Source: Burkholderiales bacterium 67-32 (GTDB lineage Bacteria; Pseudomonadota; Gammaproteobacteria; Burkholderiales; Burkholderiaceae_B). Taken from it: a stretch of 64,000 nt of DNA. Location of the stretch: positions 182,627-246,626 of the forward strand of contig MKUP01000007.1 in the NCBI GenBank assembly GCA_001898625.1, given 5' to 3'. The notes under the pieces are model-generated. The model did not search any database and had not been told where the DNA came from. It worked only from the letters and a program-made list of their open reading frames with translations. A program made the translations under genes and the position numbers. Position 1 is the first letter of the stretch. Each line of letters opens with the position of its first letter. Positions 1 to 64,000 of this stretch are shown here, one piece after another.

Positions 1-783
1 CCGTCCCATCCAGCCCGACCAGTCGATCTCGCCGAAGCCTTGTTCGCCCAGTGTGGGAACGTCGGGAAGGTCTTTCGAGCGTTCCTTCGAGGTGACGGCC
101 AGTACGCGCATCTGTTTGCTCTGGATGTAGGGCATGACCTTGCTGGGAAAGCCGACCACCATGTCTATCTGTCCGCCCAGCGCATCCTGCAGCGCGGGCG
201 CGGCGCCTTTGTAGGGCACGTTGAGCAGTTCGAAATGGCCCAGGCGCTGGAGTTGCAGCATGACCAGGCTGCCCAGCGTACCTTGCGAGACGCCATAGCT
301 GGCGCTTCGGGGCTTGGCCCGGGCGGCTTCGGCGACGTCGCGGAAGGTCTTGTAGGGCCGCTGCGCATTGACGCCGATGGCCATGGGCGCGCGCGTGACC
401 AGGCCGATGGGCGTGAAGTCTTCCAGCGGGCGATAGCCGGCGTCCTTCATCAGGCTGGGCACGATGGTGTGGGCATCCATGATCAGGCTGATGGTGTAGC
501 CATCGGGTTCGGCGCGGCGGACGAAGTTGGCGCCCAGCGAGCCGCTGGCTCCGCCGCGGTTGTCGACGATGACGGGCTGGCCGAGTTCGTTTGCCATTTC
601 GTTCGAGAAGGCCCGGGCCATCTGGTCGACCGGGCCGCCCGGGGGGTAGGCGACGATGAGTTTGATGGGTCGGGAAGGTTTCCACGCCGCGTCCGCGGCG
701 TTCGCGGCGGGCAGGCTGCCGTCCCAGGACAGCGCAAGCGCCATCAGACCGAGCAGGGGCTTGCCGAATCTTTGTCGTGTCAT
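1..783 (-). CDS. Bug-family TTT solute-binding protein, 3' end cut off
   Basis: Periplasmic receptor of the Bug (TctC-like) family, which binds carboxylates for tripartite tricarboxylate transporters. Seen: ATG at 783, an N-terminal signal region ending near 'AANAADA', then the family landmarks 'RPIKLIVAYPPGGPVDQMAR', 'GQPVIVDNRGGASGSLGA' and 'PDGYT'. The frame stays open to base 1, giving 261 codons. The family is usually about 320-330 residues, so some 60-70 C-terminal residues lie outside the window. It sits 47 bases downstream of the rhodanese gene on the same strand and is probably co-transcribed with the sulfur-related genes upstream. The ligand cannot be told from the sequence. Family assignment is secure. 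Confidence 0.93.
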   Translation of the reverse strand, partial: MTRQRFGKPLLGLMALALSWDGSLPAANAADAAWKPSRPIKLIVAYPPGGPVDQMARAFSNEMANELGQPVIVDNRGGASGSLGANFVRRAEPDGYTISLIMDAHTIVPSLMKDAGYRPLEDFTPIGLVTRAPMAIGVNAQRPYKTFRDVAEAARAKPRSASYGVSQGTLGSLVMLQLQRLGHFELLNVPYKGAAPALQDALGGQIDMVVGFPSKVMPYIQSKQMRVLAVTSKERSKDLPDVPTLGEQGFGEIDWSGWMGR

Positions 784-830
784 GAGTGTCTCCGTGTTTC
801 TTATGATCGTGGCGAATGGCGCGGGTGGCT

Positions 831-2444
831 TCAGGCAGACCGCTGTGGGGTGTACGCCTGGAAGTTCAGGCTGCCGTCCAGGCGGGCTTGTTCCAGCAGG
901 TCGACTTCCCACGACAGGTATTCGTCCATGGCCTGCCGGGTCTGGGTCGGCCTTTCGAAGGGGCGCAGCCAGACGTCTTCGGGTTCCACCGACCAGCGTT
1001 GTCCGTCGCCGGTCAACGGCAGGTCGGCCGTTAACCAGGCCGCGATCCCGCCCGCCAGGTAGTGGACGGGCTTCCTGGTAAGGGCCTGTGCCTCGGCCAG
1101 GGCGAAGCCCGAGACGCGGCCGTCCTCGCAGGTCAGCAGGTAGCCGGCGCTGCCGGCATGGGCATCCAGGGCCGTACCCAGGTGACTGCGCGAGGCGAAT
1201 ACGGCGCCCGGTATATGGCGGCGTTTGTAGTGGCGGCTCCAGGACAGGTCCAGCACCGTCACGTCAATCGCCTGCATGTAGGCCTGGGCCTCGGCCGCGT
1301 CCAGGCCCGGGCTGGCCGGCGCCGGTAGCGGTGCCGGCCGCGTCGCCAGCAGGGCGGCCATGTCGCGGACCCGGTGCGGCGGCGCCACGTAGACGTCGCG
1401 CCAGCCCATGCATCGCAGCCAGGCTCCGGTCATCAGCGCCCGCGTGTGTTCCGGGTCGAGCAGGAGGATGCGCGATTGCAGGGTGCCGACATAGAGATCG
1501 GTCGCCTGCACCAGTTGGCCGCCGGGCGCGGACAGCGTGCCGGGCAGCGGATCCCGCGCTGTTTCGTCAGGGGTGCGCACGTCCAACGCGTAGAGCGTGC
1601 GCGCTTCGCGTTCGTCCAGCCATTGGTGGAGCATGGGCAGGTCGGCCTCGCGCACGCCGGCGGCGTCGGCAAAGCGCCGCGCGGCCGCGCGCGAGGCCTG
1701 CGCGGCTTCGCGCGAAGGCGGGGCCAGGCGGCGTTCCGCGCCGGTTTCCACCGCCAGCCCCGCCAGGCGCCATCCCATGGTGCCGTTGCGCAAGGCGACG
1801 ACGCGCTGCGGCAGGCCGGCGTTGATGATGGACTGCGCTCCCAGGATGCTGCGGGTGCGGCCGGCACAGTTGACCACCACCAGCGTGTCGTCGTTGACGA
1901 CGGCTTCGGGAACGCGGAACGCCAGCTCCGCGCCCGGCGCACTGGTGGACGTGGGGATGGTTTCGGCGGTGTAGTCGTCGTAGGGGCGCGAGTCGAACAC
2001 CTTCACGTCGGCATGGGTGTCGAGCAGATTCTGCAGTTCCTTGGCGTCTATCGACGGCGTGTGATAGGCATGCTCGACGAATTCCCCGAAGGCTTTGCTG
2101 GGCACGTTGACGCCGCTGAATATCGGCAGGCCGGCCTGGGTCCAGCCCTCGAGCCCGTCCTCCAGGGCGGCAACGTCCGTATAGCCGAGGGTGGCCAGCC
2201 GCTCGCGTGCCTGCTCGTTCAGCACCGCGTCGGCGCATAGCACGATGGGTGTCGATCGCCGGGGGATGCGCTGCGGCATCAGTACTTCCAGCCGCGACAG
2301 CGCGATGCAGCGGGCCTGCAGCAAGTGCCCGCGCGAGAAGGGCAGCTCTTCGCGGACGTCGACGAGGGCGAGTTCCCCGTCGCGCCGCAGGCGCTCCCGC
2401 AATTCGGCGGGTGTCACGATCCGTTCCTGTCCAGGCATGTTCAT
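831..2444 (-). CDS. Four-domain rhodanese-related sulfurtransferase
   Basis: A 537-residue protein built of tandem rhodanese-like domains, roughly residues 10-108, 130-235, 265-358 and 378-478. Rhodaneses carry a persulfide on an active-site cysteine and pass sulfane sulfur to thiols or cyanide. Candidate cysteines are Cys70, Cys193 (in 'VVNCAGRTRSILG', the best active-site loop) and Cys439. The third domain has Asp330 in the corresponding 'LLLDPEH' and is probably structural. There is no signal peptide, so it should be cytoplasmic. The start could also be the ATG at 2438. It follows a thiol dioxygenase-like cupin at 30 bases, which suggests a role in organosulfur breakdown. The exact substrate is unknown. 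Confidence 0.92.
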   Translation of the reverse strand: MNMPGQERIVTPAELRERLRRDGELALVDVREELPFSRGHLLQARCIALSRLEVLMPQRIPRRSTPIVLCADAVLNEQARERLATLGYTDVAALEDGLEGWTQAGLPIFSGVNVPSKAFGEFVEHAYHTPSIDAKELQNLLDTHADVKVFDSRPYDDYTAETIPTSTSAPGAELAFRVPEAVVNDDTLVVVNCAGRTRSILGAQSIINAGLPQRVVALRNGTMGWRLAGLAVETGAERRLAPPSREAAQASRAAARRFADAAGVREADLPMLHQWLDEREARTLYALDVRTPDETARDPLPGTLSAPGGQLVQATDLYVGTLQSRILLLDPEHTRALMTGAWLRCMGWRDVYVAPPHRVRDMAALLATRPAPLPAPASPGLDAAEAQAYMQAIDVTVLDLSWSRHYKRRHIPGAVFASRSHLGTALDAHAGSAGYLLTCEDGRVSGFALAEAQALTRKPVHYLAGGIAAWLTADLPLTGDGQRWSVEPEDVWLRPFERPTQTRQAMDEYLSWEVDLLEQARLDGSLNFQAYTPQRSA

Positions 2445-2474
2445 GTCGGTTGTTCCATGGTGCGAGGCTCCGCG

Positions 2475-3026
2475 TCAGCTCGCCCGCTGCGGGGTCATGC
2501 GGGTGACCGTTCCCGCTTCGAGATCGAACATGTCGCGATGGAAGGCATCCAGGTCGCGGCCGGTGACGCGCGCGAACACGGCCTGGTCGGGGTAGTCGAT
2601 CGCGTGGATGGCGCCCTGGGGAAACAGCCGGGCCTGCCCGGGTTCCAGCCGGAAGGACTCGGTCAGTGTGAGGTCGGCGTGGCCGGGCTGCCGGCCGTCG
2701 TCGTTGCGCCGGTAATTGGTGATGTCCACCCACCGGGTGACCTGGCCATAGATCGCCCAGGATTCGCCGTGGTCGTGGGGCGGGGACTTGCGCGCCGCCT
2801 TGTTCAGGTGGACCAGGACCTCGAAGCCGAGTTCGGGATCGGTGTGGACGCGGTACAGCTTGCGTTCGAGATCCGGCCCGCAGTACTTGTCGACGAATGC
2901 CGGCGATTGCAGCAGCCGTTCGAAGTCGGCGCTGACGCGCTCCTGGCCGGCGCGGCCGGGGTCCTGGCGCAGGGTGGCGCGGGTGTTCTCGCAGAATTGC
3001 TCGAGCGTGTACGGCTGGTTCGACAT
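2475..3026 (-). CDS. Cysteine dioxygenase-type thiol dioxygenase (cupin)
   Basis: A 183-residue cupin of the cysteine/3-mercaptopropionate dioxygenase family. These non-heme iron enzymes oxidise a thiol to a sulfinate. The expected three-histidine iron site is visible: His84 and His86 in 'SPPHDHGESWAIYG' and His141 in 'FPQGAIHAIDYP'. I chose the ATG at 3026 because AAGGAG lies just upstream. The open frame runs further 5' but there overlaps the VOC gene. The neighbouring multi-rhodanese and Bug genes support a role in thiol catabolism. Cysteine versus 3-mercaptopropionate or another thiol cannot be decided by eye. Confidence 0.85.
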   Translation of the reverse strand: MSNQPYTLEQFCENTRATLRQDPGRAGQERVSADFERLLQSPAFVDKYCGPDLERKLYRVHTDPELGFEVLVHLNKAARKSPPHDHGESWAIYGQVTRWVDITNYRRNDDGRQPGHADLTLTESFRLEPGQARLFPQGAIHAIDYPDQAVFARVTGRDLDAFHRDMFDLEAGTVTRMTPQRAS

Positions 3027-3036
3027 GAAGTGCTCC

Positions 3037-3444
3037 TTAGACGATCTGCGGCAGGCACCACACGCGCTCGGCATGCTCGCGCGTAACGATGTCGAACACG
3101 ACGCCGTTGGGGTCGCGGTACTTGCGCTCGGTGGCCGGGCCCTTGCCCACGCCGTTGATCTGGCCATGGTATTCGGCGCCGGCGCCGAGCACCCGATCCG
3201 CGGCGCTTTCCATCTCGTCGATCAGGAAGCCCACGTGATGAAGGCCTTCGCGCTCCTCGGCGTTGGGGTTCTTGGTCGAGCTGATGATGGCCAGGCTGAC
3301 CACGCCGTCGGACATCATGACGGCGACGTTGGACTGACGCACGCGGAACATGCCGAACGCCTGTTCGTAGAAGCGCGCGGTTTCTTCGATGTCCTTCACC
3401 GAAAGGGAGATGTGGCGGAGTTTGCCAAGCAGGGGTTGATCCAT
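3037..3444 (-). CDS. VOC family (glyoxalase/extradiol dioxygenase fold) protein
   Basis: A 135-residue vicinal-oxygen-chelate protein. It begins 'KLRHISLSVKDIEETARFYE', has a second metal-side strand 'GLHHVGFLIDEM', and ends with the usual 'YRDPNGVVFDIVT'. His11 and His70 are candidate metal ligands. VOC proteins include lyases, dioxygenases and isomerases, so the reaction is not fixed. ATG 3444 gives the normal single-unit VOC length. A longer frame to 3600 would overlap the divergent hydrolase promoter. The stop codon lies 10 bases before the thiol dioxygenase start, with that gene's ribosome site overlapping the stop, so the two are surely one transcript. Confidence 0.86.
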   Translation of the reverse strand: MDQPLLGKLRHISLSVKDIEETARFYEQAFGMFRVRQSNVAVMMSDGVVSLAIISSTKNPNAEEREGLHHVGFLIDEMESAADRVLGAGAEYHGQINGVGKGPATERKYRDPNGVVFDIVTREHAERVWCLPQIV

Positions 3445-3504
3445 GGTGGGGAGTGCCTTGTCATGTGTACCGAGTGCATCCGCCGGCCCCCGCACTTTGT
3501 ACAT

Positions 3505-3533
3505 TCCAAATATTGGACCGACTGTTCTAAAAT
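3505..3533. promoter_or_regulatory. Operator-like palindrome with an AT-rich promoter element
   Basis: In the gap between the divergent VOC and alpha/beta hydrolase genes there is a perfect inverted repeat, TCCAA-ATA-TTGGA (3505-3517). A -10-like TAAAAT follows at 3528-3533. The gap is strikingly AT-rich against its surroundings. The palindrome would overlap the -35 region of the hydrolase promoter, as expected for a regulator site. The two IclR regulators just downstream are obvious candidates, but this is inference. Confidence 0.4.
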
Positions 3534-3591
3534 AATAATTGGCTGATCCGATCCGGGTCAAGCACGAAAAAACCCATGGAGAAGACGCACG

Positions 3592-4542
3592 ATGTTCCAT
3601 CTACACTCCGGCACTCTTGCCGATGCGCCCGCCGTCCCGGACAGCGTGCGTGCGCTCATGCGCGAACTGGGGCCCGTCTGGGGCCGCGACATCAAGGACC
3701 ACACCCGGCGCATGGTCGAGGCCTACGACGCGCTGCATGCCACCGCACCCAAGGTGGGCAGGCGCGAGATGGACCTGTCCTACGGTCCGCACGAGCGCAA
3801 CCGGCTCGATGTCCATGTACCGCCTTTCCCCGAAGGCGCGGGCGCCCGCGCGGCCCGTCCCATCCTGATGTTCGTGCATGGCGGGGCGTTCGTGGACGGG
3901 GAGAAGAACCGCACGCCCGAGATCTACGCCAACGTGCTGTGGTTCATGGCGCGCCACGGCATCGTGGGTGTCAACGTGGAGTTTCGTCTCGCGCCGGACC
4001 ATCCCTTCCCGAGCGCGACGCAAGACATCGCCGCCGCGGTGGCCTGGGTGCGCAGGCATGCCCGGCAGTGGGGTGGAGATCCCGACCGGATCTTCCTGAT
4101 GGGGCATTCGGCGGGAGGCACCCATGCCGGCCACTATGCCGGCGACAGCCGCTTTCATCCGCAGGGCGGGAGCGGCCTGGCCGGGCTCATCCTGGTGTCG
4201 GGACGGGTGCGCGCCGAGGCCGGCGCCGAGAATCCCAACGCCCGGCGCGTCGAGGCCTACTACGGTGTCGACGCCCGGCGCATGGAGGAGGGTTCGCCGG
4301 TGACCTATGCCGCCCAGGGCCTGGCCGGGCTACCGATCATGCTGGCGGTGGCCCAGTACGAGAACCCGCTGATCGACGTGCACAACGCGGAGCTCTACCA
4401 CGCCCTGAGCGCCCATCGGCGCCGGTCGCCGCGCTTCATGTGGCTGGCCGGCCACAACCATACGTCCATCATCGCGCACCTGAACACCGCCGATGCGGAC
4501 TTCGGGATGGCGCTGGTCGACTTCATCCGGAACGGCGCCTGA
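3592..4542 (+). CDS. Alpha/beta hydrolase (carboxylesterase / HSL-like)
   Basis: A 316-residue serine hydrolase. The oxyanion-hole motif HGGAF is at 96-100 and the nucleophile elbow GHSAGG at 171-176, with Ser173 as nucleophile. 'AGHNHTSII' near the C-terminus supplies the likely catalytic histidine. There is no signal peptide. The layout matches hormone-sensitive-lipase-type esterases and arylformamidase-like enzymes that hydrolyse small esters or amides. The ATG at 3592 has GGAGAAG about 9 bases upstream. It is divergent from the VOC/thiol dioxygenase unit and convergent with the first IclR gene. The natural substrate is unknown. Confidence 0.9.
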   Translation: MFHLHSGTLADAPAVPDSVRALMRELGPVWGRDIKDHTRRMVEAYDALHATAPKVGRREMDLSYGPHERNRLDVHVPPFPEGAGARAARPILMFVHGGAFVDGEKNRTPEIYANVLWFMARHGIVGVNVEFRLAPDHPFPSATQDIAAAVAWVRRHARQWGGDPDRIFLMGHSAGGTHAGHYAGDSRFHPQGGSGLAGLILVSGRVRAEAGAENPNARRVEAYYGVDARRMEEGSPVTYAAQGLAGLPIMLAVAQYENPLIDVHNAELYHALSAHRRRSPRFMWLAGHNHTSIIAHLNTADADFGMALVDFIRNGA

Positions 4543-4599
4543 AGAGGACGATTCAGTAATCAAGTCCAGGAAGCAGCAAGACGAGTCGCAGCGGTTGGT

Positions 4600-5403
4600 T
4601 CACGGGCGCCGGACCTCGCGGCGTATCGTGCCGGCCGCCTGCAACAGGGCCGCCGCGCACTCGTGCTCGATGTGGCGTCGCTCGTGCGGGGCGGTACTGG
4701 TGTGCACGCCGGCGATCACCGCGCTGTCGCCGCCGGCCAGCGCGACGGGCGCGGCGATGAAGCCCACGCCGGATCGCCATTCGCCGAACGAGGCGCAAGT
4801 GCCGCCTTGGACGAGGTCGTGGAAGGCCTGGTAGATGGCCGCGGCGTGGGTATGTTCGGCCGGATTCGCCGACGCGCGCAGCGGTGTCAGCCATTCGCCT
4901 TGCGTGGCGACCGGCTGGGTCCACAACCAGGCATGGCCCGGGGCGGTGCGGGCGATGGGCAGCCGTGATCCGGCCCTTAACGGGCAATGCGTCGTGCCGC
5001 TGCCAGCCTGGTGCGCGAGCACCAGCATGTCGCCGCGATCACGCACGCACAGCAGGCAATGCAGGGCATGCCGGTTGGCCAGCCATTGCAGCACCGGTGT
5101 CGATCTGCTCACCAGTTCCGAGCCCGACAGCACCGCCTGGCCCAGGACGAAGCTGGCGACGTGCAGGCGGAAGGCATCGCGATCCGGAACGCTGAACAGA
5201 AAGTCATGCGCGGCCAGTGTGTTCAACAGCCGGCGCGTGGTGGTCCGTGGCAAGGCCAGCCGGCGCGCGATTTCCGCAACGGTCAGTGCATTCTCGCCCG
5301 GCTGGAAGCAGCGCAGGGCTTCCATGCCTCGTTGCAGGGAATCGATGCCGCGATTGCCCTCGTCGCCGTTCGTCGCGTCCAGTGCCTGGATGCGCTTGCG
5401 CAT
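4600..5403 (-). CDS. IclR-family transcriptional regulator
   Basis: A 267-residue repressor or activator with an N-terminal winged helix ('TVAEIARRLALPRTTTRRLLNTL', quoted in part) and a C-terminal effector-binding IclR domain ending in 'AAALLQAAGTIR'. Its ATG shares one base with the TGA of the upstream IclR gene (TGATG), so the two are translationally coupled. The 'C-P-L-R-A-G-S-R-L-P' stretch lies where aromatic-acid IclR proteins form the ligand pocket. Targets are probably the flanking hydrolase and the MaoC/acyl-CoA dehydrogenase unit, by position only. Confidence 0.92.
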   Translation of the reverse strand: MRKRIQALDATNGDEGNRGIDSLQRGMEALRCFQPGENALTVAEIARRLALPRTTTRRLLNTLAAHDFLFSVPDRDAFRLHVASFVLGQAVLSGSELVSRSTPVLQWLANRHALHCLLCVRDRGDMLVLAHQAGSGTTHCPLRAGSRLPIARTAPGHAWLWTQPVATQGEWLTPLRASANPAEHTHAAAIYQAFHDLVQGGTCASFGEWRSGVGFIAAPVALAGGDSAVIAGVHTSTAPHERRHIEHECAAALLQAAGTIRREVRRP

Positions 5404-6212
5404 CAGGAGCCTCCCGCGCCATTGGCCGCTTCCAGGTCGGCTTCGATCCGGTCGCGCAAGCCGAGCAGCAGCGGGCCGATCTCGGCGACGCAGCGTTCGC
5501 GGGGATAGCGAAAGGCGGGCACCGAGCAGCCGAGCACGTATGCGCCTGGGGACTGCGCGGAATCGATGGGCGTCGCCACGCTGTTGACGTCGGGCTCCAG
5601 TGAGCCGACCGTGACGCAGAACCGGGACCGGGCGATTTCGGCCGCCGCCTCGTCCAGCGCCGGACGAAGCGGGTCATCGGGGAAGGCCTGCTCCAGCTCG
5701 CGCAGCACGGCCGCGTGCCGGGCGGGGGCGAGGGTGGCCATCCAGGCGCGGCCCATGGCCGAGCGCGGCAGCTTCAGCCGCGAGCCGGCGGTGACGCGGA
5801 TCGTGAGCGCGCCCCGGCCGCGGCAGACCTCGTGGCAGACCATCACATTGCCTTCGCGTACGGCGAGCACGACCACCAGGTCGTTGTCATCCGCGAAGCG
5901 CTGCATGTGCTCGCGGGCCCGCACGCGGATGTCCTGCGTGGACAGGGCGCCGAAGCCCAGCGCGACGGCGGCGTGAGCCAGGCGGTAACTGGCCGACTCG
6001 TCCAGGTATTCGAGGTAGCCCAGGCGGGTCAGGGTCGCCGTCAGGCGCGACACGGTGGCCTTGGGCAATTCGGTCATCCGCGCCAGTTCGCCGTTCGAGC
6101 GGACGGTATTGCGTGGGCAGAACGCCTTCAGCAAGGCCAGGCCGCGGGCCAGGACGCGGATTTCGTCGCTGGGGGCCGCGGCCCTAGGGAAAGTCCCTAA
6201 CGTATCGTTCAT
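5403..6212 (-). CDS. IclR-family transcriptional regulator (second of a coupled pair)
   Basis: A 269-residue IclR protein. Its helix-turn-helix is in 'NGELARMTELPKATVSRLTA', followed by the effector domain with 'TIRVTAGSRLKLPRSAMGRA'. ATG 6212 gives the standard length. A longer open frame upstream runs through an AT-rich promoter region and is not plausible as coding. It overlaps the downstream IclR start by one base. Two coupled IclR paralogues side by side suggest heteromers or a duplicated sensor. It is divergent from the MaoC gene, which it is likely to control. Confidence 0.92.
   Translation of the reverse strand: MNDTLGTFPRAAAPSDEIRVLARGLALLKAFCPRNTVRSNGELARMTELPKATVSRLTATLTRLGYLEYLDESASYRLAHAAVALGFGALSTQDIRVRAREHMQRFADDNDLVVVLAVREGNVMVCHEVCRGRGALTIRVTAGSRLKLPRSAMGRAWMATLAPARHAAVLRELEQAFPDDPLRPALDEAAAEIARSRFCVTVGSLEPDVNSVATPIDSAQSPGAYVLGCSVPAFRYPRERCVAEIGPLLLGLRDRIEADLEAANGAGGS
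6185..6199. repeat. Perfect 6-bp inverted repeat inside the IclR start region
   Basis: TAGGGA-AAG-TCCCTA is a perfect palindrome in codons 5-9 of the divergent IclR gene, about 250 bases from the MaoC start. It could be an autoregulatory operator or chance. Only the symmetry is observed. Confidence 0.35.
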
Positions 6213-6339
6213 GGAATGGAATTCGATGTGATGGAAAGAAACGATCCAGGCGGATTTCCATGCAATATCAATGACTTCGCATCGATACGCCGCGCCGTGG
6301 CAATGTGAAATTTGCCTGTTTCCCAGGCACCCCATGTTG

Positions 6340-6361
6340 CCATTCTACATAATTAAAATGG
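6340..6361. promoter_or_regulatory. AT-rich divergent control region with CCATT/AATGG repeat
   Basis: The 229-base gap between the IclR gene and the MaoC gene is AT-rich. It has an inverted repeat, CCATT (6340-6344) and AATGG (6357-6361), around CTACATAATTAA. ATGGAATT also occurs both here and next to the IclR start. These are candidate IclR sites with no stronger support. Confidence 0.3.
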
Positions 6362-6441
6362 AATTAGACTTTTAAAAACGAAATAAGAATCTAGAATTCG
6401 GCCATTCGCTTTCCTGATTCCCGCATGGAGGCCCGGATTCA

Positions 6442-6888
6442 ATGATCACCCAGCCTTTCGACGAACTGTCCCTGGGCCAACGCCGCCGTTCCGGCGGCCG
6501 CACCATGACCGAGACGGACGTGGTCAATTTCTGCGGGTTGACCGGCAACTGGCTGGCCATCCATGCGGACGCGGAGTTCTCCAAGCGATCGCTCTATGGC
6601 CAGCGCGTCGTGCAGGGAGGACTGGTGTTCGTGGTCGTGAATGCGCTGCTCGGCTTCGATTCGAGCGTCGTCGAGGCCTTCTACGGCGTGGACAAGCTGC
6701 GTTTTCTCAAGCCCACGTTCATCGGCGACACCCTGCATGCCGAAAGCGAAATCATCGACCTGCGCGCCAAGGGCGACCGGCACGGCATCGCGACCACCAG
6801 GCTGATCGCGGTCAACCAGCGCGACGAGACCGTGCTGAGCTGCGAGTTCAGCCTGCTCGTGCGCCGTGAGCGCCTGCCGGCCCAATGA
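6442..6888 (+). CDS. MaoC-like hot-dog dehydratase
   Basis: A 148-residue single hot-dog-fold protein of the MaoC/(R)-enoyl-CoA hydratase group. It shows 'TETDVVNFCGLTGNWLAIHAD' (in parts), the helix region that carries the catalytic Asp and His in this family, and a later 'VVQGGLVFVVVNALLGF' segment. It probably hydrates an enoyl-CoA. GGAGG lies 10-14 bases upstream of the ATG. The next gene, an acyl-CoA dehydrogenase, starts 32 bases after its stop. The pair would do two consecutive beta-oxidation-like steps. The substrate is unknown. Confidence 0.9.
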   Translation: MITQPFDELSLGQRRRSGGRTMTETDVVNFCGLTGNWLAIHADAEFSKRSLYGQRVVQGGLVFVVVNALLGFDSSVVEAFYGVDKLRFLKPTFIGDTLHAESEIIDLRAKGDRHGIATTRLIAVNQRDETVLSCEFSLLVRRERLPAQ

Positions 6889-6919
6889 TCATTCCCCACC
6901 TTCCCACAAAGAGAGCGAC

Positions 6920-8059
6920 ATGGATTTCCTGAACGAAGAGCAGACGTTGTGGCGCGATACCGTCGCGCGCGTGATGGAGCAGGAGATCGGCCGCGAGTAC
7001 GTGCGCCAGTGCGACATCGACCGCGCCTATCCCTATGAGGCCTATGAGAAAGTGGCCAAGCTGGGCTGGCTGCGCCTGCTGATACCCGAGGACCAGGGCG
7101 GCGATGGCGGCACCATCTTCGACTACGCGCTGATGTGCGAAGGCCTGGCGCGCTATGGCTTCGATTTCGCGACCGCCTTCATGGTCGCGACGTTCACGGG
7201 CATGAACATCGTCAAGTTCGGCACGCCGGAGCAGAAAGAGCGCTACCTTCCCGCGTTCATGCGGGGCGAGCTGCGTTTTTCGATCTCGATCTCCGAGCCG
7301 CAGGCGGGTTCCGACGCGGCGTCGACGCGTACCCGGGCCGAGCCGCGCGACCAGGGTTGGATGATCCGGGGCCAGAAGCTGTGGTGTTCCGGCGCGGCGG
7401 CCCGGAACGTCGTGATCGCGATGCTGGTGCGCACCGACAAGGAGGCGAAGAAGCACAAGGGCCTGTCGGTGCTGCTGGTACCCAACGACACGAAGGGCCT
7501 GGACATCCGGCGCCTGCCGACGATGGCGCGCCGCGCCACGGGCACTACCGAGATCTTCGTCGACGATGCGTGGGTGCCCGACGCCAACATGATGGGCGAG
7601 CCGGGGGACGGCTGGAGCATCATCACCGACCACCTGGAGCTGGAACGGATCGCCGTGTCCGCCGCCTACGTCGGCAATGCGCAGCAGGCCGTCAGCGACG
7701 CCTTGCGCTATGCGCACGAGCGCATCCAGTTCGACCAGCCGATCTACGATTTCCAGGTGATACGCCACATGCTGGCCGACATGCAGACCGCGGTCGACGC
7801 GTCGCGCCTCATGGTGTATCGCGCCGCCGACATGGCCTCGCGGGGTTTGTCCTGCTCGCGGGAAGTCAGCATGGCCAAGCTCATGGCGTCCGAGACCCTG
7901 CAGACGGTGACGCGCCAGGGCATGCAGATCCTGGGCGGGCACAGCATGTTGCCCGAGTCCGACATGGAGCGCTATTTCCGCGAAGGCATGCAATCGACCA
8001 TAGGCGGAGGGACCTCGCAGATCCAGCGAAGCATCATCGCCAAGGCGATGCGCATGTGA
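6920..8059 (+). CDS. Acyl-CoA dehydrogenase
   Basis: A 379-residue FAD-dependent acyl-CoA dehydrogenase with full N-terminal, middle ('FSISISEPQAGSDAAST') and C-terminal domains. The end reads 'IGGGTSQIQRSIIAKAM', so Gly stands where medium-chain enzymes keep the catalytic Glu of 'YEGT'. A Glu is present in 'HLELERIAV', the helix that carries the base in isovaleryl-CoA dehydrogenase. That placement fits branched or unusual acyl groups, by analogy only. ATG 6920 follows AAAGAGAG. It lies between the MaoC gene and a Bug receptor, so the three probably form one operon for uptake and CoA-based degradation of an acid. Confidence 0.94.
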   Translation: MDFLNEEQTLWRDTVARVMEQEIGREYVRQCDIDRAYPYEAYEKVAKLGWLRLLIPEDQGGDGGTIFDYALMCEGLARYGFDFATAFMVATFTGMNIVKFGTPEQKERYLPAFMRGELRFSISISEPQAGSDAASTRTRAEPRDQGWMIRGQKLWCSGAAARNVVIAMLVRTDKEAKKHKGLSVLLVPNDTKGLDIRRLPTMARRATGTTEIFVDDAWVPDANMMGEPGDGWSIITDHLELERIAVSAAYVGNAQQAVSDALRYAHERIQFDQPIYDFQVIRHMLADMQTAVDASRLMVYRAADMASRGLSCSREVSMAKLMASETLQTVTRQGMQILGGHSMLPESDMERYFREGMQSTIGGGTSQIQRSIIAKAMRM

Positions 8060-8108
8060 TCGCGGTGTTCATCCGCTGGATGCGAAAGACCACCAAAGGA
8101 GACATGAC

Positions 8109-9089
8109 ATGAGAAAAATCCACACATTGCAAGCCCTGTTGCTGGGGGGGGCGCTGGCGCTGGCCGCCTCGCCGCAGGCCCGGGCCCAGGCGGGGAGCTT
8201 CCCCAGCAAGCCCATCACCATCGTCGTGCCGTTCGGCGCCGGGACCACGACGGATCTGGCCGCCCGTTTCGTCGGTAAACACATCACCGAGATCACCAAG
8301 CAGCCGGTCATCGTCGACAACAAGCCTGGCGCCAGCGGGTTCATCGCTTTGCAGCATGTCCTGCGCCAGCCCGCGGACGGCTACACCATCGTCATCGGCA
8401 CGAATACGACGCATGCCGCGAACCTCGCGCTGTTCAAGAAGCTGCCGTACGATCCCGTCGCGGATTTCGTGCCGATCACCGCGATGATCGTGGGCGGCGT
8501 GGTGCTGACGGTCGCGCCCGGCGCGCCCTACCACAACGTGCAGGAACTGGTCGCCGCGGCCAGGAAGAATCCCGGCAAGCTGACCTTCGGCTCCGGCAAC
8601 TCTTCGTCCAGGGCCGGCGGTGAAGTGCTCAAGGAGCTGGCGGGGATCGACATCCTGCATGTGCCGTACAAGACGCTGCCGCTGGCCGTCACGGACGTGA
8701 TGGGCGGGCAGATCGACATCGTGTTCGGCGACGCGCCGGCGGTGATGCCGCACGTGCGCGCCGGCAAGCTCAAGGCCCTGGGCGTGTCCACGCCCACGCG
8801 CATGCCGGGCTACGAAGACATCCCGACGATCGCGGAGCAGGGCGTTCCCGGCTACGAGGCCAGCGGCTGGCTGGCGGTGTTCGCGCCCAAGGGCACGCCG
8901 AACGACATCGCTGACAAGCTCAACGCGCTTATCGTCCCCATCATGCAATCGGAGGAGGCCGCCAAGTACTTCGGCGACAACGCCTGGAAGCCGATTCCGG
9001 GAACCCGCCAGGAGCTCGCGGCGTTCCAGAAGGTCGAAATCACCCGGTGGACGAAGCTGGTCAAGGCGGCGGGCATCGAGCAGCAGTGA
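8109..9089 (+). CDS. Bug-family TTT solute-binding protein
   Basis: A 326-residue periplasmic receptor. The signal peptide ends near 'PQARAQA'. Family landmarks follow: 'SKPITIVVPFGAGTTTDLAA', 'KQPVIVDNKPGASGF', 'PADGYT' and 'GGQIDIVFGDAP'. An AAAGGAG ribosome site precedes the ATG. It is 49 bases after the acyl-CoA dehydrogenase stop and likely captures the substrate of that pathway. No TctA/TctB genes are nearby. Confidence 0.95.
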   Translation: MRKIHTLQALLLGGALALAASPQARAQAGSFPSKPITIVVPFGAGTTTDLAARFVGKHITEITKQPVIVDNKPGASGFIALQHVLRQPADGYTIVIGTNTTHAANLALFKKLPYDPVADFVPITAMIVGGVVLTVAPGAPYHNVQELVAAARKNPGKLTFGSGNSSSRAGGEVLKELAGIDILHVPYKTLPLAVTDVMGGQIDIVFGDAPAVMPHVRAGKLKALGVSTPTRMPGYEDIPTIAEQGVPGYEASGWLAVFAPKGTPNDIADKLNALIVPIMQSEEAAKYFGDNAWKPIPGTRQELAAFQKVEITRWTKLVKAAGIEQQ

Positions 9090-9215
9090 CGAACGAAAGC
9101 AGTCACTGGCGGATCGACTATTCCGGTTCCTTGCCTCACAATCGTCAGGTTGCGCCGCCGGCTCCATGGGGAATGCTGCCGGCCGGTTCTCACGATTTCA
9201 GTGCAAGCAATCCGA

Positions 9216-10226
9216 ATGAAAAAACCGTCAAACGACAGAGTACGGATGGTGGACGTCGCCCGCCTGGCCAACGTTGCGCCCATCACCGTATCCCGGGCCT
9301 TGAGCCATCCTTCTTCCGTTGCTCCCGAGACCCTGGACAAGATCCATCGTGTCATCAAACAGCTGGGCTACGTGCCCAACGGGCCTGCCGGCAGTTTGAA
9401 GTCCCAGAAGACCCAATTGATCGCGGCGGTCATCCCCAGCATCAACCACCTGTTTCTGACAGCGATGGTGCAAGGGGTCAGCGATTTCCTGTCGCCCTTG
9501 GGCTATCACCTCATGCTGGGTACGTCCGGCGAAACCCTTGAGGGGGAAGAGGCCATCGTCCGGGCGTTCCTGTCCCAGCGGCCTCGTGCGCTGCTCCTCC
9601 ACAACACCGTGCATACCACCGAGTGCGTCAACCTCATACGCGCGTCGGGAATACCGGTCATCGAAACGGGCGACCTGTGCGAGCAGCCGCTTGATACGGC
9701 CGTGGGTTTTTCGAACTTCGACGCCGCCTACACGTTGACCAGGCATCTGATCGATCGCGGGTACGAAAACATCGCCTGCGTCTATGCGCGGTCGCCGCAC
9801 AACGAGCGCACGCAAACGCGGATCAAGGCCTATCGGGCCGCGGTGAACGATGCGGGGCTGCGTTCCGGTCCGGATCTCGAGATAGCGACCGACGGCGATG
9901 TGGCGTCTGGCGCCGTGGTGCTGCGCGATCTGATCGATGCCCGTCCACAGGTGGACGCGGCGGTGTTCTTCGGCGGCAACATGGCCCTGGGCGCGCATCT
10001 CGAATGCCAGAAGATGCGGGTTCCCATTCCCCGGCGCATTGCCATCGTGGCTTTCGAGGATACGGAGATAGGCGCCATGCTGGCTCCCGCCATCACCGCG
10101 CTGCGTATCCCCCGCTACGCGATAGGCCGGGAGGCCGCCCGGGTCGCGCTCGCGCGGATCGGGGGCGGTTCGCCTTCGGGCCATGTGGACGTTGGGTTTG
10201 AACTCTGCATACGGGAAACTTCCTAG
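9216..10226 (+). CDS. LacI-family transcriptional regulator
   Basis: A 336-residue LacI/GalR-type regulator. The helix-turn-helix and hinge read 'VDVARLANVAPITVSRALS' then 'IKQLGYVPN', followed by a two-lobed periplasmic-binding-like effector domain. ATG 9216 puts the HTH at residue 11. An earlier in-frame ATG at 9150 lacks support. Immediately 3' of the gene are two copies of a perfect palindrome of LacI type, one just before the next gene. I infer that this protein represses the following Bug/aldolase/aconitase-type operon. The effector is probably the imported acid or an intermediate. Confidence 0.93.
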   Translation: MKKPSNDRVRMVDVARLANVAPITVSRALSHPSSVAPETLDKIHRVIKQLGYVPNGPAGSLKSQKTQLIAAVIPSINHLFLTAMVQGVSDFLSPLGYHLMLGTSGETLEGEEAIVRAFLSQRPRALLLHNTVHTTECVNLIRASGIPVIETGDLCEQPLDTAVGFSNFDAAYTLTRHLIDRGYENIACVYARSPHNERTQTRIKAYRAAVNDAGLRSGPDLEIATDGDVASGAVVLRDLIDARPQVDAAVFFGGNMALGAHLECQKMRVPIPRRIAIVAFEDTEIGAMLAPAITALRIPRYAIGREAARVALARIGGGSPSGHVDVGFELCIRETS

Positions 10227-10248
10227 TCGTTCTGGACGCGTAGCGTGA

Positions 10249-10266
10249 TATGGTATCGATACCATA
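10249..10266. promoter_or_regulatory. LacI-type operator O1 (18-bp perfect palindrome)
   Basis: TATGGTATCGATACCATA reads identically on both strands. The 16-base core ATGGTATCGATACCAT recurs 90 bases downstream. A central CG and even-length symmetry are typical of LacI/GalR operators. Confidence 0.85.
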
Positions 10267-10339
10267 ACCAGCCATCGCAGAGCTGCCGGGGCGATTCCGC
10301 ATGCGCTATCGCCTGTAGCGGTTGTTTTTTTGAACGACG

Positions 10340-10355
10340 ATGGTATCGATACCAT
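10340..10355. promoter_or_regulatory. LacI-type operator O2 (same 16-bp palindrome)
   Basis: ATGGTATCGATACCAT is identical to the core of O1. It ends just before the AAAGGAGGAG ribosome site of the Bug gene at 10368. Centre-to-centre spacing to O1 is 90 bases, which would allow repression by looping or by a roadblock. Confidence 0.85.
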
Positions 10356-10367
10356 AAAGGAGGAGAA

Positions 10368-11351
10368 ATGAAGACCAGTCGAATCGGGATGGGGGTGCTC
10401 GCGTTGCTGGCGTGGCTGGCGGGGGCGCCGTGTATGGCCCAAGCCACTGAGTGGCCGAACAGACAGGTGAGATTCATTGTTGCCCAGGCTCCGGGGTCGT
10501 CGGCAGATGGGTCCGCGCGGCAGATCGCGGCCGCCCTGGCGGCGATCTGGAAGCAGCCGGTCGTGGTGGAAAACAAGGCGGGGGCGAACGGCATCATCGG
10601 CATGTCGGCTGTCCAGCAGGCTCCCCCTGATGGCTACACCATCGGTTATGCCGCGCCCGGCAACATGACGGTCAATCAGTTCATATACAAGGAAATACCG
10701 TTCGATCCGCTGAAGGACTTCACGCCGGTCACCCAGATGACCAGCATTCCGTTCGCACTGGTCGTCAACGGAAAACTGCCTGTAAAGACCGTCCCGGAAC
10801 TGATTGCCTATATCAAGAACAAGCCGCAGGGCGTCAATTACAGCTCCGCGGGCGTAGGCAATGTAGGGCATCTCGCGGCCGAACTGTTTGCCACTCGGGC
10901 GGGCGTCAAGCTCTACCACATCCCGAACAAGGGCGACAGCCCGGCCCTGCTGGATGTCGCCAGCGGAACCACCGATTTCATGTTCTTGCCGTTGCCTGGG
11001 GCCATGGCGACGATCCGGTCCGGAAACGTGCGCCTGATCGCCGTGGGAGGCAGGCAGCGGATCGATGCGTTCTCCGACGTTCCGACCCTGGACGAATCGG
11101 GGCTGAAGGGCATGTACGTGGAAGGTTGGTCCGGCGTGGTCGCGCCGCCGGGACTTCCGGCCGGCATCGCCCGGAAGATACAGGCCGATTTTTCGAAAGC
11201 GCTGGCGGAGAAAAGCGTGGTCGATTACCTGCGGACCAGCAGCACCCTGGCCGTGGGCTCGACGGCGGAGCAGTTCAAGTCGTTCATGGACGACGAGGCA
11301 GCCAAGTGGTCGGGCGTCATCGACTCGATCGGGCTGAGGAATTCCCACTAG
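10368..11351 (+). CDS. Bug-family TTT solute-binding protein
   Basis: A 327-residue receptor with signal peptide ('LAGAPCMAQA'), 'RQVRFIVAQAPGSSADGSAR', 'KQPVVVENKAGANGI' and 'PPDGYT'. The ATG at 10368 has a strong AAGGAGGAG site. An upstream in-frame extension would translate the operator and is rejected. First gene of the operon controlled by the two LacI-type operators; the aldolase gene begins 17 bases after its stop. The ligand is likely the di- or tricarboxylate fed into the downstream aconitase-type enzyme, by inference. Confidence 0.95.
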   Translation: MKTSRIGMGVLALLAWLAGAPCMAQATEWPNRQVRFIVAQAPGSSADGSARQIAAALAAIWKQPVVVENKAGANGIIGMSAVQQAPPDGYTIGYAAPGNMTVNQFIYKEIPFDPLKDFTPVTQMTSIPFALVVNGKLPVKTVPELIAYIKNKPQGVNYSSAGVGNVGHLAAELFATRAGVKLYHIPNKGDSPALLDVASGTTDFMFLPLPGAMATIRSGNVRLIAVGGRQRIDAFSDVPTLDESGLKGMYVEGWSGVVAPPGLPAGIARKIQADFSKALAEKSVVDYLRTSSTLAVGSTAEQFKSFMDDEAAKWSGVIDSIGLRNSH

Positions 11352-11368
11352 ACACTACCGAGGTGAAC

Positions 11369-12100
11369 ATGTACTTCCCTAACAGGGTGAAGGCCGCCTT
11401 GAAGGATGGCCGGAAGAGTTATGGCGCCATCCTGAGCTGGCCGTCCCCGCAAACCGTGGAGATCGTCGGCAAGCTGGGCCTGGATTTCATCCAGATCGAC
11501 GGTGAGCACGGCGCGTTTTCCCTTCGGGAAATCGAAGAAACCTGCCGCGTGGCCGATCTTTGCGGCATGACGACGTTGGCGCGGGTGCCGGACATTCGTT
11601 CCAGCACCATCCAGCAGTTCATCGACCGCGGCGTGCAGGGAATCGTGGCGCCGCATATCTCGACGTTGGAGCAGGCGGAACAGGTGGTGCGTGCCGCCTA
11701 TTTCGGTCCGATGGGCGATCGTTCATTCGGAAGCGCCCGAGGCGTCGACTATGCGATGGACAAGGGAGACCGGACCGACTTCTACCGCCGGTGCAACGAG
11801 AACATGGTGGTGTGCCTGATGATCGAGGACCGCGAGGGCCTGGAAAACCTGCCCGGCATGGTCAACGTCGATGCCGTCGATTTCTTCTACATCGGGATGA
11901 ATGATTTCTCACAAGGCCTGGGCTATCCGGGGCAGGCGAAGCATCCGGAGGTCCTGAAGGCTCGCGCGAAAGCCTTCGACATCATCCATGCCGCCGGCAA
12001 GAGGATGCGGGAGGACTTCATCGAAGATGTGAGTTCCAAGGAAATCGTGATAGAGGGCACACGGTGCCTGTGGCAGCACACGATCGACCAGGCGAGCTAG
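11369..12100 (+). CDS. HpcH/HpaI-family class II aldolase
   Basis: A 243-residue enzyme of the HpaI / citrate-lyase-beta-like superfamily. It has 'FIQIDGEHGAFSLREI' (His base region), 'TLARVP' (substrate Arg), 'MIEDREGLENL' (metal Glu) and 'FFYIGMNDFSQGLG' (metal Asp). HpaI enzymes are metal-dependent and split 4-hydroxy-2-oxo acids to pyruvate plus an aldehyde. Other members cleave malyl- or citramalyl-type substrates. GAGGTG precedes ATG 11369. It lies between the Bug gene and the aconitase-type subunits. I infer that the hydratase product is cleaved here, but the substrate is unknown. Confidence 0.92.
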   Translation: MYFPNRVKAALKDGRKSYGAILSWPSPQTVEIVGKLGLDFIQIDGEHGAFSLREIEETCRVADLCGMTTLARVPDIRSSTIQQFIDRGVQGIVAPHISTLEQAEQVVRAAYFGPMGDRSFGSARGVDYAMDKGDRTDFYRRCNENMVVCLMIEDREGLENLPGMVNVDAVDFFYIGMNDFSQGLGYPGQAKHPEVLKARAKAFDIIHAAGKRMREDFIEDVSSKEIVIEGTRCLWQHTIDQAS

Positions 12101-12111
12101 AGAGGCAGATC

Positions 12112-13389
12112 ATGGGAATGACAGCGTTTGAAAAGATTGTCGCGCGGGCGGCCGGCGTGCCGGCCGTCAAACCGGGAGATGTGGTCTATCCGATCCCCGA
12201 CCTCATGTTCATGCATGACGGGCAGGTAGGTTCGACCAAGGAAGAGCTGGATGACATCGGCATCGACAAACTGTGGGATCCCTCGCGGGTCGTGATCGTG
12301 ACGGATCACGATGTGGTGTACACGACGCCCAAAGCGGCGCAAAAGGGTATGAAGATCCGCGAGGCCGTCAAGGCGTGGAAGATCGACAAGTTCTATGACA
12401 TCGGAGCGGGCGGCCACGGGCACATTTTTCCCATGGAGCAGGGCTTGGTCCGACCCGGCATGTTCATCTTCGCCAACGACATGCATTGCACCAACTTCGG
12501 CGCGATCGGAGCCGTTGCGCTAAGAATGGGGACTGAGATCGCGACCGTCATCGCGCGTGGAACGACCTGGTTCACCGTGCCGCCGACGGTACGCATCGTC
12601 TTCACCGGACAATTGAAGGCCGGCGTCTATGGCCGGGACGTCGGCTATCGGATATCGCGAGACATGGTGGATGGGAGGCTGTTCGGTGGCAAATACAGCT
12701 ATCGCGTCATCGAACTGGCGGGAGCGGTCCACGACATGGATTTCTCGAACCGCGTGGCGCTCTGCAATTCGCCGACCGAGATAGGCGTGGCCACCTTGTT
12801 CATTCCGCCGTCCGAGCGGTTGAGCGGGTCGATCCCGTTCGACGGCGATCTGGACCTGACCGCTCTTTGCAGTGACGAGGATGCCTGCTACGAGGCGGAC
12901 GAGGTCTTCGACCTGAGCGAACTCGAACCGCAGGTGGCCTTGCCCGGCAGCCCCGATCGGGCCGTGGACGTGAGCGAAGTGACCGGCGTTCACGTGCATC
13001 ACGCGTTCATCGGTTCCTGCGGATCCGGCACTTACGAGGATCTGGTCATTGCCGAGTCGCTGATCCGTGGCAAGCGGATTGCGCCGGGGACGCGCCTGTA
13101 TGTCGCGCCGGGCTCGGTCGAGACGGCGCGCCGCGCCGCGGACGAGGGTCTCATCTCGAGCATCCAGCGGACGGGGGCGATCATCCTGCAGCCGGGCTGC
13201 GGCGTCTGCTCGGGCGGCAAGGTCGGCCCCCTCGGGCCGGGCGAGGTATCGATCTCAACAGCGGCCACCAATGCGCCGGGCCGGATGGGGCCCCGCGACG
13301 CGCAGGTCTACCTGGCCAGCCCGGCCACCGTCGCGGCCTCGTCGCTGCGCGGCGAGATCGCGGATGCGCGCGGACTGACGGCGGCATGA
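12112..13389 (+). CDS. Aconitase/LeuC-family dehydratase, large subunit
   Basis: A 425-residue large subunit of the isopropylmalate dehydratase / homoaconitase type. The [4Fe-4S] cysteines are present: one in 'FIGSCGSGTYEDL' and two in 'QPGCGVCSGGKVGPL'. The 'NDMHCTNFGAIGAVAL' segment replaces the usual DSHT-T-GA-GA. 'SPTEIGVATLFIPP' matches the family TE-G-A strand. ATG 12112 is 11 bases after the aldolase stop. It works with the small subunit at 13418. The sequence is divergent from leucine-pathway LeuC, and its setting with an aldolase, Bug receptor and LacI repressor points to catabolism, for example hydration of an alkylmaleate- or mesaconate-like acid. Confidence 0.9.
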   Translation: MGMTAFEKIVARAAGVPAVKPGDVVYPIPDLMFMHDGQVGSTKEELDDIGIDKLWDPSRVVIVTDHDVVYTTPKAAQKGMKIREAVKAWKIDKFYDIGAGGHGHIFPMEQGLVRPGMFIFANDMHCTNFGAIGAVALRMGTEIATVIARGTTWFTVPPTVRIVFTGQLKAGVYGRDVGYRISRDMVDGRLFGGKYSYRVIELAGAVHDMDFSNRVALCNSPTEIGVATLFIPPSERLSGSIPFDGDLDLTALCSDEDACYEADEVFDLSELEPQVALPGSPDRAVDVSEVTGVHVHHAFIGSCGSGTYEDLVIAESLIRGKRIAPGTRLYVAPGSVETARRAADEGLISSIQRTGAIILQPGCGVCSGGKVGPLGPGEVSISTAATNAPGRMGPRDAQVYLASPATVAASSLRGEIADARGLTAA

Positions 13390-13417
13390 CCGCCGATCGA
13401 CATGCAAGGAGTGGAGA

Positions 13418-13957
13418 ATGATCAGTGAGACCTGGTTGTACGAGGGGCGTTGCCACAAGTTCGGGGACGACGTCCGGCATGACGGATATCTGATGACCCA
13501 GCAGTACGTGACGGACAAGGTATTCGACCCCGAAGTGCTCAAGAGCCACGTCCTGGAAGAGGACCGCCCCGACTTCCGGACCAGCGTGGAACCGGGCGAC
13601 ATCGTTCTGGCCGGTCGCAATTTCGGCAAGGGCAAGGCTCACGTGCAGGGCTATATCGCGCTGCGTTCGCTGGGCGTCGGCGTTGTGTGCGAGTCCATGC
13701 CCTATCTGAGTTTTCGCGGCGCGATCAGCGTCGGGCTGATGTTCATGGCCAATTCCGCGGGCGTCTCCGACCTGGCCGCCGATGGCGACCGGCTGAGGGT
13801 GAACTTCGATACTGGAAGATTCGAAAACCTGACCAGCGGTCTCGTCCGCGACTATCCTCCCTTGCCGGAGGAACTCAGAAAAATCGTCGCCAAGGGAGGG
13901 GCAACGGAAATGCTGAGGCAATGGTGGACGGAAGAGCGGGCGAGGGCGGTAGCGTAG
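13418..13957 (+). CDS. Aconitase/LeuD-family dehydratase, small subunit (variant motif)
   Basis: A 179-residue swivel-domain subunit that pairs with the large subunit 28 bases upstream. Fold landmarks are 'VEPGDIVLAGRNFG' and 'YLSFRGAISVGL'. The canonical substrate loop GxNFGCGSSREHA reads GRNFGKGKAHVQG here. The serine/arginine pair that contacts the substrate carboxylate in LeuD and aconitase is therefore replaced by Lys and His. That argues for a different substrate. Last gene of the operon; the next gene has its own promoter. Confidence 0.88.
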   Translation: MISETWLYEGRCHKFGDDVRHDGYLMTQQYVTDKVFDPEVLKSHVLEEDRPDFRTSVEPGDIVLAGRNFGKGKAHVQGYIALRSLGVGVVCESMPYLSFRGAISVGLMFMANSAGVSDLAADGDRLRVNFDTGRFENLTSGLVRDYPPLPEELRKIVAKGGATEMLRQWWTEERARAVA

Positions 13958-13980
13958 GGCTGTGCCCGGAAGGATTTCTC

Positions 13981-14009
13981 TTGACATCCATCCGGGCCGC
14001 TTGCATAAA
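13981..14009 (+). promoter_or_regulatory. Sigma-70 promoter of the nitrobindin-like gene
   Basis: A perfect -35 TTGACA (13981-13986), a 17-base spacer and a -10 CATAAA (14004-14009) lie 41 bases before the start codon of the next gene. It is the best sigma-70 match I found in the window. Confidence 0.65.
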
Positions 14010-14049
14010 TCCGGCTTCTTTGTCACTCAGCGTTGTTGCCGGACCCACC

Positions 14050-14694
14050 ATGGAAAACTATCCCAAGGACATCTACACCGAGCCGGAACCGGATGTTCAC
14101 ACGCTCGCCAATCTCGGGCCGCTGACCGGCTTGGCCGGCATCTGGACGGGCACGCGCGGGCTGGACATCAACCCCAAGGCCGACGGTCCCGAGAAGCAGG
14201 CCTTCATCGAGCACATGGAGTTGCAGCCCATCGATGCGCAGACCAACGGTCCGCAATTGTTCTACGGGCTGCGCTATCACACCCGCATCGTCAAGCCGGA
14301 CGACGTCGAGACCTTCCACGACCAGGTGGGATACTGGCTGTGGGAGCCCGCAACGGGCGCGGTGATGCAGACACTGTCGATCCCGCGCGGGCAGACGGCG
14401 ATGGCCGTGGGCCAGGCCACCGCCGACGCGAGGCGCTTCAGCCTCCAGGCCGTGCGCGGTTCGCTGACCAACGGGATCGTGTCGAATCCCTTCCTGGAAT
14501 ACGCGTTCAAGACCGAGAGCTACACCATCACGGTTACGGTCAACGACGACGGCACCTGGTCCTACGAGCAGGACACGATACTGGTCATCCCCGGCCAGGC
14601 GGAGCCCTTCCACCACACCGACCGGAACACGCTGCGCAAGATCGGCGAGCCTACGCCTAACCCCACGGCGCAGGCGGCCCTGAAGCGCGCGTAG
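14050..14694 (+). CDS. Nitrobindin-like FABP-fold (DUF1794-type) protein
   Basis: A 214-residue protein. It carries the nitrobindin signature 'LGPLTGLAGIWTGTRG' (residues 22-37), a beta-rich body, and a late 'EPFHHTDRNTLRK' stretch in which a histidine could be the axial heme ligand. Nitrobindin-family proteins are ten-stranded barrels that bind ferric heme and react with NO or peroxynitrite in the studied cases. This one is longer than the minimal barrel. No signal peptide. A consensus promoter lies directly upstream, so it is probably separate from the LacI operon. Heme binding is inferred. Confidence 0.78.
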   Translation: MENYPKDIYTEPEPDVHTLANLGPLTGLAGIWTGTRGLDINPKADGPEKQAFIEHMELQPIDAQTNGPQLFYGLRYHTRIVKPDDVETFHDQVGYWLWEPATGAVMQTLSIPRGQTAMAVGQATADARRFSLQAVRGSLTNGIVSNPFLEYAFKTESYTITVTVNDDGTWSYEQDTILVIPGQAEPFHHTDRNTLRKIGEPTPNPTAQAALKRA

Positions 14695-14739
14695 CCGAGA
14701 GCCTGAAAGCGGCGTCATTCCTGGTTGTGTGTTAGTGCT

Positions 14740-14820
14740 TGCTACTTCTCGTAGCATTTAAATTCAAAGAGTTACGAGAAAAAAGGTATTTTTTCGTGCG
14801 ATGGCAAGGGGGTATTGCCA
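14740..14820. repeat. Cluster of inverted repeats upstream of the dockerin-protein gene
   Basis: Three symmetric elements occupy this AT-rich gap: TGCTAC-TTCTC-GTAGCA (14740-14756), TCTCGTA (14747-14753) facing TACGAGA (14773-14779), and TGGCAA-N7-TTGCCA (14802-14820). The first two share bases and could form alternative hairpins. They may end the nitrobindin transcript or regulate the next gene. No clear sigma-70 promoter was found here. Confidence 0.4.
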
Positions 14821-14860
14821 GAACACCACGAAGAAACGCAACACACACCGGGGGGATCCG

Positions 14861-17179
14861 ATGAGAGGATCGATGTGTACCCGCGCCCGCCATCTATGGC
14901 TGGCGCTGGCGGGTAGTATCGTGCTGACGCTGGCCGCGTGCGGCGGCGACGGCGCCAAGCCGGGCGGCGAGGAGCCGCCTCCGGCATCGAGCAGCAAGGC
15001 CGTGATCGAAGTCCAGGCCGATCGCAGCAATGCGTCGGTGGGCAAGCCGGTAGGCTTCAGTGTTGCCGCCGTAACGGACGGTACGAAGATCGACCAATAT
15101 CGCTGGACGTTCAGTGATGGACAGCGAGCCACGGGACAGCGTGTCTCGGCTTCCTTCGGCAAGGCGGGCCCGGTAACGGCTACCGTGCAGGCCATCTCGG
15201 GTGGCCAGTCCGTGGCCGAAGGCAGCGCCGCAGTCGTGGTGATGGATGCCGGCAATTCGCCGTACGCCGAGTTCGGCATTCCCTCGAAGATCGGCAACAT
15301 CGCCGGCAACGCGAAGCCCGGCCTGGTCGATGCCATGCGCCTGGGGCAGTACGTCGGGGGCTTGAACACGCTGGATGAGCTCCAGGTGGCGCGTGCCGAC
15401 ATCAACCTGGACGGTACGGTCGATGAAGCCGACGTCGCGCTGGCTATGCAGGCGGCCGCCGCCGGCCAGGAACTGCCGTCCGCGCTCCTGAGCACCCAGG
15501 CCTATCCCGGGGCGGTGGTGGCGATGGTGTCGCCGGCGCTGCTGAATCCGGAAGCCCAGGTGGGAATCAAGGTGGACGGCGTCGCCTCGCCCCAGGTATT
15601 CCGCATGCTGCCGGGCTACGCGTCGTTCCTCGTGCCGGCCGGTCTGGCACGCAACGCTAAGGCGCAGGTCGTCGTGTCGGTCAATGGCGCGGCCAGCGAG
15701 ACCCTGGCGCTGGACCTGCTGGCACCGCTCCAGCCTGCGGTACCGGCGGCCCAGGACGTTCGCGCCTTTTTCGATCGGATCGATCGCCTGATGCAGGCGC
15801 AGCACGATGCCATCGTGGCCGAGCCCAGCGGCCTGAGCGCCCAGGACGCCGAACAGTTGCGCAAGGTGGCGACGGCCGGCCGTAGTGCATTCGGCAACGC
15901 CAGGCTGGAGCTCGAACGCGTGCTTGCCGGGCCCAACGGCGACACGCTGGCCAAGGTGTTCCAGAAGGCTCTGCTGGCCAACGGCATGCGCGAATTCCAG
16001 GCCGAGAGCCAGGAGGTGCTGGGCAAGGTGTCTGCGAATGCCGCCGCCGGTCCCATGGCGGCCGCCGTCTCGCCGGACCAGATCTGCGATTTCGTGCTGC
16101 CCGAGCTTTGCCGGCTGAAGAAGACCGCCGACATGCTGGGCGAGGCTTCGTCGATCGCCAGCGCGGCATGCAGCGCGGTCACCGCCACCATCTTCATCGC
16201 GGGCGCGGTGATTCCCGCCGACGGTCCCGCCATCGAGATCGGCGCCGTGGCCGCGTTCGTGAAGTTCTGCGTGCCGATCAGCGCGACGCTGTCGGTGGCG
16301 TCCACCTTGGGCGAGATCGTCAAGCCCATCGATCCCAAGCTGTACTTGACCGTGAGCCCGCTCAGCCTGAAGCCGGGCGAGTCGGCGCTGGTCAAGCCGG
16401 AAGTTGCCTTCATCGGCCTGCAGCATCTGTGCGGCATGGGTGCCAGCCAGGGGGCGGGGTATCTGGTCAAGCAGATCATCGGCAAGCGCGTGGTGGCGGG
16501 GATTCTGCGCAGCAACACGGCGGCTCGCACGCTGGCGGATTTCTTTGCGAGGTACGCGGAGGATCTCTACGTGAAGCTGCTGGACGGTCTGGCCGATGCC
16601 GCCGGCAATGCACTGGACGCCGCCGGCGTGATGGGCGCGATCGAGAGTTTCGTGACCAACCGCTGCGCAGTGGTGCCGGCGGGCCGAGCCACGATGCCGG
16701 CGAATCGCGTCCTGATGCCGTTGAGCGCGGACAAGGGCAGCTACAGCTTCAACTCCGACGGGACGGCGAACTACAACTGCCCGAGCGCGTCGCCCACGTC
16801 GGTCGGTACGGCCACGCTGGAGGCGTCGTGGCCAATGTGCGACGGATTGGGCAAGGCAACCGAGATCGTCGGGTGCAGCACGTCGGACGTCCTGATCACC
16901 ATGGGGGACAATGGTTCCGCGCTGGACGACATCTTCGAGGTCGTCGTCTTCGGCCAGACGGTGCTGACCAGCAGCGCGCCGGTGCGCAGCGTTTCCGCTT
17001 CCGTGCCGATTCCGGCTGGCCAGGCTGAAGTGCTGATGCGCGGTCTGGCCGCGCCGGACGGGATCGGTACGTATTTCATCACCTTCGGCGGCAATGCAAG
17101 GGTAGTGGGTGGGGACGCCCTGTCCGGCAGCGACCTGACCCCGGGCGTGACCAAGCGATTCATCATCGAGGTGCAATGA
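14861..17179 (+). CDS. Lipoprotein with PKD and dockerin-like modules
   Basis: A 772-residue surface-type lipoprotein. The lipobox LTLAAC puts the lipidated Cys at 27, followed by a flexible Gly/Pro/Ser linker. Residues about 46-128 look like a PKD/Ig-like domain ('YRWTFSDGQRATG'). Residues about 144-203 resemble a type I dockerin: a degenerate first repeat, then a canonical calcium loop 'ADINLDGTVDEADVALAM' (Asp180, Asn182, Asp184, Asp188, Asp191). The middle (about 330-640) is mostly helical, and the C-terminal 130 residues are beta-rich with several cysteines. ATG 14861 follows a G-rich ribosome site. Its stop is one base from the next start, so it is coupled to a cohesin-like protein. The function is unknown. 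Confidence 0.85.
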   Translation: MRGSMCTRARHLWLALAGSIVLTLAACGGDGAKPGGEEPPPASSSKAVIEVQADRSNASVGKPVGFSVAAVTDGTKIDQYRWTFSDGQRATGQRVSASFGKAGPVTATVQAISGGQSVAEGSAAVVVMDAGNSPYAEFGIPSKIGNIAGNAKPGLVDAMRLGQYVGGLNTLDELQVARADINLDGTVDEADVALAMQAAAAGQELPSALLSTQAYPGAVVAMVSPALLNPEAQVGIKVDGVASPQVFRMLPGYASFLVPAGLARNAKAQVVVSVNGAASETLALDLLAPLQPAVPAAQDVRAFFDRIDRLMQAQHDAIVAEPSGLSAQDAEQLRKVATAGRSAFGNARLELERVLAGPNGDTLAKVFQKALLANGMREFQAESQEVLGKVSANAAAGPMAAAVSPDQICDFVLPELCRLKKTADMLGEASSIASAACSAVTATIFIAGAVIPADGPAIEIGAVAAFVKFCVPISATLSVASTLGEIVKPIDPKLYLTVSPLSLKPGESALVKPEVAFIGLQHLCGMGASQGAGYLVKQIIGKRVVAGILRSNTAARTLADFFARYAEDLYVKLLDGLADAAGNALDAAGVMGAIESFVTNRCAVVPAGRATMPANRVLMPLSADKGSYSFNSDGTANYNCPSASPTSVGTATLEASWPMCDGLGKATEIVGCSTSDVLITMGDNGSALDDIFEVVVFGQTVLTSSAPVRSVSASVPIPAGQAEVLMRGLAAPDGIGTYFITFGGNARVVGGDALSGSDLTPGVTKRFIIEVQ
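15290..15469 (+). other. Dockerin-like module within the lipoprotein
   Basis: This part encodes residues 144-203. Repeat one ('AGNAKPGLVDAMRLGQYVGG') keeps the helix pattern but has lost most acidic loop residues. Repeat two ('DINLDGTVDEADVALAM') keeps the D-x-N-x-D-G-x-V-D-x-x-D calcium loop. Dockerins normally bind cohesins. Confidence 0.65.
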
Positions 17180-17180
17180 C

Positions 17181-17867
17181 ATGCGTATCCGTTCGTTCAT
17201 TCTTCGGTCGGTGCTGGCCGGCCTGCCACTGACGGCAGCCATGAGTGGCGCCGCGCATGCCCAGTTCGTCGGCGACGCCTTCTTCGTCGATCCTTCGGTG
17301 ACGGCCGTGGCCGGCGCCGAAGGCGCCATACAAGTGGCCGTGTTCTCCGGGACCCAGGCGGTGGGGGCGGCCCACGCCACGATTACCTACGATCCGGCGG
17401 CGCTGGAGATCCTGGCCATCGACCCCGTGGCGGCCGGCCGCGTCACGCCGGCCGTCCAATGGCGCAGGGACGGCAACGTCCTGCACGTCGTGATGGTCAA
17501 CGGCACGTCGCTCACGCAACCCATCGGCACCGTGCCGCTGGGCAACATCCGCTTCAAGGTGCTGGGTCCGGCGCGGGCTACGACCACGCTTACGGCCAAG
17601 GCGACCGAGATCCTGATGCCGGATGCGACGGCCATTCCGCCGGGCGTCAAGAGCTACGACGGCGACGTGACCTTCGTTGAAGCGGTGGCCTCGCCGACGC
17701 CCCGGTTGGCTGGGCTGGCCCGGAAGTCTTCGAGCCCCGACCTGGTGGAGCGGGCAAGGAGGATGCGGCCGGCAGGCGGTACGGTGACGCTACAGGTCCC
17801 CGGTGGGTCGGGGCAGGCGCAGCCCGTGGAGGTCCGGATACCGGCCGCCACGGTGCCGCGAGAGTAG
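17181..17867 (+). CDS. Exported cohesin-like protein
   Basis: A 228-residue protein with a signal peptide cleaved near 'GAAHA|Q' (residue 27). Residues about 38-168 have the cohesin / CBM-like jelly-roll pattern: 'GAEGAIQVAVFSG', 'GAAHATITYDPAALEIL', 'NVLHVVMVNGTS', 'GTVPLGNIRFKVLGPA', then a closing 'YDGDVTFVEA'. The C-terminal 60 residues are basic and low in structure. One base separates it from the dockerin-like lipoprotein, so the pair is made together. I infer that this protein docks on the lipoprotein. Cohesin folds also occur outside cellulosomes, and binding is not proven. Confidence 0.78.
   Translation: MRIRSFILRSVLAGLPLTAAMSGAAHAQFVGDAFFVDPSVTAVAGAEGAIQVAVFSGTQAVGAAHATITYDPAALEILAIDPVAAGRVTPAVQWRRDGNVLHVVMVNGTSLTQPIGTVPLGNIRFKVLGPARATTTLTAKATEILMPDATAIPPGVKSYDGDVTFVEAVASPTPRLAGLARKSSSPDLVERARRMRPAGGTVTLQVPGGSGQAQPVEVRIPAATVPRE
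17292..17684 (+). other. Cohesin-like domain
   Basis: Residues about 38-168 of the exported protein. The 'TYDPAALEIL' turn and the 'G-T-V-P-L-G-N-I-R-F-K-V' strand are the clearest cohesin-type landmarks. The match is by pattern, not by alignment. Confidence 0.6.
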
Positions 17868-17882
17868 GAAAAAGGAAGGTTC

Positions 17883-17903
17883 GAGCCGGCGTTCCGCCGG
17901 CTC
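17883..17903. terminator. Bidirectional hairpin between convergent genes
   Basis: GAGCCGGCG-TTC-CGCCGGCTC is a perfect 9-bp stem. On the minus strand a T-rich run (CCTTCCTTTTTCC) follows about 4 bases later. It overlaps the stop of the minus-strand membrane gene and lies 16 bases after the cohesin-like gene, so it probably ends both transcripts. Confidence 0.6.
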
Positions 17904-18207
17904 ATCCCGCCGTCAGGCTGTCCAGCAACTGGATGGCCAGGTACGCCAGCAGTGCCAGCGCGACGACGGCCTGAAACACAGCCACGAACCAGAAGAGGAG
18001 GGGCGTTTCCCGGCGCCGGATGGTGCGCGGCGGAATGACGAGTTCCCCTTCGCGCAGCCCTTGCAGGTAAAGAGGAAGAAACGCCAGCGGCAGGCACAAC
18101 AGGAGAGCCTGCATGAGGCTGTCGGGCAGCGCGATCCAGCCTTGCTGCCTGGCCCAGGCGGCAAGCACGATGAGGACGAGCACCCCGGCGAAGATGGCCT
18201 GGCGCAT
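17902..18207 (-). CDS. Small inner-membrane protein, unknown function
   Basis: A 101-residue protein with three hydrophobic segments, about residues 4-18, 31-50 and 71-96. A charged cytoplasmic-type loop 'LREGELVIPPRTIRRRETP' separates the last two. I do not recognise a family. Length, codon bias and the hairpin at the stop support a real gene. It is convergent with the dockerin/cohesin operon and need not be related to it. Confidence 0.65.
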   Translation of the reverse strand: MRQAIFAGVLVLIVLAAWARQQGWIALPDSLMQALLLCLPLAFLPLYLQGLREGELVIPPRTIRRRETPLLFWFVAVFQAVVALALLAYLAIQLLDSLTAG

Positions 18208-18340
18208 GGAACGGCTCCCGAGAAGACCGGAGGATGGGGGAGTCTACCAGTCCCTTGCACGGTGATGGTACGCTTGGCCGCGGCTGGAAGTCCCGACCGT
18301 GCGGGCGCTGAGCGCCGATCCGTGGCCGGTCAGCGCCTCA

Positions 18341-18679
18341 GTTCCCGGGCTGGCCGGCCGGGCTTGCCGCAGCCGGAGCCGCCGCGGCCGGTACATCGTT
18401 GCGCGCGACCTCGGCGGTGGCCGCCGGACCATCCTTGGCTTTCTCGACGGCCGCCAGGCTTTACGTCGGCTTGCCATCCTCGCGATGCATCCGGTCGAAG
18501 ACCTGGGGCTCGCCGAAGATCAACTGTACCCAGTCAGGGTAGTTGTAGGCCACGCTCTTGCCGTCCTTGTCGAGTGTTTCGACCCGCAGGGTCTGCATGC
18601 TGTCGCTGGTGATCGAGGCGCATGCGCCCAGTGCGCCGATGCAGGTCGCGGCCAGGATTGAACGAATGAACATCTGCAA
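18341..18679 (-). pseudogene. Small lipoprotein with a premature in-frame stop
   Basis: The ATG at 18679 has a GGGGGAG ribosome site. The product opens with a signal and lipobox 'CIGALGACASITSDSMQ', then 'LRVETLDKDGKSVAYNYPDW'. It stops after 72 residues at a TAA (18461-18463). The same frame then continues 40 more codons with coding-like bias, an Ala/Pro-rich tail beginning 'SLAAVEKAKDGPAATAEVA', to a TGA at 18338-18340. Either one base change truncated the tail, or the tail is chance. The 72-residue form may still be a working lipoprotein. Confidence 0.55.
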
Positions 18680-18780
18680 CTCCCCCGGGGTGCTTTTTTA
18701 TGAGGGAGTAAATGTAATGAAAGATTTCAGAGACAGTAAACGGCGGGCATTCGACGGCGGCATCCGGCGATGACGCAGCC

Positions 18781-19704
18781 TCAGGCGTCGATCGTCCGCG
18801 CCCACGGCTCGCCGACGAAGTGCGTGGTCAGGTATTCCATCAGCGCCTGCACGCGGGCGGGCCTGCCGCGCCCAGGCGGCGTGACGAGGTGCAGCGCGAT
18901 GGGGTCGACCTGCCAGTCGTCCATGGTCGTTTCCAGCGCGCCGGATTGCAGGTCCTGCCAGGCCAGGAATTCGGGCTGCAGGGCCAGGCCGGCGCCCGCG
19001 CGCAAGGCGGGTGTCAGCGCCTCGGCGTTGTTCACCCGCAGCGGCGTGGGCATGGCCTGGGTGAATTCGCCATGGCGGGCATGGCGGAAGCGCCAGCTCG
19101 ATCCGCTGCGCGCGTAGGCGTATTGCAGCGCGCGATGCTGGGCGAGTTCGCGCGGGTGCCGGGGCCGGCCGTGCTGCTCGAAGTAGGCGGGGGAGCCCAC
19201 CAGCAGGATGCGCACGGTGCACAGCCGGCGCACGAGCAGGCTGGAGTCGGCCAGCGTGGAAATGCGTAGCGCCAGGTCGAAGCGCTTTTCGACCAGATCG
19301 ACCTGTTCGTCGCTGAAATGGACATCCAGGGTGACCTCGGGATAGCGCGCCATGAACGGGGGCAGCACCGGCGCCACGTGCGAGATGCCGAAGGACATGG
19401 GGGCGGTCATGCGTATCGGTCCGCGTGGGCTGCTGGACTGCTCGGCCACTTCCGCCTCGACGGCCTCGCCTTCTTCCAGGATGCGCGAGGCACGCTCGAG
19501 CGCGGCCAGTCCGCTTTCGGTCAGGGAGATGCGGCGCGAGGTGCGGTGGAACAGTACGGCTTTCATCCGTCCTTCCAGGCGCGAGACCGCCTTGGAGACG
19601 GTGGCCTGGGACAGCGACAGTTCGGCCGCCGCCCGGGCGAACGAACCGGTTTCGGCCACCTTGGCGAAGATGGCCCAGGCTTCCAGGTCGGGGAGTCGGC
19701 TCAT
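18781..19704 (-). CDS. LysR-family transcriptional regulator
   Basis: A 307-residue LysR regulator. The HTH is in 'GSFARAAAELSLSQATVSKA' and the substrate domain begins 'GPIRMTAPMSFG', the subgroup typical of CrgA/DsdC-like LysR proteins near oxidoreductases. It is divergent from the pirin-headed operon, with 131 bases between, and very likely controls it. The inducer is unknown. Confidence 0.94.
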   Translation of the reverse strand: MSRLPDLEAWAIFAKVAETGSFARAAAELSLSQATVSKAVSRLEGRMKAVLFHRTSRRISLTESGLAALERASRILEEGEAVEAEVAEQSSSPRGPIRMTAPMSFGISHVAPVLPPFMARYPEVTLDVHFSDEQVDLVEKRFDLALRISTLADSSLLVRRLCTVRILLVGSPAYFEQHGRPRHPRELAQHRALQYAYARSGSSWRFRHARHGEFTQAMPTPLRVNNAEALTPALRAGAGLALQPEFLAWQDLQSGALETTMDDWQVDPIALHLVTPPGRGRPARVQALMEYLTTHFVGEPWARTIDA

Positions 19705-19771
19705 GGATTCGTGTCCGGCATGTGTCGGTGTAGATCTAAGAAATGGAAAGTATGCTTTTCAATTAATTCTA

Positions 19772-19800
19772 TTTCAATGGTCTCGACGAGTTTCTATAGT
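19772..19800 (+). promoter_or_regulatory. Putative promoter of the pirin operon
   Basis: A -10-like TATAGT (19795-19800) lies 36 bases before the pirin ATG. A weak -35, TTTCAA (19772-19777), stands 17 bases before it. The AT-rich TTCAATTAATTCTATTTCAA just upstream would suit a LysR site. A weak -35 is normal for activator-dependent promoters. Confidence 0.4.
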
Positions 19801-19835
19801 TCTCTCCATCGAAGCAAGCGAAAGCGGAGAACATC

Positions 19836-20537
19836 ATGATCGAACGTCGTCCCTACGAGAGCCTGGGTGGAGCCAACCACGGATGGCTCGATGCCAAGCA
19901 CCATTTCTCGTTCGCCGGCTATGCCGACCCGGCTCGAATGAACTGGGGTGCGCTGCGGGTCTGGAACGATGACACCATCGCCCCGGGCACCGGCTTCCCG
20001 CCGCATCCCCATGCCGACATGGAAATCATCACCTATGTCCGGGAAGGCGCCATCACCCACCAGGACAACCTGGGGAGCCGCGGCCGCACCGAGGCGGGCG
20101 ACGTCCAGGTCATGAGCGCGGGCTCGGGCATCCGGCACTCCGAATACAACCTGGAGCCCGGCGTGACGCGCATCTTCCAGATCTGGATCTTCCCGGACAG
20201 CCGCGGCGGCCAGCCGTCGTGGGGCGCCAAGCCGTTTCCCAAGGGCGACCGCTCGGGCCAGTTCGTCGCGCTGGCCAGCGGCATGCCGGGAGACGAGGAT
20301 GCCTTGCCCATCCGCGCCGATGCACGGGTGTCCGGCGCCACGCTGAAGGCGGGCGAGACCGCGGAGTACCGCCTGGGAGCCGGCCGCCACGGCTACCTGG
20401 TGCCCGCCACCGGCCGCGTGGACGTCAACGGCGTCGAATTGCAGGCGCGGGACGGCGCCGCGATCCGGGACGAGGACGTCATACGCGTGACCGCCAGCGA
20501 AGATACCGAACTCGTCCTGGTGGACGTGGCCGGCTGA
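19836..20537 (+). CDS. Pirin-family bicupin
   Basis: A 233-residue pirin-like protein. The N-terminal cupin has 'GFPPHPHADMEIITYV' and 'SAGSGIRHSEYN', which supply the three His plus Glu metal site. The C-terminal cupin is degenerate. Pirins include quercetin 2,3-dioxygenases (YhaK/YhhW-like) and redox sensors. First gene of a five-gene operon with an isochorismatase-like hydrolase, XapX, an amidohydrolase and a carrier. The physiological role is open. Confidence 0.92.
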   Translation: MIERRPYESLGGANHGWLDAKHHFSFAGYADPARMNWGALRVWNDDTIAPGTGFPPHPHADMEIITYVREGAITHQDNLGSRGRTEAGDVQVMSAGSGIRHSEYNLEPGVTRIFQIWIFPDSRGGQPSWGAKPFPKGDRSGQFVALASGMPGDEDALPIRADARVSGATLKAGETAEYRLGAGRHGYLVPATGRVDVNGVELQARDGAAIRDEDVIRVTASEDTELVLVDVAG

Positions 20538-20577
20538 CCCACCCATTCCTGTGTTGTTTTCCCCAAGGAGAAGTGCC

Positions 20578-21258
20578 ATGTCCCATTATCTCGACGTCCT
20601 CACGCCCCAGAACAGCCAGATCATCTTCATCGACCAGCAGCCGCAGATGGCCTTCGGCGTGCAGTCGATCGACCGCCAGGTCCTGAAGAACAACGTCGTG
20701 GCGCTGGCCAAGGCGGCCAGGGTGTTCGGCATCCCGACCACCCTCACCACGGTGGAAACCGACAGCTTCTCGGGCAACACCTACCCCGAGCTGCTGGCCG
20801 TGTTCCCGCAGAACAAGATACTCGAACGCACCTCGATGAATTCCTGGGACGACCAGAACGTACGCGACGCACTGGCCGCCAACGGCCGCAAGAAGATCAT
20901 CGTCTCGGGACTCTGGACGGAGGTCTGCAACACCACCTTCGCGCTTTGCGCGATGAAGGAGGGCGGCTACGAGATCTACATGGTGGCGGATGCCTCGGGC
21001 GGTACGTCGCTGGATGCGCACAAGTACGCGATGGACCGCATGGTGCAGGCGGGCGCCGTGCCGGTGACCTGGCAGCAGGTCATGCTGGAATGGCAGCGCG
21101 ACTGGGCCCGCAAGGAAACCTATGACGCCGTGACCGGCATCGTGAAGGAACATTCGGGCGCCTACGGCATGGGCATCGACTATGCCATCACCCACGTGCA
21201 CAATGGCGCGGAGCGCGTCCAGCACGGCGAGCGGATCGGCCCCAACCCGGCCAGGTAA
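20578..21258 (+). CDS. Isochorismatase-like cysteine hydrolase (YcaC type)
   Basis: A 226-residue member of the isochorismatase fold. The nucleophile Asp19 is in 'QIIFIDQQPQM' and Cys117 in 'SGLWTEVCNTTF'. The lysine of the usual Asp-Lys-Cys triad is not obvious; Arg84 in 'ILERTSMNSW' stands nearby. YcaC-type proteins are oligomeric hydrolases of unknown substrate. The ATG follows AAGGAG, 40 bases after the pirin gene. It probably hydrolyses an amide or vinyl-ether-like intermediate. Confidence 0.9.
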   Translation: MSHYLDVLTPQNSQIIFIDQQPQMAFGVQSIDRQVLKNNVVALAKAARVFGIPTTLTTVETDSFSGNTYPELLAVFPQNKILERTSMNSWDDQNVRDALAANGRKKIIVSGLWTEVCNTTFALCAMKEGGYEIYMVADASGGTSLDAHKYAMDRMVQAGAVPVTWQQVMLEWQRDWARKETYDAVTGIVKEHSGAYGMGIDYAITHVHNGAERVQHGERIGPNPAR

Positions 21259-21316
21259 ACCTCCGCGCGCGTGCCGGCTCCCGGCCGCGCGCGACAGTCA
21301 ATCGTCGAGGTCAGCG

Positions 21317-21595
21317 ATGAAACTCTATGTACTGTCATTGGGGGCCGGCCTCTTGGTCGGCATCGTCTACAGCCTGCTCAACGTCCGTTCGCCCGCGCCT
21401 CCGCTGGTGGCCCTGGTCGGCCTGCTGGGCATCCTGGTGGGCGAACAGGTCATCCCCGTCGGCAAGCAGTGGCTGGCCGGGTCCGCGTTCATGTCCGCCT
21501 GCGACAAGTCCTCGGCCGTCGCGCACGTATTCGGCCAGTTGCCCGGCCGCAACCAGGCCACGCCTTCCACCCGGTCCACCGAGGAGCAATCATGA
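21317..21595 (+). CDS. XapX (DUF1427) small membrane protein
   Basis: A 92-residue protein with two hydrophobic helices, 'LYVLSLGAGLLVGIVYSLL' and 'PPLVALVGLLGILVGEQVIP', joined by 'NVRSPAPPL'. This matches the XapX domain. The function is unknown, but such genes commonly sit beside amidohydrolase and isochorismatase-like genes. The C-terminal extension is soluble. Its TGA overlaps the ATG of the amidohydrolase by 4 bases, so the two are translationally coupled. Confidence 0.88.
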   Translation: MKLYVLSLGAGLLVGIVYSLLNVRSPAPPLVALVGLLGILVGEQVIPVGKQWLAGSAFMSACDKSSAVAHVFGQLPGRNQATPSTRSTEEQS

Positions 21596-23478
21596 GCGCG
21601 TCCACCGCCGACCTCATCCTGCGGCATGGCCGTATCACCACGCTGGATCGGGCCAATCCGTCGGCCACTGCCGTCGCGGTCAAGGACGGGCGCTTCCTGG
21701 CCGTGGGCGACGATCGGGACATCATGGCCCTGGCGGGGTCGGCGACCCGGATCGTCGACCTGGGCGGCCGCGGCGTGCTGCCAGGATTGATCGACAACCA
21801 TACCCACGTGATACGCGGCGGGCTCAACTTCAACATGGAGCTGCGCTGGGATGGCGTGCGTTCGCTGGCCGACGCGATGGACATGCTGCGCCGGCAGGTC
21901 GCGATTACGCCGCCCCCGCAGTGGGTGCGCGTGGTGGGTGGGTTTACCGAGCACCAGTTTGCCGAGAAACGCCTGCCGACCATCGCCGAGATCAACGCGG
22001 TGGCGCCCGACACGCCGGTCTTCCTGCTGCACCTGTATGACCGCGCGCTGCTCAACGGCGCGGCGCTGCGAGCGGTAGGCTATACCAAGGATACGCCCGA
22101 GCCGCCGGGCGGAGAGATCACGCGCGATGCCCAGGGCAATCCCACGGGGCTGCTGCTCGCCAAGCCGAACGCGCAGATCCTGTACGCCACGCTGGCCAAG
22201 GGCCCCACGCTGCCGTTCGACTACCAGGTCAACTCCACGCGGCACTTCATGCGCGAGCTGAACCGGCTGGGGGTGACCGGCGTGATCGACGCCGGCGGCG
22301 GTTTCCAGAACTACCCCGATGACTACGCGGTGGTCCGGCAACTGGCCGACGACGGCCAACTGACGGTGCGTCTGGCCTACAACCTGTTCACGCAGAAGCC
22401 GCAACACGAGAAGGAGGATTTCCTGAACTGGACCTCCAGCGTCCGGTACAAGCAGGGCGACGATTACTTTCGCCACAACGGCGCGGGCGAGATGCTGGTG
22501 TTCTCGGCCGCCGATTTCGAGGACTTCCGCCAGCCCCGTCCCGAGATGCCGCCGCAGATGGAAGGCGACCTGGAGGAGGTGGTGCGCATCCTGGCGCAGA
22601 ACCGCTGGCCGTGGCGCCTGCATGCGACCTACGACGAGACCATTTCGCGCGCGCTGGACGTGTTCGAGAAGGTCGACCGCGATATCCCGCTGAAGGGCTT
22701 GAACTGGTTCTTCGACCATGCCGAGACCATCTCCGACCGATCCATCGACCGCATCGCGGCGCTGGGCGGGGGGATTGCCGTGCAGCATCGCATGGCCTAC
22801 CAGGGCGAGTATTTCGTCGAACGCTACGGCGCCGCCGCGGCCGAGGCCACGCCGCCCATCGCCCGCATGCTGGAGAAGGGCGTGAAGGTGTCCGCGGGCA
22901 CCGACGCCACGCGCGTGGCGTCCTACAACCCCTGGGTGTCGCTGGCCTGGATGATTACCGGCAAGACGGTGGGCGGGCTGTCGCTGTATCCGCGGCGCAA
23001 TTGCCTGGATCGCGAGACGGCGCTGCGCATGTGGACCGAGAAGGTGGCCTGGTTCTCGAACGAGGAAGGACGGCGGGGCAGTATTGTCCCGGGGCAGTTG
23101 GCCGACCTGATCGTACCCGACAAGGATTTCTTCGCCTGCGCTGAAGACGAGCTTTCCTTCCTGACCTCGGAACTGACCATGGTGGGCGGCCGTATCGTCT
23201 ACGGCGCGGGGGGCTTTGCCGGCCTGGACGACAACCCGTTGCCGCCGCCCATGCCGGACTGGTCTCCCACGCGCTTGTTCGGCGGCTATGCGGCCTGGGG
23301 CGAGCCCGAGGGCGCGGGGCGTCATTCGCTGGGCTACCGCCGGGTGGCCGCGTGCGGCTGCGCGCAGGCCTGCGGCCTGCATGGGCACGAGCATGCCCGG
23401 GCCTGGGCATCGAAGCTGCCGGTGTCCGATGCGCGGGGTTTCTTCGGAGCGCTGGGCTGCTCCTGCTGGGCGGTCTGA
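21592..23478 (+). CDS. YtcJ-like metal-dependent amidohydrolase with Cys/His tail
   Basis: A 628-residue amidohydrolase-superfamily enzyme. 'GLIDNHTHVIRGG' gives the metal-binding HxH after the first beta-strand. 'NWFFDHAETISD' and 'VSAGTDATRVASYNPW' supply later His and Asp ligands, and 'GQLADLIVPDKD' is the closing composite domain. The last 50 residues hold C-G-C-x3-C-x2-H-x-H-x-H and a final C-S-C, a possible extra metal site. It probably hydrolyses an N-acyl or cyclic amide. Coupled to XapX by overlap and followed by a carrier after 12 bases. Confidence 0.92.
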   Translation: MSASTADLILRHGRITTLDRANPSATAVAVKDGRFLAVGDDRDIMALAGSATRIVDLGGRGVLPGLIDNHTHVIRGGLNFNMELRWDGVRSLADAMDMLRRQVAITPPPQWVRVVGGFTEHQFAEKRLPTIAEINAVAPDTPVFLLHLYDRALLNGAALRAVGYTKDTPEPPGGEITRDAQGNPTGLLLAKPNAQILYATLAKGPTLPFDYQVNSTRHFMRELNRLGVTGVIDAGGGFQNYPDDYAVVRQLADDGQLTVRLAYNLFTQKPQHEKEDFLNWTSSVRYKQGDDYFRHNGAGEMLVFSAADFEDFRQPRPEMPPQMEGDLEEVVRILAQNRWPWRLHATYDETISRALDVFEKVDRDIPLKGLNWFFDHAETISDRSIDRIAALGGGIAVQHRMAYQGEYFVERYGAAAAEATPPIARMLEKGVKVSAGTDATRVASYNPWVSLAWMITGKTVGGLSLYPRRNCLDRETALRMWTEKVAWFSNEEGRRGSIVPGQLADLIVPDKDFFACAEDELSFLTSELTMVGGRIVYGAGGFAGLDDNPLPPPMPDWSPTRLFGGYAAWGEPEGAGRHSLGYRRVAACGCAQACGLHGHEHARAWASKLPVSDARGFFGALGCSCWAV

Positions 23479-23490
23479 GGAGGACGCGAC

Positions 23491-25095
23491 GTGAGCGAAG
23501 CGGTCAAGAGCACTTCCCAGGGCGGCTTCGGGCCGCTGAAGCAGAAGCTGTTCGCCGTGCTGTGGGGCGCGACGATCATCGGCAACACCGGCAGCTTCAT
23601 CCGCGACGTGGCCAGTTCCTGGCTGATGACGGACCTGTCGACCTCGCCCACGGCGGTCGCCATGGTGCAGGCCGCCGCCACGCTGCCCATCTTCCTCCTG
23701 GCCATTCCGGCCGGCGTGCTGTCCGACATCCTGGATCGGCGCAAATTCCTGATCGCGATCCAGGTGCTGCTGGCCTGCGTCAGCGTCAGCCTGATGCTGC
23801 TCACGGCCTGGGGCATGCAGACCATCGGTTCGCTGGTCGCGCTGACCTTCCTGGGTGGCATCGGGGCGGCGCTGATGGGGCCCACCTGGCAGGCCATCGT
23901 GCCCGAGCTGGTGGACAAGAAGGACATCAAGAACGGCGTGGCCCTGAATTCGCTCGGCATCAACATCGCGCGCGCCATAGGCCCCGCGCTGGGCGGCCTG
24001 ATCCTGGCGAGCCTGGGCGGCGCGGTCACTTATGGCGTGGACGTCATCAGCTATGCCTTCGTGATCGCCGCGCTGCTGTGGTGGCGCCGGCCGCCCACGC
24101 CGCACGACGAATTGTCGGAGCAGTTCCTGGGCGCGTTCCGGGCGGGATTGCGCTATGCGCGGGCCAGCCGCGAACTGCACGTCGTGTTGGTGCGCGCGTT
24201 CTGTTTCTTCGCGCTGGCCAGTTCGGTCTGGGCGCTGCTGCCGCTGGTGGCGCGCGGGTTGCTGGGTGGCGGGGCGGGGTTCTACGGCATCCTGCTGGGC
24301 GCGGTGGGCATGGGCGCGATAGGCGGGGCCGTGGTCATGCCCAAGCTGCGCGACAAGCTGGATGCCGATGGCCTGCTGCTGATGGCGGCGCTGGTGACGG
24401 CGGCGGTCATGGCGGGCCTGTCCTTCGCGCCGCCGCAGTGGTTGGCGGTGGTGGGCCTGCTGGTGCTGGGGGCGGCCTGGATCACCGCGTTGACCACGCT
24501 CAACGGCACGGCGCAGGCCATCCTGCCGAACTGGGTGCGCGGCCGATCGCTGGCCGTCTACCTGACCGTGTTCAATGGCGCGATGACCGCGGGCAGCCTG
24601 ACCTGGGGCGCGGTGGCCGAGTGGGTCGGCGTGCCCGCCGCGCTGTTGGCGGGCGCCGCGGGGCTGGTGATCGTGGGCGTGGTGTCACACGTGCTCAAGC
24701 TGCCCAAGGGCGAGGCCGATCTCGTGCCGTCGAACCATTGGCCCGAGCCCTTGACGGCCGCGCCGGTGGAGAACGACAGGGGGCCGGTGCTGATTCTGGT
24801 CGAATACCGGATCGCCCCCAAGGATCGCGTGGCCTTCCTGCGCGTGCTGGAGCGTCTGTCGGCCGAACGGCGCCGCGATGGCGCCTATGCCTGGGGCGTG
24901 ACCGAGGATGCGGCCGAGCCGGGGCTCATGCTGGAATGGTTCCAGGTGGAGTCCTGGGCGGAGCACCTGCGCCAGCACAAGCGGGTGTCGAAGGCCGACG
25001 CCGATGTCCAGGAGGAGATCCTGCGCTTCCACCTGGGGCCGGAACGGCCGGCGGTGCGCCACCTCCTGGCGGTTCATAGCCGTACGGCCGCCTGA
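23491..25095 (+). CDS. MFS transporter with C-terminal ABM-like domain
   Basis: A 534-residue protein. Residues 1 to about 415 form a 12-helix major facilitator of the EntS/MFS_3 type, with 'PAGVLSDILDRRKFLI' as the conserved loop 2-3 motif. Residues about 430-534 ('ILVEYRIAPKDRVAFLRVLE' to 'EEILRFHLG') look like a ferredoxin-like antibiotic-biosynthesis-monooxygenase domain, probably cytoplasmic. Last gene of the pirin/amidohydrolase operon. Likely exports or imports a metabolite of that pathway. The direction is unknown. Confidence 0.9.
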   Translation: MSEAVKSTSQGGFGPLKQKLFAVLWGATIIGNTGSFIRDVASSWLMTDLSTSPTAVAMVQAAATLPIFLLAIPAGVLSDILDRRKFLIAIQVLLACVSVSLMLLTAWGMQTIGSLVALTFLGGIGAALMGPTWQAIVPELVDKKDIKNGVALNSLGINIARAIGPALGGLILASLGGAVTYGVDVISYAFVIAALLWWRRPPTPHDELSEQFLGAFRAGLRYARASRELHVVLVRAFCFFALASSVWALLPLVARGLLGGGAGFYGILLGAVGMGAIGGAVVMPKLRDKLDADGLLLMAALVTAAVMAGLSFAPPQWLAVVGLLVLGAAWITALTTLNGTAQAILPNWVRGRSLAVYLTVFNGAMTAGSLTWGAVAEWVGVPAALLAGAAGLVIVGVVSHVLKLPKGEADLVPSNHWPEPLTAAPVENDRGPVLILVEYRIAPKDRVAFLRVLERLSAERRRDGAYAWGVTEDAAEPGLMLEWFQVESWAEHLRQHKRVSKADADVQEEILRFHLGPERPAVRHLLAVHSRTAA

Positions 25096-25117
25096 TGGCA
25101 TGCGCCGGAGCACCCGA

Positions 25118-25144
25118 AGGGCGCGGCCGCGGCGGCCGCGCCCC
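25118..25144. terminator. GC hairpin between convergent genes
   Basis: GGGCGCGGCC-GCGGC-GGCCGCGCCC is a perfect 10-bp stem (25119-25143) between the carrier and the penicillin acylase, whose stops face each other. There is no T-run, so intrinsic termination is uncertain. Confidence 0.35.
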
Positions 25145-25151
25145 GGACCAC

Positions 25152-27647
25152 TCAACGCGCCGGTTGCAGCGTGATGCTGTCCGCCTTCAGGCTGTCGACC
25201 TTTTGCCGGCTGAAGGCCATGGGGAAAAGTTCCCCCTTGACCCACAGCGGCAGCAGGTTCTTGTAGTAGGGGCTGGCGGGATCGGATGACTGGCCCGGCA
25301 CGTTCATGGCCAGCGAGTTGTCCCAGTTGCCCACGTCGATGGCCTGCCGGTAGGACGCACCGTGGATCTTGCGGAAATCGGCGCCATAGGCGCCCAGGTA
25401 CACCGTCTCGATATTGCCGCTCATCGGATAGCGCTCGGTCCCCAGCGCGGCGCGCTGATCGGCCGGCAGCAGCGCCGCCAACTGATGATCGAACTTGATG
25501 TGGAACAGGTCGCCCCATTTCCATTTGGCGGGATCGTTGCCCAGCACCTCCTTCAGGTTGGCGAGTCCTTCTTTCAGCGCATCGACCAGCAGCGCGTCGC
25601 GGCCCTGGACCGGCTCGGCGCCGAAGGCCGCGTCGGGTTCCCGGAGCTTGTTCATTACCAGCCGCTTGTCGAGGTCCCCGAACGTGGCGCGGCTGGCGGC
25701 CGGCACGTATAGATCCGAGACCCTGGCGACGATGACGTACTGCCAGAACTCATAGATGGTGGCCGCCACCGAGTCGGCGGACATGCGGTGGTTCCAGGCC
25801 TTGAGCCGTCGCAGCGCGTCGGCTACCTCGGCTTCGGGCGAGGACAGGCTCGAAGCCAGACCCATCAGGTCGCGCGCCGGGATGGACAGGTCGTCGTATT
25901 GCAGCTTGACGGTGTCCTGCACGGTCAGGCCGCGCGCGCTGCCCAGGACCTCGCCGATGCGCTGCACCCGGTTGGGATCCGACCATTCGCGCGCCGACAT
26001 GTCCTTGCGCGCATAGTCGTCCGGCACGTTGTACTCGTTGGCCGTGGCGTAGAACCCCTTGGCCGGGTTCAGCACGCGCGGCAGCGAGGTGCCCGGCAGG
26101 ATGCCGTCCCATTCATGGCTGCCGTCGCCCGGGACCGGCAGGAGGCCCGACCATCCGGCCCTGGGCCGGATGGGAGCGAGCGCGCCGCCGAACCAGCCGA
26201 TGTTGCCGTCCACGTCGGCATACACCATGTTCTCGCCGGGGGTGTAGTGGCGGGCCATGCCGGCGGTGAACTCGTCCCAGTTCCGTGCCTGGCTCAGGCG
26301 CAGGCTGGCCAGGTAGGCGGCGGTGCCGGGAAACTCCAGATAGGCCGCGCGCATGGCGTAGGCCTTGCCTCGGGCGGCGTCCTCGTGAAGCACGGGGCCG
26401 TGGCGGGTGAACTTGATCGTCGCCTTCACGTCGGCCTGGCCCCGCACCTTGATCGTCTCCTCGACCAGGCGCATTTTTTCCCACTTGCCCTGGTAGCGGT
26501 ATTCGTCGCGGTTGGCGGGATTGGTCTCGTAGACGTACAGGTCCTCCTCGTCGCCGAACGAGAAGATGGTCAGGCCGAAGGCGACGCGGTCGTTATGGCC
26601 GATGGACACGCCGGGCAGCGCCGGCTCGCCCGCGCCGATGACGTTCCAGCCGGGCGAGTTCAGGTGCACCATGTAGCGCAGCGAGGGCATGGACAGGGCC
26701 CGGTGCGGATCGTTGGACAGGATCGGTTTGCCCGACGCGGTGCGTGCGCCCGAGATCGTCCAGTTGTTGCTCTCGTAGCGGGCGATGCGGCGCGCGTTGG
26801 CGCGGGCCATGCCCTCGGCCGCGCTGCTGGCGGCGGCGGGCTCGTCGGGACCCGTCAAGGCCTTGGCCAGCGTGTCGCGGGCCTTCGCGCCCAACGGACT
26901 GCCGGGGAAGTCGCTGGCCTGGAAGCGCGCGGCGGCATGGCCGAGGTTGTAGGCGTTCATGACCGAGCCGTCGATCTGCGACAGGTCCACGCCGCCGGGT
27001 ACCTGCAGGTCGATGGGCGGTTCGAACAGGCTGAGTTCCTGTACCTTCTTCGCGCCCATCGCCGTGACGTCGCGCGCGAGAGCGACTTCGGAACCGATGT
27101 TGCGGGTGATGCCGTACTTGCGCACCAGCACCGTTTCCGGACGCCAGTGATCGGGCTCGGTGCCCGTCAGGCGGAACTCCAGCGGCAGCCGGGCCGGATC
27201 GGCCTTGACCTGGTCGATGTAGGCGTTGATGCCGGCCACGAACGCGGAAATGATGGCCTGGCTTTGCGGATGGTAGCTGGCGTATTCCTTTTCCAGGTCG
27301 CCCCGGTACAGGAACATCCGGGCCGCCCGGTCGGCCTCGACGAAGCGCGGCCCGAACTGTTCGGCCATCCTGCCTTCGCCCTGGCGGCGCCATTGGTCCA
27401 GTTGCCACAGCCGGTCGCGCGCGGCGTTGTAGCCCTGCGCGTAGAACATGTCTTCCTGGTTCTTGGCGTAGATGTGCGATACGCCGTATTTGTCGCGGAT
27501 GATCTCGACGCTTTCCTTCAGGCCGGGAAGCGTGTTGCCGCCGCCGGGCGGCGGGGCCGGGTCGTCGTCTCCTCCACCGCAAGCGGCCAAGAGCAGCGCG
27601 GCGCCGACCGAACAGGCCGTGGCGGTTCGTCTCCATGCGTGGTCCAT
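25152..27647 (-). CDS. Penicillin acylase-family lipoprotein
   Basis: An 831-residue Ntn-hydrolase of the penicillin G acylase / AHL acylase family. The lipobox 'LLLAACGG' lipidates Cys23. Residues 45-230 are the alpha chain ('KYGVSHIYAKNQEDMFYAQG'). Ser293 in 'IARYESNNWTISGART' is the expected N-terminal nucleophile of the beta chain after self-cleavage. Later 'NYTPGENMVY'-like and 'GNIETVYLG' segments are typical of the beta chain. Substrates could be acyl-homoserine lactones, beta-lactams or other N-acyl amides. AGGAG precedes ATG 27647. Monocistronic, with an AraC gene 230 bases upstream on the same strand. Confidence 0.93.
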   Translation of the reverse strand: MDHAWRRTATACSVGAALLLAACGGGDDDPAPPPGGGNTLPGLKESVEIIRDKYGVSHIYAKNQEDMFYAQGYNAARDRLWQLDQWRRQGEGRMAEQFGPRFVEADRAARMFLYRGDLEKEYASYHPQSQAIISAFVAGINAYIDQVKADPARLPLEFRLTGTEPDHWRPETVLVRKYGITRNIGSEVALARDVTAMGAKKVQELSLFEPPIDLQVPGGVDLSQIDGSVMNAYNLGHAAARFQASDFPGSPLGAKARDTLAKALTGPDEPAAASSAAEGMARANARRIARYESNNWTISGARTASGKPILSNDPHRALSMPSLRYMVHLNSPGWNVIGAGEPALPGVSIGHNDRVAFGLTIFSFGDEEDLYVYETNPANRDEYRYQGKWEKMRLVEETIKVRGQADVKATIKFTRHGPVLHEDAARGKAYAMRAAYLEFPGTAAYLASLRLSQARNWDEFTAGMARHYTPGENMVYADVDGNIGWFGGALAPIRPRAGWSGLLPVPGDGSHEWDGILPGTSLPRVLNPAKGFYATANEYNVPDDYARKDMSAREWSDPNRVQRIGEVLGSARGLTVQDTVKLQYDDLSIPARDLMGLASSLSSPEAEVADALRRLKAWNHRMSADSVAATIYEFWQYVIVARVSDLYVPAASRATFGDLDKRLVMNKLREPDAAFGAEPVQGRDALLVDALKEGLANLKEVLGNDPAKWKWGDLFHIKFDHQLAALLPADQRAALGTERYPMSGNIETVYLGAYGADFRKIHGASYRQAIDVGNWDNSLAMNVPGQSSDPASPYYKNLLPLWVKGELFPMAFSRQKVDSLKADSITLQPAR

Positions 27648-27877
27648 CGATGTCTCCTGTTTGGGGATAGATATGTGCCGCGCATTGCGAGCCGGAGCAC
27701 GATGGGGCTTTAGCAGGCGACGTACCCAGGCGGCAGGACCGTGCCAACTGGCCCTAACGCATTGATTGGAATGGGGATTTTCCTTCGACGGGAAGGAGCG
27801 GGCGGCGCCGTTTTCCGGGATTCCGCATAAAGCGGGGTTGTGGGCTGGCGAACTGCCGGAATGGTGGCGCCGGTTTG

Positions 27878-28846
27878 CTATGCCTGCGCGGCCAGCGGCC
27901 TGCCGCGCAAGGCGCCGGGCGGCTGGCCGACCACGCGCTTGAAGGCCCGGCTGAAGGCGGCCAGTGAACCGTAGCCCAGGCGGTAGGCCACCGTTTCGAT
28001 GGGCTGGCGTTCCCGCTCTATCCACTGCACGGCAAGCTGCATGCGCAGTTCGGTCAGGTAGCGCAGCGGCGTCATGCCGGTCACGGCCAGGAAGCGTTCG
28101 GCGAAGACCGAGCGCGAACTGCCCATTTGCGCCGCCAGTTCCGCGACCGTCCACGGGCGGCCCGGATCGCGGTGCAGCGCGACGATGACCTTGCCCAGGC
28201 GGGGATCGCGCAGCGCCTGCACCCAGCCCGTGGCATCGCCGCATCCGCACTCGACCCAGCCGCGCACGATGAAGGCGGACACCACGTCGGCCAGCCGCGC
28301 AAGGATGCCGGCGAAGCCGGCGCGCCGTGTCCGCGCCTCGCGCTCCATGGCATCGAGCATGGGCCGGATCTCGGGGTAGCGGTCGAGCAGGGTGCCGACC
28401 AGCATGACTTCGGGCATCGACGCCACGAGCATCTGCATGCCGCCCAGGTGGAACTCCATGCAGCCGCTGAAGACCAGCGGACCGCCGGCCGGGCACGCGG
28501 CCGGCTTGACCGCGCAGACCTGCTCGCAGATGTCGACCGACTCGAAGGCCGTGATGTCCCGGCTGGGCGTCTCGGGCGAGGACAGCAGCTCGTGCATCCC
28601 GCCATGCGGCAGCAGTACGGCATCGCCGGTGTCAAGCCGGTGCAGCGTCCGGCTGGCGGTGCGCAGCAGCAGCGGACCGCGGCCGACGAAGTGGAACTGC
28701 GCGCGTCCTGGCGCCTGGCCGAAGCGCACGCCGCAGGGGGGCGCGAGTTCGATCCGCCGGTACTGGACGCCGACCAGCCGCATGCCGAGCAGCAGCTCGC
28801 TGGCGGGATCGAAGTCGGGGACGGGTTGCAGGTCGGGCGTGTCCAT
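27878..28846 (-). CDS. AraC-family transcriptional regulator
   Basis: A 322-residue regulator. It has an N-terminal cupin-like sensing domain ('DTGDAVLLPHGGMHELL') and a C-terminal double HTH ('WTVAELAAQMGSSRSVFAER' and 'IETVAYRLGYGSLAAFSRAF'). I chose ATG 28846; an ATG at 28867 is also in frame. It is divergent from an MFS carrier gene, 99 bases away, the usual arrangement of this AraC subgroup with its target efflux gene. Confidence 0.93.
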   Translation of the reverse strand: MDTPDLQPVPDFDPASELLLGMRLVGVQYRRIELAPPCGVRFGQAPGRAQFHFVGRGPLLLRTASRTLHRLDTGDAVLLPHGGMHELLSSPETPSRDITAFESVDICEQVCAVKPAACPAGGPLVFSGCMEFHLGGMQMLVASMPEVMLVGTLLDRYPEIRPMLDAMEREARTRRAGFAGILARLADVVSAFIVRGWVECGCGDATGWVQALRDPRLGKVIVALHRDPGRPWTVAELAAQMGSSRSVFAERFLAVTGMTPLRYLTELRMQLAVQWIERERQPIETVAYRLGYGSLAAFSRAFKRVVGQPPGALRGRPLAAQA

Positions 28847-28945
28847 GATTTCCGGACGATAGATCAATAAAAAAGGATTCTACGTCATAGACAGTCCTGG
28901 CGTGCGGCCGATACGCTGCGGCTTTCGTCAATCCTGGAAGTCGTC

Positions 28946-30160
28946 ATGAGTGAGTGCATTTCTCCCGGCCGCCTGGTCGCCGCGCCGGACCGGCCCGCCT
29001 GGGGCGCGGTGTTCGGGCTGGCGCTGGGTGTGTTCGGCCTGGTCACGGCCGAGTTCCTGCCCGCCAGCCTGCTGACGCCGATGGCCACCAGCCTGGGCGT
29101 GACCGAGGGCCTGGCGGGGCAGACGGTGACAGCGACTTCGGCGGTCGCGCTGGTCACCAGCCTCTTGATCGCGGCGGCGACGCGCGGCATCGACCGCAGA
29201 TGGGTGTTGATGGCGTTTTCCGTGCTGCTGATCGCCTCGAACCTGCTGGTCGCCTTCGCGCCCAGCCTGACCGTCATCCTGTTGGGGCGGGTGCTGCTGG
29301 GCATCGCCATCGGCGGGTTCTGGACCATGTCGGCCGCGACGGCGATGCGGCTCGTACCCGACGCCATGGTGCCGCGCGCGCTGTCCCTGATCTTCGGCGG
29401 TGTGTCGGTCGCGACGATCGCGGCGGCGCCGCTGGGCAGCTATTTCGGCCATCTGCTCGGATGGCGCAACGTCTTTCTGCTGGCCACGTCGCTGGGCGTG
29501 GTGGCGCTGGTATGGCAGGCCCTGACCCTGCCGCGCATGGCGCCAGCGGGTTCCACGCGCCTGGGCACGCTGGTCGATGTGCTGCGGCGGCCGGGCGTGG
29601 CGCTGGGCATGGGGGCCTGCATCATGGTCTTCACCGGGCACTTTGCTTTCTTCACCTATCTGCGGCCGTTCCTGGAAAGCGTGCCCGGCGTGGACGTCAA
29701 CGGCCTGTCGGCCATGCTGCTGGGATTCGGCGTGGCCAATTTCGTCGGCACGTCGCTGTCGGGCCTGTTGCTGCAGCGCAGCCTGCGCACGACGCTGCTG
29801 CTGATGCCGCTGGCGATGGGCGGCATCGGCCTGGTCCTGGCGGGCACGGGGACGCTGCCCTGGATCGCGGCCGTGCTGGTCGCGCTGTGGGGCATGGCCT
29901 TCGGCGCGGTGCCGGTGGCCTGGTCGACCTGGTTGACGCGGGTCGTGCCCGACGAGGCCGAGAGCGGCGGCGGGCTGATCGTGGCCGCCGTGCAACTGGC
30001 CATCACCGTGGGCGCGGCCGCCGGTGGCGTGGTGTTCGACGCGGGGGGCGCGCACGGCGTCTTCGCGGCCAGCGCGGTGTTGCTGCTGGGGGCGGCGCTG
30101 GTGGTGTTCAGGGGGTTCTGGCGGCGGCCGGTGCTGGCCGCCGCGCCTTTGCCCCGATAG
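28946..30160 (+). CDS. MFS transporter (DHA1-type, arabinose-efflux-like)
   Basis: A 404-residue 12-helix major facilitator. Loop motif 'ATRGIDRRWVLM' follows helix 2, and 'LGRVLLGIAIGGFWTMSAAT' is helix 4. The whole resembles AraJ/NepI-type drug or sugar efflux proteins. It is divergent from the AraC regulator, which probably controls it. The substrate is unknown. Confidence 0.92.
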   Translation: MSECISPGRLVAAPDRPAWGAVFGLALGVFGLVTAEFLPASLLTPMATSLGVTEGLAGQTVTATSAVALVTSLLIAAATRGIDRRWVLMAFSVLLIASNLLVAFAPSLTVILLGRVLLGIAIGGFWTMSAATAMRLVPDAMVPRALSLIFGGVSVATIAAAPLGSYFGHLLGWRNVFLLATSLGVVALVWQALTLPRMAPAGSTRLGTLVDVLRRPGVALGMGACIMVFTGHFAFFTYLRPFLESVPGVDVNGLSAMLLGFGVANFVGTSLSGLLLQRSLRTTLLLMPLAMGGIGLVLAGTGTLPWIAAVLVALWGMAFGAVPVAWSTWLTRVVPDEAESGGGLIVAAVQLAITVGAAAGGVVFDAGGAHGVFAASAVLLLGAALVVFRGFWRRPVLAAAPLPR

Positions 30161-30189
30161 AGCACCGGGCCGCGCCCGCGTCCGGCCTC

Positions 30190-32481
30190 CTAGCCCAGGC
30201 CGGCGTTGGCCCCGAGCACCGCCAGGGCGGTCATGTTGATGATGCGGCGGACCGTCGCGCTGGACGTCAGGATGTGCACCGGCGCGTTCACGCCCAGCAG
30301 GAAGGGCCCCACGGCCACGTTGCCGCCGGCGGCGGTCTTGAGCAGGTTGTAGGCGATGTTGCCCGCGTCCACGTTGGGGCAGACCAGCAGGTTGGCTTCG
30401 CCCTTCAACGTGGAGGACGGGAGGATGCGCAGCCGCAGGGCCTCGTCCAGCGCGCAGTCGCCGTGCATTTCGCCGTCCACTTCCAGGTCCGGCGCCTGTT
30501 CGCGCAGCAGTTCCAGCGCGCGGCGCATCTTGCCGCCCGAGGCCGAACTGCCCGAGCCGAAGTTCGAACGCGACAGCAGCGCGGTCTTGGGCGCCAGGTC
30601 CAGCCGGCGCATGGCTTCGGCCGCCGCCTGCGTGTATTCGGCGATCTGCTCGGCGCTGGGATCGTCGTTGACGTGCGTGTCCACCAGCGCGATGGTCCGT
30701 TCGTTCAGCAGCAGGATGTTCATCGCGGCGTAGACGCCGTGTCCGGGCCGCCGGCCGATGACTTCGTCGACGAAACGCAGGTGGTCGTGGTAGGCGCCGA
30801 CGGTGCCGCAGATCATGCCGTCGGCATCGCCCAGGTGGACCATCATGGCGCCGATCAGAGTCATGCGGCGGCGCATCTCCACGCGCGCCATCTCCTTGGT
30901 GATGCCGCGGCGGCACATCTTTTCCCAGTACGTCGTCCAGTATTGGTGGAAGCGTTCGTCGAACTCGGGGTTGGTCACCTCGACGTCCTGGCCCAGGCGC
31001 AGGCGCAGTCCGAACTTCTCGATGCGCGCGAGCAGCACGGCGGGGCGGCCGACCAGGATGGGCTTGGCCAAGCCCTCGTCCACGATCACCTGTACGGCCC
31101 GCAGCACGCGCTCGTCCTCGCCTTCGGTGAACACGATGCGCGCCTTGCCGCCGTCGCGCACGAAGCGCTTGGCGTTGGCGAACAGCGGCTTCATGAAAGC
31201 GCCGGAGCGGTAGACGAACTGCTGCAACTGCTCGGCATACGCGTCCATGTCCGCCAGCGGGCGGGTCGCCACGCCGCTTGCCATCGCGGCGGCGGCCACG
31301 GCGGGCGCGATGCGCACGATCAGGCGCGGATCGAAGGGCTTGGGGATCAGGTAGTCGGGACCGAAGCGCAGGTCATAGGTGCCGTACGCGGCGGCCACCA
31401 CCTCGTTCTGTTCTTCCTCGGCCAGGGCGGCGATGGCGTAGACCGCGGCTTTCTCCATCTCGCGCGTGATCGTGGAGGCGCCCACGTCCAGCGCGCCCCG
31501 GAAGATGTAGGGGAAGCACAGTACGTTGTTGACCTGGTTGGGAAAATCCGAGCGCCCCGTGGCCATGACCACGTCGTCGCGCACAGCGTGGGCCGCGTCC
31601 GGCAGGATCTCGGGCGTGGGGTTGGCCAGCGCCAGGATCAGCGGCCGGGGGCCCATGGCCGCCACCATGCCGGGCTTGAGCACGCCACCGGCCGACAGAC
31701 CCAGGAACACGTCCGCGCCGGCGATGACCTCGGCCAGCGTGCGGGCGTCGGTCGGCTGCGCGAAGGACGCCTTCTGTTCGTCCATCAGCGCCGTGCGTCC
31801 CTCGTACACCACGCCCTCGATGTCGGTGACCCAGATGTTCTCGCGCGGCAGGCCCAGGTCCATCATCAATTCCAGGCAGGCCAGGGCCGCGGCGCCCGCG
31901 CCGGAGGTCACGACCTTGACCTGTCCGATGTCCTTGCCGACCACCTTCAGGCCGTTGATGAACGCGGCGCTGACCGTGATGGCGGTACCGTGCTGGTCGT
32001 CGTGGAAGACGGGGATCGTCATGCGCTCGCGCAGCTTCCGCTCGACGGCGAAGCACTCGGGCGCTTTGATGTCCTCGAGATTGATCCCGCCGAAGGTCGG
32101 GCCCAGCGAGGCGATGATGTCCACCAGCTTGTCCGGGTCGGTCTCGTCGATCTCGATGTCGAACACGTCGATGCCGGCGAATTTCTTGAACAGCACGGCC
32201 TTGCCTTCCATGACCGGCTTGGAGGCCAGCGGCCCGATGTTGCCCAGGCCCAGTACGGCTGTGCCGTTGGAGATCACGCCTACCAGGTTGCCGCGCGCGG
32301 TGTAGCGGAAGGCATTGGCCGGGTCGGCCACGATTTCCTCGCAGGCGGCGGCGACGCCCGGCGTGTAGGCCAGGGCAAGGTCGCGCTGCGTGACCAGCGG
32401 CTTGGTCGGGTAGATCGACACTTTTCCCGGAATGGGGAATTCATGGTAGTCGAGGGCGGCCTGGCGAATCGTGGTGCTCAT
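30190..32481 (-). CDS. maeB: NADP-dependent malic enzyme, MaeB type
   Basis: A 763-residue two-domain enzyme. Residues 1 to about 430 are malic enzyme: '[20 protein letters not shown]', '[16 protein letters not shown]', metal residues in '[13 protein letters not shown]' and '[10 protein letters not shown]', and the NADP-binding '[16 protein letters not shown]'. Residues about 430-763 are the phosphotransacetylase-like domain, regulatory in MaeB. It decarboxylates malate to pyruvate with NADP reduction. AGGAAG precedes ATG 32481. A core metabolic gene; divergent from a LysR gene. Confidence 0.97.
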
Positions 32482-32575
32482 CTTCCTGTCCTTCCGTGCC
32501 TCTGGGGCATAGGGTTGCATCAAGATCCAGCCATTCTAGGCAGCGATTATCATTGAAATATTCTAATTAACGATG

Positions 32576-32606
32576 TGGCCATAATATTTAGCTGATATCT
32601 TGGCCA
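32576..32606. repeat. Two TGGCCA palindromes in the maeB/LysR gap
   Basis: TGGCCA occurs at 32576-32581 and 32601-32606, 25 bases apart, around an AT-rich TAATATTTAGCTGATATC. Such spaced symmetry just before a LysR gene may be an autoregulatory site. Only the symmetry is observed. Confidence 0.35.
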
Positions 32607-32614
32607 TTCCAGGC

Positions 32615-33613
32615 ATGCCAGATTCCGGTTTTCCCTCTGATGACGTCGTCCGCCGGTTGGTTTCCCGGCTGAAGATGCGCCATCTGCAACTGATCGTGCA
32701 GGTCCACCGGCTCGGCTCCCTGACGCGGGTGGCCGAACTGATGGCCACCAGCCAGCCGGCGGTGACCAATGCCTTGTCGGAACTGGAATCCATGTTCGGC
32801 GCGCCGCTGTTCGTCCGCACGGCACGCGGCATGGCGCCCACCGACATCGGGCGGATCGTGGCGGGCCGGGCGCGGGCCATGCTGCAGGACCTGGGGCATC
32901 TGGTGCGCGACATGGAGGCTTCCAGCGCGGGCCTGGCTGCCCGCCTGCACGTGGGGGTGACACCTTTCGTTTCCGGGCGGCTGGTGGCCGAGGCCGTCTC
33001 CTCTGTCCAGGCGGGGCCCCGGCGGCTGGCGGTGCGCATCCACGACGGCACCAGCGAGAGCCTGCTGCGCGCGCTGCGCGATCACGCGCTGGACGTGGTC
33101 ATCGCGCGGGCGAGTCCCATGCTGGACTTGCACGGATTGTCGTTCGAGCCGCTGTACCGGCAGCAGGCCCGGCTGATCAGCAACCGGCGCCTGGCGGCGC
33201 AACTGGGCCGCGCGCCGCTTTCATGGCCCCGGCTGGCCGAACTCGACTGGGTCCTGGGCGAACCCCATACCGCGCTGCGCGAGCAGGTCGCCGGCCTGTT
33301 CATCCAGGCGGGCGTCACCCCGCCGGTGCCCATCACGGAAGGCTATTCCGCCAAGCTCATCGGCGAGATCATCGCCGCGTCCGAGCGCGCGGTCTCGCTG
33401 CTGCCCGCCGATATCGCCGAGGAACTGGTGCACGTGGTGGGCGTGGCCATCGTTCCGTATTCCATCGCCTGGAGCCTGCCGCCCATCGCGGCCATCGTGC
33501 GCGAGGACAGCGGCGAGAACGAATCGCACCGGCGCTTCCTGGAAGCTGTGCGCCAGGCTTCCGACGGCATGCGGCGGGATGTGCCGGATCCGGGCCGGCA
33601 GACCGAGTTCTGA
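32615..33613 (+). CDS. LysR-family transcriptional regulator
   Basis: A 332-residue LysR protein. The HTH is in 'GSLTRVAELMATSQPAVTNA' and the substrate domain starts 'LHVGVTPFVSGRLVAEAV'. The first ATG is at 32615; a TTG at 32600 is in frame but less likely. It is divergent from maeB and convergent with an ankyrin gene. Whether it controls maeB is unknown. Confidence 0.92.
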   Translation: MPDSGFPSDDVVRRLVSRLKMRHLQLIVQVHRLGSLTRVAELMATSQPAVTNALSELESMFGAPLFVRTARGMAPTDIGRIVAGRARAMLQDLGHLVRDMEASSAGLAARLHVGVTPFVSGRLVAEAVSSVQAGPRRLAVRIHDGTSESLLRALRDHALDVVIARASPMLDLHGLSFEPLYRQQARLISNRRLAAQLGRAPLSWPRLAELDWVLGEPHTALREQVAGLFIQAGVTPPVPITEGYSAKLIGEIIAASERAVSLLPADIAEELVHVVGVAIVPYSIAWSLPPIAAIVREDSGENESHRRFLEAVRQASDGMRRDVPDPGRQTEF

Positions 33614-33625
33614 TCGGCCGGCTGG

Positions 33626-34300
33626 CTAGCGCGCGCCGGCCTGGAGCAGGATGCGTTCGATGGCGGTGAAACCGCGCTGGCGGGCGTGCTGCAGCGGAGT
33701 GACGCCGTTGCCGTCGGCCAGATTCACGTCGGCATGGGCATCCACCAGCAGGCGCACGATGTCCGTGTGGCGGGCGCCGCCCGTGCCCAGGATGATGGCT
33801 TCGAGCAGCGCGGTCCAGTGCAGGTTGTTGACGTGGTTCACGTCCACGCCCGCCTTGATCAGCGTGCGGACCGTCTCGACGTGGCCGCGCTCGGCGGCCG
33901 GGATCAGCGCCGTGCCGCCGTAGCGGTTGGTGCTTTTCAGGTCGGCCCCGTGCGCCAGCGTCATCCGGAGGATTTCGTCGTGTCCCCGGGCGCCCGCGTA
34001 CAGGTAGGGACTGTCGTTGATGTTGTCCCTGGCGTTGACGTCGGCACCCGCGTCGATCAGGGCCCGGGCCGCATCAACGTTGTTGCGGTGGGTGGCGATC
34101 AACAGGGGAGTGGCGCCCGCGGCATCGCGCGCTTCGATGTCCGCCCCCTGGCCGATCAAGGTCCGGACCTCGGCGGCCGTGCCCCGTTCGGCGGCGGTGC
34201 GCAGCCGGCCGTCCGGGCTGGCGCCGTTCACGGGCGCCGACAGCGAGGCGAGCAAGGTCGCCGCGACCCCGAGGCGGATGGATAGGCGCTTCCACGGCAT
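33626..34300 (-). CDS. Exported ankyrin-repeat protein
   Basis: A 224-residue protein. It has a signal peptide ('LGVAATLLASLSAPVNGA') and five to six ankyrin repeats. The clearest are 'GADIEARDAAGATPLLIATH', 'GADVNARDNINDSPYLYAGA' and 'HADVNLADGNGVTPLQHARQ'. A periplasmic location is likely. Bacterial periplasmic ankyrin proteins often protect partner enzymes (for example AnkB with catalase), but no partner is nearby. Confidence 0.92.
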   Translation of the reverse strand: MPWKRLSIRLGVAATLLASLSAPVNGASPDGRLRTAAERGTAAEVRTLIGQGADIEARDAAGATPLLIATHRNNVDAARALIDAGADVNARDNINDSPYLYAGARGHDEILRMTLAHGADLKSTNRYGGTALIPAAERGHVETVRTLIKAGVDVNHVNNLHWTALLEAIILGTGGARHTDIVRLLVDAHADVNLADGNGVTPLQHARQRGFTAIERILLQAGAR

Positions 34301-34334
34301 GCGCGAGTCTCCTTGGATGGGTGGAGACCTGATG

Positions 34335-34496
34335 TTAAGCCGAGATGTTCCGTTCCAGCAGTTGCAGTGGAGGGATGAACAGCGTTGTGTTGCAGCCTTG
34401 GCATCGGAAAAGCCGCCGTCCCGGGATCAGCCGCATCCAGAAGCGCCTGGGCAGGCGCGATTTGCGTGCTTGGCACGAGCAAGGGCGAAAAAGCAT
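34335..34496 (-). CDS. Small zinc-ribbon-like protein (53 residues)
   Basis: A short frame with ATG at 34496 preceded by GAGGATGCC, encoding a basic protein. It has Cys6-x-Cys8 in 'RPCSCQARKSRLPRRFWM', then 'LIPGRRLFRCQGC' with Cys32-x2-Cys35, and a short hydrophobic end. The C-x-C...C-x2-C spacing with a conserved-looking 'R-R-x-W-M-R-L-I-P-G-x-R-L-F-x-C' core resembles small proteobacterial zinc-ribbon proteins of unknown function. It sits between the ankyrin gene and the sensor kinase gene, both on the same strand. Confidence 0.68.
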   Translation of the reverse strand: MLFRPCSCQARKSRLPRRFWMRLIPGRRLFRCQGCNTTLFIPPLQLLERNISA

Positions 34497-34562
34497 GGCA
34501 TCCTCGGAGCTGTCCCGGCCGCGTGCCGGAGTAGCAATTAGAGGGTAGGGCGAAGCTTGCGA

Positions 34563-36479
34563 CTATCCCGAGAAATGGGTAATCGGGGGCAAGTGGACCC
34601 GCAGGCGCGTGCCGCCCGCATTCGACTCGACCTCCAGCTGTCCGCCTATGCGGGCGATGCGGGCCCGCATGCTGCGCAGTCCGATGCCCGCCATGGAGCG
34701 GTCCGCCAGCTCGACGTCGAATCCCGCGCCATCGTCCTCGACGCTCAGCGCCAGCGCCCCATTGCTCGCGTCGGCCAGGGTCACGGCGATCGCGCTCGCG
34801 CGGCTGTGCTTGATCACGTTGGTCAGGGCTTCCTCCAGGAAGCGGGTCAGGGCGAGCAGGCGGGCGGTGTCCGGTTCGGCGGGCCAGGCCTGGGCGATCC
34901 GCCAGGTGCACCGGACTCCTTGTTCGTCGAACAGTTCGCCGAAGCGGCGGCGCAGCGGCGCGATCCAGTCCGTGGGCGAGGCCACGGCCGCCGGGACCGC
35001 CGCGAAGCTTTGGTCCAGGACCTGCCGCAGGTCGTCGCGCAGGCTTTTCAGGACCGACAGGTAATGCTGCGGCGGCAGCGTGGCGTCGCCCTTTTCCGCC
35101 ATGACGATGGAGCGCACCAGCGAGCTGCCCAAGCCGTCGTGCAGGTCGTGGGAGATCTGCAGCCGTTCGCTCAGCCGGGCATTGGCCACTTCCAGCTCGT
35201 GCTGCCGGCCCAGGGTGTGCGTGAGTTCCTGGCGGGCCTGGTCGACGTGCTCGGCCAGTTCGCGGTTGAACCGCTCGATGCGCCCGAGGGTGGTGGTGAA
35301 GCTCCAGGCCAGGACCAGGGCCATGCCTATCATCATCAGCGGAGCGGTGGCGGCCGTATAGCCGTGCACGTCGTCGATGATGCGCAGGAACGCCAGCATG
35401 TCGTGCGTGATGGCCACCAGGAAGCTCAGCATGCAGGCGGCCAGGAACAGGTGTTCGGGGCGGCGCGTGCGCAGGGCGTGCAACTGGAACTGCACGCAGG
35501 TTCCGACGAATACGCCGGCATACCCCACCGCCACGAGATAGAACACGATCTTGGGCTGAACCGGCCCCAGCGCCAGCAATGCCGCGCACACCGCGCCCGT
35601 GACGGTCCAGAGCGCCTTTTCCAGGCGGGGGAAGCGCTGGCCGCCGAAACGCCAGGCGAACATCGAGAAGGTGCTGCAGTAGATGGTGAAGATGAGGGTG
35701 ATCCAGGTGGACCAGCCGTGCGTGGTGGCGAACGGCCAGGGCGTCGCGACGACCGAGTTCAGGCCGAACAGCAGCCAGGCCAGCGAAGTCAGTGCATACC
35801 ACCCATAGGCTTGCTCATTGCGCCGCAGGAGCCAGACCACCAGGAAGAAGCAGCCCAGCGTGATGGAGATGATCAGGTTGATCTGCGGGAAGACGCGCCG
35901 CAGCAGCCATTCCCGTTCGTAGAGCGGACGGATTTCGTCGGGTGGGCCGATGTGTACCCCACCCAAACCGGAACTGTAGAGGTCGTAGCCCACCGCCTTG
36001 AACCACAAGATGTTGGTGCCGGCATGCAGCGCCGAAGGCGGCAGCAGGGAATAGCGCGGCATGTTCCAGCCGCGCGACAGGGGTTCGGCCAGGCTGTCGT
36101 CCGCCCAGAGCGGATCGTCGTTGATGCTTCCCGTGCCGGCCATCGACAGGTATTCGAGGAAGGCGGCCACGGGTTGGCCGGGGCAGTGCGTCCATTCGAC
36201 GCGATACCAGACCGTGCCGTCATGGCCGGGCCAGCGCGTCGACCAGATGTCGGGCAGGGTGACGGCCTCCCAGCCCGCGGCGGGCGGCGTGTCCGGGGCT
36301 TCGTTCGCGCGCGCGGCGCTGATGGAGGAAATCGCCGGACGGCAGGCGTCCGCGCGGACCGTGTCCGCCAGGCCCAGCCAGAGGGCCAGGACTACAGCAA
36401 GCCAAGCGAGCGCGCTTCGTGGATCGCGCGGGTGCGGGACGTGACCGCCAGTTTCCGGTAGATGTTCTTGATGTGGCAT
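34563..36479 (-). CDS. NarL-group sensor histidine kinase with 7TMR-DISM-like sensor
   Basis: A 638-residue kinase. Signal anchor, a periplasmic beta-rich sensor (about residues 45-185), then about seven membrane helices (200-395), a coiled segment, HisKA_3 with His447 in 'ISHDLHDGLGSSLV', and an ATPase domain ('EEALTNVIKHSRASA', 'EDDGAGFD'). The only plausible ATG (36479) lies 88 bases inside the upstream response-regulator gene, without a clear ribosome site. That suggests coupled translation or an unusual start. It phosphorylates the neighbouring regulator. The signal is unknown. Confidence 0.92.
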   Translation of the reverse strand: MPHQEHLPETGGHVPHPRDPRSALAWLAVVLALWLGLADTVRADACRPAISSISAARANEAPDTPPAAGWEAVTLPDIWSTRWPGHDGTVWYRVEWTHCPGQPVAAFLEYLSMAGTGSINDDPLWADDSLAEPLSRGWNMPRYSLLPPSALHAGTNILWFKAVGYDLYSSGLGGVHIGPPDEIRPLYEREWLLRRVFPQINLIISITLGCFFLVVWLLRRNEQAYGWYALTSLAWLLFGLNSVVATPWPFATTHGWSTWITLIFTIYCSTFSMFAWRFGGQRFPRLEKALWTVTGAVCAALLALGPVQPKIVFYLVAVGYAGVFVGTCVQFQLHALRTRRPEHLFLAACMLSFLVAITHDMLAFLRIIDDVHGYTAATAPLMMIGMALVLAWSFTTTLGRIERFNRELAEHVDQARQELTHTLGRQHELEVANARLSERLQISHDLHDGLGSSLVRSIVMAEKGDATLPPQHYLSVLKSLRDDLRQVLDQSFAAVPAAVASPTDWIAPLRRRFGELFDEQGVRCTWRIAQAWPAEPDTARLLALTRFLEEALTNVIKHSRASAIAVTLADASNGALALSVEDDGAGFDVELADRSMAGIGLRSMRARIARIGGQLEVESNAGGTRLRVHLPPITHFSG

Positions 36480-37054
36480 GCGGCGGTGTGGGGGGAGACG
36501 AACAACTGCTCGGCGATCTCGCGGTTGGTGTGGCCCTGGGCGACCAGCTCGAGGATTTCCTGCTCGCGCCTGCTCAGTGGCGCTTCGGCTGGTGCCTGAG
36601 CGGGCGAGGCGGGTGGGGGCAGCAGCGCCAGCAGGCGCCGGGCGACGAACGGGTCGATGGGCGCGCCGCCGCGCAGCACGCTGCGCAGCGACATGGTGAT
36701 TTCCAGGTCGTCGCGTTCCTTCAGGACATAGCCGGTGGCGCCCAGTTTCAGCGCCGCGAGAATGATGTCCTCGGTGGTGCAGGCCGAGACCACCAGGATG
36801 CCCGCCAAGGCATCGCGCTTATGCAGAATTTCGATCAGTTCCAGGCCGCTGCCGTCGGGTAGCCCCAAGTCGATCAGCGCGAGCGGGAAGGAGGCGCCGT
36901 TGTCGAGGTGGAAGCGGGCCTCGGCCAGGGTGGCGCAGCAGACCAGCGCGTTCGAGGGGTAGCCGAGGCCGGCGAGGAGACGCAGAATCCGTTGGCGTAT
37001 CAGAGGTTCATCGTCGACGACGAGAACGGGGGCGGAAAGAGGGGGGTCTGTCAT
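36392..37054 (-). CDS. NarL/FixJ-family response regulator
   Basis: A 220-residue regulator. The receiver has the acidic pair in 'LVVDDEPLIRQ', phospho-acceptor Asp62 in 'LALIDLGLPDGSG' and Lys in 'GYVLKERDD'. The LuxR-type HTH is 'LSRREQEILELVAQGHTNRE' followed by 'IAEQLFVSPHTAACHIKNIY'. It forms an overlapping two-gene unit with the sensor kinase downstream. The next genes upstream are convergent-facing or separated by a terminator, so the targets are not evident. Confidence 0.95.
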   Translation of the reverse strand: MTDPPLSAPVLVVDDEPLIRQRILRLLAGLGYPSNALVCCATLAEARFHLDNGASFPLALIDLGLPDGSGLELIEILHKRDALAGILVVSACTTEDIILAALKLGATGYVLKERDDLEITMSLRSVLRGGAPIDPFVARRLLALLPPPASPAQAPAEAPLSRREQEILELVAQGHTNREIAEQLFVSPHTAACHIKNIYRKLAVTSRTRAIHEARSLGLL

Positions 37055-37172
37055 GGGGGGCGGGGCGGGCGGGTTTGAGCTTGCCGTCGGCCGGACCTCG
37101 CGGGCAGGCCCCTCGATTGTAACACAATGTTGTAAAGTTGCAAATGATGAGGAAAGGTCGCTTGACGCAAAA

Positions 37173-37215
37173 CGGCCGCGCCGGCAGGTCCCGATGGAAC
37201 CTGCCGGCGCGGCCG
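37173..37215 (-). terminator. Strong intrinsic terminator of the Bug/prpF-like unit
   Basis: CGGCCGCGCCGGCAGGT is followed by a 9-base loop and its exact complement, a 17-bp perfect stem. On the minus strand it is followed by TTTTG. It starts 20 bases after the stop of the PrpF-family gene at 37235. Confidence 0.85.
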
Positions 37216-37234
37216 TGCGTGAACGGGTTGGACG

Positions 37235-38326
37235 TCAGGCGTCTTGCCAGACCTCGGCGGGAATCAGCACGCTGCCCTCGAACAGCCGGCGGGCGGTGCG
37301 GATTACCGCGGCGCGCCGGATGGTCGGCGTGGCGCTGGCCAGATCCACGTCGAGGTCGATGGAAATCGTGCCGGACGGATGCTCGATTCGCACCACGCTC
37401 TGCGGCGGCGTGCTGTCCAGGCCCGAGAGCCGGGACGCGAGGGTGCCCGGCACGGCGCAGGCCGAGGCTACACACAACGCGCCGGTGACGGCGTGCGCGG
37501 GGTGGCAGGAGTAGGGCACGAAGTAGCGTGACGAAATCGTGCCGCCGTGCTGCGGTTCGGCCAGCAGCCCGATCTTGGGCACGACCGATGCGCTGACGTC
37601 GCCCAGGCCCATCAATTCACCCGCCTTGCGCCGGATGGCTTCCATCCTGGCGATTAGCGCGGTGTCGGCATCGAGCTCCTCGGCGCTTTCATGGCCGGTC
37701 TTGCCCAGTTGCTTCGCCGAGAACAGCACCATGGGCATGGCGACGTCTACGCAGCTGACCTCGATGCCGTCGATCACGTCCAGCGGCCGGCCGGTGGGCA
37801 GCAGCTTGCCGGTGATGGCACCGATGGCGCTGCGGAAATTCAGCTTGACGGGCGCGGCGGTGCCGGGCACGCCATCGATCGCCGCGTCGCCCGAGTAGGT
37901 CACCGAGCCGCCCGGCGTCTGGACGATGGCGTGGACTTCGGCTTGCGTGTTGACGTTGAAGATGCGCACGGTCGTCTCGTCGCCCTGCGCCGGCACCAGC
38001 CCGGCGTCGATGGCGAACGGTCCGACCGCGCCCAGGATGTTGCCGCAGTTCGGGCGCGTATCGACCAGGCGTTCGTTCACCAGGACCTGGGCGAACAGGT
38101 AGTCGACGTCTATGCCCGGGCGCTGCGAGGGGCTGATGATGGCGACCTTGCTGGTGAAGGGCGTGGCGCCGCCGATGCCGTCCACCTGGTAGGAATGGGG
38201 CGAGCCCATGGCGGCCAGCAGCACTTCGTCGCGCCGCGCCGGCTCGGATGGAAGGTCCGACGCAAGGAAGAAGGGGCCGCGCGAGGTCCCGCCCCGCATC
38301 ATGACGCACGGTATCTTCGTCTGCAT
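37235..38326 (-). CDS. PrpF-family (4-oxalomesaconate tautomerase-like) isomerase
   Basis: A 363-residue member of the PrpF / diaminopimelate-epimerase fold family. It shows 'CVMMRGGTSRGPFF', 'DVDYLFAQVLVNE', 'DTRPNCGNILGAVGPFAI' (active-site Cys region) and 'VPYSCHPAHAVTGALCVA'. PrpF proteins isomerise double bonds of aconitate-like acids; GalD-type relatives tautomerise oxalomesaconate. AGGTGG sits 7 bases before ATG 38326, which overlaps the end of the Bug gene. The preceding Bug gene and the sigma-54 promoter upstream make a two-gene transcript. Confidence 0.9.
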   Translation of the reverse strand: MQTKIPCVMMRGGTSRGPFFLASDLPSEPARRDEVLLAAMGSPHSYQVDGIGGATPFTSKVAIISPSQRPGIDVDYLFAQVLVNERLVDTRPNCGNILGAVGPFAIDAGLVPAQGDETTVRIFNVNTQAEVHAIVQTPGGSVTYSGDAAIDGVPGTAAPVKLNFRSAIGAITGKLLPTGRPLDVIDGIEVSCVDVAMPMVLFSAKQLGKTGHESAEELDADTALIARMEAIRRKAGELMGLGDVSASVVPKIGLLAEPQHGGTISSRYFVPYSCHPAHAVTGALCVASACAVPGTLASRLSGLDSTPPQSVVRIEHPSGTISIDLDVDLASATPTIRRAAVIRTARRLFEGSVLIPAEVWQDA

Positions 38327-38328
38327 GA

Positions 38329-39339
38329 TCATTCCACCTGGATCTTGGCGTCGGTCACGACGCGCTTCCAGACCGCCAGTTCTTTCTGGATCTGCGCCAT
38401 CAATTGTTCGGGCTTGCCGATGGCGGGTTCCTCGCCGTTGGCCTTCAATTGCTCCACGGTTTCCGGCAGCGCCAGCGCGACGTTCATTTCCTTGTTCAGC
38501 CGCTGCTGGATGTCGGCGGGCAGGCCCTTGGGGGCGATCAGCCCGTACCAGACGATCACTTCATAGCCCGGCACGCCGGCCTCGGCCACCGTGGGGATGG
38601 ACGGCTCGGCCTGGATGCGCTTGGGCAGCGTCTCGGCCACGACCTTCAGCCGGCCGTTCTTCATGTAGGGAAAGGCCGCGCCCGCGGTGCTGAAGAAGAG
38701 GTCGGTCTGGCCCGCCACGGTGTCGGTCAGGGCCGGGGCCGTGCCGCGATAGGGCACGTGGGTCATCTCGATGCCGGCGGTGCGCTGGAACAGTTCCGTG
38801 GCCAGGTGCGAGATGCCGCCCTGGCCGGACGAGGCGTAGGTCAGGCCGCCCTTCCTGGTCTTGGCGAGCTGGATCAGGTCGGCCAGGCTGTTGACCGGCA
38901 GCGTGGTCGGCACCGCGATCAGGAGCGGGCCGCGCGCGATCATGCCGATGGGCGTGATGTCCTTGATCGGGTCGAACTTGATCGGGTAGAGACTGGGGTT
39001 GACCGAGTAGCTGTTGGAAATCAGCGTGAGCGTGTAGCCGTCGGGATCGGCTTTCACGCCGGCTTCCACGCCCAGCTTGCCGCCGGCGCCGGCGCGGTTC
39101 TCGATCACCACGGGCTGGCCCAGCGCGTCGCCCAGGCGCCGGCCCAGGGTGCGGGCGATGGCGTCGTTGCCGCCGCCGGGGGCGAAGGGCACGATCAGCT
39201 TGATGGGCTTGGTCGGATAGTCGGCCGCCTGAGCGGCCTGCCACGAGGCGGCAGCCAGCGTGCCCAGCATCGCGGACAGCAGGGTACGGCGGAAAGCCTT
39301 GAACGCCGAACCGGCGCGAGGCGTGAGGGGGTACGTCAT
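38329..39339 (-). CDS. Bug-family TTT solute-binding protein
   Basis: A 336-residue receptor with a long signal region ending 'AAQAADYPTKPIKLIVPFAP' and the landmarks 'GQPVVIENRAGAGGKLGV' and 'DPDGYT'. ATG 39339 has GGAG 8 bases upstream. Preceded by a consensus sigma-54 promoter and followed by an overlapping PrpF-family gene. The ligand is probably an unsaturated di- or tricarboxylate acted on by the PrpF proteins, by inference. Confidence 0.95.
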   Translation of the reverse strand: MTYPLTPRAGSAFKAFRRTLLSAMLGTLAAASWQAAQAADYPTKPIKLIVPFAPGGGNDAIARTLGRRLGDALGQPVVIENRAGAGGKLGVEAGVKADPDGYTLTLISNSYSVNPSLYPIKFDPIKDITPIGMIARGPLLIAVPTTLPVNSLADLIQLAKTRKGGLTYASSGQGGISHLATELFQRTAGIEMTHVPYRGTAPALTDTVAGQTDLFFSTAGAAFPYMKNGRLKVVAETLPKRIQAEPSIPTVAEAGVPGYEVIVWYGLIAPKGLPADIQQRLNKEMNVALALPETVEQLKANGEEPAIGKPEQLMAQIQKELAVWKRVVTDAKIQVE

Positions 39340-39387
39340 GTAGGGGTCTCCGGGGACGGTTCTTGTGTCTGGATGGAAGAACTGTTG

Positions 39388-39403
39388 AGCAAGGCGCGTG
39401 CCA
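39388..39403 (-). promoter_or_regulatory. Sigma-54 promoter (-24/-12) of the Bug/prpF-like unit
   Basis: On the minus strand the sequence is TGGCACG-CGCC-TTGCT, an exact match to the sigma-54 consensus TGGCACG-N4-TTGCW. Transcription would begin near 39377, about 38 bases before the Bug start codon. The enhancer-binding protein gene lies at 40829. Confidence 0.85.
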
Positions 39404-39502
39404 TGGGCCGCGGCCGGCAGGGTGTCCAGGACCAAATCGTTGATTCGTATGGAGTTTCGAGGCACGGCGATGGTCCCGATAGCGCACCTCGAAAGGATGG
39501 AT

Positions 39503-39532
39503 GTTTCAATAATGTAACGTGTTTCGCTGAAA
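39503..39532. promoter_or_regulatory. Enhancer-type palindromes for the PrpR-like activator
   Basis: GTTTCA-ATAA-TGTAAC (39503-39518, one mismatch) and TTTC-GCT-GAAA (39522-39532) lie about 110 bases upstream of the sigma-54 promoter. They share the GTTTCA/TGAAA halves found upstream of the second sigma-54 promoter. Confidence 0.55.
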
Positions 39533-39537
39533 GGGCA

Positions 39538-40683
39538 TCAACGCCCGGCGGGCGCGTAGACCTCGCCCCGCATCAGCCGGCGCGCGGTGCGCGTGACGGT
39601 GGTGCTTGCGACGCGCGGCTGCTGCCCGCCGCTGACGGCGGCGCCCACGGGCAGCGAACCCGAGGCGTGGCCGATGACGATGTCGCGATCGTCCGTGGGT
39701 ACGCGGCCCAGTTCGGCGCCCAGGGTGCCCGGCAGGCGCACGCAGGCGGCCAGGCACATCGCGCCCGTCAGCGGCGTCGCGCGGTGAGGCTGGCCGGCCG
39801 AGAACATGCGGGCGGTGATGTCCACGTCCTGGGCCCGCAGCGAAGCGCCCGAGGGCAGCACCACGTCGGCGGGCGGCGACAGCAGGCACACCAGCGGCAG
39901 GTTGCGCAGGCGCGTGCGCGCCTCGTCCTCGGTGGCGAGCCCCATCAGGACGGCGGCGGCCACGCGCAATTCCTCGCACTGCCGGACCAGGTCCGGCCGC
40001 GCGTCGATCTGCGCCGCCGATTCCGTGCCGGCCAGGCCGAAGTCCGCGGCGCGCGCGAAGACCGTCGGGTTGGAGACGTCGATGCACGAGATCTCGATAG
40101 TGCCCACGCCGGGGATCGTCACGGTGTCGCGCGCGGCGCCGGTCGGGAACAGCTTGCCGGTCGTGGCGCCGCCGGGGTCCAGGAAGGACAGCCGGATGGG
40201 CGAGCCGGTGCCCGCCACGCCGGGCAGTACGAAGTCGCCGGCGACCGCGGCGCGGCCGCCGCTGAGCGCGAAATCGGCCACGATGATCTTGCCGGTATTG
40301 GTGTTGTGGATGCGGACCGAGGCACGGTCGCCTGATGTCCGCACCAGTCCTTCGTCCACGGCATAAGGGCCGATGGCCGCCGAGATGTTGCCGCAGTTGC
40401 CGCGGTACTGGACCAGCGGCGCGTCGATCGCGACCTGGCCGAAGGTGTAGTCCACGTCGGCATCGTCGCGCGTAGGCGCGCCCACGACGGCGATCTTCGA
40501 CAGCGACGAGATGCCGCCGCCCAGGCCGTCCAGTTGGCGCTTGCCGGGATCCGGGCTGCCCAGCGTGGCCAGGAAGACGTGGTCGCGGGCGTCGAGGTCG
40601 GCGGGCAGGTCGCGGTCGTGGAAGACCAGGGCGCGGCTGGTGCCGCCGCGCATGTAGACGGCTGGATAGGCTGCTTGGGGCAT
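39538..40683 (-). CDS. PrpF-family isomerase, second paralogue
   Basis: A 381-residue PrpF homologue: 'AVYMRGGTSRALVFHDRDLP', 'DGLGGGISSLSKIAVVG', 'YRGNCGNISAAIGPYAVDEG' (active-site Cys) and 'HRATPLTGAMCLAACVRLPG'. It is clearly divergent from the paralogue at 37235, so the two probably act on different isomers or at different steps. GGAG precedes ATG 40683. It is transcribed from its own sigma-54 promoter and divergent from the PrpR-like activator. Confidence 0.9.
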   Translation of the reverse strand: MPQAAYPAVYMRGGTSRALVFHDRDLPADLDARDHVFLATLGSPDPGKRQLDGLGGGISSLSKIAVVGAPTRDDADVDYTFGQVAIDAPLVQYRGNCGNISAAIGPYAVDEGLVRTSGDRASVRIHNTNTGKIIVADFALSGGRAAVAGDFVLPGVAGTGSPIRLSFLDPGGATTGKLFPTGAARDTVTIPGVGTIEISCIDVSNPTVFARAADFGLAGTESAAQIDARPDLVRQCEELRVAAAVLMGLATEDEARTRLRNLPLVCLLSPPADVVLPSGASLRAQDVDITARMFSAGQPHRATPLTGAMCLAACVRLPGTLGAELGRVPTDDRDIVIGHASGSLPVGAAVSGGQQPRVASTTVTRTARRLMRGEVYAPAGR

Positions 40684-40712
40684 CGAAGTCTCCGAATGGG
40701 ATGGCCGCCTGT

Positions 40713-40728
40713 TGCAAGGCCCATGCCA
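40713..40728 (-). promoter_or_regulatory. Sigma-54 promoter (-24/-12) of the second prpF-like gene
   Basis: The minus-strand sequence TGGCATG-GGCC-TTGCA differs from the sigma-54 consensus at one base (T for C). GG and GC are exactly spaced. Predicted start of transcription is near 40702, about 20 bases before the ATG. Confidence 0.82.
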
Positions 40729-40780
40729 GCCGGCGCTCGCGGTGGGGGAGCCCGGCGCGGCGTGGTAACGGGCAGGGTGT

Positions 40781-40818
40781 GTTTCACCGGATCTCGTGTT
40801 CGTGTTTCAATATTGAAA
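40781..40818. promoter_or_regulatory. PrpR-type upstream activating sites
   Basis: TTTCAATATTGAAA (40805-40818) is a perfect 14-bp palindrome directly before the activator's ribosome site. A half-site GTTTCA is at 40781-40786. They lie about 60-100 bases upstream of the divergent sigma-54 promoter, the normal distance for enhancer sites, and could also mediate autoregulation. Confidence 0.65.
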
Positions 40819-40828
40819 AGGAGTGAAC

Positions 40829-42757
40829 ATGAGCATTGCCGCATCCGATGACCGCCGGCCCTTGATCTGGGCCATCAGCGCGCACCGGCTGACCGAGGTC
40901 TTCCGCACCGTCAGCCCCGAACTGGCGGACCGGGCTGCCATCGAGATCATCGACAAGGGCTTCGACGACGCGATCGCCGAGATCGCCCGGCGCAGCGAAA
41001 AACGGGCCTGCGACGTCATCGTCGCGGCGGGCGCCCATGGCGCCTATCTGCGCCAGAACGTCAGCATCCCCGTGGCCTTCGTCAAGGTGGGCGGCTTCGA
41101 CCTGATGGCCGCGATCTGCAAGGCGCGGCAGTTCTCCGACCGCATCGCCATGGTCATGCACCGGCGCGTGCCGCCGGCGTTGAACCGCTTCGCGACGCTG
41201 TTCTCTTTGCCCATGCAGATCCGCGCCTACCAGACCGCCGAGGATGCCCGGCACTGCATCCAGGAACTGGCGGCGGCCGGCGTTGAGGTGGTGGTCGGCC
41301 CCGGCCTGATCGCCAACCTGGCCGATGAAGCCGGATTGACGGGCATCCTGGTCTATTCGCTGGATTCGGTGCGCGCCGCCTTCGACGACGCGATCGAGAT
41401 CGCCGCCGCGCAGAAGGCCGAGAAATCTCGCCGCACGCAGCTCGACTCGGTGCTCTATCACCTGAACGACGGCGTTATCGCGGTGGACATGGCCGGCCGC
41501 ATCGTCGCCGCCAATCCCTCGGTGGACAAGCTGACCGGCCGCCGCGTGCGCGAAGCCCTGGGCCAGCCGCTGCGCCAGGTGCTGCCCGACCTCGAGCCGG
41601 GGCAGGTCATGACCCGTGGGGCGAGCGAGATCGGGACCGTGCAGGAGATGGGCGGCAAGTCCGTCGTGGTCGACCGCGTGCCGCTGCTGGACGAGGGCAT
41701 GCAGACCGGCGCCATCTTCACGCTGCACGGGTCCAGCGAACTGGAGCGCGCCGTCAGCAAGCTGCGGGCGCATACGCACCGGCGCTCGCGCGTGGCCCGC
41801 TACCGGCTGGACGACGTGGTCGCCGAGTCCGCCGCCATGCGCCAGGTGATCGCGCAGTGCCGGGTCTTCGCCGAGCATAGCGACGCGGCCGTGCTGATCC
41901 ACGGCGAAAGCGGCACCGGCAAGGAGTTGCTGGCCCAGGGCCTGCACAATGCCAGCCGCCGGCGTCGGCATCCCTTCATCGCCATCAACTGCGGCGCCTT
42001 CACCGAGACCTTGCTGGAAAGCGAGCTGTTCGGCTACGACGAGGGCGCTTTCACGGGAGCACGCCGGCAGGGCAAGCCCGGCCTGTTCGAGTCCGCCAAC
42101 GAAGGCACGCTGTTCCTGGACGAGATAGGCGAGATGCCGCTGCCGTTGCAGACGAGGCTGCTGCGCGCCTTGCAGGAGAAGGAGATCACGCGCGTGGGCA
42201 GCGTCGACACCATTCCGGTCGACGTGCGCATCGTGGCCGCCACTCATCGCGACCTGCTGGCCATGGTCAGGGCGGGCGCTTTCCGGGAGGACCTGTACTA
42301 CCGCCTGAACATCCTGCAGGTGGTGGTGCCGCCGCTGCGCGACCGGCCCGAGGACATCGAGGCGCTGGCCCGGCTGCTGTTGCCGGCGGCGTTGGGGCGG
42401 GCGGGATTGCAGGAGGCCGTGGCGCCCATGCTTGAGGCGGCGCTGCCCGTGCTGAAGGAAGGCGCGTGGCGGGGCAATGTCAGGGAGCTGGAGAACGTGT
42501 CGGAACGCCTGACCATGGCCTGCCTGACCGAGGGGCGGCCGCTGTCGCGCCGCGAGGTGCGGGCCATGCTGGCCGATGCGCCGGCCCGGCGCCAGGCGCC
42601 CGCGGCGCGCAGCCTGTCGATGGTGCGCGCCAGCCAGGAGGCCGCCCATGCCCGCGCCGTGCTGGCCGAGTGCGCGGGCAACCACCAGGAGGCCGCGCGG
42701 CGGCTGGGCGTCAGCCGCACCACGTTGTGGCGCAAGATCAAGGCGGCGCAAGCCTAG
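40829..42757 (+). CDS. PrpR-type sigma-54-dependent activator
   Basis: A 642-residue enhancer-binding protein. The N-terminal PrpR_N sensor domain (about 1-190) is followed by a PAS-like segment (about 205-300) and the AAA+ domain: Walker A 'GESGTGKE', sigma-54 loop 'EGAFTGA', and 'GTLFLDEIGEMPL'. A Fis-type HTH closes it ('NHQEAARRLGVSRTTLWRKI'). ATG 40829 lies 6 bases after AAAGGAG. PrpR proteins sense 2-methylcitrate in propionate metabolism; here it stands beside PrpF-like isomerases and Bug instead of prpBCD, so a related tricarboxylate is likely. It should activate the two sigma-54 promoters. Confidence 0.94.
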   Translation: MSIAASDDRRPLIWAISAHRLTEVFRTVSPELADRAAIEIIDKGFDDAIAEIARRSEKRACDVIVAAGAHGAYLRQNVSIPVAFVKVGGFDLMAAICKARQFSDRIAMVMHRRVPPALNRFATLFSLPMQIRAYQTAEDARHCIQELAAAGVEVVVGPGLIANLADEAGLTGILVYSLDSVRAAFDDAIEIAAAQKAEKSRRTQLDSVLYHLNDGVIAVDMAGRIVAANPSVDKLTGRRVREALGQPLRQVLPDLEPGQVMTRGASEIGTVQEMGGKSVVVDRVPLLDEGMQTGAIFTLHGSSELERAVSKLRAHTHRRSRVARYRLDDVVAESAAMRQVIAQCRVFAEHSDAAVLIHGESGTGKELLAQGLHNASRRRRHPFIAINCGAFTETLLESELFGYDEGAFTGARRQGKPGLFESANEGTLFLDEIGEMPLPLQTRLLRALQEKEITRVGSVDTIPVDVRIVAATHRDLLAMVRAGAFREDLYYRLNILQVVVPPLRDRPEDIEALARLLLPAALGRAGLQEAVAPMLEAALPVLKEGAWRGNVRELENVSERLTMACLTEGRPLSRREVRAMLADAPARRQAPAARSLSMVRASQEAAHARAVLAECAGNHQEAARRLGVSRTTLWRKIKAAQA

Positions 42758-42846
42758 GGAGAACCGGCCCTGGGCGCGGCGGTGCAAAATAGGGGCAAAC
42801 CCACCGGTCGCGACGGCGGGCCGTGGATCGGTATTGGAGAGACCTG

Positions 42847-43776
42847 GTGAAACTCACGACCTTGAACGCGCTGGTCGCGGCGGTGGAGGAAGGCAGCCTG
42901 CGCGGCGCGGCACGGCGGGTGGGTACGTCGCAGCCGGCGCTGACCAAGATGGTCAGGGAGCTGGAGCTCGAACTGGGCGTGACGCTGTTGCAGCGGACCT
43001 CGCGCGGCGTCATGCCCACGGCCCAGGGCCGCATCCTGTACGAGCGCACGGTCAAGGCACGGCGCGAATTGAACCTGGCGGTGGACGAGATCCGGCAGAT
43101 GTCGGGCTCCATGGTGGGCGAACTGCACCTGGGCGCCGTGCCGGTGGCGGTGATGCTGCTGGTGCCCGAGGCCCTGCGGACTTTCGGCCAGGAGTTTCCG
43201 GGCATCCGGCTGCGCGTGAGCGAGGAACTTTACGTCGCGCAATTGCAGAAGCTGCGGTCCCAGGAAGTGGACGTGACCCTGGGCGGCATACCGGAAGACC
43301 TGTCGGCGGGCGAGTTCCACATCGAGCCCCTGATCCGCACGACCATGGTGCCGACGGCGCGCCGCGGCAGCCCGTGGCTGAAGGCGCGTACGCTGGCCGA
43401 TCTGCAGGGGGCACGCTGGGTGTTCACCGGCGCCGACGGAGAGTCGGGCTATGCCCGGCCGCTGTTCGAGCAGCACGGCCTGGAACCGCCGGCAGTGGCC
43501 GCGGTGGCCAATTCGACCCTGGCGCTGCTGTCCCTGCTTGCGGCGGGCGACTATGTGGGCCTGATGCCGCGCCAGATCGCCATGCAGCCGCTGGCGTCCC
43601 AATTCATGTCGGTGATCGACGTGGAAGAGAAGGGCCACGACCTGACGGTGGGCGCCATGCTGCGCAGCGATTCGCTGCCGTCGCCGCTGATGCGGCACCT
43701 GATCACCCACCTGCACCGGGCCGCCCACCACATCGGAGACGACGATGCCGGGCTCGCGCCGGCCCGGCGAGCCTAG
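42847..43776 (+). CDS. LysR-family transcriptional regulator
   Basis: A 309-residue LysR protein. The HTH is in 'GSLRGAARRVGTSQPALTKM' and the substrate domain opens 'GELHLGAVPVAVMLLVPEAL'. I prefer GTG 42847 because GGAGAG stands 6 bases upstream. An earlier GTG at 42823 would add eight residues. It lies 89 bases after the PrpR-like activator on the same strand and may belong to the same locus. No divergent target gene is present. Confidence 0.9.
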   Translation: MKLTTLNALVAAVEEGSLRGAARRVGTSQPALTKMVRELELELGVTLLQRTSRGVMPTAQGRILYERTVKARRELNLAVDEIRQMSGSMVGELHLGAVPVAVMLLVPEALRTFGQEFPGIRLRVSEELYVAQLQKLRSQEVDVTLGGIPEDLSAGEFHIEPLIRTTMVPTARRGSPWLKARTLADLQGARWVFTGADGESGYARPLFEQHGLEPPAVAAVANSTLALLSLLAAGDYVGLMPRQIAMQPLASQFMSVIDVEEKGHDLTVGAMLRSDSLPSPLMRHLITHLHRAAHHIGDDDAGLAPARRA

Positions 43777-43785
43777 GACGCCGTC

Positions 43786-43941
43786 CTAGCGGTTGACGAC
43801 CACGCCGGCGTCTATCGTGCCGTAGACGCTGATGCCGTTGCCGCTTTGCGCGGAACCGGAGGGAGATCGCGGCGCGGGCGTGCAGGCCACGCAGAAGGCC
43901 GCCAGCAGCGGCCCGGTCGTCTTGAGCAAGAATCGAAGCAT
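43786..43941 (-). CDS. Tiny lipoprotein with porin-like C-terminus
   Basis: A 51-residue product: signal and lipobox 'TTGPLLAAFCVACTPAP', a short Ser/Gly linker, then 'GISVYGTIDAGVVVNR'. That end resembles the first beta-strand of proteobacterial porins (consensus-like VTLYGxxDAG). AGGA precedes ATG 43941. It lies 17 bases after the GGDEF/EAL gene on the same strand. The function is unknown. It could be a real small lipoprotein or a remnant. Confidence 0.6.
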   Translation of the reverse strand: MLRFLLKTTGPLLAAFCVACTPAPRSPSGSAQSGNGISVYGTIDAGVVVNR

Positions 43942-43958
43942 AGGGTTTCCTGTCCGCG

Positions 43959-46904
43959 TCAATGCAGGCCCCAGGCGGACATGCCGTCCGAGGCTCCTGG
44001 CTGGGAGCCGCCGACAACGAAAGCACGGACCTGTTCGTCGGTGATGAAGCTCGCGGCAGAACTGGCGCGCAAGATTTCGTCGGGCGCCATGGGCTTGGCG
44101 ATGGCCCAGCCCTGTACATAGTCTACCCCCAGCTCCGCCAGCGCTTCCACCGTGGGATAGTCCTCCACCCATTCGGCGATGCTGCGCATGCCGAGGTTGC
44201 GCGCCAGCTCGACGATGGCCTCGACGATGGCGTAGTTGGCCGGATGCTCGTGCATCCGCTTGATGAAGCCGCCATCGATCTTGAGCGCGTCGGCGGCGAA
44301 TTCCTTCAGGTACGAGAACGACGTGTAGCCGGCCCCGAAGTCATCGAGCGCGATCTTGGCGCCGCAGGACTTGAGCCGGTCGATGAAGCGGCGGGAGTTG
44401 GCGAGGTCGTGCAGGGCCACGCTTTCGGTGATCTCCATGCACAGGTATTTCACCACCGGACCGAAGCGCGAGAGGATGCGGAAGGTATCCTCGATGAAGG
44501 CCTCGTCGTTCAGCGAGGCGCCGCTCAGGTTGACGCAGACGAAGCGGGTATTGGGCAGGCGCGGCAGGTTCTCGGTCAGCCACACCAGCGTCGAGGTCAG
44601 CACCCATTTGTCCAGTTCGCCGATGGTGCCGTTGGCCTCGGCCGCCGCGATGATCTTGCCGGCAGGCACCATCGAGCCGGACGAGTCCTGCATGCGGATC
44701 AGCACTTCGAAGTCCAGCGAGGCCTCGGGCGAGCGCAGCGACATGATGGGCTGCATGACCAGCGACAGGCCGGTGGGCGTGAAGGTGCTGCCGAGTTCCT
44801 CGATCAGCCGCAGTTCCTCGGCGCGCTCCTGGAAGGCCGGCGCGTTTTCCTTGTAGATGACCAGGTGGCCGTGCTTGCCCTTCTTGGCCTCGCGGCAGGC
44901 GCGGTCGGCCGCCGAGACGGCATCCTGGACGCGCATCTCGGGCGTGATCTCGATCAGGCCGATGGAGACCTTGACCTGGAACGAACGCCGGCGCAGCTGG
45001 AACGGCATGTCGCAGATGTCGCTGATGATGCGGCGGCACAGGTCCGTGGCCGGCAGCATGGCGGTGTCGCGCAGCACCAGGATGAACTCGTCGCCGCCGA
45101 TGCGGCCGACGTGGTGGTGTTCCCCCAGCGACCATTTGACGCGCTGGCATACCTGCTTGAGGACCTCGTCGCCGGTCTGGTGGCCATACAGATCGTTGAT
45201 CAGCTTGAAACGGTCCAGGTCCAGGTAGGCCAGGGCGATCGGGTGCGCCGGGTCGAATTGTTTCAGCGACGCCTCGAGGATGTGCTCGATGCCCCGGCGG
45301 TTGAGCGCGCCGGTCAGTGTGTCGTTGTTGGCGAGGAAGCGCAGCCGCTCGGTGGCTTTGCGCCGTTCGGTGATGTCCTGCAGCGAGCCTTCGATGCGGG
45401 TATGGGCCAGCGTGGCCTTGGCCAGGTACCAGCGCGGCTCCATGCCGCCTATGGGCTGGGCCTGGATTTCCGCTTCGCCGCCGCGGTCGGCGATATCCTT
45501 GAGCCGTGCCAGCGCGCCAGGTTCGAAGTAATTCTGCCAGCGCAGTTCGTGCAGCGGCCGGCCCTCCAGGCCGAGCTTCTCCTGCATCGCCGTATTGGCG
45601 CGCACGAACCTGCCGTCGGGCTCCAGCGTGAACAGGCCCACGGGCGTCACTTCGTAGGCGCGTTGCAGTTCGGCCTCGGCATGTTCGCGCTCGATCCGTT
45701 CCACGCGTATCTGCTCGGCGAATGCGAAGGCGGCCACGAGGCTGGACGCCAGCGCGGCGGTGACGCTGTTGAGCGCGCCGACCAGGGCCTTGAAGTCGAA
45801 GGCCGCGGCGATGACCTCGGAGAAGGTGGAGAACAGCACGATGCCCAGCGCCGCCGCGTACCAGAGCGCGATGCGCGAGCGCGTGACGATGACGATGCGG
45901 GCCAGGAAGAAGATGACGACGAAGATGCCGAACGAGGCCACCACCCACATGGCGGGCAGGAAGGCGGCGAAACTGAGGAAGACGGCCAGGACCAGCAGTA
46001 CCAGGCCGGCGCGCGAGCCGGCGCGCAGCAGCCAGCCGTAGCCCACCCGGCTGAGCTCGGTGCGCATGAACTGGGCGAACAGCGTGTAGGTGACGATGTA
46101 GTAGGCGGCGATGGTCAGCTTGCGGGTCATCGCCATCCAATCGACGGGAATGGTGCGTTCCAGCCACTGGGTGTCGAATCCCATCGTGATGCCGCCCAGG
46201 CGCAGGTTGCCGACCAGCCAGATCGCGAACAGCAGGTAGCGCGCGTCGCGGTTGATCAGCGCCGTCATCAGCGTGAGCACCGCCAGGGTCAGCAGTCCGC
46301 CCTCGAGCACGCCCGTGGCGTGGTGGTAGGCCAGATGGGACAGGGCCAGCTCGGATTTGGGCCAGGCCTCGACAGTGATGCGGGCGGGGCCCGAGAAGTG
46401 GGCGCGGCACAGCAGGTCGAGCGGCCGCGCGTGCACGCCCAGATCCAGCGCGAAACCCGACTTCACCGACTGCAGGATGCCCGACGTGCCGCCGCGCGTG
46501 GCCGCGCCCAGGGGCGTCAGGCCGGCAGCGTTCCAGCACGAGACCTCCTGCGCATGGCGGGAGGGAAGTTCCACGCTTTGCGGCGTGTTCGAAGGCGGGA
46601 CGGTGAAGCGGAACCAGAACGGCGTCTCGGCCAGGCGGGTGTCGTGGAACCGGATGGCGGGCGCGGACGCGAGGGCGACCAGCGCTTCGGGAGGGGTCTG
46701 GCCGGTCTTGTCGGCGACCACGGCGAAGGGCAGGACGCGATTGTCGTTGGTGTCGTAGATGCTGTGTTCCAGCGTGAGCGCCACCAGCGAGAAGACGAAG
46801 ATCGCGGCCGGTACGAGGTAGTACGAGAAGTTGCTTAAGAACCAGTCGATCTTGGCCGTAACCCAGGCGATGCGGGTAGAGGGTTCCGCCGAAGGGGGCT
46901 GCAT
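43959..46904 (-). CDS. Membrane GGDEF/EAL c-di-GMP protein
   Basis: A 981-residue protein. One N-terminal helix, a periplasmic 7TMR-DISM-like sensor (about 50-190), seven helices (195-400), a PAS domain (about 412-512), GGDEF with intact 'RIGGDEFILV' at 601-610, and an EAL domain from about 700. EAL reads 'DFEVLIRM' with conserved 'NLSGASL', 'EITESVAL', 'LDDFGAGYTSFSYL' and 'LKIDGGFI', so most catalytic residues are kept. It may both make and break c-di-GMP. A FeeM-like acyltransferase gene lies 77 bases upstream on the same strand. Confidence 0.94.
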   Translation of the reverse strand: MQPPSAEPSTRIAWVTAKIDWFLSNFSYYLVPAAIFVFSLVALTLEHSIYDTNDNRVLPFAVVADKTGQTPPEALVALASAPAIRFHDTRLAETPFWFRFTVPPSNTPQSVELPSRHAQEVSCWNAAGLTPLGAATRGGTSGILQSVKSGFALDLGVHARPLDLLCRAHFSGPARITVEAWPKSELALSHLAYHHATGVLEGGLLTLAVLTLMTALINRDARYLLFAIWLVGNLRLGGITMGFDTQWLERTIPVDWMAMTRKLTIAAYYIVTYTLFAQFMRTELSRVGYGWLLRAGSRAGLVLLVLAVFLSFAAFLPAMWVVASFGIFVVIFFLARIVIVTRSRIALWYAAALGIVLFSTFSEVIAAAFDFKALVGALNSVTAALASSLVAAFAFAEQIRVERIEREHAEAELQRAYEVTPVGLFTLEPDGRFVRANTAMQEKLGLEGRPLHELRWQNYFEPGALARLKDIADRGGEAEIQAQPIGGMEPRWYLAKATLAHTRIEGSLQDITERRKATERLRFLANNDTLTGALNRRGIEHILEASLKQFDPAHPIALAYLDLDRFKLINDLYGHQTGDEVLKQVCQRVKWSLGEHHHVGRIGGDEFILVLRDTAMLPATDLCRRIISDICDMPFQLRRRSFQVKVSIGLIEITPEMRVQDAVSAADRACREAKKGKHGHLVIYKENAPAFQERAEELRLIEELGSTFTPTGLSLVMQPIMSLRSPEASLDFEVLIRMQDSSGSMVPAGKIIAAAEANGTIGELDKWVLTSTLVWLTENLPRLPNTRFVCVNLSGASLNDEAFIEDTFRILSRFGPVVKYLCMEITESVALHDLANSRRFIDRLKSCGAKIALDDFGAGYTSFSYLKEFAADALKIDGGFIKRMHEHPANYAIVEAIVELARNLGMRSIAEWVEDYPTVEALAELGVDYVQGWAIAKPMAPDEILRASSAASFITDEQVRAFVVGGSQPGASDGMSAWGLH

Positions 46905-46981
46905 GTTCGCCTTGTGAAGGAGGGGGGGCTTGTCGTTTCGCGGGCGGCCCGCCCCCCGGAAGGGCCGCTGATCGTGCCGGA

Positions 46982-47734
46982 TCAGTCCTGCGGTTGAAGG
47001 AGATCTTCCCGTTCCCGCGAAGCGCTGCGCAGCGCGTCAATGTTAATCAAATTCCCATCGATGCGAATGTCCGGATGATGGGTCTTGAACACAAACTGAT
47101 ACAAAGGATGGCTACCCTCGCGCCACCGCTTTTCGGCCGTCGCGATTTCGAAAGCCAGTACGCGGTGAGGGATGTTGCCCGCGTGGCGCATCGGCATGAA
47201 GCCTTGGCCGGGGAACACCTCGCGGAACATCAGCGCCTCGTACTGGCGATCGAGTGGGGACCGTCCGGCGATGACCATCCAGTCTATGCCCGCTTGCACG
47301 CAAAAGAGGAAATAAGCCTTGAAAAGAGCGGTTTTCGCGACACGGCCCATGCGCTCGCTGGCCACGCCCAGCCGGGTGGCCTCGGCCAGGGCATAGCCCG
47401 AGAGCCAATCGGGCAGCGTGACCGACTGTTCCAGCCACAAGGGGCCGCACATGTTGGTCTGGACGCGCATGGTGCCCAGCGGCGCGCCGTCGAACTTGGA
47501 TTCGGCCAGCAGCACGACCGAGCCGGGGTCGGTGTCGTGCTGTTCCGGTTCGCCCAGGTTGCGGGCGATTTCCGGTACGTGGCGACCGTAGGCCGACTGG
47601 CGCATGGCGATGGCTTTTTCCATGGCTTCACCGTCCCGGGCGATGCGGATGGTGAAGGGCAGGTTCTCGGGGGTCTGCTCGGAAAGCGGCAGCAGCAGAC
47701 CGGACCGGTTGGACAGCGTGTTGTCGTAAGACAT
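46982..47734 (-). CDS. FeeM-like N-acyl amino acid synthase / acyltransferase
   Basis: A 250-residue protein of the GNAT-like acyltransferase group that contains FeeM N-acyl amino acid synthases and is related to LuxI-type synthases. Seen: 'IRIARDGEAMEKAIAMRQSA', 'DPGSVVLLAESKFDGAPLGT', 'LAEATRLGVASERMGRVAKT' and 'GIDWMVIAGRSPLDRQYEAL'. It could make a long-chain N-acyl amino acid lipid or signal. AAGGAAG precedes ATG 47734. It probably shares a transcript with the GGDEF/EAL gene. The acyl donor and acceptor are unknown. Confidence 0.75.
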   Translation of the reverse strand: MSYDNTLSNRSGLLLPLSEQTPENLPFTIRIARDGEAMEKAIAMRQSAYGRHVPEIARNLGEPEQHDTDPGSVVLLAESKFDGAPLGTMRVQTNMCGPLWLEQSVTLPDWLSGYALAEATRLGVASERMGRVAKTALFKAYFLFCVQAGIDWMVIAGRSPLDRQYEALMFREVFPGQGFMPMRHAGNIPHRVLAFEIATAEKRWREGSHPLYQFVFKTHHPDIRIDGNLINIDALRSASREREDLLQPQD

Positions 47735-47863
47735 TTGAACTTCCTTGTAAGAGTGAGACGGTATGGCCGTTGCGGATATCGCAGCGGTAACACCAGATTC
47801 GCACGTCTCGGCGGGAAGTTGCTTACAACGGTCGGGAAAAAGGGGGTTATGGCCCGGTTTTTG

Positions 47864-47896
47864 TTGTGCGCTGCACAATAGGCGGTTTCAACCGCC
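47864..47896. promoter_or_regulatory. Two palindromes between the TauE/SafE and FeeM-like genes
   Basis: TTGTGC-GCT-GCACAA (47864-47878) is a perfect 6-bp inverted repeat in the leader of the FeeM-like gene and may be an operator. GGCGGTTTCAACCGCC (47881-47896) is a hairpin spanning the stop of the permease gene and may be a weak terminator. Confidence 0.45.
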
Positions 47897-48640
47897 CAGG
47901 CTGGCCCAGATCAGGCTGGCGCCGGCCAGCATCAGCAGGCCGCAGACCAGCCATTCCACGGCGCGCCGGGAAATGGGGGGCGGATGCCGGGCTTGCCACC
48001 ACGATACGCCCGCGACCACGGGAACGGCGCAGATGCCCAGCAGCAGCGAACTCCATTCGAAATGCCCGCTGGCGGCCACCAGCACCAGGCGCAGGGCGGC
48101 GCTGGCGGCGAACATCATGAACAGGCATTCGCGCACCAGGTTGCGGTCCAGGGGCTGCCGGTACAGGTGATAGACCATGGGTGGCCCGGAAGTGGAGAAG
48201 AGGCCGCCGAGCAGCCCCGACAGTACGCCGAAGAACCACAGCGCCGGCTTGCCCGACGGCTGGGCGCGGGGAGCGGTCTGCACCAGCAGCAGGATGGAAC
48301 AGCCGATGATGGCCACGCCCAGCAGCAGGCGCAGCGTCGTGACCGCGTTGGTGCTGAGCCAGGTCAGCAGCGCGACGCCGCCCAGCACGCCCACGAGGCT
48401 GCTGGTCAGGATGGGACGCAGCAGGGTCCAGTCGAAGGTGACGCGGTTGTAGCGCCAGTAGGCCCAGGCGTTCGCCAGGCTCAGGACGCTGGCCACGTTG
48501 GCCGCCTCGGGAATGGGCATCAGTCCGAAGGCGCCGACCATGCCGAGCAGCAGCAGGGCGAAGGCAAAGCCGGTGAGGTTCTGGCAGTAGGCCGACAGGC
48601 CCACGCAGGCGAGGAATAGCAGGAAGGTCAGTACGGTCAT
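47888..48640 (-). CDS. TauE/SafE-family permease
   Basis: A 250-residue membrane protein with about eight hydrophobic helices and two similar halves. The family loop is 'FFGVLSGLLGGLFSTSGPPM', with 'GPPMVYHLY' typical of the TauE/SafE/TSUP group. Members export sulfite, sulfoacetate or other small anions. It sits between the IclR gene and the FeeM-like gene on the same strand. The substrate is unknown. Confidence 0.92.
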   Translation of the reverse strand: MTVLTFLLFLACVGLSAYCQNLTGFAFALLLLGMVGAFGLMPIPEAANVASVLSLANAWAYWRYNRVTFDWTLLRPILTSSLVGVLGGVALLTWLSTNAVTTLRLLLGVAIIGCSILLLVQTAPRAQPSGKPALWFFGVLSGLLGGLFSTSGPPMVYHLYRQPLDRNLVRECLFMMFAASAALRLVLVAASGHFEWSSLLLGICAVPVVAGVSWWQARHPPPISRRAVEWLVCGLLMLAGASLIWASLGG

Positions 48641-48655
48641 GAGCCCGAAATACTA

Positions 48656-48674
48656 ACCCGAAAAAGCCGGGTTT
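48656..48674 (-). terminator. Weak terminator hairpin after the IclR gene
   Basis: AACCCG-AAAAAGC-CGGGTT forms a 6-bp stem in the gap between the IclR stop (48693) and the permease start. The T-rich tract after it on the minus strand is short, so the call is tentative. Confidence 0.35.
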
Positions 48675-48692
48675 TCCGGGGGCGGAGCGCTT

Positions 48693-49463
48693 TCAGCTCG
48701 CGCGCAGCACGGCCGAGATACTGGCCGCGCTGCGCAGCGCGTGCTGGGCCAACGGTGCCTCGGGCTCGAGCTCGTCTTCCAGCGCCAGTCCGGCCACGAT
48801 CAGCGCGGCCACCGCTTCGCCGCTACGGCCGAACACCGGGCAGGCGAGCGTGCCCACGCCGGGCCGCATCTCGCTCAGCCCGAATGACAGGCCCCGGGCC
48901 GCGCGTATCGCTTCCAGCCGCTCCGACGCGGCCGCGTAGCGTTCCTCGCCCACGTGCGCGATGCCCTGTTCGCGCGGCCACGCGGCCAGGATGGCGCGCC
49001 CGCTCACGCTGGCGTCCAGCGGAAAATGCGTGCCGATGTCGGTGATGATGTTCAGCGGCACCGACGGGGCCCAGATGCGTTCGATGATGACCACTTCGTC
49101 CAGCGCCGGCACGGAGATCGAGACGATCGCCCGGCGCTTGCCCACGCCTTTCTCCTGCAACTCGATCGCGTGCGGCAGGGCGGCCCGCCGTATGCCCAGC
49201 CGGTCGTGCTGGGCCGTTCCCAGCACCAGGCATTTGGGGCCCAGCGCATAGACGCCGTTCCGCGCCTGCACCATGCCCCAGAAGGCCAGGGTGCGCAGCA
49301 CGCGGTGAACCGTGGTGCGGTCCAGTTCCGTGGCCTGGGCCAGTTCGAGCGCCGAGGCGCCCCGCGGCATCCGCATCAGCACGTCGAGCAGGAACATGGC
49401 CCGGTCGATGACCTGGACCCGATTGCCGGGCGGCGCTGCGGAAGTTGAGGGCTGGCGGGGCAT
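48693..49463 (-). CDS. IclR-family transcriptional regulator
   Basis: A 256-residue IclR regulator. The winged helix is in 'ASALELAQATELDRTTVHRV' and the effector domain contains 'PSVPLNIITDIGTHFPLDAS'. ATG 49463; an in-frame GTG two codons upstream is possible. It is divergent from a Bug gene. A 17-base operator-like motif in this gap recurs between the dehydrogenase and hydratase genes at 53107, so I infer that this protein controls the whole 49581-53967 pathway. Confidence 0.93.
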   Translation of the reverse strand: MPRQPSTSAAPPGNRVQVIDRAMFLLDVLMRMPRGASALELAQATELDRTTVHRVLRTLAFWGMVQARNGVYALGPKCLVLGTAQHDRLGIRRAALPHAIELQEKGVGKRRAIVSISVPALDEVVIIERIWAPSVPLNIITDIGTHFPLDASVSGRAILAAWPREQGIAHVGEERYAAASERLEAIRAARGLSFGLSEMRPGVGTLACPVFGRSGEAVAALIVAGLALEDELEPEAPLAQHALRSAASISAVLRAS

Positions 49464-49483
49464 GGACACGGTCGAGGGGATCG

Positions 49484-49512
49484 TTGACGTCGCGACATGG
49501 TATCGCTAATCT
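49484..49512 (+). promoter_or_regulatory. Putative promoter of the Bug gene at 49581
   Basis: A -35 TTGACG (49484-49489, 5 of 6) with a weak -10, TAATCT (49507-49512), at 17 bases. The IclR-type repeats lie just downstream at 49522-49552, where a bound regulator would block transcription. Confidence 0.4.
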
Positions 49513-49521
49513 CCGAGTGCG

Positions 49522-49552
49522 TATTACAAGCTTAATGTGCGTAATATGAACA
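49522..49552. promoter_or_regulatory. IclR operator candidate, site A
   Basis: TATTAC (49522-49527) and GTAATA (49541-49546) form an inverted repeat. TGTGCGTAATATGAACA (49536-49552) matches 14 of 17 bases of the perfect palindrome at 53107-53123. It stands between the IclR and Bug genes. Confidence 0.65.
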
Positions 49553-49580
49553 TAACCAACGGTCATGAGAGGTTGTCGCC

Positions 49581-50552
49581 ATGTCGTCCCTGCGTGCTTC
49601 CTGGTTTGCGTCGTTTCTTCTGCTGGCTACGGCATCCGCTGCAGCGGCGGACGGATATCCCTCCCGGCCGGTCAGGCTGATCGTGCCGTTCGCGGCCGGT
49701 GGCGCGGTGGACGCGGTCGCGCGCACGCTGGCGGCTCGCCTGTCCGAGCAGTTCTCGCAGAAGGTGGTGGTCGAGAACCGCGCCGGCGCCTCGGGCAACA
49801 TCGGCGCCGAGGCGGTCGTCAGGTCGCCGGCGGACGGCTATACGCTGCTGTTCACGGCCTCGACCCTGGTGGTCAACCCGCTCATCATGAAGGACAAGCC
49901 GCCCTTCGATCCGGCCCGCGACCTGACGCATCTCGCGCTGGTCGCCTCGGGGCCGCTGCTGTTCGTCACGCCCGCGTCGGCGCCGGCCGGGTCGGTCCAG
50001 GACTTCGTGGCCCAGGCCAAGGCGGCGCCCGACCGGTTCAATTTCGCGGTGGGCGGTTTCGGCGCGGCGGGCCACCTGGACGTGGAGTCGTTCAAGCATC
50101 GGGCCGGACTGGCCGTGCCCACCGTGCTCTACAAGGGCACCGGGCCGGCGCTGGTCGACCTGATGGGCGGGCAGGTCAGCGGCATGATCGATCCGCTGCT
50201 GACATCGCTGCCCCCGGTCAAGGCCGGCAAGCTCAAGGCGCTGGCCATCACCGGGAACAAGCGCAGCACGCTGGCTCCCGAGGTGCCGACGTTCGCCGAG
50301 GCGGGCTATCCCGAGGTCAACTTCTCGACCTGGTATGGCTTGTGGGGACCGGCGGGGCTGCCGGACTCCGTGGTGGACAAGCTGGAAGCCGCCGTCAAGC
50401 GTTTCGTGGCCGAGCCCGACACGCGCGCCTGGTTCGAGCGCCAGGGTCTCGAACCGTCGGGGGTGTCGGGCGCCCGTTTCCGGGCCTTCATCGACCAGGA
50501 AACGGCCAAGTCGCGCGAGATCGTGAAGCTGGCCAATATCGCCGAGCAGTGA
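49581..50552 (+). CDS. Bug-family TTT solute-binding protein
   Basis: A 323-residue receptor. Signal peptide ends 'ASAAAADGYP'; landmarks are 'RPVRLIVPFAAGGAVDAVAR', 'SQKVVVENRAGASGNIGA' and 'PADGYT'. It is divergent from the IclR gene and convergent with the CoA ligase. Shared operator motifs suggest that it delivers the acid activated by that ligase. Confidence 0.95.
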   Translation: MSSLRASWFASFLLLATASAAAADGYPSRPVRLIVPFAAGGAVDAVARTLAARLSEQFSQKVVVENRAGASGNIGAEAVVRSPADGYTLLFTASTLVVNPLIMKDKPPFDPARDLTHLALVASGPLLFVTPASAPAGSVQDFVAQAKAAPDRFNFAVGGFGAAGHLDVESFKHRAGLAVPTVLYKGTGPALVDLMGGQVSGMIDPLLTSLPPVKAGKLKALAITGNKRSTLAPEVPTFAEAGYPEVNFSTWYGLWGPAGLPDSVVDKLEAAVKRFVAEPDTRAWFERQGLEPSGVSGARFRAFIDQETAKSREIVKLANIAEQ

Positions 50553-50567
50553 CGAGACGCCCGGCGC

Positions 50568-52061
50568 TCAGGCTTCGTCCTCGAGCAGGGCCCGCACCTT
50601 GGCCCGCTGCACCTTGCCGTAGTGGGACTTGGGGATGGCCGGGGCGAAGCGGATCACGCGCGGCTTCTTGAACCCCGACAGCGATTGGCGGCAGTGTTCC
50701 ATCAGTTCCTCGGCCGTGGCCGCCGCGCCCGCGTGCAGCACGACGGCGGCGCCGACGATCTCGCCCCACTCGGGGTCGGGCAGTCCGGCCGCGGCCGCTT
50801 CGGCAACGGCGGGGTGGCTGCACAGCGCGCGCTCCACCTCGTCCGGAAGTATGGATTTGCCGCCGCTGCGTATCACTTCCTTCAGGCGGCCGGTGATGCG
50901 CAGTACGCCCGAGGCGTCCAGGATGCCGAGGTCGCCGGTGCGGAACCAGCCGTCGCGGAAGACCCGGGCGGTCAGTTCCGGCTGCCGCCAGTAGCCGGCT
51001 GCGACGTGCGCGCCGCGTATCAGCACTTCGCCTTCCGCGTCCGCCGGAGCGGTTTCCCCATCGCGTTCGATGCGGATCTCGCAGCCGAACAGCGGCCGGC
51101 CCACGCTGCGCACGGCTTGCGTCCGGGTCGCGGGAGCGGCCAGCGCGCCCGGCGGCTGGTAGCAGCTCCACGAGGCCTCGGTCAGTCCATACAGGATGCC
51201 GAAGCGCGGGCCGAAGGCCTCGATGGCGGCCAGGAAGGTGTCGGGCGGAATGGCCGCCGCGCCTACGTCCATGCTGCGCAGCGCGCCCAGGTCGTGGTCG
51301 GCGGGCCGGGTTTCCTTCAGCAGCCGCACGAGGTGGGTGGGGACCAGGGAAGTCGAGGTGGCGCGGTGGCGTTCCAGCAGTTTCAGGAAGCGCGCCGGCT
51401 CGAAGCGGCCCGCCAGTACGACCGAGCCGCCCGCGGCCAGCTGGGCCAGCACGATGATGGCGGCGATCGGCCATAGCGGCCGCATGTTGAGCATGACGTC
51501 GCCAGGATGCTGGCCGCGTGCCATGACGATGTTCTGCAGGGCCGACGTGATGCTGCCGTGGGTGATGATGACGGCCTTGGGCGCGCCGGTGCTGCCGCCC
51601 GTGTAGTTGAGCGAGGCCATGGCGTCGGCGGCGGGCGTCGCCGCGGGCGCATCGCGGCTGCCCGCGTCGGCCTCCAGCGGGCGCAGCCGCAAGCCGGGCA
51701 CGCGAGCGACCAGCTCGCGCGCGCGTTCGCCGTATTCGGCGCCATGGGCCAGCATGCCGGCCTGGGCGTCGATCAGTTGCGCCGCCTGTTCGTCGGCGCT
51801 GAGCGCGGGGTCGAGCGGCACCCGCACCAGCCCTGCCGACATCGCGCCGTAGTCCCACAGCAGATAAGCGGGCGTGTTGTCTCCCAGGATGGCGACGCGG
51901 TCGCCGTCGCCGAGCCCGTCCGCGCGCAGCGCGTGGCCGAGTCCGAACACGCGCGCGGCGAACGACGGGAAGTCCAGGACGCTGCCGTCGCGCGCGTCCA
52001 CGATCGCGGGCTGGCCGGGCCAGCGCTGCGCGCATCGTTGAAGCAGGGCACTGATGTTCAT
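50568..52061 (-). CDS. AMP-dependent acyl-CoA synthetase (ANL family)
   Basis: A 497-residue adenylate-forming ligase. The P-loop reads 'LNYTGGSTGAPKAVIITH' (variant of the usual SSGTTGxPKG), the A5 motif 'ILYGLTEASW', 'GWFRTGDLGILD', and the C-terminal catalytic Lys region 'SHYGKVQRAKV'. It activates a carboxylic acid to its CoA thioester. Its ATG overlaps the TGA of the dehydrogenase gene by 4 bases, so the two are co-translated. A longer 5' frame is the antisense-like extension into that gene and is rejected. Confidence 0.93.
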   Translation of the reverse strand: MNISALLQRCAQRWPGQPAIVDARDGSVLDFPSFAARVFGLGHALRADGLGDGDRVAILGDNTPAYLLWDYGAMSAGLVRVPLDPALSADEQAAQLIDAQAGMLAHGAEYGERARELVARVPGLRLRPLEADAGSRDAPAATPAADAMASLNYTGGSTGAPKAVIITHGSITSALQNIVMARGQHPGDVMLNMRPLWPIAAIIVLAQLAAGGSVVLAGRFEPARFLKLLERHRATSTSLVPTHLVRLLKETRPADHDLGALRSMDVGAAAIPPDTFLAAIEAFGPRFGILYGLTEASWSCYQPPGALAAPATRTQAVRSVGRPLFGCEIRIERDGETAPADAEGEVLIRGAHVAAGYWRQPELTARVFRDGWFRTGDLGILDASGVLRITGRLKEVIRSGGKSILPDEVERALCSHPAVAEAAAAGLPDPEWGEIVGAAVVLHAGAAATAEELMEHCRQSLSGFKKPRVIRFAPAIPKSHYGKVQRAKVRALLEDEA

Positions 52062-53086
52062 GACCAGCCCTGCATGATCACCCGGCCTTCCACGGCCCGG
52101 GTGTCGAGAAGCTCGTGCGCGCGGCGGATCTCGTGGAAGGGCAGGGTGGCGGAGATGACGGGGCGGATCTGGCCGCAAGCCAGCATCGCCAGCGCCTGGC
52201 GGATGTCCTCCAGCGTGCCGCTGCCCGATCCCATGACGCGTATCCGTCGGCCGATCAACAGGCCGGGCAGCAGGTCCACCGCCTGGCCGTCTATGTTGCC
52301 GAGCACCACCACCGTGCCGCCCTGGGCCATGCTGCGCAGGGTCTCGGGCAGGGACAGGCCCAGGTTGTCGATGGCGATGTCCACGCCTTGCTTGCCCGTG
52401 AGCTGCCAGGCCTGGGCGCTGAATTTCAGGTCCGGTGCCACGATCACTTCGTCGGCTCCGAGCGATTCCAGGTGCGCGGCCTTGGCCGGGCTCGACGTGA
52501 CGGCAATCGAGCGGGCGCCCAGGGCGCGCACGATCTGGATCTGGTGCATGCCCAGGCCGCCGCTGGCGCCGGTGATGAGGACCGTGTCGCCGGGGCTGGT
52601 GCCGGCCAGGGTACGCAGCGCGCGCAGGCTGGTGCCTATCGGGCAGCACGACAGCGCCGCCGCTTCCCAGGGCAGGCCCCGCGGCACGGGGATGGCCATG
52701 GGCGCGGGCACGCAGACGTATTCGGCGTAGCCGCCGACGGTGTCGACGGCCGGCAGGCCCAGCGCGCGGCACATGTCCTGCCGGCCGCGCAGGCAGTTGC
52801 GGCATAGGCCGCAGAACTGGCGCTGGTAGATGACCACCGGGTCGCCCACGCGGTGCGTGATCACGCCATCGCCCACAGCCACGACCTCGCCCGAGGTCTC
52901 GTGGCCCAGGACGACGCCGGCGCGCGCGCCGGGCAGCTTGCCCGCGCGGTGCAGGACGTCATGGTGGCAGATGCCTGCCGCCTTGACCTGCACCAGGACC
53001 TCGCCCGGCGCCGGGGAGGGAGTGGGGACCTCGCGGATTTCCAGGGTGTCGGGTGCGCCGAAGGCGGAAAGGATGACGGCTTTCAT
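52058..53086 (-). CDS. Zinc-dependent alcohol dehydrogenase (MDR)
   Basis: A 342-residue medium-chain dehydrogenase. The catalytic zinc site is in 'AAGICHHDVLH' and 'LGHETSGEVV'. The structural zinc loop is Cys-x2-Cys-x2-Cys-x7-Cys ('CGLCRNCLRGRQDMC'). The Rossmann motif is 'VLITGASGGLGMHQIQ'. It oxidises an alcohol or reduces an enal with NAD(P). First gene of a two-gene unit with the CoA ligase. A perfect TATAAT (minus strand, 53112-53117) lies 26 bases upstream inside the palindromic operator. Confidence 0.94.
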   Translation of the reverse strand: MKAVILSAFGAPDTLEIREVPTPSPAPGEVLVQVKAAGICHHDVLHRAGKLPGARAGVVLGHETSGEVVAVGDGVITHRVGDPVVIYQRQFCGLCRNCLRGRQDMCRALGLPAVDTVGGYAEYVCVPAPMAIPVPRGLPWEAAALSCCPIGTSLRALRTLAGTSPGDTVLITGASGGLGMHQIQIVRALGARSIAVTSSPAKAAHLESLGADEVIVAPDLKFSAQAWQLTGKQGVDIAIDNLGLSLPETLRSMAQGGTVVVLGNIDGQAVDLLPGLLIGRRIRVMGSGSGTLEDIRQALAMLACGQIRPVISATLPFHEIRRAHELLDTRAVEGRVIMQGWS

Positions 53087-53106
53087 GGGTGGGGCGTCCT
53101 CGTTTT

Positions 53107-53123
53107 TGTGCATTATATGCACA
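53107..53123. promoter_or_regulatory. IclR operator candidate, site B (17-bp perfect palindrome)
   Basis: TGTGCAT-TAT-ATGCACA is perfectly symmetric and covers the minus-strand -10 TATAAT of the dehydrogenase promoter. It shares 14 of 17 bases with site A at 49536-49552. Confidence 0.75.
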
Positions 53124-53128
53124 TAATG

Positions 53129-53156
53129 TTTACTATTTACACATTTGCAGTATAGT
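53129..53156 (+). promoter_or_regulatory. Putative promoter of the enoyl-CoA hydratase gene
   Basis: A -35-like TTTACT (53129-53134), a 16-base spacer and a -10-like TATAGT (53151-53156) stand just right of the palindromic operator. Confidence 0.45.
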
Positions 53157-53217
53157 TTGCATAGCCGGCAACCGCCTGTCAACGTATCGCCGGCGCCATT
53201 CACCGGAAGAGGCCTGC

Positions 53218-53967
53218 ATGGGTATCGACTATCGTCCGCTCGAAGGCGGCATCCACGAGATCGTCATCAACCGCCCGGAGCGCATGAACGCGCTGGACGT
53301 GCCCGCCAAGCGGGAGCTGGGCCGCATCTGGCGCGACGCGGCGCAGGATCCGTCCGTGTCGGTGCTGGTGCTGCGCGGGGCGGGCGAGAAGGCCTTCTGC
53401 GCGGGCTCGGACATCAAGGAGATGCAGGCGACCGGCACCATGGTGGACACGCGGACGCTGATGGACGCCATTCCCGGCATAGGCGTGGAGCTGCACAAGC
53501 CGGTGGTGGCGGCGCTGCACGGCTTCACCATAGGCATGGGCCTGACCCTGGCCATCCACGCCGATTTCCGTATCGCCGCCGAGACCGGCAAGCTGGGATT
53601 CCCCGAAGTCCAGCACGGCATGCTCTCGGGTGTCAGCGCGGTCACCCTGCCAGGGCTGGTGGGCGAGCCGCGCGCGCTGGACCTGATGCTGACGGCCCGG
53701 CTGATCGAACCGCGCGAAGCGCTGCGCATCGGTCTGGTGGACGAGGTCGTGCCGGACAGCGTCGCGGCCGCGATGGCGCTGGCACGGCGCATCGCCTCGA
53801 ATTCCGCGGCGGCGGTGGCGCAGACCAAGCGCCTGATACTGCTGGAGCGTCGCCGCCGTGCCCGCGATCATGCCGCCGCCATCGACGACGCGCGGCTGGC
53901 CATCCTCGAATCGAAAGAGTTCGGCGACGTGGTGGCCCACAAGCCCGGCGCGGGCCGCATCCGCTAG
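53218..53967 (+). CDS. Enoyl-CoA hydratase/isomerase (crotonase family)
   Basis: A 249-residue crotonase. The CoA-binding 'AFCAGSDIKEMQ' and the oxyanion-hole 'ALHGFTIGMGLTLAIHADFR' are clear. 'GFPEVQHGMLSGVSAVTLPG' keeps the first catalytic-type Glu, while the second Glu position of the hydratases appears as Asp ('ALDLML'), so isomerase or hydrolase activity is possible. GGAAGAGG precedes ATG 53218. It is divergent from the dehydrogenase/ligase unit and shares its operator region. Confidence 0.93.
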   Translation: MGIDYRPLEGGIHEIVINRPERMNALDVPAKRELGRIWRDAAQDPSVSVLVLRGAGEKAFCAGSDIKEMQATGTMVDTRTLMDAIPGIGVELHKPVVAALHGFTIGMGLTLAIHADFRIAAETGKLGFPEVQHGMLSGVSAVTLPGLVGEPRALDLMLTARLIEPREALRIGLVDEVVPDSVAAAMALARRIASNSAAAVAQTKRLILLERRRRARDHAAAIDDARLAILESKEFGDVVAHKPGAGRIR

Positions 53968-53976
53968 GCGGCGCGC

Positions 53977-54903
53977 CTATCCGTTTATGCGCCGCCCCGC
54001 GTCCAGCAGGCGGCCGATGTCCTGGGCTACCAGCAGCTCCACCGTGCCCTGCGCGAGCTGCGACAGCGGCCGCTCGCGGGCGGTGGCCAATACAAGGTTG
54101 TTGCGCATGCGCGGCGAGCCGATGGTGGAGATCCGGAACGGGCCGCCTTCGACCGTGCTGGCGATGGGGGCCGCGCTGCGCGGCACGATGGCATAGCCCT
54201 GTCCGCTCAGCGCGAGCTTGAGCAGGGTGTGCACGGCGTCGACCTCGGCCACGACGTTCAGCTTGATGCCGTGGGGCCGGCAGCCGGCCTCGATCACGTT
54301 GCGCACGGCGTTCGGAATGCTGGGCACCAGGACCGGGTACCGCTCCAGCTCCCGCGCCGCCAGCCGCGCCGGCAGTGGGAAGGCGGGCTTGGGGCGGCCG
54401 CACAGCACCATGTCCTCGCGATACAGGCTGCGGTATTCGAGCCGGGGGCTGGGCGGCGGGTCGAACAGCAGCGCGATCTCGATCTTGCCCAGGATCAGGT
54501 CCTCGCGCAGCGCGACGCTCAGGCCCTCGGAAACGGAAATCGATGCCTCGGGATAGCGCTTGCGGAACTGCTTGACCAGTTCCGGCGTCAGCACGTGCGC
54601 GATGCGCGGGGGCAGGCCCACGGTCAGCCTGCCGGTGGGCTGCTCGCGCAGCGCCTGGATGTCGGCGCGGGCCTGCCGCGTCAGCTTCAGGATGGCGTTG
54701 CCGTAGGACAGCAGGCATTTGCCGGATTCGGTCAGCTCCACGCCGCGGCCGGTGCGGACCAGCAGGTGGGATTTCAGTTCGAGTTCGAGCAGGCGGATGT
54801 GGCGGCTGAGCGTGGGTTGGGAGACGCCCGCCACCAGCGCGGCGCGGGTCAGGCTGCCGAGTTCGGCCACGCGCACGAAGGATTCCAGCTGCTGCAGATC
54901 CAT
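53977..54903 (-). CDS. LysR-family transcriptional regulator
   Basis: A 308-residue LysR protein. The HTH is 'GSLTRAALVAGVSQPTLSRH' and the substrate domain starts 'GRLTVGLPPRIAHVLTPELV', like CbbR/Nac-type members. ATG 54903; the frame stays open far upstream, but that part is a shadow of the opposite-strand Bug gene. It is divergent from the Bug/DABB/enolase-superfamily operon, 132 bases away, and probably controls it. Confidence 0.93.
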   Translation of the reverse strand: MDLQQLESFVRVAELGSLTRAALVAGVSQPTLSRHIRLLELELKSHLLVRTGRGVELTESGKCLLSYGNAILKLTRQARADIQALREQPTGRLTVGLPPRIAHVLTPELVKQFRKRYPEASISVSEGLSVALREDLILGKIEIALLFDPPPSPRLEYRSLYREDMVLCGRPKPAFPLPARLAARELERYPVLVPSIPNAVRNVIEAGCRPHGIKLNVVAEVDAVHTLLKLALSGQGYAIVPRSAAPIASTVEGGPFRISTIGSPRMRNNLVLATARERPLSQLAQGTVELLVAQDIGRLLDAGRRING

Positions 54904-55035
54904 GGTATTTAATTTGTGGATATCAGATGTAGAAGCTATTTTATTGATGAAAACGGCGCGCGTGCGCACAATGCCGCCTCTTGACGAAACGCCGCCAGCG
55001 GGATGCCGCCAAGGCGGCATGCACGAGGAGACCCC

Positions 55036-56010
55036 ATGCACATGTCCCGCAAATTCCTGGTCCCGGCCGTTGCCCTGGCGCTGGCGTCCACGCTGGGCGC
55101 CGCGCGCGCCGACGGCTATCCTGACCGTCCCGTGCGCATCGTTATCCCGTTCGCGCCCGGCGGCAGCAACGACATCGTCGGCCGCCTGATCGGCGAGGAA
55201 CTGTCCAAGAGCCTGGGGCAGCCGTTCATCGTCGACAACCGCGGAGGCGCGGGCGGTACCATCGGCACCGAGGTGGTGGCCAAGTCCCGTCCCGACGGCT
55301 ATACGCTGCTGCTGATCTCGACCCCGCATACGGCGAATTCGACGCTGTACAAGAAACTGTCCTACGATCCGAACAAGGACTTCGCGCCCATTGCCCGGCT
55401 GGCGACAGCGCCGCTGCTGATTTCGGTCTATCCGGGCCTGCCGGTGAAGACGCTGTCGGACCTGATCGCCTACGCCAAGGCCAATCCGGGCAAGCTCAAC
55501 TACGTGTCGTCCGGCGTGGGCAGTTCGCAGCATCTGGTCAGCGAGCTGTTCGAGATCCGGGCCGGCATCTCGATGACGCACGTGCCCTACAAGGGCGCCG
55601 GCGCGGCCCTGACCGACGTTGCTGCGGGCCATGCCCAGGTGTCCGTCGGCACCGTGCTGCAGGCCCTGCCGCACGTCAAGGCCAACCGCCTGCGGCCGCT
55701 GGCCGTCAGCGGTACCCAGCGCCAGCCGGTGCTGCCCGAGGTGCCCACGGTCCAGGAAGCGGGACTGCCGGGCTACGACGGCGACAACTGGTGGGGCATC
55801 CTGGCGCCGGCCGGCACGCCGCCTGCCATCGTCGACAAGCTGAGCAAGACCATCGGCGACATCCTGGCCAAGCCGGACATGCGCCAGCGCCTGGCGGCCG
55901 AGAGCGCGTCGGTGGCCTATCTGTCGCCGGAACCCTTCGGCAAATTCATGGCTGGCGAAACGACCAAGTGGGCGGAGCTGATCAAGCGGCTCGGCATCCA
56001 GGCCGACTGA
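55036..56010 (+). CDS. Bug-family TTT solute-binding protein
   Basis: A 324-residue receptor. Signal peptide ends 'GAARADGYPDRPVRIVIPFA'; 'GQPFIVDNRGGAGGTIG' and 'PDGYT' are present. GAGGAG precedes ATG 55036; ATG 55042 is an alternative. First gene of a three-gene operon that contains an enolase-superfamily enzyme, so the ligand may be a sugar acid or lactonisable acid. Confidence 0.95.
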   Translation: MHMSRKFLVPAVALALASTLGAARADGYPDRPVRIVIPFAPGGSNDIVGRLIGEELSKSLGQPFIVDNRGGAGGTIGTEVVAKSRPDGYTLLLISTPHTANSTLYKKLSYDPNKDFAPIARLATAPLLISVYPGLPVKTLSDLIAYAKANPGKLNYVSSGVGSSQHLVSELFEIRAGISMTHVPYKGAGAALTDVAAGHAQVSVGTVLQALPHVKANRLRPLAVSGTQRQPVLPEVPTVQEAGLPGYDGDNWWGILAPAGTPPAIVDKLSKTIGDILAKPDMRQRLAAESASVAYLSPEPFGKFMAGETTKWAELIKRLGIQAD

Positions 56011-56044
56011 CGCGTTAGGCAGGCCATTTCTGGAAGATGCATCT

Positions 56045-56671
56045 ATGAGTAGACCCGCCGCGGTGTTGTTGCGGTATTCCCCGGTGCCCGCCGACCTGGC
56101 GGCCATCGAACGGCTGGCGGCCGAGGTGGCGGCCGCCCACCCCGGGTGCTTCGAGCGCGTGGACGCCAACCGTGCGCTGGACGGCTCCCATCTGTACCTG
56201 TACTTCTGGTCCGCGCTGCCCGGCGGCCTGGAACTGGCCGGCGCCATCACCGAACGGGCCGGCAGGCTGCTGCCCGGCCAGGCCCCGGACGTCCTGGTCC
56301 TGTCGCCGGTGCAGGATCTGCCCGGTGTGTCGCAAGGCCAGCCGGCCACGCATCACTACGTGGTCGAGACCGACGTGCGCCCGGAAGTGGCCGGGGACCT
56401 GTCGGACTGGTACGGGCAGGAGCACCTGCCCGGGCTGGCCGCCGTGGCGGGCAACGTGCGTGCGCGCCGGCTGGTGGCGGACAATGCCGATGGCAGCCAG
56501 CGGTCGCTGGCCTGCTATGACCTGACCACGCCCGCCATCCAGCAGGATCCCGCCTGGCTGGCCGTGCGCGCGACCGACTGGAGCAGCCGCGTGCGCCCGC
56601 ATTTCCAGAATACGCGCCGGGTCATGTGCGAACGGATCTACGCACTCGAACCCGGCCAAGGAGCGATATGA
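56045..56671 (+). CDS. EthD/DABB-like protein of unknown function
   Basis: A 208-residue soluble protein with two similar halves. The second has 'SDWYGQEHLPGLAAVAGNV', a pattern of dimeric alpha/beta-barrel proteins such as EthD- and DUF4286-like members. It may bind or rearrange a small organic acid. Its TGA overlaps the ATG of the next gene by 4 bases, so it is translationally coupled to the enolase-superfamily enzyme. I do not recognise a precise function. Confidence 0.72.
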   Translation: MSRPAAVLLRYSPVPADLAAIERLAAEVAAAHPGCFERVDANRALDGSHLYLYFWSALPGGLELAGAITERAGRLLPGQAPDVLVLSPVQDLPGVSQGQPATHHYVVETDVRPEVAGDLSDWYGQEHLPGLAAVAGNVRARRLVADNADGSQRSLACYDLTTPAIQQDPAWLAVRATDWSSRVRPHFQNTRRVMCERIYALEPGQGAI

Positions 56672-57828
56672 CTTCCGCAATCCGACAAGACGGCGCGCCC
56701 GCCCTGGTGGACGCCCGCATCACCCGCATCGAGACCATCCCGCTGAAGGTGGAGCTCGAACGTCCGGCCACGGGATCGACCCTGAAGCTGACCCATCGCT
56801 GCACAATCGTTACGCGAATCCATACCGACGCCGGTGTGGTGGGCGAGTGCTTCAATGGCAACGACGACGAACTGCAGCCGGACATCATCCGCCTGATCCA
56901 CGACGAACTGGAGCCGCTGCTCAAGGGCCGCCGCGTCGCGGCCATCGACGATGCCTGGGCCGCCACGCGGCGCGCGACCGAGCCTTTCCTGCGCGACCGC
57001 CGGGTGGCGCTGCGGGCCCAGGCCTGCGTGGACAGCGCGCTGCACGATGCCGTGGGCAAGCTGGCCGGCCTGCCGCTGCATCTGTTGTGGGGCGGCGCGC
57101 GCGAGCGGGTGCCGGTGGTCGCGCTGGGTGGGTACTACCGCCAGAGCGGCGACCTGGAAGCCCTGACCGACGAAGTGGCCGAACTGAAGGCCTTCGGCAT
57201 CCATGGCCTGAAACTCAAGCTGGGCGGCAAGACGCCCGCCGAAGATGCCCTGCGCGCCCAGACCGTGCGCCGGGCCGGCGGCGATGCCTTCGTGCTGGCC
57301 TGCGACGCCAACCAGGGCTGGAGCCGCGAAGAGGCGCTGGAGTTCGTGCGCCGGACCCGCGACCTGAACCTGGCCTGGTTCGAGGAACCCTGCCGCTGGG
57401 ACAACGACCGCGCCGACATGGCGGTGGTGCGGACGGTGGGCGGCGTGCCGGTGGCCGCGGGGCAGAGCGAACTCTCGCGCTTCGGCTGCCGCGACCTGCT
57501 GACGGCGGGCGCCATCGACATCTGCAACTTCGACGCGAGCTGGGGCGGTGGTCCGACCGAGTGGCGGCGCGTGGCGATGCTGGCCTCGGCCTTCAACGTT
57601 TCGGTCATGCAGCACCTGGAGCCGCAGATCGGTCTGATGATGTCGGCGGGCGTGGTCAACGGCCGCTATGCCGAAGTCATGCTGCCCTGGCGCGATCCGT
57701 TCTTCTACAAGCTGATCGCGAACCAGTCGGCACGGCCGTTCGTCGACGGCTTCTACACGCTGCCGACGGCGCCGGGCTGGGGCATGAGCTTCGACCTCGA
57801 GTACCTGGAGTTCGCGCGGCGCAAGTAA
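56668..57828 (+). CDS. Mandelate racemase / muconate lactonizing family enzyme
   Basis: A 386-residue enolase-superfamily member. Acid-base lysines Lys182 and Lys184 are in 'GLKLKLGGK'. Metal ligands are Asp213 ('ACDANQGWS'), Glu239 ('WFEEPCRW') and Glu268 ('AGQSELSRFG'). His316 in 'SVMQHLEPQIG' is the other base. This fits an MR-subgroup racemase or sugar-acid dehydratase. AAGGAG precedes ATG 56668. Coupled to the DABB-like gene and downstream of a Bug receptor. Confidence 0.93.
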   Translation: MTSAIRQDGAPALVDARITRIETIPLKVELERPATGSTLKLTHRCTIVTRIHTDAGVVGECFNGNDDELQPDIIRLIHDELEPLLKGRRVAAIDDAWAATRRATEPFLRDRRVALRAQACVDSALHDAVGKLAGLPLHLLWGGARERVPVVALGGYYRQSGDLEALTDEVAELKAFGIHGLKLKLGGKTPAEDALRAQTVRRAGGDAFVLACDANQGWSREEALEFVRRTRDLNLAWFEEPCRWDNDRADMAVVRTVGGVPVAAGQSELSRFGCRDLLTAGAIDICNFDASWGGGPTEWRRVAMLASAFNVSVMQHLEPQIGLMMSAGVVNGRYAEVMLPWRDPFFYKLIANQSARPFVDGFYTLPTAPGWGMSFDLEYLEFARRK

Positions 57829-57839
57829 GCGCCGCCGGT

Positions 57840-59192
57840 TCAGCGCGCCGCGAGCAGGGTCTCGACGGCGCGTGCCACCGCCAGCAGGCGGCGGTCATGG
57901 CCGCCCGGCGCGGCCAGCATGAGCCCGACCGGCGCCGTGCCCGGTTCGTGGCAAGGTAGTGAAATGGCGCACCCGTCCAGGAAGTTGATGAAGGTCGGGT
58001 TGCGCAGCATCAGCAGATTGATCCGGCCATAGGCCTCGTCGTCGGCCAGTTCATGCAGCGCCGGCGCGATGACGGGCACCGTGGGGCAGGCGATCACGTC
58101 CAGCGTCTCGAAGTGCCGGCTCGTGCGCCGTATCCAGTCGGCGCGGCGGGTATGCAGTTCGGCGACGTCCCGGGCGGTCAGTTGCGCGCCTTTCTCGATG
58201 CGTACCTTGACGCGCGGATCGTACAGATCGCCGTGCCGGGCCATCATGTCCCGGTGCAGGGGGTAGGACTCGGCGGCCGTGTAGCCGCCCTTGGCATTGA
58301 TGGCCGCCAGTTCCGAGAATTCGGCGAAGGGCATGTCCACGATGGCCGCGCCGGCTTGCGACAGCCGTTGCAGCGTGGCCTGGAAGGCCGCGGCTACGTC
58401 GCGGTCCATGCCGTCCAGCGCCAGGGTTTGCGGTACGCCTATGCGCAGGCCGGCCAGGGGCGCCTGCTCGTTCAGGTGCATCGTGTCGCCGGACAGGACG
58501 GCGTCGACGATGGCGCAGCAGTTCACCGTGTGGCCGATGCCGCCTATGCTGTCCAGCGTGGTCGACAGCGGAAAGGCGCCGGCGGCGGGTACGCGCGCCG
58601 CCGTGGGCTTGAAGCCGGCCAGGCCGGTCAGCGCGGCGGGGATGCGGCACGACCCGCCGGGATCGGTGCCCAGGCCTGCGGCCGCCATGCCGTCGGTGAC
58701 CGAGATCGCCGAGCCCGAGGACGAACCGCCGGGGATCCGGCCGGTCTTGCGGTCGTAGGGATTGAGCGGCGTGCCGTAGTGGGGATTGAGCCCCAGCCCC
58801 GAATAGGCGAACTCCGTCATGTTCGTGCGGCCCATGACGACGAAGCCCGCCTCGCGCAGGCGGGCGACCGCCGCGGCGTCGCGCGCGGCGGGCGGGGCGT
58901 CGGCCAGCACGCGCGAGCCGGCCGTCGTGACCTGGCCTTCGATGTCGAACAAGTCCTTGATCGAGATGGGAATGCCCGCCAGGCGCCGGGTCCGTTCCCC
59001 CCGTGCGCGTGCCGCATCGGCCGCATCGGCGGCGCGCCGTGCGCTGTCGGCATCAACCAGGGTATAGACGCGCGCGCCTTCGCCGGACGGATCGACGATG
59101 CGCGCCAGGCAGGCTTCCACCAGCGCGCGGCTGGTCACGCGGCCGGCGTCCAGCTCGGCGCTCAGGTGTTCGAGGGACATCAAGGACGGCAT
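57840..59192 (-). CDS. Amidase-signature family amidase
   Basis: A 450-residue amidase. The Ser-cisSer-Lys triad is visible: Lys79 in 'GIPISIKDLFD', cis-Ser in 'IPGGSSSGSAIS' (157-159) and nucleophile Ser181 in 'TDPGGSCRIPAALTG'. It hydrolyses a small amide, or acts as an allophanate- or mandelamide-hydrolase-like enzyme. Last gene of an operon on the minus strand (FAD monooxygenase, Bug, DUF2848, cupin, amidase) and convergent with the enolase-superfamily gene. ATG 59180 is an alternative start. Confidence 0.94.
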   Translation of the reverse strand: MPSLMSLEHLSAELDAGRVTSRALVEACLARIVDPSGEGARVYTLVDADSARRAADAADAARARGERTRRLAGIPISIKDLFDIEGQVTTAGSRVLADAPPAARDAAAVARLREAGFVVMGRTNMTEFAYSGLGLNPHYGTPLNPYDRKTGRIPGGSSSGSAISVTDGMAAAGLGTDPGGSCRIPAALTGLAGFKPTAARVPAAGAFPLSTTLDSIGGIGHTVNCCAIVDAVLSGDTMHLNEQAPLAGLRIGVPQTLALDGMDRDVAAAFQATLQRLSQAGAAIVDMPFAEFSELAAINAKGGYTAAESYPLHRDMMARHGDLYDPRVKVRIEKGAQLTARDVAELHTRRADWIRRTSRHFETLDVIACPTVPVIAPALHELADDEAYGRINLLMLRNPTFINFLDGCAISLPCHEPGTAPVGLMLAAPGGHDRRLLAVARAVETLLAAR

Positions 59193-59205
59193 CGCGGAGT
59201 CTCGT

Positions 59206-59592
59206 TCAGGCGGGGTCGTAATAGTGTATTTCCAGAAGGAGACAGCCGCCGTTCGATTTGAAGGGGCCGTGCCAGGCCCCGGGAGGGCGCACCGCGTAGG
59301 TGTAGCCGGAGAACGGCGTGCCGCCGTTGCCGTTGGCGTCGTTGCCCACCGTCAGGTCGCCGGAGACCAGGAAGACTTCTTCCCAATGGTCGTGAACGAT
59401 GGCCTCCCGCGTGTGGAGGCCCGGCGGAAAGCGCAAGAGGCGGGTGCGGCTGCCCCGCTTGTTCAAGACATCCAGCGCGCCGGCGAGGATCTTCTCGCGG
59501 GCGCCGGAGGCGGGGTCGTAGCCTTCGGGCAATTGCCAGCCGTTCTCCATGTCCAACGTATGGAATTCGTCGTGCAGCTTGTTCACGGGCAT
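59206..59592 (-). CDS. Small cupin protein
   Basis: A 128-residue single-domain cupin. 'REAIVHDHWEEVFLVSGDLT' carries the metal-site His, His and Glu. 'YAVRPPGAWHGPFKS' supplies the last His. Cupins of this size act as isomerases, dioxygenases or lyases. It lies 13 bases before the amidase and 22 bases after the DUF2848 gene, so it is clearly part of the same pathway. The reaction is unknown. Confidence 0.9.
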   Translation of the reverse strand: MPVNKLHDEFHTLDMENGWQLPEGYDPASGAREKILAGALDVLNKRGSRTRLLRFPPGLHTREAIVHDHWEEVFLVSGDLTVGNDANGNGGTPFSGYTYAVRPPGAWHGPFKSNGGCLLLEIHYYDPA

Positions 59593-59614
59593 AGGGGCTC
59601 CTGATGGAAAAGGG

Positions 59615-60295
59615 TCAGCCGGCCACGGGCAGCGCCTCGGCGCGATAGCCGTGGCGCAGCGTGCGGTCCAGCACGGGGTCGTGCAATTCGAAGTCGAAGC
59701 GGGCCGAGCAGCGGATGCCGCCGTGTGCGGGAAGGGTGCCGCAGAACATCGCGCCGCCCTCGGGCAGGGCGCCCGCGCCGTCGGTGTAGCCGGCGATCAG
59801 ATCGAGCGGATGGCGCATGGCCGACACCGGGCCTTCCTGGTAGGGCACGCGCCGGCCGTCTTCCTCGATGAAGGCGCGCAGCAGCAGCCGGTCCCAATGC
59901 GCGGCCACGTCGTCGAACAGCCACCAGTCGGCGCCTATGGGTTTCTCGCACAACTGCTTGGAGATCGCCACGCCCACGGTCTCGACCTTGCGGTCGGTGT
60001 GGTCCGAGCCTATGCCGACCCACAACTGTCCGCTCGCACGCAGCATGACGAATTCGACCTCGCCGCTGGAGTCGATGCCGCTGACCTCGATGTGGTCGAG
60101 GGTGGTCAGGCGCGAGGCGGCGACGCGGTAGTACATGGGCGTGGCGGCCGGTCGCGGGACGCCCAGGGCCTCCAGCTCGGCGATATGTTTTTCCATCGCC
60201 TCGCGGTCGCGGCCGGTCCAGCCGGCGATGACGGCGTGCGAGATGGCGGTGTCGCGCGGGACCGTGCCCGCGCCGGTGATGAAGTTCAGGAGCAT
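59615..60295 (-). CDS. DUF2848 family protein
   Basis: A 226-residue protein matching the DUF2848 pattern: 'HAVIAGWTGRDREAMEKHIA', 'GVPRPAATPMYYRVAASRLT', 'WVGIGSDHTDRKVETVGVAI' and 'GAMFCGTLPAHGGI'. It looks like a fumarylacetoacetate-hydrolase-like fold by its acidic pocket residues, but that is a guess. Uncharacterised family. The flanking Bug, cupin and amidase genes suggest a step in an acid or amide catabolic route. Confidence 0.82.
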   Translation of the reverse strand: MLLNFITGAGTVPRDTAISHAVIAGWTGRDREAMEKHIAELEALGVPRPAATPMYYRVAASRLTTLDHIEVSGIDSSGEVEFVMLRASGQLWVGIGSDHTDRKVETVGVAISKQLCEKPIGADWWLFDDVAAHWDRLLLRAFIEEDGRRVPYQEGPVSAMRHPLDLIAGYTDGAGALPEGGAMFCGTLPAHGGIRCSARFDFELHDPVLDRTLRHGYRAEALPVAG

Positions 60296-60360
60296 CGTGT
60301 ATCCATCGGAATAGCGTGGCGGCCGTCATGCCACGGCATGGCGGCCGGATCCGGCCGGCG

Positions 60361-61323
60361 TCAGTCCAGCCGGGCGTTGGCGGCCTTGACCACCTTCTGC
60401 CAGTGGGCCGATTCCTGCGCGATGAAGGCGCGAAACTCGTCGGGCTTGTCGGCGATGATGGTCAGTCCCAGCGATTCCAGCCGGGTCGTGACGGCGGGGT
60501 CGTGCAAGGCCTTGGCGAACTCGGCGTTCAGCCGGTCGACGATGGGGCGCGGCGTGCCGGCGGGCGCGACGAAGCTGTACCAGTTGCCGGCTTGCACGTC
60601 GGGATAGCCGGCCTCGGCCGAGGTGGGGATGTCCGGCGCCTGCGGGCTGCGTTCCTTGGCGGTCAGCGCGATGGCCTTCAGGCGGCCGCTCTTGACGTAC
60701 TGGAGGACGTTCGAGAGGTTGTCGCACATCAGTCCGACGCGGCCGCTCAACACGTCCTGCATGGCCGGGGCGGGCCCCTGGTAGGGCACGTGCACCAGGT
60801 CCACGCCGGTGGCCGCCTTCAGCGATTCGCCGCACAGGTGGCTGGTGCTGCCGTTGCCGGCCGAGGCGAAGGTCAGCTCGCCGGGGCGCTTGCGCGCCAG
60901 CTCCACCAGTTCCTTCAGGTTGGACGCCGCGATGCCTGGATGGGCCACCAGCAGGTTGGGGGTGGACGCGGCGTTGATGACCGGATCGAAGTCCTTGGCC
61001 GGCGCATACGCGAGCTTGCTGTACACCCAGGGGTTGATGGCCAGCACGCCCGTCGTGGCCATCAGCAGCGTATAGCCGTCGGCGGGCGAGGTCGCCACTT
61101 TCGCGGCGCCCAGCGAGCCGTTGGCGCCAGCACGGTTCTCGACGACGACCGTGGTGCCCAGGGCCTTCGAGACATGGGGCGCCAGCAGGCGGGGAATGAT
61201 GTCGCTGGTGCTGCCCGGCGGGAACGGCGTCACGATGGTGATGGGGCGGCTGGGATACGGATCGGCCCAGGCCGTGGCCGACGCCAGCGCGAGGAGGGTA
61301 CCTAGTGCGAGTTTGCTGAACAT
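60361..61323 (-). CDS. Bug-family TTT solute-binding protein
   Basis: A 320-residue receptor. Signal peptide ends 'SATAWADPYPSRPITIVTPF'; 'TTVVVENRAGANGSLGA' and 'PADGYT' follow. Second gene of the five-gene minus-strand operon, 46 bases after the FAD monooxygenase. It likely delivers that pathway's substrate. Confidence 0.95.
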   Translation of the reverse strand: MFSKLALGTLLALASATAWADPYPSRPITIVTPFPPGSTSDIIPRLLAPHVSKALGTTVVVENRAGANGSLGAAKVATSPADGYTLLMATTGVLAINPWVYSKLAYAPAKDFDPVINAASTPNLLVAHPGIAASNLKELVELARKRPGELTFASAGNGSTSHLCGESLKAATGVDLVHVPYQGPAPAMQDVLSGRVGLMCDNLSNVLQYVKSGRLKAIALTAKERSPQAPDIPTSAEAGYPDVQAGNWYSFVAPAGTPRPIVDRLNAEFAKALHDPAVTTRLESLGLTIIADKPDEFRAFIAQESAHWQKVVKAANARLD

Positions 61324-61369
61324 GCTGGACTCCCGATGGAGGATGGTAGGGAAGGGAAGCGCATGAGGG

Positions 61370-62578
61370 TCAGGCTCCCTGGTGCATCTCCGGCCGCCGC
61401 AGGCTGCTGATCATGGATACCTTCAACAGGTACTCCCTGGCCAGTTGCCCGTCCCCGGCCGTGCGGGTCATCTCTTCGCGCCAGGTCTTCTGCCGCGCTT
61501 CGTCCCGCGTCTCCAGGTTGGTCTTGTTGGCGATGGTGATCTTGTTCACGTAGTCGAGCGCGACGGGCCGGCGTTCCGCCTCGTAGCGGTCCAGCAGGGC
61601 GTCGTCGGCCTGCCCCAGGCAGACGCGGGCGAGCTTGTCGGCCAGGTTGAAAGCATCATGTATGCCACCGTTCATGCCCATGCCGCCCAGCGGATTGTTC
61701 AGGTGGGCCGCGTCGCCCGCCAGGAAGGCCCGGCCCACACGGTAGCGCGGCGCTACGCGCTGGTGCACGGAATAGATGGTGCGGTGTTCGATGGCGTAGC
61801 CGGCCGGGTTCGGGTGCACGCATTGCAGGCGTCGCTGGATGCTGGCGTCGGACAGGATGTCGGCGTCGGTTTCATCGGCGCCCACCGGCAGCATCACGCG
61901 CCAGAGGCCCGGCACGCGCAGCAGGAAGAACCATTGTTCCGGGTCCGCGAAGTAGCTGACTTCGGCCAGGCCGGGAATGACGTCGGCGAAATCGAAGGGG
62001 GTGCTGGCGACCAGGAAGCGTTCGGTCCAGGTAAAGCCTTCCAGCACCACGCCCACCAGGTCGCGTACGGCGCTGCGGCCGCCGTCGGCGCCGATCAGCC
62101 AGGTGCCGCGCTCGGTCGTCTCGGCGCCGTCCGTGCCCTGGACCGTAAGCGTCACGCCGTTCGCATCCTGCCGCGCGTCGGCCACGCGCGCGTCGAAGCG
62201 GACCTCGGCATGCGGAATGCGCGCCAGCCGGTCGACCAGGAGGCCGTTCAGCTTGAACTGCTCGCACTGGAGGCGATAGGGGTGCGCGGTCTCGCCGTCG
62301 ATGGCGCCGAAGTTGAACTCGGCTACCCAGCCCTGGCGATCGCGGTATTGCATGCGCGGGGCGACCAGGCCCATGTTGATGAGTAATTTCGAAATATCGA
62401 GGCGGGCGAGCAGATCCAGCGTGGCCGGCTGGAAGGTGGAGGCGCGCAAGGTCTGGGGCAGGCTGGCCTCGGCCTCGAACACCGTCACGGGTATGCCGGC
62501 GTCCGCCAGCACGTTGGCGGCCACCAGGCCCACCGGGCCGGCGCCGGCGATCAGGACTCGTTGGTTGTTTGCGGTCAT
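61370..62578 (-). CDS. FAD-dependent aromatic-type monooxygenase
   Basis: A 402-residue class A flavoprotein hydroxylase (PHBH-like). The FAD-binding motif 'VLIAGAGPVGLVAANVLADA' starts the protein, 'WLIGADGGRSAVRD' is the DG motif, and 'FLAGDAAHLNNPLGGMGMNG' binds FAD/ribityl. It hydroxylates an aromatic or heteroaromatic acid with NAD(P)H. I chose ATG 62578; a GTG at 62608 is in frame with a poor ribosome site. Heads the Bug/DUF2848/cupin/amidase operon, divergent from a LysR gene. Confidence 0.93.
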   Translation of the reverse strand: MTANNQRVLIAGAGPVGLVAANVLADAGIPVTVFEAEASLPQTLRASTFQPATLDLLARLDISKLLINMGLVAPRMQYRDRQGWVAEFNFGAIDGETAHPYRLQCEQFKLNGLLVDRLARIPHAEVRFDARVADARQDANGVTLTVQGTDGAETTERGTWLIGADGGRSAVRDLVGVVLEGFTWTERFLVASTPFDFADVIPGLAEVSYFADPEQWFFLLRVPGLWRVMLPVGADETDADILSDASIQRRLQCVHPNPAGYAIEHRTIYSVHQRVAPRYRVGRAFLAGDAAHLNNPLGGMGMNGGIHDAFNLADKLARVCLGQADDALLDRYEAERRPVALDYVNKITIANKTNLETRDEARQKTWREEMTRTAGDGQLAREYLLKVSMISSLRRPEMHQGA

Positions 62579-62680
62579 GGCTTGCAGGGATGTGGAGGAA
62601 CGGGACACATCCTAGGAGTCTTGTCCGAGGCCCGACAAACGATTTATTCTGGACACATCTTGAGTTTTTGGAATGACCCA

Positions 62681-63670
62681 ATGCGACGCAGGCTGCCCAG
62701 CATCGGTGCGTTGACCGCCTTCGACGCGGCCGCCCGCCACCTCAGCATCACCCGCGCGGCGGCCGAGCTGGCGCTGACCGAAAGCGCCGTGTCGCGGCAG
62801 ATCTCGCTGTTGGAAGAACAACTGGGCGTGCGGCTGTTCCACCGCATCAAGAAGCGCATTTCCCTGACTCGCGCGGGCGCCATGTATGGCGAACGGGTGA
62901 TGCAGACCATAGAACGCATCGAGCGCGACACGCAGGAGGTCATGGGACATGAAGGCGGCGGCGTGGTACTCGAGATCGCCGCGCTGCCCACCGTCGGGTC
63001 GCAGTGGCTGGTGCCCAGGCTGGCTTCGTTCTACGAGGGCCAGCCCGGTGCGACCGTGCACGTCAGCGCGCGCAGTACGCGTTTCTTCTTCAGCGAAAGC
63101 GCGCTGGACGGCGCCCTGTATTTCGGCGCGCCCGACTGGCCCGGCGCCGGCGTCGATCACCTGTTCGACGAGGTGCTGCTGCCGGTGGGCAGCCCGGCAT
63201 TGCTGCGGGGCGCCGCCGCGCTCGGCCCGCGTGGCATCGTGGGCTGTCGGCTGCTGCACCTGATGACGCGCCCCGAGGCCTGGCGACACTGGTGCGCGGC
63301 GGCGGGGCTGGCCGACGTCAACGTCATGCGGGGGCCTCGTTTCGAGATCCAGTCCATGCTGATCAGCGCCGCCTGCGCCGGCCTGGGCGTGGCGCTGCTG
63401 CCGCGTTTCCTGATCGGCGACCAACTGCGGTCGGGCAAGCTCAAGGTGCTGTCGGATCTGGCCGTGCGCAGCGAAGGCGCCTATTACTTCGCCTATCCGG
63501 TGGAAAACGCCGGCGACCCGGTGCTGGCGGATTTTCGCGCCTGGCTGCAGGCGCAGACCGAATCCCTCAGGAAGCGGACACGGGCAGGCGGTACCGCTCC
63601 AGCCGCTCGCGGTCTATCCAGTCGTCCAGGCAAGGGGAGGACGGCAGCGCCACGCGGCCGCGCCGGATGA
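62681..63670 (+). CDS. LysR-family (GcvA-like) transcriptional regulator
   Basis: A 329-residue LysR regulator of the GcvA type. The HTH region is 'LSITRAAAELALTESAVSRQ' and the substrate domain has 'EIAALPTVGSQWLVPRLASF'. The core family ends near 'FRAWLQAQTES'. About 35 extra, basic, low-complexity residues follow and overlap the opposite-strand enolase-superfamily gene by 104 bases. It is divergent from, and probably controls, the FAD monooxygenase operon. Confidence 0.92.
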   Translation: MRRRLPSIGALTAFDAAARHLSITRAAAELALTESAVSRQISLLEEQLGVRLFHRIKKRISLTRAGAMYGERVMQTIERIERDTQEVMGHEGGGVVLEIAALPTVGSQWLVPRLASFYEGQPGATVHVSARSTRFFFSESALDGALYFGAPDWPGAGVDHLFDEVLLPVGSPALLRGAAALGPRGIVGCRLLHLMTRPEAWRHWCAAAGLADVNVMRGPRFEIQSMLISAACAGLGVALLPRFLIGDQLRSGKLKVLSDLAVRSEGAYYFAYPVENAGDPVLADFRAWLQAQTESLRKRTRAGGTAPAARGLSSRPGKGRTAAPRGRAG

Positions 63671-64000
63671 CCGGCTCGGCGGGTACGATCTGCTCGGCCA
63701 GGGTCAGGAAGAACGTCTGTTCCGCGGCGAAGGCGCAGTCGGCGGCAGGCACGGCCGCGGCCTGCTGCAGGTTGATCAGGGTACCCAGCGCGCTTTCCGC
63801 ATAGATACCGGTGGCGACCCGGGCGCCGTAGCGGCGTGCCAGTTCGCCGATGGCCAGCGTTTCGGTCATGCCTATGCGCCCGGGCTTGGCGCTGAGCGAG
63901 CGCGCGCCCCGTTCCAGGAACAGCGCCGCGTCGGCGGCCGTGGCGCAGGGGCTGTCCACCAGGATGGGCAGCGCGGTGCCGCGCTGCAAGGCCTCGAACT
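63567..64000 (-). CDS. Enolase-superfamily (MR/MLE) enzyme, 5' end cut off
   Basis: The C-terminal 144 residues of a mandelate racemase/muconate lactonizing-type enzyme run off the right edge. Visible parts are 'ILVDSPCATAADAALFL' (metal-site Asp where the family usually has DES), 'ARSLSAKPGRIGMTETLAIG' with the acid-base Lys region, and 'GIYAESALGTLINLQQAAAV'. The 'K-P-G-R-I-G' stretch recalls OSBS/NSAR-type members. The N-terminal capping domain is outside the window, so the reaction is not assignable. It is convergent with and overlaps the LysR gene. Confidence 0.88.
   Translation of the reverse strand, partial: FEALQRGTALPILVDSPCATAADAALFLERGARSLSAKPGRIGMTETLAIGELARRYGARVATGIYAESALGTLINLQQAAAVPAADCAFAAEQTFFLTLAEQIVPAEPVIRRGRVALPSSPCLDDWIDRERLERYRLPVSAS

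Follow-up and report, generated by a model that had tools for sequence, protein, structure and literature searches.

A verified example of a cohesin-dockerin pair that functions outside a cellulosome is the one from Archaeoglobus fulgidus, for which strong and specific binding between ORF2375 (dockerin) and ORF2376 (cohesin) has been reported (PMC9705933). Cohesin and dockerin proteins of non-cellulosomal type have also been described in ANME archaea and their sulfate-reducing partners, where a surface or adhesion role was proposed (PMC5244752, PMC9012536, PMC10553843), and several ANME genomes are tabulated with tens of such domains each (PMC5244752). The gene pair analyzed here, which lies within a window of 64,000 nucleotides (the whole stretch of DNA examined) from a Pigmentiphaga-type bacterium, encodes a dockerin-like lipoprotein, P0001, and an exported cohesin protein, P0002, which probably dock to each other one-to-one without being part of a cellulosome. 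As in A. fulgidus, where the two ORFs are consecutively numbered, one gene provides the dockerin and the other the cohesin, and the non-cellulosomal A. fulgidus cohesin 2xdh was itself found by the fold search with P0002; that system is archaeal, whereas here the dockerin sits in a PKD-bearing lipoprotein of a Gram-negative bacterium and the binding is a prediction. With the type I cohesin-dockerin system of the clostridial cellulosome the locus shares the folds of both modules, but the Pigmentiphaga genome, with one cohesin and one dockerin match, lacks both the scaffoldin of several cohesins and the set of dockerin enzymes which define a cellulosome, and neither protein has a glycoside hydrolase match in Pfam. 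The ANME and sulfate reducer proteins are likewise non-cellulosomal, but several ANME genomes hold tens of these domains where the Pigmentiphaga-type genome has a single pair.

Layout of the locus and modules of the two proteins

The gene for P0001 (772 aa) occupies positions 14861..17179 of the forward strand, on which all features described here lie. Starting at the ATG further upstream, at 14801, would lengthen the protein by 20 residues; the start was placed at 14861 because the signal peptide and lipobox fit this position. By visual inspection the lipobox reads L24-A25-A26-C27 and is followed by G28 (14930..14941), with residues 21-34 invariant in four sequences. Under the sorting rule of E. 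coli, a lipobox with its cysteine and no aspartate at position +2 marks an outer-membrane lipoprotein, and with glycine at +2 the most likely location of P0001 is the outer membrane. A PKD domain at residues ~50-117 (15008..15211) matched PF18911 (E 9.9e-9) and PF00801 above cut-off, and was the only confident part of an AlphaFold model (mean pLDDT 34.3) which was too poor for a fold search. The region from residue 401 to 610 (16061..16690), helix-rich in the same low-confidence model, evolves slowly (dN 0.004, 0.002, and 0.019 against three relatives). The C-terminal domain of ~94 aa (residues 679-772; 16895..17176) is common to large lipoprotein-like frames elsewhere: it is 48% identical to the last part of a Photobacterium frame of 1455 aa, it is matched in genome G637 (E 2.1e-12), and a plasmid search found P0001 in one Photobacterium record through this domain only. 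Assignment of P0001 to a known family failed, since no function beyond PKD and dockerin came from Pfam, NCBIfam, PHROGs, or the PDB by sequence, the last giving nothing beyond weak matches, those to collagenases in the PKD region and one to a dockerin at E 1.2; the NCBIfam search of the pair returned nothing relevant.

The dockerin-like module spans residues 144-203 (15290..15469). Dockerins of type I are defined by two calcium-binding F-hand loops. Here a single intact loop, D-I-N-L-D-G-T-V-D-E-A-D, is found at residues 180-191 (15398..15433), in which D180, N182, D184, D188, and D191, unlike G185, are invariant in an alignment of four sequences; by eye the first repeat carries no D-x-N-x-D-G pattern, and it is because of this one intact loop that we call the module dockerin-like. 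The match to Dockerin_1 (PF00404; residues 156-194) was borderline, reaching 19.5 bits (E 0.0011) in the protein scan, below the cut-off of 22.9, but 24.7 bits, above this cut-off, in the six-frame search of the genome. At E 0.001 the whole genome contains one Dockerin_1 match and one Cohesin match, and as these are neighbors one base apart a chance occurrence is unlikely.

The junction between the two genes reads TGA-C-ATG (17177..17183), with one base between the stop and the next start, and a scan for promoters and terminators gave nothing above chance. P0002 (228 aa; 17181..17867) carries a signal peptide at residues 1-27 (AHA before Q28; 17181..17261; by eye) without a lipobox. The cohesin domain at residues 40-149 (17298..17627) matched PF00963 with E 5.5e-7 and 30.3 bits in the protein scan and 31.4 bits in the genome search, above the cut-off of 24.1 in both. 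The structure model of P0002 was of moderate confidence (mean pLDDT 63.6, the other four models being at 27-44) and is of the cohesin type of beta sandwich: in Foldseek its best 21 PDB matches were cohesins or cohesin-bearing pieces of scaffoldin, as were 40 of 50 among the matches listed, a few of these being counted as cohesin by their PDB entry where the title lacks the word. Examples are 2vo8 (E 1.0e-6) and 2xdh (E 2.4e-6). By sequence, P0002 gave two weak PDB matches to unrelated proteins, and the plasmid search gave no match. The C-terminal tail (residues 167-228; 17679..17864), which takes the position of the PEP-CTERM tail of the paired relatives, is predicted to form a helix and a hairpin and matched no Pfam family. 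No PEP-CTERM match was listed for P0002 in Pfam up to E 10, and a search for exosortase (PF09721) in its own genome, the one genome tested for it, gave 0 matches; P0002 thus does not have the features of an exosortase-anchored cohesin.

The first-pass annotation had described two adjacent genes one base apart, the first encoding a lipobox protein with a PKD-like domain, a calcium loop at residues 180-191 and a degenerate first dockerin repeat, and the second an exported protein with a cohesin-like fold, to be checked against the cohesin HMM. All of these are found again in the results above, from the coordinates to the match with solved cohesins, the dockerin match being the weakest of them.

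Conservation in the genus and pairs elsewhere in Burkholderiales

The gene pair is present in 5 of 11 genomes of the genus, always in the same order, and is missing from the other six; the gap is one base in four of the five genomes and 0 in one. Compared with three relatives, dN/dS was 0.08-0.11 for P0001 and 0.15-0.31 for P0002. Both genes are under purifying selection, with P0002 evolving faster than P0001. The dockerin segment gave dN values of 0.023, 0, and 0.015.

When 399 Burkholderiales genomes were searched with a cohesin model we identified 16 short cohesin genes, nine of which (the Pigmentiphaga gene included) adjoin a dockerin gene, while one is a marginal case (G230:C17), two are at contig ends, and four are unpaired. 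It should be noted that several cohesins with tails escaped a first model, for which long frames had been the main source, and that a second model was built from the tailed ones; also, by the last round of the iterated search Pigmentiphaga sequences were part of the model, and their late scores were not used. Adjacent dockerin/cohesin pairs thus occur in nine other genomes (one of them marginal), in other families of the order. The coupled pair of the first-pass annotation therefore stands as to the identity of its modules (Pfam and fold) and its tight gene coupling, but it is not isolated.

The eight other paired cohesins all carry a PEP-CTERM tail (six above the Pfam cut-off and two just under it). 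Pfam Cohesin itself scored above cut-off in two of them, below it in four, and was absent in two. Their partners all have the dockerin at the C-terminus, above the Pfam cut-off in four of eight, and half of these partners are hydrolase-like. These pairs resemble that of Pigmentiphaga in that adjacent genes encode a short exported cohesin and a dockerin protein; they differ from it in that their cohesin is tailed and their dockerin C-terminal, whereas in Pigmentiphaga the cohesin is tail-less and the dockerin is internal to a lipoprotein. The Pigmentiphaga pair is a swapped version, in which the dockerin partner carries the lipid anchor, with neither a PEP-CTERM tail nor an exosortase match. 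When compared with a profile of the tailed cohesins from which it was excluded, P0002 gave an hhalign probability of 7% (E 0.0051); as this relation is weak, its identity as a cohesin rests on Pfam and the fold match. Two lipoproteins of ~300 aa adjoining dockerin genes (L086 of G226 and L094 of G536) were tried as divergent cohesins, but the profile comparison gave E 0.45 and they were not counted as pairs. Among 41 dockerin matches with surroundings read, only five had a short cohesin gene alongside.

A class of dedicated one-to-one pairs in the Burkholderiales is a tentative reading, judged slightly less likely than not: an exported protein, hydrolase or adhesin, with a dockerin at its end would be held at the cell surface by an exosortase-anchored single-cohesin protein encoded by its neighbor, and the Pigmentiphaga pair would be an exosortase-free version with the lipid anchor moved to the dockerin partner.

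A proposed docking pair and its alternatives

The two genes are probably a bicistron whose products form a dedicated docking pair. After export, P0001 would be anchored by a lipid at Cys27, with the outer membrane as the most likely site. P0002 would be exported as a soluble protein whose cohesin sandwich would bind the dockerin-like module with its one intact calcium loop, presumably in a calcium-dependent manner. P0002 would in this way be held one-to-one on the lipoprotein, a stoichiometry which fits the one dockerin and one cohesin match of the genome, and the near-abutting genes may provide matched amounts of both. Since no enzyme family was matched, our better guess for the complex is a role in binding or adhesion, either at the surface or in the periplasm. 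We counted for docking the Pfam scores of both modules, the Foldseek cohesins, the 1-base gap, dN/dS, the adjacent pairs elsewhere, and the A. fulgidus binding report; counted against it were the borderline dockerin and its degenerate first repeat, the poor model of P0001 and the moderate one of P0002, the weak likeness of P0002 to the tailed cohesins, the Pfam scores below cut-off among these and among the dockerins beside them, the faster evolution of P0002, the 5 in 41 dockerin matches with a short cohesin neighbor, and the six genomes of the genus without the pair.

Both folds might be real without any mutual binding, the calcium loop being a structural EF-hand-like element, the cohesin-like domain a generic sandwich within a secreted protein that acts separately, and the genes being kept together by one shared function. 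We regard this as unlikely. Dockerin_1 does match loops which do not seem to dock, such as those within proteins that are GP-PDE-like by eye (L089, L092, L093), 31 of the 41 dockerin matches (e.g., G321, G392, G421) have no detected cohesin in the same frame or in a short neighbor, a cohesin lies within a secretin frame (L087) that has no match to Dockerin_1, and no cohesin was recognized by eye among the printed plus-strand frames around the Photobacterium frame related to the C-terminal domain; these points have to be set against a genome whose sole dockerin and cohesin matches are neighbors and against the nine of 16 short cohesin genes which adjoin dockerin genes. More improbable still is that docking of P0002 to P0001 is only transient, with P0001 involved as a carrier or as a folding partner, and that the tail engages the real target elsewhere, such as a polysaccharide of the matrix or a partner carried by another cell. 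The genome has no second dockerin match, and in the most distant relative the tail, which has no Pfam match, has diverged further than the cohesin part (dN 0.327 vs. 0.192), although the tail has predicted structure, four sequences share its residues 195-206 (MRPAGGTVTLQV) without change, and a cohesin/dockerin role has been proposed in the cell-cell partnerships of ANME/SRB consortia (PMC10553843).

For the proposed docking pair, and for the tailed pairs of the order, it is important that the genes are short, adjacent and single-copy, so that the likely partner of each module can be predicted and Gram-negative bacteria offer a direct test of function. Binding within the recurrent tailed pairs, if it occurs, would represent another means of holding secreted hydrolases on the Gram-negative surface, and these pairs would be a source of small binding pairs.

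The coupled genes and their locus

The dockerin-like lipoprotein P0001 (772 aa; 14861-17179, plus strand) and the exported cohesin protein P0002 (228 aa; 17181-17867, plus strand) are encoded by adjacent genes which, as the first-pass annotation had described, lie one base apart. The lipobox of P0001 lies at Cys27 and P0002 has a plain signal peptide, both features being identified by eye. In Pfam scans of the proteins P0001 showed PKD domains above the cut-off and P0002 a Cohesin domain at residues 40-149 (30.3 bits), also above it. A six-frame search of the whole genome (6.66 Mb; E 0.001) gave a single Dockerin_1 and a single Cohesin match, both above the cut-off and located in these two genes. 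In the protein scan the Dockerin_1 match of P0001 fell just below the cut-off (residues 156-194, 19.5 bits, E 0.0011).

AlphaFold models, built from four aligned sequences only, were moderate for P0002 (mean pLDDT 63.6; its other four models 27-44) and poor for P0001 (pLDDT 34.3), where only the PKD domain was usable. Solved cohesins occupied ranks 1-21 in a Foldseek search with the P0002 model and made up 40 of the 50 matches listed, seven of the remaining 10 being integrin chains. The sandwich of P0002 is followed by a 60-residue tail predicted to form a helix and a hairpin.

Pigmentiphaga, the genus inferred for the strain from its named relatives, is placed in the Alcaligenaceae, Burkholderiales (NCBI taxonomy). 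P0002 was found in five of 200 genomes of the family. All five, the strain's own included, belong to the 11 genomes available for the genus, and P0001 is present in the same five, always in the same order and with gaps of 1, 1, 1, 1, and 0 bases. Both genes are under purifying selection, with dN/dS of 0.08-0.11 for P0001 and 0.15-0.31 for P0002 (three comparisons each). In a genome without the pair (G199) both flanks are conserved (89.7% and 91.5% identity) and about 1 kb (L176:10368-11396), with no blastn match to window positions 10000-24000, replaces positions 14678-18375; the pair therefore sits at a variable locus. Elsewhere in the window the palindrome ATGGTATCGATACCAT occurs in two perfect copies (10250-10265 and 10340-10355). 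The genes on either side, named by eye, appear to encode a LacI-type regulator and a tricarboxylate-receptor-like protein, and the copies resemble operators.

Dockerin neighbourhoods in the Burkholderiales

Across 399 Burkholderiales genomes, Cohesin matches were present in 59 and Dockerin_1 matches in 31; many of the cohesin frames are about 800 aa in size and others are giant. One of the former, L087:6312-8801, was read over its whole length and is a secretin (PF00263) whose C-terminal cohesin match scored 22.8 bits, just below the cut-off in that scan. Neighbourhoods were examined for 41 Dockerin_1 matches out of 56, counting the strain's own; the other 15 lie in frames longer than 4000 aa. 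Cohesins were sought by running cohesin models on all frames and by reading the frames listed by eye. A short cohesin gene adjoins the dockerin gene in five of the 41 (the strain's own, G000, and G253, G529, G213, and G387), the cohesin lies within the dockerin's own frame in another five, and no cohesin was detected in 31, one of which (G230:C98) is at a contig end. Dockerin and cohesin matches share one polypeptide in L119, L120, L122, L123, and L124, from genomes of one family (f29), and such proteins might link up in head-to-tail fashion. Next to dockerin genes there are also lipoproteins of around 300 aa (L086:7619-8527, L094:5528-6415, and L094:6419-7339); they align with one another at 41% and 26% identity, show no detectable similarity to tailed cohesins, and the two that were scanned gave no Pfam match.

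In each of the first four pairs outside Pigmentiphaga, the dockerin protein is accompanied by a short cohesin whose tail is of the exosortase type. All four dockerins score above the Pfam cut-off, and are carried by a reprolysin-type metalloprotease (L075) and a calcineurin-like phosphoesterase (L076), both with cohesins above the cut-off, a GDSL hydrolase (L088; no Pfam Cohesin match), and a C25 peptidase (L091; cohesin below the cut-off, 16.0 bits).

Tailed cohesins and their partners

The cohesin side was surveyed with a nine-row alignment (A3) that combines the cohesins of these four loci with another three that have tails and with two rows from Pigmentiphaga. At E 1e-4 it gave 22 matches in 18 of the 399 genomes; in 16 cases the frame is shorter than 400 aa. 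For nine of these 16 a dockerin is encoded by the adjacent same-strand gene: the five genomes already named, all represented in A3, and G214, G252, G500, and G446:C6, which are outside it. A tenth, marginal pair (G230:C17) was called from 13.9 bits for the domain with our own dockerin model and from reading by eye; its dockerin candidate has an EF-hand and no Dockerin_1 match, and its cohesin has no Pfam match. For four frames no dockerin was found within about 5 kb (G475, which is in A3, G227, G417, and G446:C34), and two at contig ends (G230:C31 and C35) were classed as neither paired nor unpaired. The less biased figure is that from the eight short frames outside the A3 build, of which four are paired, or five with the marginal case.

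Dockerins in the four newer pairs were called by our own 11-row model; Pfam Dockerin_1 (E 0.01) matched only L177, below the cut-off. Their weakest score, 14.9 bits, was reached by only four of 807 control frames (the window plus 30 cohesin loci), all with existing dockerin matches and the window's own among them. The dockerin partners are a cadherin/PKD adhesin-like protein (L177), a protein with EF-hand matches only, below the cut-off (L178), an IgGFc-binding-domain protein (L179), and an RHS/RTX-type protein (L183); Pfam Cohesin is below the cut-off in the first three loci and absent in L183.

In all eight pairs outside Pigmentiphaga the dockerin is C-terminal, and the PEP-CTERM tail of the cohesin is above the Pfam cut-off in six and just below it (20.7) in L088 (18.8) and L177 (20.2). 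As a group profile the tailed cohesins match solved cohesins (10 rows, best E 4.6e-9). With no intervening stop codon, two tailed cohesin frames of G230 (L084:8426-9375 and L085:1-956) read into the beginning of a further exported protein and extend past the contig edge. On a different contig, a dockerin frame (L114) opens with part of this read-on sequence.

The Pigmentiphaga pair stands apart from the tailed pairs: its lipid anchor belongs to the dockerin partner, no exosortase (PF09721) match was found in the strain's own genome and no PEP-CTERM match (Pfam) in P0002. P0002 resembles only weakly a tailed-cohesin profile built without it, so the pairs have their arrangement in common but not necessarily their descent.

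Relatives, precedents and significance

P0001 was matched in 14 of 369 genomes of the class, own included; in 12 of the others the match is confined to the N-terminal part surrounding the PKD domain, and in G637 to the C-terminal domain. Over its last 94 residues P0001 shares 48% identity with the C-terminus of a lipoprotein-like frame of 1455 aa, with PKD and TIG domains, from a Photobacterium plasmid. This domain of about 94 aa is common to large lipoprotein-like frames (Photobacterium L095:1993-6360 and G637 L125), in which the preceding helical region also appears partly similar by eye.

Among the open-licence full texts searched none combined PEP-CTERM, cohesin and dockerin; cohesin and exosortase occur together in one on methanotrophic archaea. 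Nor are such pairs described in titles and abstract openings of the noncellulosomal, Burkholderi-, lipoprotein or Pigmentiphaga papers listed from that open-licence set. Saccharophagus degradans reportedly has two dockerin-like and six cohesin-like ORFs together with lipobox anchoring (PMC2386152), and ORF2375/2376 of A. fulgidus are the verified precedent (PMC9705933).

The P0001/P0002 pair is real and tightly coupled, and is best explained as a putative docking pair with a single calcium site and one lipid anchor. It is a fresh variation on a known pair type and not categorically new; the more interesting aspect is that, counting the strain's own family and one represented solely by the marginal case, such pairs recur across nine families of the order.
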